Of a DNA stretch of 26,501 nt, positions 1 through 26,501 are shown one piece after another. A program made the position numbers and the translations under genes. The stretch covers positions 1-26,501 of IMG/VR virus record IMGVR_UViG_3300025869_000082; one strand, 5' to 3'. The notes below the pieces were generated by a model. The model did not search any database. It was not told the DNA's origin and was given only the letters and a program-made list of their open reading frames with translations. Positions within the stretch are counted from its first letter, which is position 1, and every line of letters starts with the position of its first letter. This DNA comes from a virus.

Positions 1-322
1 GGTATAGCACACGCTCGGTGGCAGTATATTTGTAGTACAACTCGCGACCGTATTTATCGACGCTCCATACTACATAGCGATCGGTTTTACGTTGTGGGTT
101 GATTTGGTACATCTTTAAAGAGCCGGTAGAATTGTTACGCACTGCATCAATATTACGCTGGCGTTGGCGTTTAAGGTAGAACCGACCGCGTTCGTCATCA
201 GTGAAACCTTTCATAGAGTGAGACACTCGAACATAACCGGTATCCGGGTATATGGCACCGATACGGCCATCACTAAGAATATAGTGTAAGTTACCCTGTT
301 TTGTTTTTTTAATGAATTTCAT
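1..322 (-). CDS. Small phage protein of unknown function, 3' end outside window
   Basis: An open frame starts with ATG at 320-322 and runs leftward off the window with no stop, giving 107 visible codons. The protein begins MKFIKKTKQGNLHYILSDG and contains a basic stretch (RFYLKRQRQRNID) around residues 50-62. I do not recognise the family. The frame lies 13 bases beyond a clear copy of the repeated minus-strand promoter element, with an A/T-rich leader and no Shine-Dalgarno, like its neighbours. That context makes it a real early-region gene. It is too long for this frame to be open by chance, and its start fits the spacing seen at the other units. Confidence 0.75.
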   Translation of the reverse strand, partial: MKFIKKTKQGNLHYILSDGRIGAIYPDTGYVRVSHSMKGFTDDERGRFYLKRQRQRNIDAVRNNSTGSLKMYQINPQRKTDRYVVWSVDKYGRELYYKYTATERVLY

Positions 323-335
323 AGTACTCGTTTTA

Positions 336-379
336 GTTACATTGATATTATCGATCGGTGGCCGTGTTAGTTTTGTAAG
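336..379 (-). promoter_or_regulatory. Repeated early promoter element, copy 1
   Basis: On the minus strand the three conserved blocks are TTACAAAAC, ACACGG and CGATAATATC, followed by ATGTAAC. There are 22 bases between TTACAA and TAATAT. It drives the partial gene 1-322. It directly abuts the stop codon of the gene at 380-610. This copy has one deviation (ATATC instead of ATATA). Confidence 0.75.
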
Positions 380-610
380 TTAGCCTTCTTCGCTAGTTAA
401 TTGGTACGCTTGCTCTCTATTGCAGTAGTACAAATCTTTCGTCCATAGTGCTGGTGTATATTGGTGCACCATATAGTTTACTTTATCTAAGTCGTGGCGT
501 GAGGAAACAAAGCTCACCGCATTTGGCATTTCAGTTTCGTCGTAGTCGTACAGGTATACTTGGCCGTTTGAGTAGTCAAGCACCGTAATGTATTTATAAG
601 GTCGGTTCAT
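380..610 (-). CDS. Small phage protein of unknown function (76 aa)
   Basis: A 76-residue acidic, tyrosine-rich protein. Its N-terminus (YITVLDYSNGQVYLYDYDE) has the look of a small beta-rich protein family found in many phages, in which a V-x-D-Y-x-x-G-x-V-Y core is followed by a short helical part. I base this on memory of similar sequences, not on a search. It starts two bases downstream of the stop of the 47-aa gene at 613-756. The two therefore form one unit read from promoter copy 2, probably with coupled translation. Function is unknown; the position among early genes suggests a host-takeover or regulatory accessory role. Confidence 0.75.
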   Translation of the reverse strand: MNRPYKYITVLDYSNGQVYLYDYDETEMPNAVSFVSSRHDLDKVNYMVHQYTPALWTKDLYYCNREQAYQLTSEEG

Positions 611-612
611 AA

Positions 613-756
613 TTACTTAATGTTTAGTGAATACTTTTTTACTGCCAACAACTCATCGTTGCTTAGGTCTTTTAGTTTCTTGTGGTACAACAGCGAGGCA
701 TTGAAGATTAGTCGACTCGGCCACACAGGTGCATTCATTATTTGTTCGTCAGTCAT
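613..756 (-). CDS. Small phage protein of unknown function (47 aa)
   Basis: ATG at 754-756, stop TAA at 613-615. The product is 47 residues, starts MTDEQIMNAPVWPSRLIF and ends KYSLNIK. The middle, with several Leu/Lys heptad-like positions (LLYHKKLKDLSNDELLAVKK), is probably helical. It is the first gene after promoter copy 2, with a leader of about 20 A/T-rich bases, and is followed two bases later by the 76-aa gene. The precise fit between promoter, start and next gene is the main support, as the frame is short. No function can be assigned. Confidence 0.65.
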   Translation of the reverse strand: MTDEQIMNAPVWPSRLIFNASLLYHKKLKDLSNDELLAVKKYSLNIK

Positions 757-767
757 AATACTTTTGT

Positions 768-809
768 TTTACGTTTATATTATCGATCGGTGCTCGTGTT
801 AATCTTGTA
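768..809 (-). promoter_or_regulatory. Repeated early promoter element, copy 2
   Basis: Minus-strand blocks ATACAAGAT, ACACGA and CGATAATATAA followed by ACGTAA, with the invariant 22-base spacing. It drives 613-756 and 380-610. Its upstream block overlaps the last codons and stop of the gene at 799-1029, so the stop codon lies inside the promoter. Confidence 0.78.
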
Positions 810-1029
810 TGTACCGTTTTATCTGACTAGCGTAAGCCCAATTAGAGTAGTCAGAGAAGCTCACCACAACATTACGGTCGTATACTTCGTCCCAATCAAC
901 TTCGTCAACGTGCTCACCGTACTTGTAGCCACCGGTAACTTCAATTTCTTCAACAGTCGCTACCTTACGCGGATCGCTACCGAAGCCACCTCGCCACCAT
1001 ACTTTATCACCTATCTTTAACTTACTCAT
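799..1029 (-). CDS. Small protein, possible SH3/KOW-like beta barrel (76 aa)
   Basis: A 76-residue protein starting MSKLKIGDKVWWRGGFGSD. The opening G-D-K-V-W-W-R-G-G followed by a V-A-T-V-E-E-I strand resembles small SH3- or KOW-like barrels, where the first two strands hold a GDxV turn. The fold is inferred from this pattern only. The start overlaps the stop of the upstream gene by four bases (ATGA), which indicates translational coupling within the unit read from promoter copy 3. The C-terminus (RYIQD, stop at 799) runs into promoter copy 2. Function unknown. Confidence 0.75.
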   Translation of the reverse strand: MSKLKIGDKVWWRGGFGSDPRKVATVEEIEVTGGYKYGEHVDEVDWDEVYDRNVVVSFSDYSNWAYASQIKRYIQD

Positions 1030-1226
1030 ACCTCAACGAATTTTAGGTTATACACGTGAGCATAGAAGCTATTTACGAAACCACTTGAACTCGACTTGTG
1101 CGGTGGTCGCATCGACTTAATAGTCGCCAACTCTCCGCGAAAACTCAATACCGTATCACCGATACCCTTCTCAACACCGGTGCTTTCACACACCAACTTT
1201 ACTTCTTTACCATTGTAGTTTTTCAT
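1026..1226 (-). CDS. Small protein, possible SH3-like, coupled to the next gene (66 aa)
   Basis: A 66-residue protein starting MKNYNGKEVKLVCESTGVEK. It contains alternating short hydrophobic strands and a G-D-T-V-L-S-F-R-G-E-L-A-T-I segment around residues 23-36. That resembles the GDxVxxRxxxxxI core of its neighbour at 799-1029, so the two may share a small beta-barrel fold or be distant duplicates. It is the first gene after promoter copy 3 and overlaps the next gene by ATGA. I do not recognise a named family. Confidence 0.7.
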   Translation of the reverse strand: MKNYNGKEVKLVCESTGVEKGIGDTVLSFRGELATIKSMRPPHKSSSSGFVNSFYAHVYNLKFVEV

Positions 1227-1247
1227 ACTATTTTTTTTTGTTTCTCA

Positions 1248-1290
1248 GTTACATTTATATTATCGATTCGGTATCGTGTTCATCTTGTAA
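1248..1290 (-). promoter_or_regulatory. Repeated early promoter element, copy 3
   Basis: Minus-strand blocks TTACAAGAT, ACACGA and CGATAATATAA followed by ATGTAAC, spacing 22. It is followed by a somewhat longer A-rich leader (about 29 bases with a run of A) before the ATG at 1226. It drives the pair 1026-1226 and 799-1029. Confidence 0.78.
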
Positions 1291-1358
1291 AAGCATATAC
1301 TTCATTTGTAAGAAAAAAAAGGAATACAGGTACTACTCAGCTCCTCTGTGTGTGGGGT

Positions 1359-1385
1359 AAAAAAAAAGAAGCTTTCGCTAGAAAG
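1359..1385 (-). terminator. Intrinsic terminator candidate, leftward
   Basis: On the minus strand a five-pair stem CTTTC/GAAAG with a four-base loop is followed within four bases by nine T. This is a typical rho-independent shape, though the stem is short. It lies between the end of the unit at 1632-1796 and promoter copy 3, where it would insulate the two units. Confidence 0.5.
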
Positions 1386-1462
1386 TGAGGATACTTGGGA
1401 AATAGTGACGTTAGCCTATTAAGTATACTACATAACACCCTATTGTCACTGTTTTATTTGGT

Positions 1463-1498
1463 AAAAAAAAGGTGAGAAACGCGAACCACCGGTGTTTC
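1463..1498 (-). terminator. Weak intrinsic terminator candidate, leftward
   Basis: Read leftward, arms GAAAC (1494-1498) and GTTTC (1476-1480) enclose 13 bases. Five bases later comes a run of eight T. A competing four-pair stem (1471-1474 with 1487-1490) overlaps it. It would end transcripts coming from 1632-1796. Confidence 0.3.
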
Positions 1499-1535
1499 TG
1501 CATACCGTTTTATTCGCTTCCGCCGACGTGCCGGT

Positions 1536-1557
1536 GTATAGCATAAAAACCTTTATG
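1536..1557 (-). repeat. Hairpin fused to CTATAC octamer, copy 1
   Basis: In minus sense, a perfect six-pair stem CATAAA/TTTATG with a four-base loop (1542-1557) is followed at once by CTATACACCGG. The octamer TGCTATAC is at 1536-1543 and overlaps the stem end. The same arrangement recurs at 1604-1626 and 2656-2675. Confidence 0.5.
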
Positions 1558-1603
1558 TAGGACGGAGTCTACTCTTCCGCTCTTATTTCAGGAGCAGGCC
1601 GGT

Positions 1604-1626
1604 GTATAGCAACCCCGCTAGGGGGT
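1604..1626 (-). repeat. Hairpin fused to CTATAC octamer, copy 2
   Basis: In minus sense, ACCCC/GGGGT arms with a five-base loop (1612-1626) are followed by TGCTATACACCGG. The hairpin begins five bases after the stop codon of the 54-aa gene at 1632, so it may mark the 3' end of that message. Confidence 0.5.
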
Positions 1627-1631
1627 GGGTG

Positions 1632-1796
1632 TTACCCTACTAATTCTATGTGCATTTTGTTTGCAGCGAATTTGATTAGTGCTTCGACGTAGTGCTGTTG
1701 ATCACCGTGCAGGTTGTCTATCATTCCTATCTCGTAGAAGTATCTGATAGCTTCATGGGCATCTGCGTGTAGTGATACGATTTCTTGTGGTTTCAT
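1632..1796 (-). CDS. Small helical protein of unknown function (54 aa)
   Basis: ATG at 1794-1796, stop TAA at 1632-1634. The product begins MKPQEIVSLHADAHEAIRYF and ends HIELVG. It is His- and acid-rich and probably two helices (about residues 4-26 and 31-50). It is a single-gene unit behind promoter copy 4, with a leader of about 20 A/T-rich bases. The promoter fit and a following hairpin support it as a real gene despite its size. No family recognised. Confidence 0.7.
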   Translation of the reverse strand: MKPQEIVSLHADAHEAIRYFYEIGMIDNLHGDQQHYVEALIKFAANKMHIELVG

Positions 1797-1811
1797 AGTA
1801 TTACTTTTTTA

Positions 1812-1855
1812 GTTACAGTTATATTATCGTTAGACAGTCGTACTGATCTTGTAAG
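1812..1855 (-). promoter_or_regulatory. Repeated early promoter element, copy 4
   Basis: Minus-strand blocks TTACAAGAT, GTACGA and CGATAATATAA followed by CTGTAAC, spacing 22. It drives 1632-1796. It overlaps the last eight codons and the stop of the gene at 1830-2033. Confidence 0.78.
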
Positions 1856-2033
1856 TCTTTATTAAGTCCTCAACATCGCTGTATAGCAACTCCCACTCGT
1901 TTTCAACAGACGTTTCAGAATCTGATATCTCCATTCGGAACAGGCTGTAGAAGTCGTTGATCTGGTCAGCCAGTGTTGGGTAGTCGTTTACTTGTCTTAC
2001 ACAGTACTCGTATGCTTCTGTTCTTGTATCCAT
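1830..2033 (-). CDS. Small acidic protein of unknown function (67 aa)
   Basis: A 67-residue acidic protein starting MDTRTEAYEYCVRQVNDYPT and rich in Glu/Asp. It is predicted helical by eye, with a conserved-looking E-W-E-L-L-Y-S-D segment near residue 48. That segment contains an in-frame TGCTATAC octamer (1881-1888). It starts four bases after the stop of the 70-aa gene at 2038-2250 and shares its promoter (copy 5). Its C-terminal codons double as promoter copy 4. Function unknown. Confidence 0.72.
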   Translation of the reverse strand: MDTRTEAYEYCVRQVNDYPTLADQINDFYSLFRMEISDSETSVENEWELLYSDVEDLIKTYKISTTV

Positions 2034-2037
2034 AGTA

Positions 2038-2250
2038 TTATAAGTATAGTTGGTCGCTGTGAATAATTTCGTTTATAGTATCGTAGAACTCATCGTTCGC
2101 TTGGTCGATTTCGGCATCAGTAGCAGATCGCCATTTGCCGTCTTCAAGAATAGATGCATCTTCAATATATGCGTCACAGAAGTCAGGGTAGTCATGCATG
2201 TAAATGCCGTCAATGTTTTCGATTGCAAAAGGTTTTCCATTTAGTTTCAT
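2038..2250 (-). CDS. Small acidic phage protein with DYPDFCDAYIE motif (70 aa)
   Basis: A 70-residue acidic protein. The central DYPDFCDAYIEDAS followed by E-D-G-K-W and a D-A-E-I-D-Q-A-N-D-E helix matches what I remember of a small family widespread in phages (DYPDFxDAYIxxA...DGxxLTxxELDxLN), whose role is not established. It is the first gene after promoter copy 5 and is followed closely by 1830-2033. The family resemblance is recalled, not searched. Start and leader are unambiguous. Confidence 0.78.
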   Translation of the reverse strand: MKLNGKPFAIENIDGIYMHDYPDFCDAYIEDASILEDGKWRSATDAEIDQANDEFYDTINEIIHSDQLYL

Positions 2251-2265
2251 AATATTCGTTTTGTA

Positions 2266-2308
2266 GTTACAGTTATATTATCGTACAGTTCCCGTATTAG
2301 TCTTGTAA
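2266..2308 (-). promoter_or_regulatory. Repeated early promoter element, copy 5
   Basis: Minus-strand blocks TTACAAGAC, ATACGG and CGATAATATAA followed by CTGTAAC, spacing 22. It drives 2038-2250 and 1830-2033. The upstream block encodes the last residues (LLQD) and stop of the gene at 2297-2521. Confidence 0.78.
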
Positions 2309-2521
2309 AAGATTCATTTGACGGATCGGGTCGAAAGTGATGTATAGCACACCGTCTTTCATTAGCATCTGGTCTTGTGTCCAGACGTCAACCAGGCCGT
2401 CCTGTACAACCACAGCGTGGTGAGGTAGTTCTGGTTTGTGCAGCACTGTGTATAGTGCAGAGATCAGGGTCATTGTTACAAGCGCTGTGAGCGCGATCAG
2501 TTGTAGGTTGTCTAGTTTCAT
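2297..2521 (-). CDS. Small single-pass membrane protein (74 aa)
   Basis: The chosen start (ATG at 2519-2521) follows the stop of the upstream 29-aa gene by one base (TAATATG). An alternative ATG at 2531-2533 would add MHTN and overlap that gene. Residues 4-25 (DNLQLIALTALVTMTLISALYT) form one hydrophobic segment, followed by about 48 polar residues rich in V-D-V-W and V-L-Y-I-T-F-D strands. The protein is probably anchored in the inner membrane with a short soluble domain. It pairs with another tiny membrane peptide just upstream. Early membrane peptides of this kind may modify the host envelope or exclude other phages; that is inference. Confidence 0.72.
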   Translation of the reverse strand: MKLDNLQLIALTALVTMTLISALYTVLHKPELPHHAVVVQDGLVDVWTQDQMLMKDGVLYITFDPIRQMNLLQD

Positions 2522-2522
2522 A

Positions 2523-2612
2523 TTAGTGTGCATGTATAAGGATTAAGGTTACAATGGTTACAGCTATCAGTACAATTACTGGTTCAGCATATTCAGTTAG
2601 TATTTGTTTCAT
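2523..2612 (-). CDS. Tiny membrane peptide, possibly leaderless (29 aa)
   Basis: ATG at 2610-2612, stop TAA at 2523-2525. The peptide starts MKQILTEYAEPVIVLIAVTI and ends LIHAH; residues 11-27 are continuously hydrophobic, so it is a single transmembrane helix. The start codon lies only four bases after the TAATATAA block of promoter copy 6, while the other nine units have leaders of roughly 20-30 bases. If that block is a -10 region, the message would begin at or next to the ATG. It sits one base ahead of the 74-aa membrane protein, so the two are likely made together. Confidence 0.6.
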   Translation of the reverse strand: MKQILTEYAEPVIVLIAVTIVTLILIHAH

Positions 2613-2613
2613 T

Positions 2614-2653
2614 CAGTTATATTATCGGTTGTTGATCGTATAGGTTTTGTAGG
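2614..2653 (-). promoter_or_regulatory. Repeated early promoter element, copy 6 (short leader)
   Basis: Minus-strand blocks CTACAAAAC, ATACGA and CGATAATATAA, spacing 22. The usual downstream YGTAAC is replaced by CTGAATG, where ATG is the start codon of the 29-aa peptide. It is directly preceded by a hairpin-CTATACA element. Confidence 0.72.
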
Positions 2654-2655
2654 TT

Positions 2656-2675
2656 GTATAGCACCCCGGAGGGTG
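2656..2675 (-). repeat. Hairpin fused to CTATAC octamer, copy 3
   Basis: In minus sense, CACCC/GGGTG arms with a four-base loop (2662-2675) are followed by CTATACAACC. The hairpin starts six bases after the stop codon of the gene at 2682-3011 and directly precedes promoter copy 6. No T-run follows, so it is not a standard terminator. Confidence 0.5.
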
Positions 2676-2681
2676 AGGGGC

Positions 2682-3011
2682 CTATTCGGCCACCTCAGTA
2701 CGCTCAAGCACTGCATCAGAGTGTCTCACAATCATGGGCATGTCAGTCGACTGCGACCAGTAGCCACGCTTTTGCCAGCAAGCTTGTAGCTTGAGTTTTG
2801 GCAACATGAGCTTGAGAGCTTCATCGTGGTTGTACGTTACACGTTGCTTTTTGTTGTTGACGAACGTTATGATTTGATTGCGTCCGTACCAGTTTTCACG
2901 CACTACGAAGTTCTTACGTTCGATTGGAGGGAATACTTTTGCTTTTTCAGCGTCTGACATTTTAGCGATTGCCTGACGTACGATTTCTTTGTTGTTCATT
3001 TCTTTTTTCAT
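2682..3011 (-). CDS. Small basic protein of unknown function (109 aa)
   Basis: A 109-residue Lys/Arg-rich protein starting MKKEMNNKEIVRQAIAKMSD; a second ATG at codon 5 is possible. An N-terminal helix (residues 6-30) is followed by a beta-rich part with an aromatic cluster (RENWYGRNQIITFVNNKKQR, then R-V-T-Y-N-H-D-E-A). The C-terminal half holds W-Q-K-R-G-Y-W. The basic, aromatic surface would suit nucleic-acid binding, but no known domain is recognised. It is a single-gene unit behind promoter copy 7. Confidence 0.75.
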   Translation of the reverse strand: MKKEMNNKEIVRQAIAKMSDAEKAKVFPPIERKNFVVRENWYGRNQIITFVNNKKQRVTYNHDEALKLMLPKLKLQACWQKRGYWSQSTDMPMIVRHSDAVLERTEVAE

Positions 3012-3025
3012 ATTACTTGTTTTTA

Positions 3026-3069
3026 GTTACGTTTATATTATCGTTTTAGTCTCGTATTGGTTTTGTAAG
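3026..3069 (-). promoter_or_regulatory. Repeated early promoter element, copy 7
   Basis: Minus-strand blocks TTACAAAAC, ATACGA and CGATAATATAA followed by ACGTAAC, spacing 22. It drives 2682-3011 and abuts the stop codon of the gene at 3070-3240. Confidence 0.78.
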
Positions 3070-3240
3070 TTACTTGTATAGCAGATTGAAGATTTTGATG
3101 TATTCAGAAGCGACGTCGTCGTCGATCAGATTTTTGCCTACGCTTGACAGCTGGTCGTATAGCACTCCGAATGTTGCATTTGCAAAGTCGTCTTTTCTAA
3201 ATAGTAGATAGTCTTGGAAGTTGATAATTGGTGGATTCAT
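3070..3240 (-). CDS. Small acidic protein of unknown function (56 aa)
   Basis: ATG at 3238-3240, stop TAA at 3070-3072. The product begins MNPPIINFQDYLLFRKDDFA and ends YIKIFNLLYK. It is rich in Asp and hydrophobics and probably helical. It contains two in-frame TGCTATAC octamers (GVLYDQ and FNLLYK). It is a single-gene unit with a 20-base A-rich leader behind promoter copy 8. No family recognised. Confidence 0.7.
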   Translation of the reverse strand: MNPPIINFQDYLLFRKDDFANATFGVLYDQLSSVGKNLIDDDVASEYIKIFNLLYK

Positions 3241-3254
3241 ATTATTTCTTTTTT

Positions 3255-3298
3255 GTTACACTTATATTATCGAAACTCCATCGTGTCGGTTTTGTAAG
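3255..3298 (-). promoter_or_regulatory. Repeated early promoter element, copy 8
   Basis: Minus-strand blocks TTACAAAAC, ACACGA and CGATAATATAA followed by GTGTAAC, spacing 22. It drives 3070-3240. Confidence 0.8.
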
Positions 3299-3307
3299 AA
3301 AATTGTA

Positions 3308-3391
3308 GGTATATAATACTAGGTATAAACACTAGGTATATTGTACTAGGTATAAAATGCTATGCACAAAATGCTATACATTTTGCTATAC
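3308..3391. repeat. Short tandem repeat cluster A
   Basis: Three consecutive ACTAGGTATA-type units, spaced by 15-16 bases, are followed by three units of TGCTATRCA type (two exact TGCTATAC at 3372-3379 and 3384-3391). Several contain TATAAT-like strings on the plus strand. A shorter relative lies at 4106-4150. The arrangement resembles iterons or a multi-site regulator region. Confidence 0.6.
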
Positions 3392-3398
3392 GCCTTGA

Positions 3399-3440
3399 GG
3401 CGCACAGGGCGCCAGGCTCGAAACCACACCTGGTCTTTTT
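3399..3440 (+). terminator. Two stacked hairpins with T-run, rightward terminator candidate
   Basis: GGCGC/GCGCC arms (3399-3413) with a five-base loop are followed by CCAGG/CCTGG arms (3412-3433) with a 12-base loop and then TCTTTTT. It has the shape of an intrinsic terminator on the plus strand. No plus-strand gene lies upstream, so it may end a small RNA starting in cluster A, or be fortuitous. Confidence 0.35.
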
Positions 3441-3641
3441 GCCGGATCCTCTCCGGTCATCTGTTCCGATATTAGTTCAGCACTGTTGCTGTCCCCTGTT
3501 ATGTGTACAGGATGCAGGTCCAGCCGTGGCACCAGGTTCTTATGTTGCTGGCCTCTGCGCGGATTAAGCTGCTAGGCTGTCCTGCTTGCAGTCTGTTTCG
3601 TTGGCTTGCTCCCGTGTCAAGCGACTGCTCCTGTTATGTTG

Positions 3642-3830
3642 TTACTTGTTCTTCTTCAAGAAGACGTCCAAGTACTTGGCCTCTGTATCTGGTTCATACA
3701 TCACATCCTCTTCAATCGCCATCTGATCCTCAAGGAAGTTTAGTAGTTGGTCCATGTTCTTTGGTCTGGTCGCAGACACACATAGGTAAAGGTCTTGTAG
3801 TAGGGCGAGGTTGTTGTCAGTAGTAGTCAT
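3642..3830 (-). CDS. Small acidic protein of unknown function (62 aa)
   Basis: The open frame extends further upstream, but the start is placed at ATG 3828-3830 because promoter copy 9 lies at 3844-3886, inside the longer frame. The product begins MTTTDNNLALLQDLYLCVSA and ends YLDVFLKKNK. It is Asp/Glu-rich with a probable helix through MDQLLNFLEDQMAIEED (residues 26-42). Single-gene unit; function unknown. Confidence 0.7.
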   Translation of the reverse strand: MTTTDNNLALLQDLYLCVSATRPKNMDQLLNFLEDQMAIEEDVMYEPDTEAKYLDVFLKKNK

Positions 3831-3843
3831 ATAGTTTCTTTTA

Positions 3844-3886
3844 GTTACATTTATATTATCGTCAGTCACTCGTGTCGGTCCTGTAG
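3844..3886 (-). promoter_or_regulatory. Repeated early promoter element, copy 9
   Basis: Minus-strand blocks CTACAGGAC, ACACGA and CGATAATATAA followed by ATGTAAC, spacing 22. This is the most divergent upstream block (CAGG). It abuts the stop codon of the gene at 3887-4042. Confidence 0.75.
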
Positions 3887-4042
3887 TTAGACCCGTTCCA
3901 TCCTGTAGTCTACCCACTCGATGCCGACCTCGTAGTCGATCTGTTCCATCTGTTCATCTGTCAGGTTCGCGTAGTTAGTCTTGTACTTGATGAGTGAGTA
4001 GTGGTTCGCGTTTTCGTTGAAGAACTGTGTGAATGTTATCAT
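3887..4042 (-). CDS. Small acidic protein of unknown function (51 aa)
   Basis: The frame is open further upstream, but the start is placed at ATG 4040-4042 because promoter copy 10 lies at 4059-4102. The product begins MITFTQFFNENANHYSLIKY and ends VDYRMERV, with an L-T-D-E-Q-M-E-Q-I-D helix in the middle. It is the outermost gene of the leftward block, next to the divergence region. Function unknown. Confidence 0.7.
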   Translation of the reverse strand: MITFTQFFNENANHYSLIKYKTNYANLTDEQMEQIDYEVGIEWVDYRMERV

Positions 4043-4058
4043 GTGTATTACTCTTTTG

Positions 4059-4102
4059 GTTACATATATATTATCGATACCATCTCGTGTCGGTTTTGTA
4101 AG
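4059..4102 (-). promoter_or_regulatory. Repeated early promoter element, copy 10
   Basis: Minus-strand blocks TTACAAAAC, ACACGA and CGATAATATA followed by TATGTAAC, spacing 22. It drives 3887-4042 and is the last copy before the rightward genes begin. Confidence 0.78.
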
Positions 4103-4105
4103 AAT

Positions 4106-4150
4106 GCTATATGCACAAACACCTAGGTATATACACCTATATGCTATACG
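4106..4150. repeat. Short repeat cluster B
   Basis: TGCTATATGCAC, CACCTAGGTATA, a near-palindrome TAGGT-6-ACCTA and an exact TGCTATAC (4142-4149) occur within 45 bases. The words are those of cluster A at 3308-3391. It lies directly upstream of promoter copy 10. Confidence 0.55.
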
Positions 4151-4192
4151 CTTGCAGCTCGCTGCCGCTCGCATGCACACAGCCAGGACCAG

Positions 4193-4279
4193 AGCCGGGA
4201 CCAGACCAGACCAGGGGAAAAGCCCGAACCGTGCACGGAAAACAGTTAGTCTGACCAGATCAGTAGCCGGGACCAGACC
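4193..4279. repeat. Exact 15-bp direct repeat in a GC-rich island
   Basis: AGCCGGGACCAGACC occurs at 4193-4207 and 4265-4279. Partial copies (GGACCAGA, GACCAGA) fill the interval, and a CCGTGAA doublet follows. The block is much richer in G+C than the surrounding DNA. Confidence 0.65.
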
Positions 4280-4445
4280 TGGAACCCGTGAACCGTGAAC
4301 CGGAAACCAGAATCAACAGGGGGGCTGGCCAAAAGAAATCAGTTTCCGTTTTGGGGTGTATCAATTATTTTATATATGTTACCCGTTAGTTCCCTGTATC
4401 TTACAAAAATTTTTTCAGTGGGGTGGACTAAAATTGGTTCATTTT

Positions 4446-4467
4446 AAAAAAAAAATTCCTTCGGAAT
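4446..4467 (-). terminator. Small hairpin with T10, leftward terminator candidate
   Basis: In minus sense, ATTCC/GGAAT arms with a three-base loop (4455-4467) run into ten T. The stem is only five pairs, so strength is doubtful. It would stop leftward read-through before the early units. Confidence 0.35.
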
Positions 4468-4471
4468 AAAA

Positions 4472-4507
4472 TTAACTACGGGGTAGTGTGACGATAGGGT
4501 ATATAAT
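4472..4507 (+). promoter_or_regulatory. Candidate plus-strand promoter for the rightward genes
   Basis: TTAACT (4472-4477), 22 bases, then TATATAAT (4500-4507). The 22-base spacing equals that of the ten minus-strand elements, but the middle ACACG block is absent. A start codon follows 18 bases further on (4526). Confidence 0.35.
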
Positions 4508-4525
4508 AATAAACATAGCTACCTA

Positions 4526-4588
4526 ATGTCGCATGTTAAGTGTTTGCGCGTGTGCGTAATCATACAAGGTATGATCGTAACAAGCTAA
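4526..4588 (+). CDS. Candidate 20-codon leader peptide
   Basis: ATG at 4526 and TAA at 4586-4588, giving MSHVKCLRVC followed by VIIQGMIVTS. The stop is two bases before the ATG of the next gene. The A/T-rich lead-in and position behind the candidate promoter would suit a leader or coupling peptide. The frame is short enough to be chance, so this is tentative. Confidence 0.25.
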   Translation: MSHVKCLRVCVIIQGMIVTS

Positions 4589-4590
4589 TA

Positions 4591-4872
4591 ATGTATAAAA
4601 AAGGAATCGGACCCAACTCATTAGGATCACCTCTAAAACAAGTGATGTCTAGCGATGAAATAAACCAAGCATTGCGCACTAAAAGAGAGAAAACAGGCAC
4701 AGGGGGTATTAAAATGGACAATACTCTAGTGGGTTTACCTGGCATAGGTACGGTTGCGAAGGCGGGCATAAGAAAAGCGGCTTCAAAGACGGCTGGCAAA
4801 TGGACGGGTAGAAAAACAGGTGCTATTGCCGATGCCACCGTACAGTTACACGGATTAGTTTCAGGGAAATAA
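4591..4872 (+). CDS. Small basic protein with SPLKQ motif (93 aa)
   Basis: The frame also has an upstream GTG at 4540, but the ATG at 4591 behind AAGCTAATA is preferred. The 93-residue protein carries SPLKQ at residues 13-17. It then has a Gly/Ala/Lys-rich middle (GLPGIGTVAKAGIRKAASKT) that could be an amphipathic or membrane-active helix, and a basic GKWTGRKTG segment. SPLKQ recurs in the next gene and in the gene at 19262-20803, a hint of shared localisation or a shared binding partner. It lies directly upstream of the tail-fibre array; role unknown, possibly a minor virion protein. Confidence 0.75.
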   Translation: MYKKGIGPNSLGSPLKQVMSSDEINQALRTKREKTGTGGIKMDNTLVGLPGIGTVAKAGIRKAASKTAGKWTGRKTGAIADATVQLHGLVSGK

Positions 4873-4874
4873 AC

Positions 4875-5165
4875 ATGTTTAATATGCCAAATTCACCTTT
4901 AAAGCAGAAATTATCGCCGGAAGCTGCAAAGGCTAAGGCAGAGAGAGACCTCAGGTATGCGAAATCGCCTGCACGTAGGGCTAAAAAGGCTGATTCTCAG
5001 GCACAACGGCGCGCTGCTAAGAAAAATGGGCGCAGTATTGAGGGTATGGACTTCGATCACAGGACAAATCGCTTCGTTTCGGTGGCTGCAAACCGTGGGA
5101 ACAGGGGCGAAGGCACGAAAAAAGAAGGAAACAAGAACTATAAGGTAAAACGTCGAAATGGCTAG
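4875..5165 (+). CDS. Small highly basic protein with SPLKQ motif (96 aa)
   Basis: A 96-residue Lys/Arg/Ala-rich protein starting MFNMPNSPLKQKLSPEAAKA. SPLKQ sits at residues 7-11 and KSPARRAKK follows near residue 30. The rest is mostly a charged helix and a basic tail ending YKVKRRNG. It is likely disordered or helical and could bind DNA inside the virion. It starts two bases after the previous stop and overlaps the next gene by eight bases, so all three are one operon. No named family recognised. Confidence 0.78.
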   Translation: MFNMPNSPLKQKLSPEAAKAKAERDLRYAKSPARRAKKADSQAQRRAAKKNGRSIEGMDFDHRTNRFVSVAANRGNRGEGTKKEGNKNYKVKRRNG

Positions 5166-5856
5166 ATTAAATACGTATACTACAGATACTGATGTAGCCG
5201 GTAATGACAAAGTATTAGGTACCGATATTGGCGGTGCTACTAAAAACTACCCACTTAAGAAGATTGGGGAGTATTTTGCAAATAAAAGTGTAATTACTTC
5301 AGAGGGCCAGTTGTCTTTCAGACATATAGTGGGCTTATCGGACCGCTTAAAAGGAGATTTTTGGGTGGGGGACAGCAATTCTGTTGTGCAGCTGGCGGAT
5401 GTAAGGAGTTTTACAATAAGTAAACACATGCTAGAAGACAGCCTTGACGTGAGCCACATGCTGAGTACCATTATAGCTAGCAAATTTGTTATTGTAGAAG
5501 TAGGCAACCCTAACGTACGTGGAGAATACTTCGTTACAAGCTCATACGACTATGAAGATGACAATAACTTTATTGTTGTAGACGTTACTGCTGTAAATAC
5601 TAACGGGAGTCTCACAGACGAGGCTTATTACGTATTTAGTAATACCACAACTGCGGGTGCGGACAAAAAGTACACTCATACGCAATCCTCAGCAGCAGCT
5701 ACATGGACAATAACACACAATTTAGATAAACAACCCGCTGTATCCGTAGTGGACAGCACTGAAAATGTAATTATATGTGAGGTTGAGTATACCTCTTTAA
5801 ATCAAGTAGAACTAAGGTTCTCCACTCCATACTCTGGAAAAGCCTATTTTAACTAA
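5158..5856 (+). CDS. Tail fibre or receptor-binding protein (232 aa)
   Basis: The N-terminus (MARLNTYTTDTDVAGNDKVL, then GTDIGGATKNYPLKKIGEY) is the kind of short adaptor seen on phage fibre proteins. The C-terminal 60 residues hold a sandwich-like domain with YTHTQSSAAATWTITHNLDK, then a V-S-V-V-D-S strand, and end FSTPYSGKAYFN. I recognise this as a common distal domain of marine phage fibres. The middle (residues 60-170) is not recognised. As first of five fibre-type genes it may be a connector or short fibre. The role is inferred from domain style and neighbours. Confidence 0.75.
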   Translation: MARLNTYTTDTDVAGNDKVLGTDIGGATKNYPLKKIGEYFANKSVITSEGQLSFRHIVGLSDRLKGDFWVGDSNSVVQLADVRSFTISKHMLEDSLDVSHMLSTIIASKFVIVEVGNPNVRGEYFVTSSYDYEDDNNFIVVDVTAVNTNGSLTDEAYYVFSNTTTAGADKKYTHTQSSAAATWTITHNLDKQPAVSVVDSTENVIICEVEYTSLNQVELRFSTPYSGKAYFN

Positions 5857-5880
5857 ACAAGAAACAAAAACAAAAAAACA

Positions 5881-7281
5881 ATGGCATTAAAGATTGTATC
5901 GGGGTTAGACGCAACGAGCATAAGTCTCTCCTCATTTTTAGATTTACAGAAGAACGAGCTCCGGAGCGCACAGATTCATAACCTCAACTCTACGCAGATT
6001 GCTGGCATTACGTCACCTGCTTCAGGTCAGTTTGCTTATGATACTACGCTTAACAAATTAAAAGTATATAACGGTACCGCATGGGAACTAGTTGGCGCTT
6101 CTGCTGATGAGACTAGTATTACTCTTAGCAGTAACACTCTTTCTATTAAAGCATTTGGTGTAGCTACCGGGCTCATTGCTAACCTTGCAGTTACTTCTGG
6201 TAAACTAGCAGATGGCGCGGTTGGTACTGCAAAACTTGCTACCGATGCGGTTAGTACAATAAAAATTGCAGACGCTCAGGTTACAACAGATAAACTTGCA
6301 ACCGATGCAGTAACAGCAGCTAAAATTGCAGACAACTCGGTAGATATTGCACGATTGAATGTTACTGATGGATCTAACGGTCAATTCTTAAAAACGGACG
6401 GTTCTGGAACTTTATCATTTGCAACACCAGTAGATGACAGTGTATCAGGAACAAACTTAACAGCTACACTTGCAGCATTAGATACTACACACGCTGAAAA
6501 CGTACACGGCACTGGAGCGACAACTATTATTATTGGCTCAAGCACTAATACTCCAGACGTACAAGTAACTGGAGACTTTATCGTTGATGGTGATTTAACT
6601 GTAGCTGGAACAACTACAACAATCAACTCTACTACGGTAACCGTTGACGATCCAATCTTTACTCTTGGTGGTGATACAGCTCCTACAGCTGATGACAACA
6701 AAGACCGTGGTATTGAATTCCGTTACCATAATGGAACTGAAGCTTTTGTTGGTTTCTACGGATACGATGATAGTCAAGAGGCTTTTGTATTCTTAACTGA
6801 TGCAACCAATAATTCCGAAGTATTTGCGGGAACTAACGGAAATATCATAATTGGTCAGATAGACATCAAGACTGCTTCTGGTCTTAAGCTAAATAATGTT
6901 GCAGTTACTTCAACTGCTGCGGAACTTAACATTTTGGATGGTGTTACGGCTACGGCTTCAGAACTTAACATCCTTGACGGAGTTACTGCTACTACAACAG
7001 AGCTTAACTACGTAGATGGTGTTACATCTGCAATTCAAGCGCAGCTTGACTCTAAACCAGTAGCGTACGCCGCATCGGTTACAACATCTTCAGGTACAGC
7101 TACTATTGCACACTCAGCACACGGGTTAACATTCCCTGCTAATGTTCAGGTGTATGACGAAAATGGCCAGTTAGTGTTAGTTGACATACGTCAAACGGTT
7201 TCTGGTGGTGAAATGACAATAACAATTAACGCCCCGGACGCAACATACAATGTTATTGCAGTTGGAGCTGCGGCTTCGTAA
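5881..7281 (+). CDS. Tail fibre protein with repeat stalk (466 aa)
   Basis: The gene starts MALKIVSGLD after an A-rich leader. Residues 49-72 carry GQFAYDTTLNKLKVYNGTAW, a module frequent in fibres. Residues 105-160 are five ten-residue repeats of the AKLATDAVT/AKIADNSVD kind. Residues 345-383 are three 13-residue repeats (xAELNILDGVTA; DNA 6913-7029). Such repeats form trimeric stalks. The C-terminal 80 residues form a probable knob. No S74 chaperone domain is present, so trimerisation must rely on the repeats or on another protein. It is followed by a strong hairpin. Confidence 0.85.
   Translation: MALKIVSGLDATSISLSSFLDLQKNELRSAQIHNLNSTQIAGITSPASGQFAYDTTLNKLKVYNGTAWELVGASADETSITLSSNTLSIKAFGVATGLIANLAVTSGKLADGAVGTAKLATDAVSTIKIADAQVTTDKLATDAVTAAKIADNSVDIARLNVTDGSNGQFLKTDGSGTLSFATPVDDSVSGTNLTATLAALDTTHAENVHGTGATTIIIGSSTNTPDVQVTGDFIVDGDLTVAGTTTTINSTTVTVDDPIFTLGGDTAPTADDNKDRGIEFRYHNGTEAFVGFYGYDDSQEAFVFLTDATNNSEVFAGTNGNIIIGQIDIKTASGLKLNNVAVTSTAAELNILDGVTATASELNILDGVTATTTELNYVDGVTSAIQAQLDSKPVAYAASVTTSSGTATIAHSAHGLTFPANVQVYDENGQLVLVDIRQTVSGGEMTITINAPDATYNVIAVGAAAS
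6193..6360 (+). repeat. Five ten-codon repeats in fibre stalk
   Basis: Five ten-codon units encode the pattern [ST]x[KR][LI]A[DT]xxV. DNA copies differ at many third positions. Confidence 0.8.
6913..7029 (+). repeat. Three 39-bp coding repeats in fibre
   Basis: Units at 6913-6951, 6952-6990 and 6991-7029 encode TAAELNILDGVTA, TASELNILDGVTA and TTTELNYVDGVTS. Confidence 0.9.
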
Positions 7282-7312
7282 GCTAATTATACCTAAATTA
7301 GTGTAATAATAA

Positions 7313-7346
7313 AAAGGGGGAGGGAGTTTGATCTTCCTTCCCCTTT
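7313..7346 (+). terminator. Strong hairpin between two fibre genes
   Basis: A 14-pair stem (7313-7326 with 7333-7346, including G-U pairs) has a six-base loop and sits in the 80-base gap before the next fibre gene. Flanks are A-rich upstream and TTTATTAATT downstream, so it is terminator-like without a clean T-run. It may allow partial read-through and set relative fibre levels. Confidence 0.65.
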
Positions 7347-7361
7347 ATTAATTAATATAAT

Positions 7362-10316
7362 ATGGCATTAAAGTTATTAGGTTCCCTAGAGTCATCAGGA
7401 GGCAACGTAGGTATTGGGGCCACTGATCCTGGAACTAAGTTAGAGGTAAATAGTGGTGGAACAGGTGCAGCAGCAAGGTTTACTGGAACTGCAAACTTTA
7501 GTGAAATTTACTTAGGAAGCAACGGAGTACAGTCTCAGTACACTAATATAGTATGGTATACAAATAATGGTAATGCTCAGATTTGGAAAGCAGGTACAGC
7601 GTATACAGCAGCAGGCGGAGCTGGGGCTTTAAACATATACAACAGCAACGGTAATATATCATTTCACCCTGCTGGGCAGTTTAATGCGATGACCATTGAT
7701 AGTTATACAAACGTTGGTATTGGAAGTACCGCACCTGCTGCTAAATTAAACGTTGCTTCAACTGGAGCTAACGCTTATTCAAGTACTATAACTAAGGGTA
7801 CCAATATGAAGGGAATAATAAACGTCCTTTCAAGTAATGCTGACGATATGGTTGGTATTTATTTTGGTACTGGTGTAACTTCAGAGGGAACTCACTGGAG
7901 TGGTATAACAGGTTCAAGAAGTCAGAATGGTGTTGACTGGAGTACTCAATTAAACTTTTACACCCACGATGAAAACGTTTCAAACCTAAACGATGCCACC
8001 CAAAAAATGGTCATTAAGGGTAGTGGCAACGTAGGTATCGGGACTACTAGTCCTCAGCAGAAGTTACATATAAAATCTACAACATCTGGACCAACAGGTA
8101 TTATTATTGAAAATACAAATAATGCTCAAAGTTTAGATTTAGATTTTTGGAGTAATGCAGGTGCTGCTCAAGGGAGAATTAGGTATAATGAAGGTGCTGG
8201 TTCTTTTGATTTTAGCCCTAACGTTGGAGCTGGCTCTGCTATGACAATGTTATACACCGGCAATGTAGGTATTGGCACTACTAGTCCAGCTTACAAATTA
8301 GATGTAAACGGAGGCATACAGTTAAACGGGAAATCCGCACTTACCGATAATGCTTACTTTGTAGGATCACCATCTTACGGTTTTAGATGGAACAACTCTG
8401 CTGATACATTTAACAACGTCATAATGTATGACAACGGTAATATGTATGTTAGAGGCAACGTAGGCATTGGTACTACTAGTCCTGCGGATAAACTACACGT
8501 ATCAGGAGGTAATATTAGACTTGACAATGGTGCAGGTGATGGGTTTATAAAAGACTCTGCTGGTAATGATAGATTCTATTTTGGCACTGGTACATATTTA
8601 AATTCAAATACAGGAGGTCCAGTTGCATTCCAAGTAGCAGGCAGTGAAAAAATGCGTGTTAATTACAATGGCAACGTAGGTATTGGTACAACTAATCCGG
8701 AACAAAAATTACACGTTGAAGGCGCGATTCAACTTGGAAATACCGAAGACCTTGCGTGGGCTTATGATAATGGTTCTTATTACAATTATATAACAAACTT
8801 TTACAATACGTCAAATGGTATGACGTTTAGAGCCGGAAGTTGGACTAGTGGAAACAACATAGATTTTTGTTTTCAAACTTATTACGGGGGTAGTTGGTCT
8901 ACAAAGTTGGCAATAAGAGGTGACGGCTACGTAGGTATCGGGACGGCTAGTCCAGCCACAAAACTACAGGTAGACGGTGTAATCACCGCAACTGGCGGTA
9001 ATTCTACAGACTGGAACACCGCTTACGGCTGGGGTAATCACGCAGGATTATATGATGCGGCAGGTAGTGCGGGTGCGGTCGATCTTCGCATAGAAGAAGA
9101 AGTATTACCCGCTATAGATGCCAAGTTAGATGCTACTGCTAAAGCAGCAGATTCTGAATTACTTGATGGTTTAGATAGTAGTTCTTTTGTAAGAAGTGAC
9201 GCAACAGATACTCTTAATGGTCACTATACTTTTTTATATAATTCTGGCATAATAGATTCTGCACAGCCTGGTTATACACAGGGTGCTATTGAAATTGAAA
9301 CAACTGACAACAATACACCTGCAATTGGATTTCATAGAGGTGGTTATTCTGCTACAGCATTGTATGAATATGACGGTCAATTATATGTAAATCCTTGGGT
9401 AGACAGAGCACAAGAAGGTCTTCTTTTATCTTCTGGTAATATTAGCGCCTATGCAGACGCAGCCGGTGCTGCTGCAGTAGTAAACACTCGTATTGAAGAA
9501 GAAATATTACCGGCTATAGATACCGTATCTAGCAGTATACCTACGAACAACAACCAGCTAACAAATGGCGCCGGGTATATTACAGATGGTAACACTAATT
9601 GGAATAACACATACGGATTTATAGCAAGGGGTGATACACAAAACCCTGGCTCTTGGCCTGAGGCTACAAAGTTTAAATCTACAGGGGATATTGGTACTGA
9701 TACATCTAGCAATCACTCTCTGCAAATTTATGCTGACGAAGGAACTGATGCATTTATGGCATTTCATATTAGTAATGACTATGCTGTTTTCTTGGGATTA
9801 GAAAATGATACTAATAGGCTATATACAGGTGGATGGTCACTTGGTAATATTAAACATCAAATTTGGGATAGTAGAGATTTTAGTTCCACTAATATTTCTA
9901 ACTGGAACACAGCATACGGTTGGGGTAACCACGCTGGTTACGGATACTGGGTATTGGATAATGCTGAACCAAAAAACGTACAAGCAGAAACGGTAACCTT
10001 TATAGGTAGTGTAACAGTAGAAGGAACATTCACTGAATCTTCTTCTATCCGCTTCAAGGAGAACATCACTTCGCTAGACCCAGCATTAGACAAAGTAAAC
10101 CAATTAGAGGCTGTCTCCTACAATAAGATTGGGGTAGATGACCGAGAAATTGGTTTGATTGCAGAAGATGTAGCAGAGCTGTTCCCAGAGGTTGTAACAT
10201 ACAACGAGGAAGGACAGCCTCAGGGTATCCAATACCAGCGCCTGAGCGTAATTTTGCTTAAGGCTATGCAAGAATTATCACAAGAAGTAAACGAGCTAAA
10301 AAAGAAACTGAACTAA
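7362..10316 (+). CDS. Long tail fibre with S74 intramolecular chaperone (984 aa)
   Basis: The body holds seven copies of a NVGIGTTSPxxKLxV module (first bases at 7401, 7707, 8025, 8259, 8454, 8670, 8925). Two WNTAYGWGNHAG modules and two R-I-E-E-E-[VI]-L-P-A-I-D modules follow. This is typical of a long trimeric fibre shaft. The C-terminus (residues about 893-984) is a peptidase S74 / endosialidase chaperone domain: SSSIRFKENI, then L-E-A-V-S-Y-N-K, I-G-L-I-A-E-D-V and a closing coiled coil. Such domains fold the trimer and then cut themselves off. The candidate Ser/Lys pair (SSIRFK) is kept, but the usual Asp after the Ser is Ser here. This is probably a main host-range determinant. Confidence 0.92.
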   Translation: MALKLLGSLESSGGNVGIGATDPGTKLEVNSGGTGAAARFTGTANFSEIYLGSNGVQSQYTNIVWYTNNGNAQIWKAGTAYTAAGGAGALNIYNSNGNISFHPAGQFNAMTIDSYTNVGIGSTAPAAKLNVASTGANAYSSTITKGTNMKGIINVLSSNADDMVGIYFGTGVTSEGTHWSGITGSRSQNGVDWSTQLNFYTHDENVSNLNDATQKMVIKGSGNVGIGTTSPQQKLHIKSTTSGPTGIIIENTNNAQSLDLDFWSNAGAAQGRIRYNEGAGSFDFSPNVGAGSAMTMLYTGNVGIGTTSPAYKLDVNGGIQLNGKSALTDNAYFVGSPSYGFRWNNSADTFNNVIMYDNGNMYVRGNVGIGTTSPADKLHVSGGNIRLDNGAGDGFIKDSAGNDRFYFGTGTYLNSNTGGPVAFQVAGSEKMRVNYNGNVGIGTTNPEQKLHVEGAIQLGNTEDLAWAYDNGSYYNYITNFYNTSNGMTFRAGSWTSGNNIDFCFQTYYGGSWSTKLAIRGDGYVGIGTASPATKLQVDGVITATGGNSTDWNTAYGWGNHAGLYDAAGSAGAVDLRIEEEVLPAIDAKLDATAKAADSELLDGLDSSSFVRSDATDTLNGHYTFLYNSGIIDSAQPGYTQGAIEIETTDNNTPAIGFHRGGYSATALYEYDGQLYVNPWVDRAQEGLLLSSGNISAYADAAGAAAVVNTRIEEEILPAIDTVSSSIPTNNNQLTNGAGYITDGNTNWNNTYGFIARGDTQNPGSWPEATKFKSTGDIGTDTSSNHSLQIYADEGTDAFMAFHISNDYAVFLGLENDTNRLYTGGWSLGNIKHQIWDSRDFSSTNISNWNTAYGWGNHAGYGYWVLDNAEPKNVQAETVTFIGSVTVEGTFTESSSIRFKENITSLDPALDKVNQLEAVSYNKIGVDDREIGLIAEDVAELFPEVVTYNEEGQPQGIQYQRLSVILLKAMQELSQEVNELKKKLN

Positions 10317-10317
10317 T

Positions 10318-13300
10318 ATGGCAAATCTTTTAAGTACCACTGTAAATGGAAGTCTTCTTGCATTAAACAATGGTGTAACAAATGCTTATACTACCGCCTC
10401 AAACGGAAGACTTTACCTAGGCTCAAATGCCCAGAATGATTACTCCATCTATACACATATGGAGAACTTTGGCGGCAATTACACCAAGTTGACCTTAGAC
10501 TGGCACACTGGTATTAAAATTGGAGCTAGTCAGACATACGGAGGCATTCGCTTTTATGGCGATGCTATTAACAACGGCGGTGTAAAGTTGTTTTCTGTAG
10601 GTGAGGGTGATGCTCACGTTAGAGTAGAAAATAATCTTTACGTTGGTAATACTATTTTCAATAATGGTAATGCTGTTATCCACACAGGTAACATCGGTAG
10701 CCAATCTGTAGCATCTGCTAGCCAAGTAAGCGGTGTGTCTGTCTCTGCTACAGAGATGAACAGACTTAAGACAACCTTAGGTGTTACGGGTCTTCCATAT
10801 TCTTGTGATATTTTTGTAGAAGGAGACCCAGACACATACTACCCTGTTCACTTTATTTGGGGTGACCAGGATATTTGGCGTAGAATTATTATCAAGCGAG
10901 GCTATAGTGAACAAGCGCCTTGGGACCCCATTGGAACTGGTGTGCACCACGGTGGTCTTCTTATAGATTGGGAAGGAAACTTTGGTGGCTGGGGAGGAGC
11001 TGAATACTCTGATAGACTTAGAGTATTTCAAGAATCTTACACTACAATCTGTGCTGATATGTACAGAACTACTCACTCTATGGGATACACTTTCTTCTTA
11101 AGAGGCGGTGGGGCTGTTTATCACATTTACTCTGACCAAAACATTCGTGGGTATCACCAGGATGGATTTCCAGATATTGCATATGATACTAACTTTAAGT
11201 TTTACGATAGTGCAACTCCAGCTTACATAGTCTACGCTCCAGCTCCATTAACTACTATAAACTCATCTCGTATTGATGGTCTTCGTACAAAGAAGCAATC
11301 ACAATTTGATGGTAGATACCAGCAGTCTGGTACAGCAATCAACACTGGTAACATCGGAAGTCAATCAGTAAACTATGCAGCATCCGCAGGAAATGCAGAT
11401 ACTGTAGGTGGATATAGTCCTATAATAGCCTACGGAAGCAATGATGTTAGAGGTAGAGTATTGGTAGCTGACCCTGGGAGTGGTAATATATCAACACGCA
11501 ACCCTGAGCTATATTCTGGTGAAGTAAGACTTGGAGCTGCTTGGGATAGAGGAGGCGTGTTTGCTGAGGGTGTACTTTCCTTGTCTACAAGTAGTTCCCA
11601 AATTGATTTTGTATTTAGTAATACAAGAGGAGCAACTGTTGCCGAAGATGGTAATATTTATATGTCTTGGGCTGGTGCTTGGTTATCTACACTTCTTGAT
11701 GCCAAACAAAACGCTTCTACTGCTATTAACACCGGTAACATTGGTTCTCAGTCTGTTTCTTACGCTAATAATTCTGGAAACTCAGCTACTACATCACAAA
11801 GAGACTTTAGTGGAGACGTATCTACTAGTGGTATGGGCCGCTTTGCTGGATGGTATACTGGTAACGCTCAAACTGGACTTGCTGCTGAAATAGGGGTGTC
11901 TGCTGGACAGGCTTACATTATAGCTTACAATAGACAAAGCGGAGCTTACGGAACTCTAAATCTAGAGTCAACAGGTACTAATTTAAGGATTAGTGGAAGT
12001 ACGGTTAACGTAACAAGCGGAACTCTTCAGCAGGGAGGAAATAACGTAATACACGCAGGAAACATAGGTAGCCAGTCTGTAAGTTATGCAACTAGTGCTG
12101 GAAACTCTAACAACACGTCACAGATAGCTTTTACTGACCTTAAAGGAAACTTCCCATCTGGAAGTGGTGGAGGACATAGTTTTGCCCCCAACCATTACTC
12201 TATGGGTCTTGACGTTGGTAATGGTGGATGGGATCATCCGCATTATAGAGATTTAATTATCGGATATCATACTGGTGTCCGCATAGGAGCAAACTATTCG
12301 GGTATTCGTTTTTACAACAACTCACCAACGACAGATGCAAACAACGACGGAAATGGAGATGGTGAAGAGGCATTGTTGATGACAATTGGTGGATATGTTG
12401 GTACGGCAAGCCAAACTGACGTTGTTGTAAACAACAACTTGTTTGCCAACGGGTCAATGCGCGCGCCAATATTCTACGATTCTGATAACACTAACTACTA
12501 CTTAAACCCAGCAGGAGGTTCTCGTTTAAGAAACCTTTACGTGGGAGATAGTGGAGATGATTGGTCAGACCCAGGGTCATGGGGTACTCAAGTAAGATTT
12601 AGTAACGAACCTCACGTAAAGTTTGTACTACACGCTCGTACTCCAGGTATTGAAGCAGGTATGTATGTGCATACCCCAGGCTCGGTATTTATGGGCAGTT
12701 ATACAGCGCATGTTCTTAGTTTAATGTATGCTGGAAACATGAGAATGCAAGTAGAAGATAGTAGAATATATTCTAATGTATACATGGAATCTGCAAGTTC
12801 AATGCGTGCTCCAATATTCTATGACTCTGCGGATACTGGATATTATCTAGACCCAAACGGGACATCTAACCTGCTAAAGCTTAGTGATAGGACTATGGGA
12901 TTCAATGGCATGAATCCAATGTCTGCAAACTCACCATACGAGCCTAGATACAATGCAAGTGTAAACTACCGCACTGGAAGTATGGGGTATGGAACGGTTG
13001 GTTTAAATGCTATTGGTTCAAACTGGGGTTCAGGATTTATTGATTCTTGGAGTTCTCCTGCTGAGCAACCAAACACCACCACTTCACACTGGGTTGGATT
13101 GCAATCAATACATTACGGACATCAGGATTCTACCAATTTTTATGGGTTTCAAATGGTGTCTGGAGCAGACACAAATAGATTTTATTTAAGAGCAGCTTGG
13201 CCAACGCCGTTATCTTGGGTAGAAGTTATTACTTCTGGCAACATTGGAAGTCAGTCTGTAAACTACGCGTCTTCTGCGGGTGCAGTAGAGTGGAGTAACG

Positions 13301-13719
13301 TTAGTAGCAAACCTTCAACCTTTGCACCTGACGCGCACAACCATACACCAACAGAAGTAGGTCTTAGCAATTTATCTAGTAACGGTAATGCTCTTGCTGG
13401 TAACTTTACAGCTACTGGAGATATCACAGCTTACTCTGACTCTCGTATCAAAGAGAATGTTGCTACTATTGATAGCGCTCTTGATAAGGTAATGAGTCTA
13501 CGAGGCGTTGAATACAACAAGATAGGAAGTGAAGAAAAATCCTTGGGTGTTATTGCACAAGAGATTCGTGAAGTGCTTCCAGAGGTTGTTAAAGAGCAAG
13601 AGAACGGAATGCTGTCTGTTGCGTATGGTAACATTACAGCCGTCTTAATTGAAGCTCTTAAAGAGCAGCAAAAACAAATTGATGAACTTAAAGCTCAGAT
13701 AGATGCCATTACAAAGTAG
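10318..13719 (+). CDS. Long tail fibre with S74 intramolecular chaperone (1133 aa)
   Basis: It starts one base after the previous stop (TAATATG). Five TGNIGSQSV modules (10684, 11344, 11731, 12055, 13234) are typical shaft units. Two MRAPIFYDSxxTxYYLxP modules begin at 12458 and 12802. Two related segments (residues about 45-75 and 640-670) repeat a YTKLTLDWHTGIKIG / HYRDLIIGYHTGVRIG pattern. The last 95 residues (from about 1039) are a canonical S74 chaperone domain with YSDSRIKENV, V-E-Y-N-K-I-G and L-G-V-I-A-Q-E-I, ending in a heptad helix. The SDxRxK Ser/Lys pair expected for self-cleavage is intact. It differs from the 984-aa fibre in shaft modules, so the two are distinct fibres rather than a recent duplication. 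Confidence 0.92.
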   Translation: MANLLSTTVNGSLLALNNGVTNAYTTASNGRLYLGSNAQNDYSIYTHMENFGGNYTKLTLDWHTGIKIGASQTYGGIRFYGDAINNGGVKLFSVGEGDAHVRVENNLYVGNTIFNNGNAVIHTGNIGSQSVASASQVSGVSVSATEMNRLKTTLGVTGLPYSCDIFVEGDPDTYYPVHFIWGDQDIWRRIIIKRGYSEQAPWDPIGTGVHHGGLLIDWEGNFGGWGGAEYSDRLRVFQESYTTICADMYRTTHSMGYTFFLRGGGAVYHIYSDQNIRGYHQDGFPDIAYDTNFKFYDSATPAYIVYAPAPLTTINSSRIDGLRTKKQSQFDGRYQQSGTAINTGNIGSQSVNYAASAGNADTVGGYSPIIAYGSNDVRGRVLVADPGSGNISTRNPELYSGEVRLGAAWDRGGVFAEGVLSLSTSSSQIDFVFSNTRGATVAEDGNIYMSWAGAWLSTLLDAKQNASTAINTGNIGSQSVSYANNSGNSATTSQRDFSGDVSTSGMGRFAGWYTGNAQTGLAAEIGVSAGQAYIIAYNRQSGAYGTLNLESTGTNLRISGSTVNVTSGTLQQGGNNVIHAGNIGSQSVSYATSAGNSNNTSQIAFTDLKGNFPSGSGGGHSFAPNHYSMGLDVGNGGWDHPHYRDLIIGYHTGVRIGANYSGIRFYNNSPTTDANNDGNGDGEEALLMTIGGYVGTASQTDVVVNNNLFANGSMRAPIFYDSDNTNYYLNPAGGSRLRNLYVGDSGDDWSDPGSWGTQVRFSNEPHVKFVLHARTPGIEAGMYVHTPGSVFMGSYTAHVLSLMYAGNMRMQVEDSRIYSNVYMESASSMRAPIFYDSADTGYYLDPNGTSNLLKLSDRTMGFNGMNPMSANSPYEPRYNASVNYRTGSMGYGTVGLNAIGSNWGSGFIDSWSSPAEQPNTTTSHWVGLQSIHYGHQDSTNFYGFQMVSGADTNRFYLRAAWPTPLSWVEVITSGNIGSQSVNYASSAGAVEWSNVSSKPSTFAPDAHNHTPTEVGLSNLSSNGNALAGNFTATGDITAYSDSRIKENVATIDSALDKVMSLRGVEYNKIGSEEKSLGVIAQEIREVLPEVVKEQENGMLSVAYGNITAVLIEALKEQQKQIDELKAQIDAITK

Positions 13720-14608
13720 CGGAGCAATAAGTATCTCTGATATTAAAACAGAGCTAGGGAGTTCAAGTAACTCCCTGGCTACTTTATCTGCGGGAGCAGG
13801 CAAAACAGTTCCACATAGTATGTCAGAATTCTATGGATACAGCGCAGCTCAATATTACTGGGATTTAAGTGATGACATTAAATGGCATGCAGCGACTGAC
13901 CTGCCACTACAATCTACGACTGAGAACTTTTCAGCCTCTCTATGGATAAGACCTCAATGGGCAGCATCAGATTTAAACTTAATTATATTTGATTTAACTC
14001 CCTCTGGAACTACATCAACAGCAAACAGATTCTTTCTGCAGTACGACTACGGCTTAAATAGATTTAATGCGATGTACAGGAGTAGTGCAACTAACTTTAA
14101 TGCTCAGTGGGCGTTGCATTCAAATAACTCTGCTACGGGTACTGGAACGAACAGTACAAACACCTGGACAAGTTCAAACAGAGGTAGTACAAATAGCAAT
14201 AATTTCGTTCACTTAGTTCTTACTTACAATGGTTCAGAGTCTGTTGCATCTAATGCATTTAAGATATACTGGAACGGTGTTGAGCTTACAAATTCAGCGG
14301 TATCAAATAACGGTGCTAGATACAATATGGGCTTAGACGAACTAACGTTCTGTGGTAATGACCACAATACAGGTGGTAGTCGTATTGCTGATTATATGTA
14401 TATGCACATGTGGGATGCAGCGTTAAACGCTACAGATATTGCAAAGATATATAACTCTGGCACTCCTATTTCAGCGTCATCAGCTGGTGTAGATGGGGAC
14501 TTAATATTTGGAGACACATCTTCTTCGGTTCCTTCTGCAGACCAAAGTGATAACAGCAACAACTACGCATTCTTAAGTGCGAATGGGCAATCACTTGTGG
14601 TTCTTTAA
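13703..14608 (+). CDS. LamG/concanavalin-like tail protein (301 aa)
   Basis: The start overlaps the end of the previous fibre gene by 17 bases. The N-terminus (SGAISISDIKTELGSSSNSL, then M-S-E-F-Y-G-Y-S) matches a short anchoring segment I know from many phage fibre proteins. From about residue 50 to 255 there is a jelly-roll pattern (ENFSASLWIRPQW, FVHLVLTYNGSE, FKIYWNGVEL, DYMYMHMWDAALNATDIAKI) that is characteristic of LamG-like / concanavalin lectins. A role in binding surface glycans is likely. A perfect 8-bp hairpin lies inside the first codons (13756-13776). Confidence 0.85.
   Translation: MPLQSSGAISISDIKTELGSSSNSLATLSAGAGKTVPHSMSEFYGYSAAQYYWDLSDDIKWHAATDLPLQSTTENFSASLWIRPQWAASDLNLIIFDLTPSGTTSTANRFFLQYDYGLNRFNAMYRSSATNFNAQWALHSNNSATGTGTNSTNTWTSSNRGSTNSNNFVHLVLTYNGSESVASNAFKIYWNGVELTNSAVSNNGARYNMGLDELTFCGNDHNTGGSRIADYMYMHMWDAALNATDIAKIYNSGTPISASSAGVDGDLIFGDTSSSVPSADQSDNSNNYAFLSANGQSLVVL
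13756..13776 (+). repeat. Perfect hairpin inside the start of the LamG gene
   Basis: AGGGAGTT / AACTCCCT arms, five-base loop, within codons 18-25. Confidence 0.7.
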
Positions 14609-14652
14609 TACAAGTATTTTAACTATTTTTACAAACATAAAACAAAAACAAA

Positions 14653-15012
14653 ATGGCTTTAACTCAATCATTTGAAAAATTTGGTAGCACATTTGCAGAT
14701 GCTTACCACAACATCTCAGACCTACGTTACCACGTATCTGAGTACGAACAAACTAACATGACCCTTCCAGAACCAGATGAGGATGGAAATCCAGGTGTTC
14801 CTGTTCATGAAACAGAATGGGTAACTAACCGTACAGCACACTTTACTGTAAAGACTTACGTAGATGCTGCTGCACGTACTGGACATAAAGAAGCAATTTC
14901 TCAATCAGAGTACAGCTTCACTCCAGACTGGGAGTCTGCTGACAACGTACTTGCACAATCTTACGATTACCTTAAAACACTAGAAGCTTTTGACGGAGCT
15001 GTTGATGCATAA
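14653..15012 (+). CDS. Small protein of unknown function after the fibre array (119 aa)
   Basis: A 119-residue protein starting MALTQSFEKFGSTFADAYHN, with an aromatic ISDLRYHVSEYEQ segment, a Pro/Glu-rich loop (LPEPDEDGNPGVPVHE) and a beta-rich part (TAHFTVKTYVDAAARTGHKE). The leader is A-rich (aacaaaaacaaa). Fibre-adjacent position and composition suggest a structural or assembly protein, but I recognise no family. A host-type promoter follows directly after its stop. Confidence 0.75.
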   Translation: MALTQSFEKFGSTFADAYHNISDLRYHVSEYEQTNMTLPEPDEDGNPGVPVHETEWVTNRTAHFTVKTYVDAAARTGHKEAISQSEYSFTPDWESADNVLAQSYDYLKTLEAFDGAVDA

Positions 15013-15018
15013 GACAAC

Positions 15019-15051
15019 TTGACAGATTATTCTGTTTTGGTATTATATTTG
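15019..15051 (+). promoter_or_regulatory. Flavobacterial-type promoter
   Basis: TTGACA at 15019-15024 and TATATTTG at 15044-15051 give TTG-N22-TAnnTTTG, the Bacteroidetes/flavobacterial consensus as I know it. The same site also reads as TTGACA-N16-TATTAT. It starts the unit at 15082 onward, differs completely from the ten left-arm elements, and is the best sign of the host group. Confidence 0.7.
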
Positions 15052-15055
15052 CATT

Positions 15056-15067
15056 ATTGAATTCAAT
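15056..15067 (+). promoter_or_regulatory. 12-bp palindrome just after the promoter
   Basis: ATTGAATTCAAT is a perfect palindrome placed about where transcription should start. It could be an operator; it may also be chance in AT-rich DNA. Confidence 0.35.
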
Positions 15068-15081
15068 AAAACTATTTAATT

Positions 15082-15336
15082 ATGGCTGAGGCTAACAAAA
15101 TTACCCAAGAAGAACTAGAGGCAGTACGTCTCGCAGTGTCTAACTTTAATCGTGCTAAAGGTGCTTTAGGCGACTTAGAATTTGAAAAGTCTAAAGTACT
15201 TTCTCAAGTTGTAGTACTTGAAGAAGCTTTGCAATCAGAGCAAAAGAAGCTTGAAGAAACTTACGGAAGCATTTCTGTAAACTTGGAGACAGGTGAGTAT
15301 AAAGCTAACGAAGAAGAGGCTGAAATGACTGTATAA
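15082..15336 (+). CDS. Small coiled-coil protein, paralogue of 21150-21416 (84 aa)
   Basis: An acidic 84-residue protein, almost entirely one helix with heptad hydrophobics (residues 8-66), ending in a short ETYGSISVNLETGEY beta hairpin. The same helix plus KTYGDVSINLQDGAI ending occurs in the protein at 21150-21416, so the two are paralogues. It is the first gene after the flavobacterial-type promoter. Function unknown; abundance and coiled coil would suit a structural or scaffold-like role. Confidence 0.8.
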   Translation: MAEANKITQEELEAVRLAVSNFNRAKGALGDLEFEKSKVLSQVVVLEEALQSEQKKLEETYGSISVNLETGEYKANEEEAEMTV

Positions 15337-15387
15337 GAGTAGACATTTGATAATAATAACGCTAACGATAGTAATAGTAAATACATT

Positions 15388-15795
15388 ATGAGTAAACTAT
15401 TAAAATTACTAGGTGGTAGCGCAGCACCGTTACTAGACAAGGCAGCTGAGGTTGCGGACAGATTTATTGATACACCCGCTGAAAAGAAAGCTTTTATTAA
15501 AGAAGCATATCAGCAAGAGATTTTAGATCGTAAAGAAGCACGTGAGCTAGGTAAGAGTAAAGTAACGCCTGATGTGCTAACTTATGTAACATTAGTTATT
15601 GCTATTGGCTTAGCGGTGGCTATATTTACAGATATCCTGGATTGGGAAACATTAACAGAAGTGCAAAAAGGATTAATAACTACGTTTAGTGGGTTTTTCT
15701 TGCGTACCTTAGGTGATGTATATGGGTATTGGTTTGGATCTTCAATGGGGTCTAGCGATAAGACAAAAGACTTAACTAAGCTGATGCGCAAGTAA
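15388..15795 (+). CDS. Holin-like membrane protein (135 aa)
   Basis: The N-terminal part is helical (LLDKAAEVADRFIDTPAEKK), residues 64-82 form a clear membrane helix (LTYVTLVIAIGLAVAIFTD) and residues 95-118 a second hydrophobic/aromatic segment ending YGYWFGSSMGSSDKTKDLT. The segment order, the D-x-x-T-P-A-E-K-K stretch and the W-F-G-S-S-x-G-S-x-x-K-T tail resemble the 3TM holin family of gene-transfer agents and phages. It would make lysis pores in the inner membrane. No endolysin is visible beside it, so the role is less certain than the membrane topology. Confidence 0.7.
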   Translation: MSKLLKLLGGSAAPLLDKAAEVADRFIDTPAEKKAFIKEAYQQEILDRKEARELGKSKVTPDVLTYVTLVIAIGLAVAIFTDILDWETLTEVQKGLITTFSGFFLRTLGDVYGYWFGSSMGSSDKTKDLTKLMRK

Positions 15796-15832
15796 TTATA
15801 CCAGGTAAGTAATAACCTAAAATAAAAACCAA

Positions 15833-16117
15833 ATGACATTTTATTACCGTACGACCACTGCAACAAGTGGCGACCAACAAGTATCCGAAAAAGCCAAAGC
15901 TTTCTGGGAACATGCTTCAGCAAAAAAGAACTGGAGAATTGTACAACTACCTAACGGCTACTATCAAACAGAGTTGTTGTTAGAAGATTCCTGGAAAGAC
16001 GTAACTCGCAGGGAAACATTAGAGGGTGCTGAGCAAGCTATTGATACATCGATAGCGCACTACAAATCGCGTCTCGAATTCGCACAAGGACCTAAGGTCG
16101 TTAAAACATTCGAATAA
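15833..16117 (+). CDS. Small protein of unknown function (94 aa)
   Basis: A 94-residue protein starting MTFYYRTTTATSGDQQVSEK. A helix with K-A-K-A-F-W-E-H-A-S-A-K-K is followed by NWRIVQLPNGYYQTELLLED, a strand-turn-strand that resembles small phage proteins with an NGYYQ-type core. It then has an E-T-L-E-G-A-E-Q-A-I helix. The A-rich leader supports the start. It lies just ahead of groEL; no function can be assigned. Confidence 0.75.
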   Translation: MTFYYRTTTATSGDQQVSEKAKAFWEHASAKKNWRIVQLPNGYYQTELLLEDSWKDVTRRETLEGAEQAIDTSIAHYKSRLEFAQGPKVVKTFE

Positions 16118-16142
16118 ACCAAAAACAATTTAATTTAATATA

Positions 16143-17711
16143 ATGGAATTTAATAACCCTAGCGAGATTGTAAAGGATCTCACGTTTGGCAGTGCTGCCA
16201 ACGGAAAAATTATGGCTGGCGTCGAAAAGTTAGCTAACGCAGTGAAGTCCACATTAGGCGCTTCCGGCAAATGCGTAATTTACGAAGACGCTCTTGGCCG
16301 ACCGGTCATCACTAAAGATGGTGTAACCGTAGCAGAAAGCGTAGTCTTGATGGATCCGGTCGAAAACATCGGTGCAACACTAGTTAAAGAAGCTGCCCGA
16401 AATACAGTGCGTGAAGCAGGTGACGGTACGACAACCTCGACCGTCCTTGCTCACTCATTATTAGTTGAATTGAGTGAATTTATAAGTGATGACAAAATTA
16501 GAGAAATTAAAAGAGGCGTTGAAGACTGTGCTAAGGAGGTCTTGGAATATCTTGATACTACCAGTATTCCGGTTGATGGTGAAATGCTTAAGCAAGTTGC
16601 ATACATTAGCACAAACAACGACGAAGAGCTTGGGGGCTTCATTGGTGAAGCTTTCGGAAAAGTTGGCAAAGATGGAGTCGTATTGATGGAAGAATCTGAT
16701 ACGAACGAAACGTATGTGGAGTTTGTAGAAGGTACTCAATTCGATTCAGGATTAAAATCACCACATCTTATAACAGACAAAGACAAGGGCATAGCTGTTT
16801 TAGACAACCCTATGATCCTTATTGTGTCTTCGCCTATACCTAATATAAGAAAGATACAAAGTGTCTTAGAACACGTTGTAAAGAAGAATAGAAGCCTGCT
16901 GATCGTCGCTGACGTTGAGCAACAACCTTACCAAACGTTATTAGCTAACAAGGTAAAAGGCAATATCAAGGTAAACATAGTGGACTTACCTGGGTTTGGG
17001 CCAACTAAGCAGGAAGCAATAGAAGACTTAGCAATATTAACTGGGGCTACAGTCATTAATGAAGAGCTTGGCGATGATTTGGATCTGATCAATCCCGAAG
17101 TGTTAGGAGAAGCGGTAAAATCCGTTACCTCTTCAAAGAACACTGTGATGCAGGTAGAGACCGACCATGAGCAGCTTCTCGAGCGTATTGAAAATGTACG
17201 TGAAAGAATCGGTTCTGAAACAAACCCTTACTTTAGGGGTAAGCTCGAAGAGCGTTTATCAATGTTAACCGGTAAGGTTGGACTGATTTATGTAGGAGCT
17301 GACTCACAGGTCGAGCTCAAAGAAAAGAAAGACCGCGTAGAAGATGCCATCTATGCAACGCAAGCCGCATTAAAAGAAGGTATCGTCGCTGGCGGGGGTG
17401 CGGCACTATTACACGCATCACAAAAAATTAAGAGCAAAAATGTTGGATATGCTGCTCTTCTTAGAGCTCTGCGCGCTCCATTTTTTACCATTCTTGAAAA
17501 CGCAAATATTGTGTTGGACGAAGAAATTACACGCAAAGGTTTTGGTATTGATGCAACAAGCGGTAAAAAAGTAAATATGGTTAAGGCTGGTATCATTGAT
17601 CCAGTACTTGTAACTAAAACCGCACTGAAGAATGCAGTCAGTGTAGCAACAACGATTATTTCTGCAGATTGTGTAATCTCTAATATGAGAATGGATGAAA
17701 GCGGTAAATAA
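16143..17711 (+). CDS. groL: Phage GroEL-like chaperonin (522 aa)
   Basis: A full-length group I chaperonin, slightly shorter than the usual ~545 residues. Seen in order: an ATP-site segment [14 protein letters not shown] (34-47), [11 protein letters not shown] (54-64) and [11 protein letters not shown] (93-103). The apical domain (about 190-340) holds [17 protein letters not shown] and [20 protein letters not shown]. The second equatorial part has [10 protein letters not shown] (397-406, with the expected catalytic Asp at 401) and [11 protein letters not shown] (413-423). The C-terminus stops at residue 522 without the Gly-Gly-Met tail. By eye the substrate/GroES groove residues corresponding to E. 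coli Y199, Y203, F204 and L234 are changed. It is followed by overlapping groES and presumably folds phage proteins such as capsid or fibres. Confidence 0.95.
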
Positions 17712-17952
17712 TTATATTATAATTAAGAAAATCAAGGAGGCAGCTAAAACAGTTGCCGGCCTTGAATTAACTGAAAAGCAAAACAGCGACGTTAGGTATC
17801 TAAAGGCTGAAGTCGTTAGCTGTGGACCATTAGTGATTGGTGTTGAAAATGGAAACACTATTAGATACGATAAACACGCTGGTCATGGTATTGAATGGAA
17901 TGATGAGTTGTTCCATGTTATTACCGTAGGTGATGTTGTTATTGTAGAATGA
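17695..17952 (+). CDS. groS: GroES-like co-chaperonin (85 aa)
   Basis: The start ATG (17695) lies inside the last codons of groEL, a 17-base overlap, so the pair is co-translated. The 85-residue protein follows the GroES plan: a first strand NNYIIIKKI, a mobile-loop region with V-A-G-L-E-L at 20-25 (GroES has G-G-I-V-L here), Y-L-K-A-E-V-V-S-C-G-P, I-R-Y-D-K-H-A-G and a closing F-H-V-I-T-V-G-D-V-V-I-V-E. It is about ten residues shorter than typical. It overlaps the next gene by four bases. It should cap the phage GroEL or the host's. Confidence 0.88.
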   Translation: MKAVNNYIIIKKIKEAAKTVAGLELTEKQNSDVRYLKAEVVSCGPLVIGVENGNTIRYDKHAGHGIEWNDELFHVITVGDVVIVE

Positions 17953-18389
17953 GACTAACACCCGCGGATTTACGCGAAATGAATTTGTTTAAGTATTACA
18001 GGCTCGTTAGGAAGTGGGCTTGTAAGACTTACGATATATTAGATGCTGACCTAGAGCTACTGATATATCTAGATTGCAAAGAGCGATTTACGCGTAATGA
18101 TTTTATAGAAGGAACTTACACCTATGCATGGGATAAAAACCGCTGGGAAAGACTTCGAAATGATGGCTGGATTGACGTATGGCGTCATCGTAATAGGACT
18201 ACAATCAAATACAGTGTTTTCACAACGTCACCCAAAGCGAAGCGCTTGATTACACGAATGTATCGAGTTATGCTTGGGGAAGAAGATTTGCCAATCGGTA
18301 GATCAAGCAAATTTTACAAGAACAAGAGTTATACTGATAAAGTCTATAATAAAGCTATAGACGACATGATTAAAGACAAAGAACGATGA
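17949..18389 (+). CDS. Basic protein, possible winged-helix DNA-binding (146 aa)
   Basis: A 146-residue basic protein. Residues 13-60 (LFKYYRLVRKWACKTYDILD, then ADLELLIYLDCKERFTRNDF) read like the first helices of a MarR-type winged helix. The D-A-D-L-E-L-L-x-Y-L pattern is followed by a helix-turn-helix and then W-E-R-L-R-N-D-G-W-I-D-V-W plus a possible wing (RHRNRTTIKYSVF). The tail is Lys/Tyr-rich. I remember similar proteins from uncultured marine phages, without known function. It overlaps groES and the next gene by ATGA on both sides. A late-gene regulator or packaging accessory protein are both possible. Confidence 0.75.
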   Translation: MRLTPADLREMNLFKYYRLVRKWACKTYDILDADLELLIYLDCKERFTRNDFIEGTYTYAWDKNRWERLRNDGWIDVWRHRNRTTIKYSVFTTSPKAKRLITRMYRVMLGEEDLPIGRSSKFYKNKSYTDKVYNKAIDDMIKDKER

Positions 18390-18541
18390 AGAATCACTTA
18401 CAGCCTATTACAAAGCGTGCAGTTACTGATTACGGTAAAGCACCTGCAAATCAAGAAGTTACATTAGATGCAGCTGGTAAAAAGCGTGCTAACTTTACTA
18501 ATGCAGCAAGCTGCGGTTGCACAGGAAAGTGTAATTGCTAA
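18386..18541 (+). CDS. Cys-rich small protein (51 aa)
   Basis: ATG at 18386, stop TAA at 18539-18541, overlapping the next ATG by one base (TAATG). The 51-residue product starts MKNHLQPITKRAVTDYGKAP and ends in CGCTGKCNC, four cysteines in nine residues. That could bind a metal or form disulfides. The PITKR near the start resembles the PITQK of the proteins at 18894 and 19262. Coupling overlaps on both sides support it. No family recognised. Confidence 0.7.
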   Translation: MKNHLQPITKRAVTDYGKAPANQEVTLDAAGKKRANFTNAASCGCTGKCNC

Positions 18542-18891
18542 TGCCTTTTAAGCTTAAGGATAAGAGTACCCTGTTCGGTTACGATGAGCAAACCTCAACA
18601 TTTGATACGCCTGTATTTGAAAAAGATTTAGGTGGCCAAGTGATGGCGGAAGCTAATCGTGACGGAACTATTTTTATTAATAAGGGTTTGTCAGCTAAGC
18701 AAAAAAAAGGGGCGGTTGCGCACGAAAAGATTCACTTAGATCAAATGCATCAGAATAGATTAGACTATACTGATGATAGTGTAATTTGGAAAAAAGATAC
18801 ACGCTCGCCTGCAAGAGTTTATAAAAGAGACGATATGCAAGAGGGCGCTAAAGAGCTTGAGTGGGAAACTGAAGCATATAAAAACAGTTAG
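18541..18891 (+). CDS. Putative HExxH zinc metallopeptidase (116 aa)
   Basis: The start is ATG 18541, coupled to the previous stop. The 116-residue protein holds H-E-K-I-H at residues 61-65, preceded by a helix with K-K-G-A-V-A, an HExxH zinc-peptidase signature. The C-terminal E-L-E-W-E-T-E-A-Y (106-113) offers a Glu as third ligand about 42-46 residues downstream. The N-terminus (MPFKLKDKST) belongs to the same short-motif style as the surrounding proteins. It could process virion proteins or cut cell wall peptides during entry. Activity is inferred from the motif only. Confidence 0.72.
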   Translation: MPFKLKDKSTLFGYDEQTSTFDTPVFEKDLGGQVMAEANRDGTIFINKGLSAKQKKGAVAHEKIHLDQMHQNRLDYTDDSVIWKKDTRSPARVYKRDDMQEGAKELEWETEAYKNS

Positions 18892-18893
18892 GT

Positions 18894-19262
18894 ATGGGGT
18901 TTAAAATGAAAAAAGATTTATGGGGGTTGTACAATTCGGCAGAATCGGCTACTCGACAAGGAAATTCTTCCGCGACCCCCATTACCCAAAAATCATCTCC
19001 GTTTAAGATGAACGCAGCACTTGTTGAAGGTGCTGGTATGGTTGGAATGAGTGCAGGCTTTAATAACGTAGCTGAAGCAATTGAAAAACCTTCTTTATCA
19101 GAAAAACAACAAACTGTATATAAAGAGCCAGCTAAAGTGCCACCTCCGCCGCTTGATGAGGGTAAGGCAGCTGATTTAGAAGAAGACACTGATTTACAAG
19201 AAGAAACGGAAGCCATAGAGGAATCTGAAGAATTTTACGACAACTTTGAACTAGAAGTATAA
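18894..19262 (+). CDS. Acidic-tailed small protein with PITQK and SPFK motifs (122 aa)
   Basis: The start at 18894 is preferred over ATG 18906 because MGFKMKKDL then matches the MPFKLKDKS start of the previous protein. PITQK at residues 29-33 is followed by SSPFKM (34-39). A Gly/Ala/Met segment with membrane-like character comes next (NAALVEGAGMVGMSAG). The last 50 residues are strongly acidic (EEDTDLQEETEAIEESEEF). It looks largely disordered. It sits between the HExxH protein and the 513-aa basic protein, whose opposite charge hints at interaction. Function unknown. Confidence 0.72.
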   Translation: MGFKMKKDLWGLYNSAESATRQGNSSATPITQKSSPFKMNAALVEGAGMVGMSAGFNNVAEAIEKPSLSEKQQTVYKEPAKVPPPPLDEGKAADLEEDTDLQEETEAIEESEEFYDNFELEV

Positions 19263-20803
19263 TGAGACGACCAATTACACAAAAAGCAAAATCACCATTA
19301 AAGCAAACTAACCCTGTTCTGGAAAAGTCTGAAACTTCCACGAGCGCGGGAGAAGACATTGTTACTGAAGTAGACAATAGTGAAGTTCCCCCTGAAGCTC
19401 AAGGTGGATATCCACTAGCAACCGACACAGAAGGCTATTTAGCTGGATTAAAAAAACGGTTTCCAAACGCTACAGGTCAATACTTAGTTGATAAAAAATA
19501 CATTACCAGTAATTATGCTGATAGATTCCCGTCTGCGTCTGACTTTAAGGAAAAAAAGGTTACACCCGGTAAACCAATAACCGAAACAAAAACGAACTAC
19601 TTTACCCCACAAACTCGTGATGAAACCACAGCAATAACGCCGTGGGAAAATCGTTTCAATATGCGTACTAGCCGCCAAAGCGAGCGTTTTGCACGTAATG
19701 AAGCTAAACGCGATTTACGCAGAAATGCAAAAGAAGCAGCGCGCGATACACGCCAAGATGGTGGAAGTTTCTTAGAAGGGCGTAAAGCTCGTCGTGATAT
19801 TATGACCGGCAAGTCTTTTCAAAATGGCATGCAGGAAAACTTATACAATGCTTCTAGAGGGCTAAATGCTGATCAGAACAGAGTGTTTAGTACAGACGCA
19901 CAACAAAGTCAATTTGAGCAAGCGGGAATGCGTGGTGAAAAAGTGCTGGGGACGCGTCGAGACATGGACATGTACGATTATGGCACAGCAACAGGTTCAA
20001 CCACAGTAAAAACGCTGCAGGGTTATGATCCTGATTACAAGGTAAAATTAGGCTCTAACGAAAAAGTAACTACTACAGGAGGTGATGCTAAATCAGCAAA
20101 TGCGGGTGCGCCTACAACTAATAAAGTTAACGGTACTGGTGCATCAAGCAAAGCTGCAATGCGCCCAAGCGTAGGTTTAAATGCAGAGTTTAAAGGGGCA
20201 TCGGTTCCTAGTGTTGATTTAGTAGCTACTAAAAAAGCTAGACAAGTAGCTCAAGCGGATGCTACAATGCCCGACGCTGTAGCTGTTACCCCTAAAGAAA
20301 CTAACTCAAAGCCACGTAAAACTCGCGCCCCTAAAGGCGAAAAAGAACTATCAAAGCGACAAATACGTCGTCAAGAAAGAAAAGAAAACACTGTAGTATC
20401 TACAGATAAGCTAGGTTCTAAGTCTGCTTCAATTCCAACTCCGGAGTTAAAAGGCGCAAGTAAATTAGCTCCAATATCGGCACCCAAGCCTTCTGCAGGT
20501 AGTAACTTTGCAGGTACGGGAATGAGTAAATCAGAGCTAGGCGATTTGTCGGAAGCATTAACTGATCGAAAAAATGCCGGTGTGCGTGAAGCTAATAAAT
20601 TTACAGCTGGTTCAATTCAAGCGAATACGGGGACGGCTGACAGATCTTCTTATAATAGAACAAGTCCTGGGCTTTCAGATGGAACGCCAACAAGAAAAGA
20701 TTCAGACCGTTCTGTTATTAGCGCCGCACAAATGCGCTATGAAAGCAATGTTGGTGTTAAGAAGTCTACTCCAATGAAAAAAGGATACTTTAAAGGTAAG
20801 TAA
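19262..20803 (+). CDS. Large basic low-complexity protein with PITQKAKSPLKQ start (513 aa)
   Basis: It starts one base into the previous stop codon (TAATGAG). PITQKAKSPLKQ occupies residues 4-15. An Arg-rich helical stretch (RNEAKRDLRRNAKEAARDTR and E-G-R-K-A-R-R-D) lies around residues 145-180. The second half is Ser/Thr/Lys/Ala-rich and probably disordered, ending S-T-P-M-K-K-G-Y-F-K-G-K. No enzyme motif is seen. Size, basic charge and position among virion-type genes suggest an internal or DNA-associated virion protein, but this is inference. It may be a partner or substrate of the neighbouring HExxH protein. Confidence 0.72.
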   Translation: MRRPITQKAKSPLKQTNPVLEKSETSTSAGEDIVTEVDNSEVPPEAQGGYPLATDTEGYLAGLKKRFPNATGQYLVDKKYITSNYADRFPSASDFKEKKVTPGKPITETKTNYFTPQTRDETTAITPWENRFNMRTSRQSERFARNEAKRDLRRNAKEAARDTRQDGGSFLEGRKARRDIMTGKSFQNGMQENLYNASRGLNADQNRVFSTDAQQSQFEQAGMRGEKVLGTRRDMDMYDYGTATGSTTVKTLQGYDPDYKVKLGSNEKVTTTGGDAKSANAGAPTTNKVNGTGASSKAAMRPSVGLNAEFKGASVPSVDLVATKKARQVAQADATMPDAVAVTPKETNSKPRKTRAPKGEKELSKRQIRRQERKENTVVSTDKLGSKSASIPTPELKGASKLAPISAPKPSAGSNFAGTGMSKSELGDLSEALTDRKNAGVREANKFTAGSIQANTGTADRSSYNRTSPGLSDGTPTRKDSDRSVISAAQMRYESNVGVKKSTPMKKGYFKGK

Positions 20804-20804
20804 C

Positions 20805-21119
20805 ATGGCATACGTACAAAACAATTCGCCTTTTAAAGCTAAAGGTGATGCACCTTCTCGTAAAAAGTCTAAAGGATACTACAACAAAGCTAATAAAACC
20901 GGTACCGGTGCTGCTGCTGGAGGTGGTATGACAAAAAAAGGTGTAGAAAAGTATAAAAAAGACAATCCAGGTAGTAAATTGCAGACAGCGGTAACTACTC
21001 CGCCTTCGGAATTGAAGCCTGGTAGTAAAGCCGCAAAGCGTCGCAAAGCATTTTGTGCACGCTCTAAAAGTTGGACAAGTGAACGTGGTAGAGCAGCACG
21101 CCGTAGATGGAACTGCTAA
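20805..21119 (+). CDS. Small basic protein with SPFK start and Cys/WNC tail (104 aa)
   Basis: A 104-residue Lys/Arg-rich protein. It has NNSPFKAKG at residues 6-14 and KKGVEKYKKDNPGSKLQTAV, then KPGSKAAKRRKAFCARSKSW, and the C-terminus RRRWNC. I recognise this layout (YKKDNPGSKLxTAVTTPPS...KRRKSFCAR...WNC) as a small family common in marine phages, which I recall as DUF6321; no function is known to me. The two Cys residues (about 83 and 104) may be functional. It starts two bases after the previous stop (TAACATG). Confidence 0.8.
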   Translation: MAYVQNNSPFKAKGDAPSRKKSKGYYNKANKTGTGAAAGGGMTKKGVEKYKKDNPGSKLQTAVTTPPSELKPGSKAAKRRKAFCARSKSWTSERGRAARRRWNC

Positions 21120-21149
21120 TTTTAAAATAAAACAATTAAATTAAATCAA

Positions 21150-21416
21150 ATGGGAAAGAAGAAAGAAGCGGTTGCTAAAGCAATCACAGCAGACGAGCTA
21201 ACTGAAGTACAAAAGTACGTTAATGCCCTACAGCAAATTCAAATGCAGATCGGTGGAACTGAAATGCAGAAAGCTGAGCTTATGGATAACGTTAAGGCAT
21301 TACGTACAAAGCTAGCTGAAGTACAAGCTGAGCTAGAAAAAACTTATGGAGACGTAAGTATCAACTTACAAGATGGAGCTATCACTCCTAACGATGCAGA
21401 TAATAAGGAAGATTAG
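21150..21416 (+). CDS. Small coiled-coil protein, paralogue of 15082-15336 (88 aa)
   Basis: An 88-residue protein starting MGKKKEAVAKAITADELTEV. Residues 14-66 form one long heptad helix, followed by KTYGDVSINLQDGAI, which parallels ETYGSISVNLETGEY in the 84-aa protein at 15082. The leader is A-rich. Having two copies 6 kb apart suggests related but distinct roles, for example heteromeric coiled coils. Function unknown. Confidence 0.8.
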   Translation: MGKKKEAVAKAITADELTEVQKYVNALQQIQMQIGGTEMQKAELMDNVKALRTKLAEVQAELEKTYGDVSINLQDGAITPNDADNKED

Positions 21417-21444
21417 TATCGGCAAGGACTATAAAAATGACGCC

Positions 21445-21612
21445 ATGCACTATTCTGTTGGACAGGAAGTGTATGGCGGTCATACTATAGTTAACATATT
21501 AGAAGAGGAATCTAAGTACTCTATCTATATTCAAAAAGGAGATTTGGTTATGCCGTGGAAAGACTTTAATAAGAACATGGCAGTATCTATCGAATATGAT
21601 CTTAAGTGGTGA
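21445..21612 (+). CDS. Small beta-rich protein of unknown function (55 aa)
   Basis: The frame extends upstream into the previous gene, but ATG 21445 gives a compact protein: MHYSVGQEVYGGHTIVNILE, then S-K-Y-S-I-Y-I-Q, and ending MAVSIEYDLKW. I remember similar ~55-residue proteins in uncultured marine phages starting M-x-Y-x-V-G-x-x-V-Y-G-G-H-T. It is likely a small beta barrel. Its stop overlaps the next start (TGATG), so the two are coupled. Confidence 0.68.
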   Translation: MHYSVGQEVYGGHTIVNILEEESKYSIYIQKGDLVMPWKDFNKNMAVSIEYDLKW

Positions 21613-22202
21613 TGCAAAGCATATACAACTTTATTATATCTCCGTATGCCAAAAGAACGACATCGGAAAAAGAAATAAATGGTGTAACTCTGTTACTTAA
21701 TACAGAATTGCAAAACCATCTTTATACCAGCAGACACGGCGTTGTCAAAGCTGTACCCAAAATAAATGATTTAGGCTTACAACCTGGTGATGAAGTTATT
21801 GTTCACCATAATGTATTCAGAAGATTTAGAGATGTGCGCGGTGCTGAAAAGAACAGCCGCTCGTATTATGAAGAAGACAAGTACTTTGTATACCCTGATC
21901 AGATCTATGCATTCAAACGTAACGATGAATGGAAACCTGTGAAGGGTTTTATATTTGTTAAGCCTATGTTAGATGAAAGAATGTTTTCCGAACATAACGA
22001 AATGCCTTTAGTAGGTAAAGTGAAATATGCTTACGAAGGTTTTGAAGACGGAGAGCTTATAGGTTTTACACCTGGTACAGAATACGAATTTAATATTGAG
22101 GGAGAGAAGGTTTACCGAGTTCCCCAGAATCGAATCACAATCAAGTATGGACACCAAACAAGCGAAAAGGAATATAATCCTAGCTGGTCGCAAAGCAGTT
22201 GA
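21612..22202 (+). CDS. Double-length GroES-fold candidate co-chaperonin (196 aa)
   Basis: The start is ATG 21612 (TGATG overlap). Residues 5-103 follow a GroES-like plan: a first strand I-Y-N-F-I-I-S-P, a loop with N-G-V-T-L-L-L, then H-G-V-V-K-A-V-P and GLQPGDEVIVHHNVFR, and closing Y-F-V-Y-P-D-Q-I-Y-A. Residues 110-179 repeat the plan: V-K-G-F-I-F-V-K-P, V-G-K-V-K-Y-A-Y, TPGTEYEFNIEGEKVYRVP and N-R-I-T-I-K-Y. This suggests two fused co-chaperonin barrels. I recall similar proteins beside terminases in marine phage contigs. It is separate from the 85-aa GroES at 17695. It lies just ahead of the packaging genes, so it may assist capsid folding. Fold assignment is by eye. Confidence 0.72.
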   Translation: MQSIYNFIISPYAKRTTSEKEINGVTLLLNTELQNHLYTSRHGVVKAVPKINDLGLQPGDEVIVHHNVFRRFRDVRGAEKNSRSYYEEDKYFVYPDQIYAFKRNDEWKPVKGFIFVKPMLDERMFSEHNEMPLVGKVKYAYEGFEDGELIGFTPGTEYEFNIEGEKVYRVPQNRITIKYGHQTSEKEYNPSWSQSS

Positions 22203-22425
22203 GGAGCTTATAAAAGTTGCGCAAGAAAAAATCATTACCAATACGGAAGATGATGTTTCTGCTGACCGCTTAAAAAATGCCGCTGCTACTAAGAAGCTGG
22301 CAATCTTTGACGCGTTTGAAATTCTTACTCGCATAGAAGAGGAAGAAAGAATACTTGAGAACAAACCGAAAGAGGAAAAAGAAAAGAAAACATTCTCAGG
22401 GTTTGCTGAAAAAAGATCTAGATAA
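22147..22425 (+). CDS. Probable small terminase subunit (92 aa)
   Basis: The start is placed at ATG 22147. The longer frame from 22096 runs antiparallel to no signal and overlaps the previous gene more. With this start there is still a 56-base overlap with the end of the double-GroES gene. The 92-residue protein is helical: A-G-R-K-A-V-E-E-L-I-K-V-A-Q, ADRLKNAAATKKLAIFDAFE, then a charged coiled tail ending F-S-G-F-A-E-K-R-S-R. Its place directly before the large terminase (one-base overlap, TAATG) is where phages usually encode the small subunit. Assignment rests on context and helical nature, not on a known motif. Confidence 0.6.
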   Translation: MDTKQAKRNIILAGRKAVEELIKVAQEKIITNTEDDVSADRLKNAAATKKLAIFDAFEILTRIEEEERILENKPKEEKEKKTFSGFAEKRSR

Positions 22426-24635
22426 TGTACGAACAAAATCTAGTAAAAGAATCCGAGCACGTAAAGCTCACTACAATCAGCAGGCTTAATAGATCCAAGT
22501 CTTGGAAATACGGCTATAACAAAGAACACGATATAGTTGTTATCAGCAAGAGTGGGCAGATAGGGCAAATACTAGAGATTCAAAACTTATGTATAGCATT
22601 GCCGCCGGAACCTAAAGGGTTAAAGAAAGGTGCAAACAAGTGGACGGTTTCAGACTATCCTAAGGAGCTTAAAAATATTAAAAGCATATTCGACTGGCAA
22701 ACCTATCCAGATGAGTTTAAAAGCAATTGGGAGGGATATATTGATGAAGAATTCAACCGGCGTGACAACGGTTATTGGTTTTATAACAAAGGGATTCCTA
22801 CTTACATTACTGGGACTCATTACATGTACTTGCAGTGGAGTAAGATCGATGTTGGACACCCCGATTACAGAGAAGCAAATAGACTCTTCTATATATTTTG
22901 GGAAGCCTGTAAGGCAGATACCCGAAGCTATGGAATGTGCTATCTTAAAAACAGACGGAGTGGATTTTCGTTTATGGCCTCTGGAGAAACAGTTAACCTT
23001 GCTACCATTTCAAGTGATGCAAGATTCGGTATATTATCAAAAACCGGTTCGGATGCAAAGAAAATGTTTACCGATAAGGTTGTACCCATATCCGTTAACT
23101 ACCCGTTTTTCTTCAAACCTATACAAGATGGTATGGATCGACCGAAAACTGAACTGGCGTATAGGGTTCCTGCTTCTAAGCTAACCCGTAAATCAATTCA
23201 GGCAAAAGAAAAGCAAATAGAGCTTGAGGGTCTTGATACGACTATTGACTGGAAAAATACAGGAGATAACTCTTATGATGGTGAGAAGCTAAAGCTTTTA
23301 GTGCATGATGAAAGTGGTAAATGGGAAAGGCCTGATAACATATTAAATAACTGGCGTGTTACAAAAACTACGCTTCGTTTGGGTGCTAGAATTATAGGTA
23401 AATGTTTAATGGGCTCAACATCAAATTCATTAGAAAAAGGTGGTGAAAACTTTAAGAAATTATATACGGATTCTGACGTATCTAAAAGAAACTCGAATGG
23501 CCAAACAAAATCGGGATTATACTCGCTCTTTATACCAATGGAGTGGAACTATGAAGGATTTATTGATCAGTACGGGCAGCCGGTTTTTAATACACCTGAA
23601 GAAGAAGTATTAGACCCATTTGGGGACACTATAGAACAGGGTGTTATAAATTACTGGGAAAACGAAGTTGAAGGTCTTAAACAAGACCAGGACGCTTTAA
23701 ATGAATATTACCGTCAGTTTCCGCGTACAGAAGAACACGCTTTTAGAGATGAAACAAAGAATAGCTTGTTTAATCTTGCAAAAATATACGAACAGATTGA
23801 TTATAATGAGGATCTGCGTAATACTAATGTTGTAACCACTGGCAATTTTCAGTGGATTAACGGTATAAAAGATACAAAAGTTGTGTTTATGCCAACGCCG
23901 CAGGGAAGATTTAAAGTATCCTGGATACCAGGTGCTAGTCTTCAGAATAGGCAAATTACAAAGAATGGTGTTAAATACCCGGGTAATGAGCACGTCGGCG
24001 CATTTGGTTGCGATAGCTACGACATATCGGGAACTACCGATGGTAAGGGTTCAAAAGGAGCTTTACACGGACTCACTAAATTCACTATGGAAGATGCACC
24101 GCCAAGTACATTCTTCCTTGAGTATATAGCTAGACCACAAACCGCTGAGATATTTTTTGAAGATATATTAATGGCATGCGTATTTTATGGTATGCCTATA
24201 CTAGCAGAGAATAACAAACCTAGGTTGCTTTATCATTTTAAGCGTCGTGGTTACAGAGGATACTCTATGAACCGTCCGGATAGACTTTGGAACAAGCTGT
24301 CAGTAACGGAAAAAGAAATAGGTGGTGTACCTAACTCGAGTGAGGACATGAAACAAGCGCACGCCGCAGCGATTGAAATGTACGTAGATAGGTACGTAGG
24401 TTTAATGGAAGATGGGCAATACGGAAGCATGTACTTTAACGAAACACTTAATGACTGGTCTAAGTTTGATATAAATAAACGTACTAAGTACGATGCTGCG
24501 ATAAGCTCAGGCTTAGCGATTATGGCATGTAATAAAGAATTATATAGACCAGTGGGCAAATTAGAAAAAACAAAGTTAAATCTAAAGATTTCAAAATTCC
24601 GTCAAGACGGATTTACTTCTGAAATAATAAAATAA
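22425..24635 (+). CDS. Terminase large subunit (736 aa)
   Basis: This is the motor ATPase and nuclease that packages DNA into proheads. Residues 173-184 (YLKNRRSGFSFM) form a non-classical Walker A at the adenine/phosphate site. KLLVHDE (290-296) is a good Walker B with its catalytic Glu, and MGSTSNS (329-335) is motif III. The C-terminal nuclease domain begins near 500, with F-G-C-D-S-Y-D (527-533) carrying the first metal-binding Asp pair. An extra N-terminal segment of about 110 residues precedes the ATPase; it includes a W-x-x-Y-I-D-E-E-F and Y-I-T-G-T-H-Y-M-Y-L patch I know from related phage terminases. Neighbours (small subunit before, portal after) fit. Confidence 0.92.
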   Translation: MYEQNLVKESEHVKLTTISRLNRSKSWKYGYNKEHDIVVISKSGQIGQILEIQNLCIALPPEPKGLKKGANKWTVSDYPKELKNIKSIFDWQTYPDEFKSNWEGYIDEEFNRRDNGYWFYNKGIPTYITGTHYMYLQWSKIDVGHPDYREANRLFYIFWEACKADTRSYGMCYLKNRRSGFSFMASGETVNLATISSDARFGILSKTGSDAKKMFTDKVVPISVNYPFFFKPIQDGMDRPKTELAYRVPASKLTRKSIQAKEKQIELEGLDTTIDWKNTGDNSYDGEKLKLLVHDESGKWERPDNILNNWRVTKTTLRLGARIIGKCLMGSTSNSLEKGGENFKKLYTDSDVSKRNSNGQTKSGLYSLFIPMEWNYEGFIDQYGQPVFNTPEEEVLDPFGDTIEQGVINYWENEVEGLKQDQDALNEYYRQFPRTEEHAFRDETKNSLFNLAKIYEQIDYNEDLRNTNVVTTGNFQWINGIKDTKVVFMPTPQGRFKVSWIPGASLQNRQITKNGVKYPGNEHVGAFGCDSYDISGTTDGKGSKGALHGLTKFTMEDAPPSTFFLEYIARPQTAEIFFEDILMACVFYGMPILAENNKPRLLYHFKRRGYRGYSMNRPDRLWNKLSVTEKEIGGVPNSSEDMKQAHAAAIEMYVDRYVGLMEDGQYGSMYFNETLNDWSKFDINKRTKYDAAISSGLAIMACNKELYRPVGKLEKTKLNLKISKFRQDGFTSEIIK

Positions 24636-24638
24636 TTT

Positions 24639-26501
24639 ATGGCTAAGTCGGTTTCAAATAGCGCTTTCCCCAGTCAGATAGCCAGCGATGGTGAAAAAAT
24701 GTCAAATGACTATGGATTGCAAGTAGCTAGAGCTATTCAAAACGAATGGTTCTCTAGCAATTCAGGTACTACGCGCTTCAGAAGCAACCAAAATACGTTT
24801 CATAACTTGAGATTGTATGCACGTGGCGAACAGAGTGTTCAGAAATATAAAGATGAATTATCTGTAAATGGTGACTTGTCGTACTTAAACCTTGACTGGA
24901 AGCCAGTACCTATCTTATCTAAGTTTGTAGATATCGTAGTTAACGGTATTGCAGATCGTTCATTTGATTTAAAAGCATATTCACAAGATCCATATGGTGT
25001 AAGCAAACGCACAAAGTATATGGAATCTATTATACGTGATTTGCAGACAAAAGAGTTAAATGAGTTTGCGCAAGAGCAATTCGGAATGAATTTGTTTGAA
25101 AATAACCCAGAGCAGTTGCCTGATTCAAAAGAAGAGCTAGAGTTGCACATGCAGCTAAGCTACAAGCAAGGCGTTGAGATTGCAGAAGAAATAGCTATTA
25201 ATACTCTTCTTGACGGTAACTATTACGACCTAACTAAGAAAAGACTTTATTACGATCTTACCACGCTGGGGATTGCTGCAGTTAAAAATACATTTAACCA
25301 ATCGGAAGGTGTAACAGTAGAATATGTAGACCCTGCATATTTAGTACATTCTTACAGTGAATCGCCGTACTTTGAAGACATTTATTATGTTGGTGAAGTA
25401 AAGTTTGTGCCTATTAATGAGCTTAAGAAGCAATTTCCTGATCTTGATGAAGCACAATTAGAAAAAATACAAAAGCAAGGGTCACATAACCATAGCGCTG
25501 GATACGATCAGTCTTTGGTAAACCATGATGTTCGTGACAATAATGTAGTACAAGTGTTGTACTTCAATTATAAAACGTACATGAATGAAGTATATAAGGT
25601 TAAGGAAACCGCAACCGGGGCTTCTAAAATTATAGTAAGAGATGACCAATTTGATCCTCCTGTAGAATTGCTTGAGGCTGAGTTTGGCAAAATGTCCCGT
25701 TCACTTGAAGTATTATATGAAGGTGTACTTATATTAGGTACTGACATTCTGCTTAAGTGGGAGATGGCTAAAAATATGATGCGCCCTAAAAGTGATTATG
25801 CTAAAGTTAAGATGAACTACAGCATTGTTGCACCGCGCATGTATAAAGGTAAGATTGAATCTATTGTAAGCCGTTGTACTGGTTTTGCAGATATGATTCA
25901 AATTACTCATCTTAAGATGCAGCAAGTGCTGAGCAGAATGATGCCTGATGGGGTATACATGGATGCTGATGGTCTTGCTGAAATTGATTTAGGTAATGGT
26001 ACCAACTACAGCCCGCAAGAGGCACTTAACATGTTCTTCCAAACGGGTTCTGTTATTGGCCGTTCATTTACGAGCGAGGGTGATATGAACCCAGGCAAAG
26101 TACCGATTCAGCCATTGCAAACCGGTGCGGGCGGCCAAAAGCTGCAAACACTTATACAGACTTACAACTATTACTTGCAAATGATTCGTGACGTTACGGG
26201 TCTTAATGAAGCTCGTGATGGTTCATCACCTGATTCTAGAGCATTAGTAGGCATTCAAAAAATGGCAGCAGCTAATTCAAACACAGCAACACGTCATATT
26301 CTTGATGCTGGTTTATTCTTAACAGCAGAAACAGCTGAGTGTTTATCACTGCGTATTTCTGATATTATAGAGTTTGATCCTTCACGTGAAGCGTTTATAC
26401 AAAAAATTGGTAGTCATAACGTAGGTATTTTAGCTGAGCTAGAAGACTTACACTTGCACGACTTTGGTATTTCATTAGAGCTTTCGCCGGATGACGAAGA
26501 A
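24639..26501 (+). CDS. Portal protein, 3' end outside window
   Basis: It starts at ATG 24639, three bases after the terminase stop, and stays open for 621 codons to the window edge. It forms the dodecameric DNA gate of the capsid. Recognisable parts are the DWKPVPILSKFVDIVVNGIA entry segment near residue 85, the ANS-type domain with YYDLTTLGIAAVKNTFN, and the stem/crown-like region IQPLQTGAGGQKLQTLIQTY followed by MIRDVTGLNEARDGSSPDSR, typical of phage portals. The early helices have D-Y-G-L-Q-V-A-R-A-I-Q-N-E-W-F. Its length is larger than most portals (about 450-600), in line with portals of many Bacteroidetes phages. Confidence 0.9.
   Translation, partial: MAKSVSNSAFPSQIASDGEKMSNDYGLQVARAIQNEWFSSNSGTTRFRSNQNTFHNLRLYARGEQSVQKYKDELSVNGDLSYLNLDWKPVPILSKFVDIVVNGIADRSFDLKAYSQDPYGVSKRTKYMESIIRDLQTKELNEFAQEQFGMNLFENNPEQLPDSKEELELHMQLSYKQGVEIAEEIAINTLLDGNYYDLTKKRLYYDLTTLGIAAVKNTFNQSEGVTVEYVDPAYLVHSYSESPYFEDIYYVGEVKFVPINELKKQFPDLDEAQLEKIQKQGSHNHSAGYDQSLVNHDVRDNNVVQVLYFNYKTYMNEVYKVKETATGASKIIVRDDQFDPPVELLEAEFGKMSRSLEVLYEGVLILGTDILLKWEMAKNMMRPKSDYAKVKMNYSIVAPRMYKGKIESIVSRCTGFADMIQITHLKMQQVLSRMMPDGVYMDADGLAEIDLGNGTNYSPQEALNMFFQTGSVIGRSFTSEGDMNPGKVPIQPLQTGAGGQKLQTLIQTYNYYLQMIRDVTGLNEARDGSSPDSRALVGIQKMAAANSNTATRHILDAGLFLTAETAECLSLRISDIIEFDPSREAFIQKIGSHNVGILAELEDLHLHDFGISLELSPDDEE

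Follow-up and report, generated by a model that had tools for sequence, protein, structure and literature searches.

A phage can redirect the host RNA polymerase with a sigma factor of its own, and this strategy is known from SPO1, T4, phiEco32 and 7-11. In the late transcription of SPO1 and T4, a small co-factor works together with the sigma factor (SPO1 gp33/gp34, T4 gp55/gp33). SPO1 gp28 and gp34 and T4 gp55 are phage sigma factors controlling classes of genes (PMC9429907), namely middle and late genes, in hosts and on promoter sequences different from those described here. Likewise, phiEco32 gp36 and phage 7-11 gp47 bring the host polymerase to several promoters with a private consensus, which consists of one block, tAATGTAtA, or of two, GTAAtg-16-aCTA, and is found for middle/late genes (PMC8948821). 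The virion RNA polymerases of N4, the crAss-like phi14:2 and P23-45 also use a multi-copy motif before small early genes. In addition, flavobacterial sigma-A recognises TAnnTTTG, located at -12 to -5 (PMC9723704), and the FliA consensus TAAAGTTT-n11-GCCGATAA contains GATAA (PMC2859248).

The window analysed here is the whole stretch of 26,501 nucleotides of the virus record IMGVR_UViG_3300025869_000082, a 26.5-kb fragment that lacks the replication region and has no regulator gene. Unlike those of phiEco32 and 7-11, the candidate promoters here have three blocks without spacing slack, lie on the early/replication strand and belong to phages of Bacteroidota. What is new is the sigma subfamily found in the relatives and the rigid three-block promoter.

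Ten copies of a three-block motif in the window

On the minus strand at 336-4101, the window has ten near-identical copies of TTACAARACYAAYACGR-N8-CGATAATATAA(YGTAAC), all of which had been noticed in an earlier, sequence-only reading, with the sixth now placed at 2610-2652 instead of 2614. The constant 22 nt claimed there from TTACAA (or its variant) to TAATAT holds in 10 of 10 copies. TACA, ACG and CGATAATAT are invariant in all ten, and the exact CGATAATATAA and YGTAAC are each present in eight. The window has seven exact matches to TTACAA-N20-24-TAATAT, where dinucleotide shuffles give an expectation of 0.09, and a position matrix scan of the window recovers exactly the ten copies. The claim that each copy precedes a small leftward gene is also borne out, the ATG of a leftward ORF of at least 29 aa lying 14-38 nt beyond every copy. 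The candidate promoter copies are as follows:

336 to 378, minus strand: copy 1, before a leftward ORF starting at 322 and cut by the window end
768 to 810, minus strand: copy 2, before ORF 613-756 (47 aa), then ORF 380-610 (76 aa)
1248 to 1290, minus strand: copy 3, before ORF 1026-1226 (66 aa), then ORF 799-1029 (76 aa)
1812 to 1854, minus strand: copy 4, before ORF 1632-1796 (54 aa)
2266 to 2308, minus strand: copy 5, before ORF 2038-2250 (70 aa), then ORF 1830-2033 (67 aa)
2610 to 2652, minus strand: copy 6, without YGTAAC, its 3' end overlapped by the start codon of a 29-aa ORF (2523-2612), then ORF 2297-2533 (78 aa)
3026 to 3068, minus strand: copy 7, before ORF 2682-3011 (109 aa)
3255 to 3297, minus strand: copy 8, before ORF 3070-3240 (56 aa)
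3844 to 3886, minus strand: copy 9, before ORF 3642-3830 (62 aa)
4059 to 4101, minus strand: copy 10, before ORF 3887-4042 (51 aa)

Among the downstream ORFs, that of 109 aa (2682-3011) has a homologue in the early region of relatives, and a PHROG search of the small downstream proteins gave nothing informative. At copy 2610 the ATG is just 14 nt past the G of GATAAT, overlapping the place of YGTAAC, and the transcript of this copy would probably be almost leaderless. An Rfam search of window positions 1-5000 returned nothing. The promoter type expected for the host is that of flavobacterial sigma-A (TTG ... TAnnTTTG), with one likely example in the window at 15019-15052 (TTGACA...TATATTTG), in accordance with what had been proposed for this site; compared with it, the motif has GATAATA for TAnnTTTG and a fixed three-block layout. 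Sigma-70-like matches in window positions 1-16200 are at chance level (40 versus 40.7 expected).

The motif and a sigma-70-family gene in related phages

Dozens of contigs of ~60 kb from uncultured phages have the motif too, confined to a single strand of their early region. A strict pattern matches 83 viral-contig stretches; among full records, 27 of 30 match, with every copy on one strand and the reversed pattern matching 0 times. In a matrix scan of ten relatives each has 6-14 matches, and the reversed controls have 0. On the whole, the motif is repeated before phage genes and is found neither in the controls nor in those relatives that lack the sigma gene described below. The geometry is kept in 80 loci, where 270 of 273 distinct sites have 9 nt between AYACGR and GATAATA, and TTACAA-20-GATAATA occurs 173 times while any other spacing occurs at most 3 times. 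Rather than being equally frequent in gene bodies, the matrix matches of the ten relatives and the window are nearly always on the early strand; 88% of copies have an ATG-started ORF at most 60 nt away, compared with 28% of positions drawn at random from these regions, and the median distance from GATAAT to such an ORF is 32 nt.

The sequence-only reading had proposed a dedicated factor, a sigma-like protein or a phage RNA polymerase, and suggested looking outside the window. This search turned up a sigma-70-family gene of ~253 aa in all motif-bearing relatives that were complete enough, where it closes the leftward region on its downstream side, and in 0 of 5 motif-free ones (MW202828, Elemovirus, phi38:1, phi18:3 and Gundel_1 have neither motif nor sigma gene); no phage RNA polymerase was detected by a family search that had no positive control and that a diverged enzyme could escape. 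The protein belongs to the sigma-70 family, with both region 2 (Pfam Sigma70_r2, 5.8e-7, 29.7 bits, cut-off 24) and region 4 (Sigma70_r4, 9.5e-6, 25.5 bits, cut-off 24.1) above the curated cut-offs. It matches a PHROG sigma factor at 2.2e-22, and all 54 of 54 members match NCBIfam TIGR02937 (59.3 bits for the member shown, cut-off 42.9). Compared with the PDB, its AlphaFold model resembles sigma factors, and the 50 matches listed are all sigma subunits. The top PDB sequence match is FliA (1rp3), and the likeness to FliA/sigma-28 includes the length (253 versus about 239 aa) and GATAA common to the -10 element, whereas the -35 region is another one and the AAYACGA block is extra. Membership in FliA/WhiG is rejected by the scores (TIGR02479, 33.4 versus a cut-off of 189.6; NF005413, 30.2 versus 201). 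Relatives of the sigma gene are encoded in 418 viral-contig stretches, and a search of 50,697 phage records gave a sole match, 24% identical. As for bacterial genomes, the family is found on ten short MAG contigs only, which are probably binned phage DNA.

Counted among related phages, whose records are not fully independent and whose motif-bearing clade is separated from Elemovirus by many other genes as well, the sigma gene is present in 24 of 35 records searched. In the four motif-bearing records missing it (G017, G023, G025 and G026), motif copies adjoin the contig end. From the side of the sigma gene, the motif is present at 72 of 80 loci, and each of the other eight has less than 2.5 kb of sequence upstream of sigma; 417 motif copies at sigma loci are on the strand of the sigma gene and 3 on the other. 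Mutual information between the variable motif positions and residues of the sigma factor or of the neighbouring helix-turn-helix (HTH) protein shows no clear relation, and common descent confounds this measure. Among ten full-length relatives that were retrieved, G003 is the closest, with 61% mean identity over shared proteins, and it carries the sigma gene; the window's own phage presumably carries one too, outside the truncated window.

Candidate reading of the motif and its alternatives

We consider it very likely that a phage early/middle regulon is driven from the ten elements, acting as promoters for the host's core RNA polymerase when it carries the phage sigma-70-family factor. The equivalents of A-11 and T-7 are nearly invariant (405 of 405 and 402 of 405 copies), as expected of a sigma-70-family -10 element, which argues for GATAATA as a putative -10 element of sigma type, by analogy G-12 A-11 T-10 A-9 A-8 T-7 A-6. 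The earlier claim that the motif is not of sigma70 kind does not hold for this block; it holds for the gap of 20 nt and for the additional block in the middle. TTACAAA would be a -35-type element at about -38 to -32, and AAYACGA an additional, rigidly placed spacer block at about -28 to -22. YGTAAC is more likely the transcript start than a recognition block; transcripts would begin at about its GTAAC with leaders of about 20 nt, the start site and the early/middle timing being predictions from sequence. The sigma factor would itself be supplied by a two-gene operon with the HTH protein, and a motif copy directly before the sigma gene in some phages (12-15 nt before its ATG in 12 of 70 loci) would give positive feedback. 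If this proposal is right, it looks like the complete sigma and promoter code of a widespread, uncultured group of Bacteroidota phages; the motif would mark the early genes of phages, sigma factor and motif would offer a candidate expression system distinct from flavobacterial promoters, and the pair would be a clear test case of how a sigma factor comes to depend on three blocks whose spacing is fixed. As for late genes, a second promoter motif was looked for upstream and none was recognised, so the sigma factor may also have a late role through another, unrecognised promoter type. A shared leader, ATTATATTATAT, stands before one structural gene; it is a single conserved site and too little to judge as a late promoter.

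If the sigma factor serves most early promoters, its first copies have to be made by other means, and an injected, virion-borne phage RNA polymerase would solve this question of first transcription; the motif would be its promoter for early genes, and the sigma factor would serve another, probably late, class. The crowding of motif copies before small early genes agrees with this, as does a giant protein of ~2,500-3,000 aa that ends the structural cassette in phages with the motif and is without a blastp match in the motif-free MW202828 or Elemovirus, similar to the co-occurrence of motif and enzyme reported for P23-45 (PMC10770324). However, this protein has no polymerase match in Pfam or PHROG and no match to any polymerase among PDB sequences, and the conserved DxDxD or HD motif sought is absent, its conserved motifs being HExxH and DFDDT; a PF00940 search gave no match, but none in the control genomes either. 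The phages here have a giant virion-cassette protein as N4, phi14:2 and P23-45 do, but with no polymerase signature found and with a sigma gene accompanying the motif, and GATAATA with its near-invariant positions is what a sigma factor reads. We regard a virion polymerase as improbable.

More improbable still would be initiation at these sites by the host polymerase and the host's primary sigma factor, helped by a phage activator (e.g. the HTH protein) binding TTACAA and/or AAYACGA. A candidate for such an activator is the HTH protein, conserved beside sigma at 73 of 80 loci, and the middle block is placed where an activator of the kind of T4 MotA could sit; TAnnTTTG, the sigma-A element, is nevertheless missing from the motif and shows no enrichment upstream of early genes, and a better candidate for the site of the HTH protein is a palindrome at its own start codon. 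That the elements serve as operators, or as repeats for recombination or packaging, and not as promoters is hardly credible. The motif ends TTACA and TGTAA resemble an inverted repeat, but TTACA occurs in 59% of the copies that have TGTAA and in 54% of those that lack it, and we reject the inverted-repeat reading because the two arms vary independently; the single orientation and the fixed relation to start codons also speak against repeats.

The HTH protein and the 43-bp palindrome

The start codon of the HTH protein lies within a 43-bp palindrome, which occurs twice in the window:

4489 to 4531, no strand: 43-bp palindrome at the early/late divergent junction
1406 to 1448, no strand: second copy of the palindrome, inside the early region

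The copy at 4489-4531 is a candidate operator of an HTH-sigma circuit. The model of the HTH protein, a confident one (mean pLDDT 87.8), has no match in the PDB at E <= 0.001, and the protein is comparable with the co-factors of SPO1 and T4 in its putative role. It may contact one promoter block. A stronger form of this idea, which we hold to be rather unlikely, is recognition by two proteins at every promoter, the sigma factor reading GATAATA and one upstream block and the HTH protein reading the other; such a complex, if true, would explain the lack of spacing slack among the three blocks.

The three-block promoter family

Based on the ten minus-strand copies at 336-4101, the in-register consensus of the element is TTACAARACYAAYACGR-N8-CGATAATATAAMTGTAACTAAAA, combining an upstream TTACAA(A), a middle AAYACGA and a downstream GATAATA. 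The matrix built from the ten copies matches only these ten in the window, with no matches in reversed controls, and the exact spaced pattern is found seven times in the window against 0.09 expected by chance. The sequence-only reading, that each copy precedes a leftward gene, is borne out, since an ATG-started ORF lies 14-38 nt past the G of GATAAT every time. The shortest distance (14 nt) belongs to the copy at 2610, which lacks the frequent YGTAAC and has that place overlapped by the start codon; this suggests that YGTAAC may be the transcript beginning and no recognition block.

The strict pattern is found in 83 stretches of IMG/VR contigs, and a looser one matches 27 of 30 full records, on one strand only per record, with no match in these 30 for the reversed pattern. 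Scanned with the matrix, ten near-complete relatives each show 6-14 copies on the early strand; the opposite strand gives single weak matches and the controls give none. The median distance from motif to ATG-started ORF is 32 nt, and 88% of 113 copies lie within 60 nt of an ORF versus 28% of random positions drawn from the same stretches, so that the motif is not equally frequent away from starts. Among the 273 distinct sites in 80 loci, 270 have a gap of 9 nt between AYACGR and GATAATA. For TTACAA-20-GATAATA the count is 173, versus at most three for every other spacing. The spacing is rigid; sigma-70 promoters usually tolerate about one base of slack. The motif is a conserved promoter family.

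With GATAATA taken as -10, TTACAAA falls at about -38 to -32 and AAYACGA at about -28 to -22. Across 405 copies GATAATA hardly varies, the A-11 and T-7 equivalents included, which is supportive of a sigma-type -10 but not independent, because the matrix partly selects for this anchor. The flavobacterial primary sigma recognises TAnnTTTG at -12 to -5 (PMC9723704), which the motif does not contain, in accordance with the earlier view that the two types differ; the promoter assigned to the host type does fit it (TTGACA...TATATTTG, 15019-15052), and stands before an 84-aa ORF at 15082.

A phage sigma factor as probable reader, and the rival readings

The suggested search outside the window for a sigma-like gene succeeded: on their early strand, the ten relatives all encode a protein of about 253 aa that contains regions 2 and 4 of sigma-70. 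The 54 members that were tested all fit the sigma-70 family model of NCBIfam; the one whose scores are given passes that model's cut-off but stays below that of every narrower subfamily model. Its AlphaFold model (mean pLDDT 78.5, weak at 148-171) has sigma subunits throughout among the PDB matches listed. The best PDB sequence match is FliA, whose consensus is TAAAGTTT-n11-GCCGATAA (PMC2859248); membership is rejected, the scores being far under the FliA models' cut-offs, and the likeness is a resemblance only.

The sigma gene is present in 24 of 35 records searched. Four uncultured phage records (G017, G023, G025 and G026) carry the motif but lack the gene, their copies being close to a contig end in every case, and neither is found in the related phages MW202828, Elemovirus, phi38:1, phi18:3 and Gundel_1. 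Searching in reverse from sigma, 72 of 80 loci have the motif, with 417 copies on sigma's strand versus 3 on the other; the remaining eight each have less than 2.5 kb of sequence upstream of sigma. A copy lies 12-15 nt ahead of the sigma ATG in 12 of 70 loci, which makes positive feedback probable in those loci; when all loci are taken together, sigma is separated from the nearest copy upstream by a median of about 2.6 kb. The phage sigma is thus what probably reads the motif; the genes so driven would be early, and the window's own phage presumably carries the sigma gene.

The main rival is a virion RNA polymerase, because a giant structural-cassette protein also co-occurs with the motif, and such systems are already known (PMC10770324). 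No polymerase signature was found in this protein, the family search among the tests having been run without a positive control, and its aligned members have HExxH and DFDDT motifs instead. The protein (about 2,500-3,000 aa; 21116-30145 of the related record G001, or 1316-10345 of its stretch L169, and homologues) is probably a multidomain ejected protein. An activator helping host polymerase to start at the motif is a less probable reading, given that the motif lacks the host -10 box. Covariation analysis did not discriminate the sigma reading from these two.

Phage sigma regulons as a kind are known, from phiEco32 and 7-11 (PMC8948821) and in SPO1 and T4 (PMC9429907). What is novel is the sigma subfamily, to which the phage collection has no close match, together with the rigid three-block promoter, its early-strand use and the Bacteroidota setting. 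No paper describing this motif was found in a literature of partial coverage.

An adjoining putative regulator and the phage

In 73 of 80 loci, a gene encoding a protein of about 206 aa with a C-terminal helix-turn-helix (HTH) lies ahead of sigma, the ends of the two genes often overlapping. A 43-bp palindrome, TGACRWTAGC...GCTAWYGTCA, overlaps the HTH gene start codon in most relatives; several of them have further copies at the early/late junction and within the early region. Counting the window together with ten relatives gives 22 copies; reversed controls, MW202828 and Elemovirus have none. The window copies are:

1406-1448, 43-bp palindrome
4489-4531, 43-bp palindrome

The palindrome is a putative operator, through which the HTH protein may control its own operon and the early/late junction; it could also contain the promoter for making the first sigma.

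The 26,501-base window is the entire virus record, itself a fragment, and has genes for tail fibre proteins, for GroEL and a GroES-like protein, and for a large terminase. In the phage collection, relatives of the terminase come from Flavobacterium Elemovirus, from Cellulophaga, Tenacibaculum and Maribacter phages and from the uncultured MW202828, and the host is therefore very probably a member of Flavobacteriia. The related phages measure about 60-70 kb, structural genes occupying one strand and small genes and replication genes the opposite one; the window's first ~4.1 kb is the beginning of this second strand. Two stretches of about 340 bases in this early region (1291-1631 and 3298-3641) are without convincing ORFs and have no Rfam match. 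The promoter copies at 3255 and 4059 each have short direct repeats of TATACCTAG (3306-3370 and 4110-4136, minus strand) immediately upstream. A further sequence recurs eight times in the window, in coding and non-coding sequence alike, and most relatives also have more of it on the early strand than on the other:

9, 1543, 1611, 1888, 2349, 2663, 3083, 3164, minus (early) strand, TGCTATAC (often TGCTATACAC)

The related record G012 (IMGVR_UViG_3300047157_000162; 129,537 bases, about double the usual size) has two different sigma genes, at 20760 and 83045, 62 kb apart, and probably arose when two phage genomes were fused during assembly.
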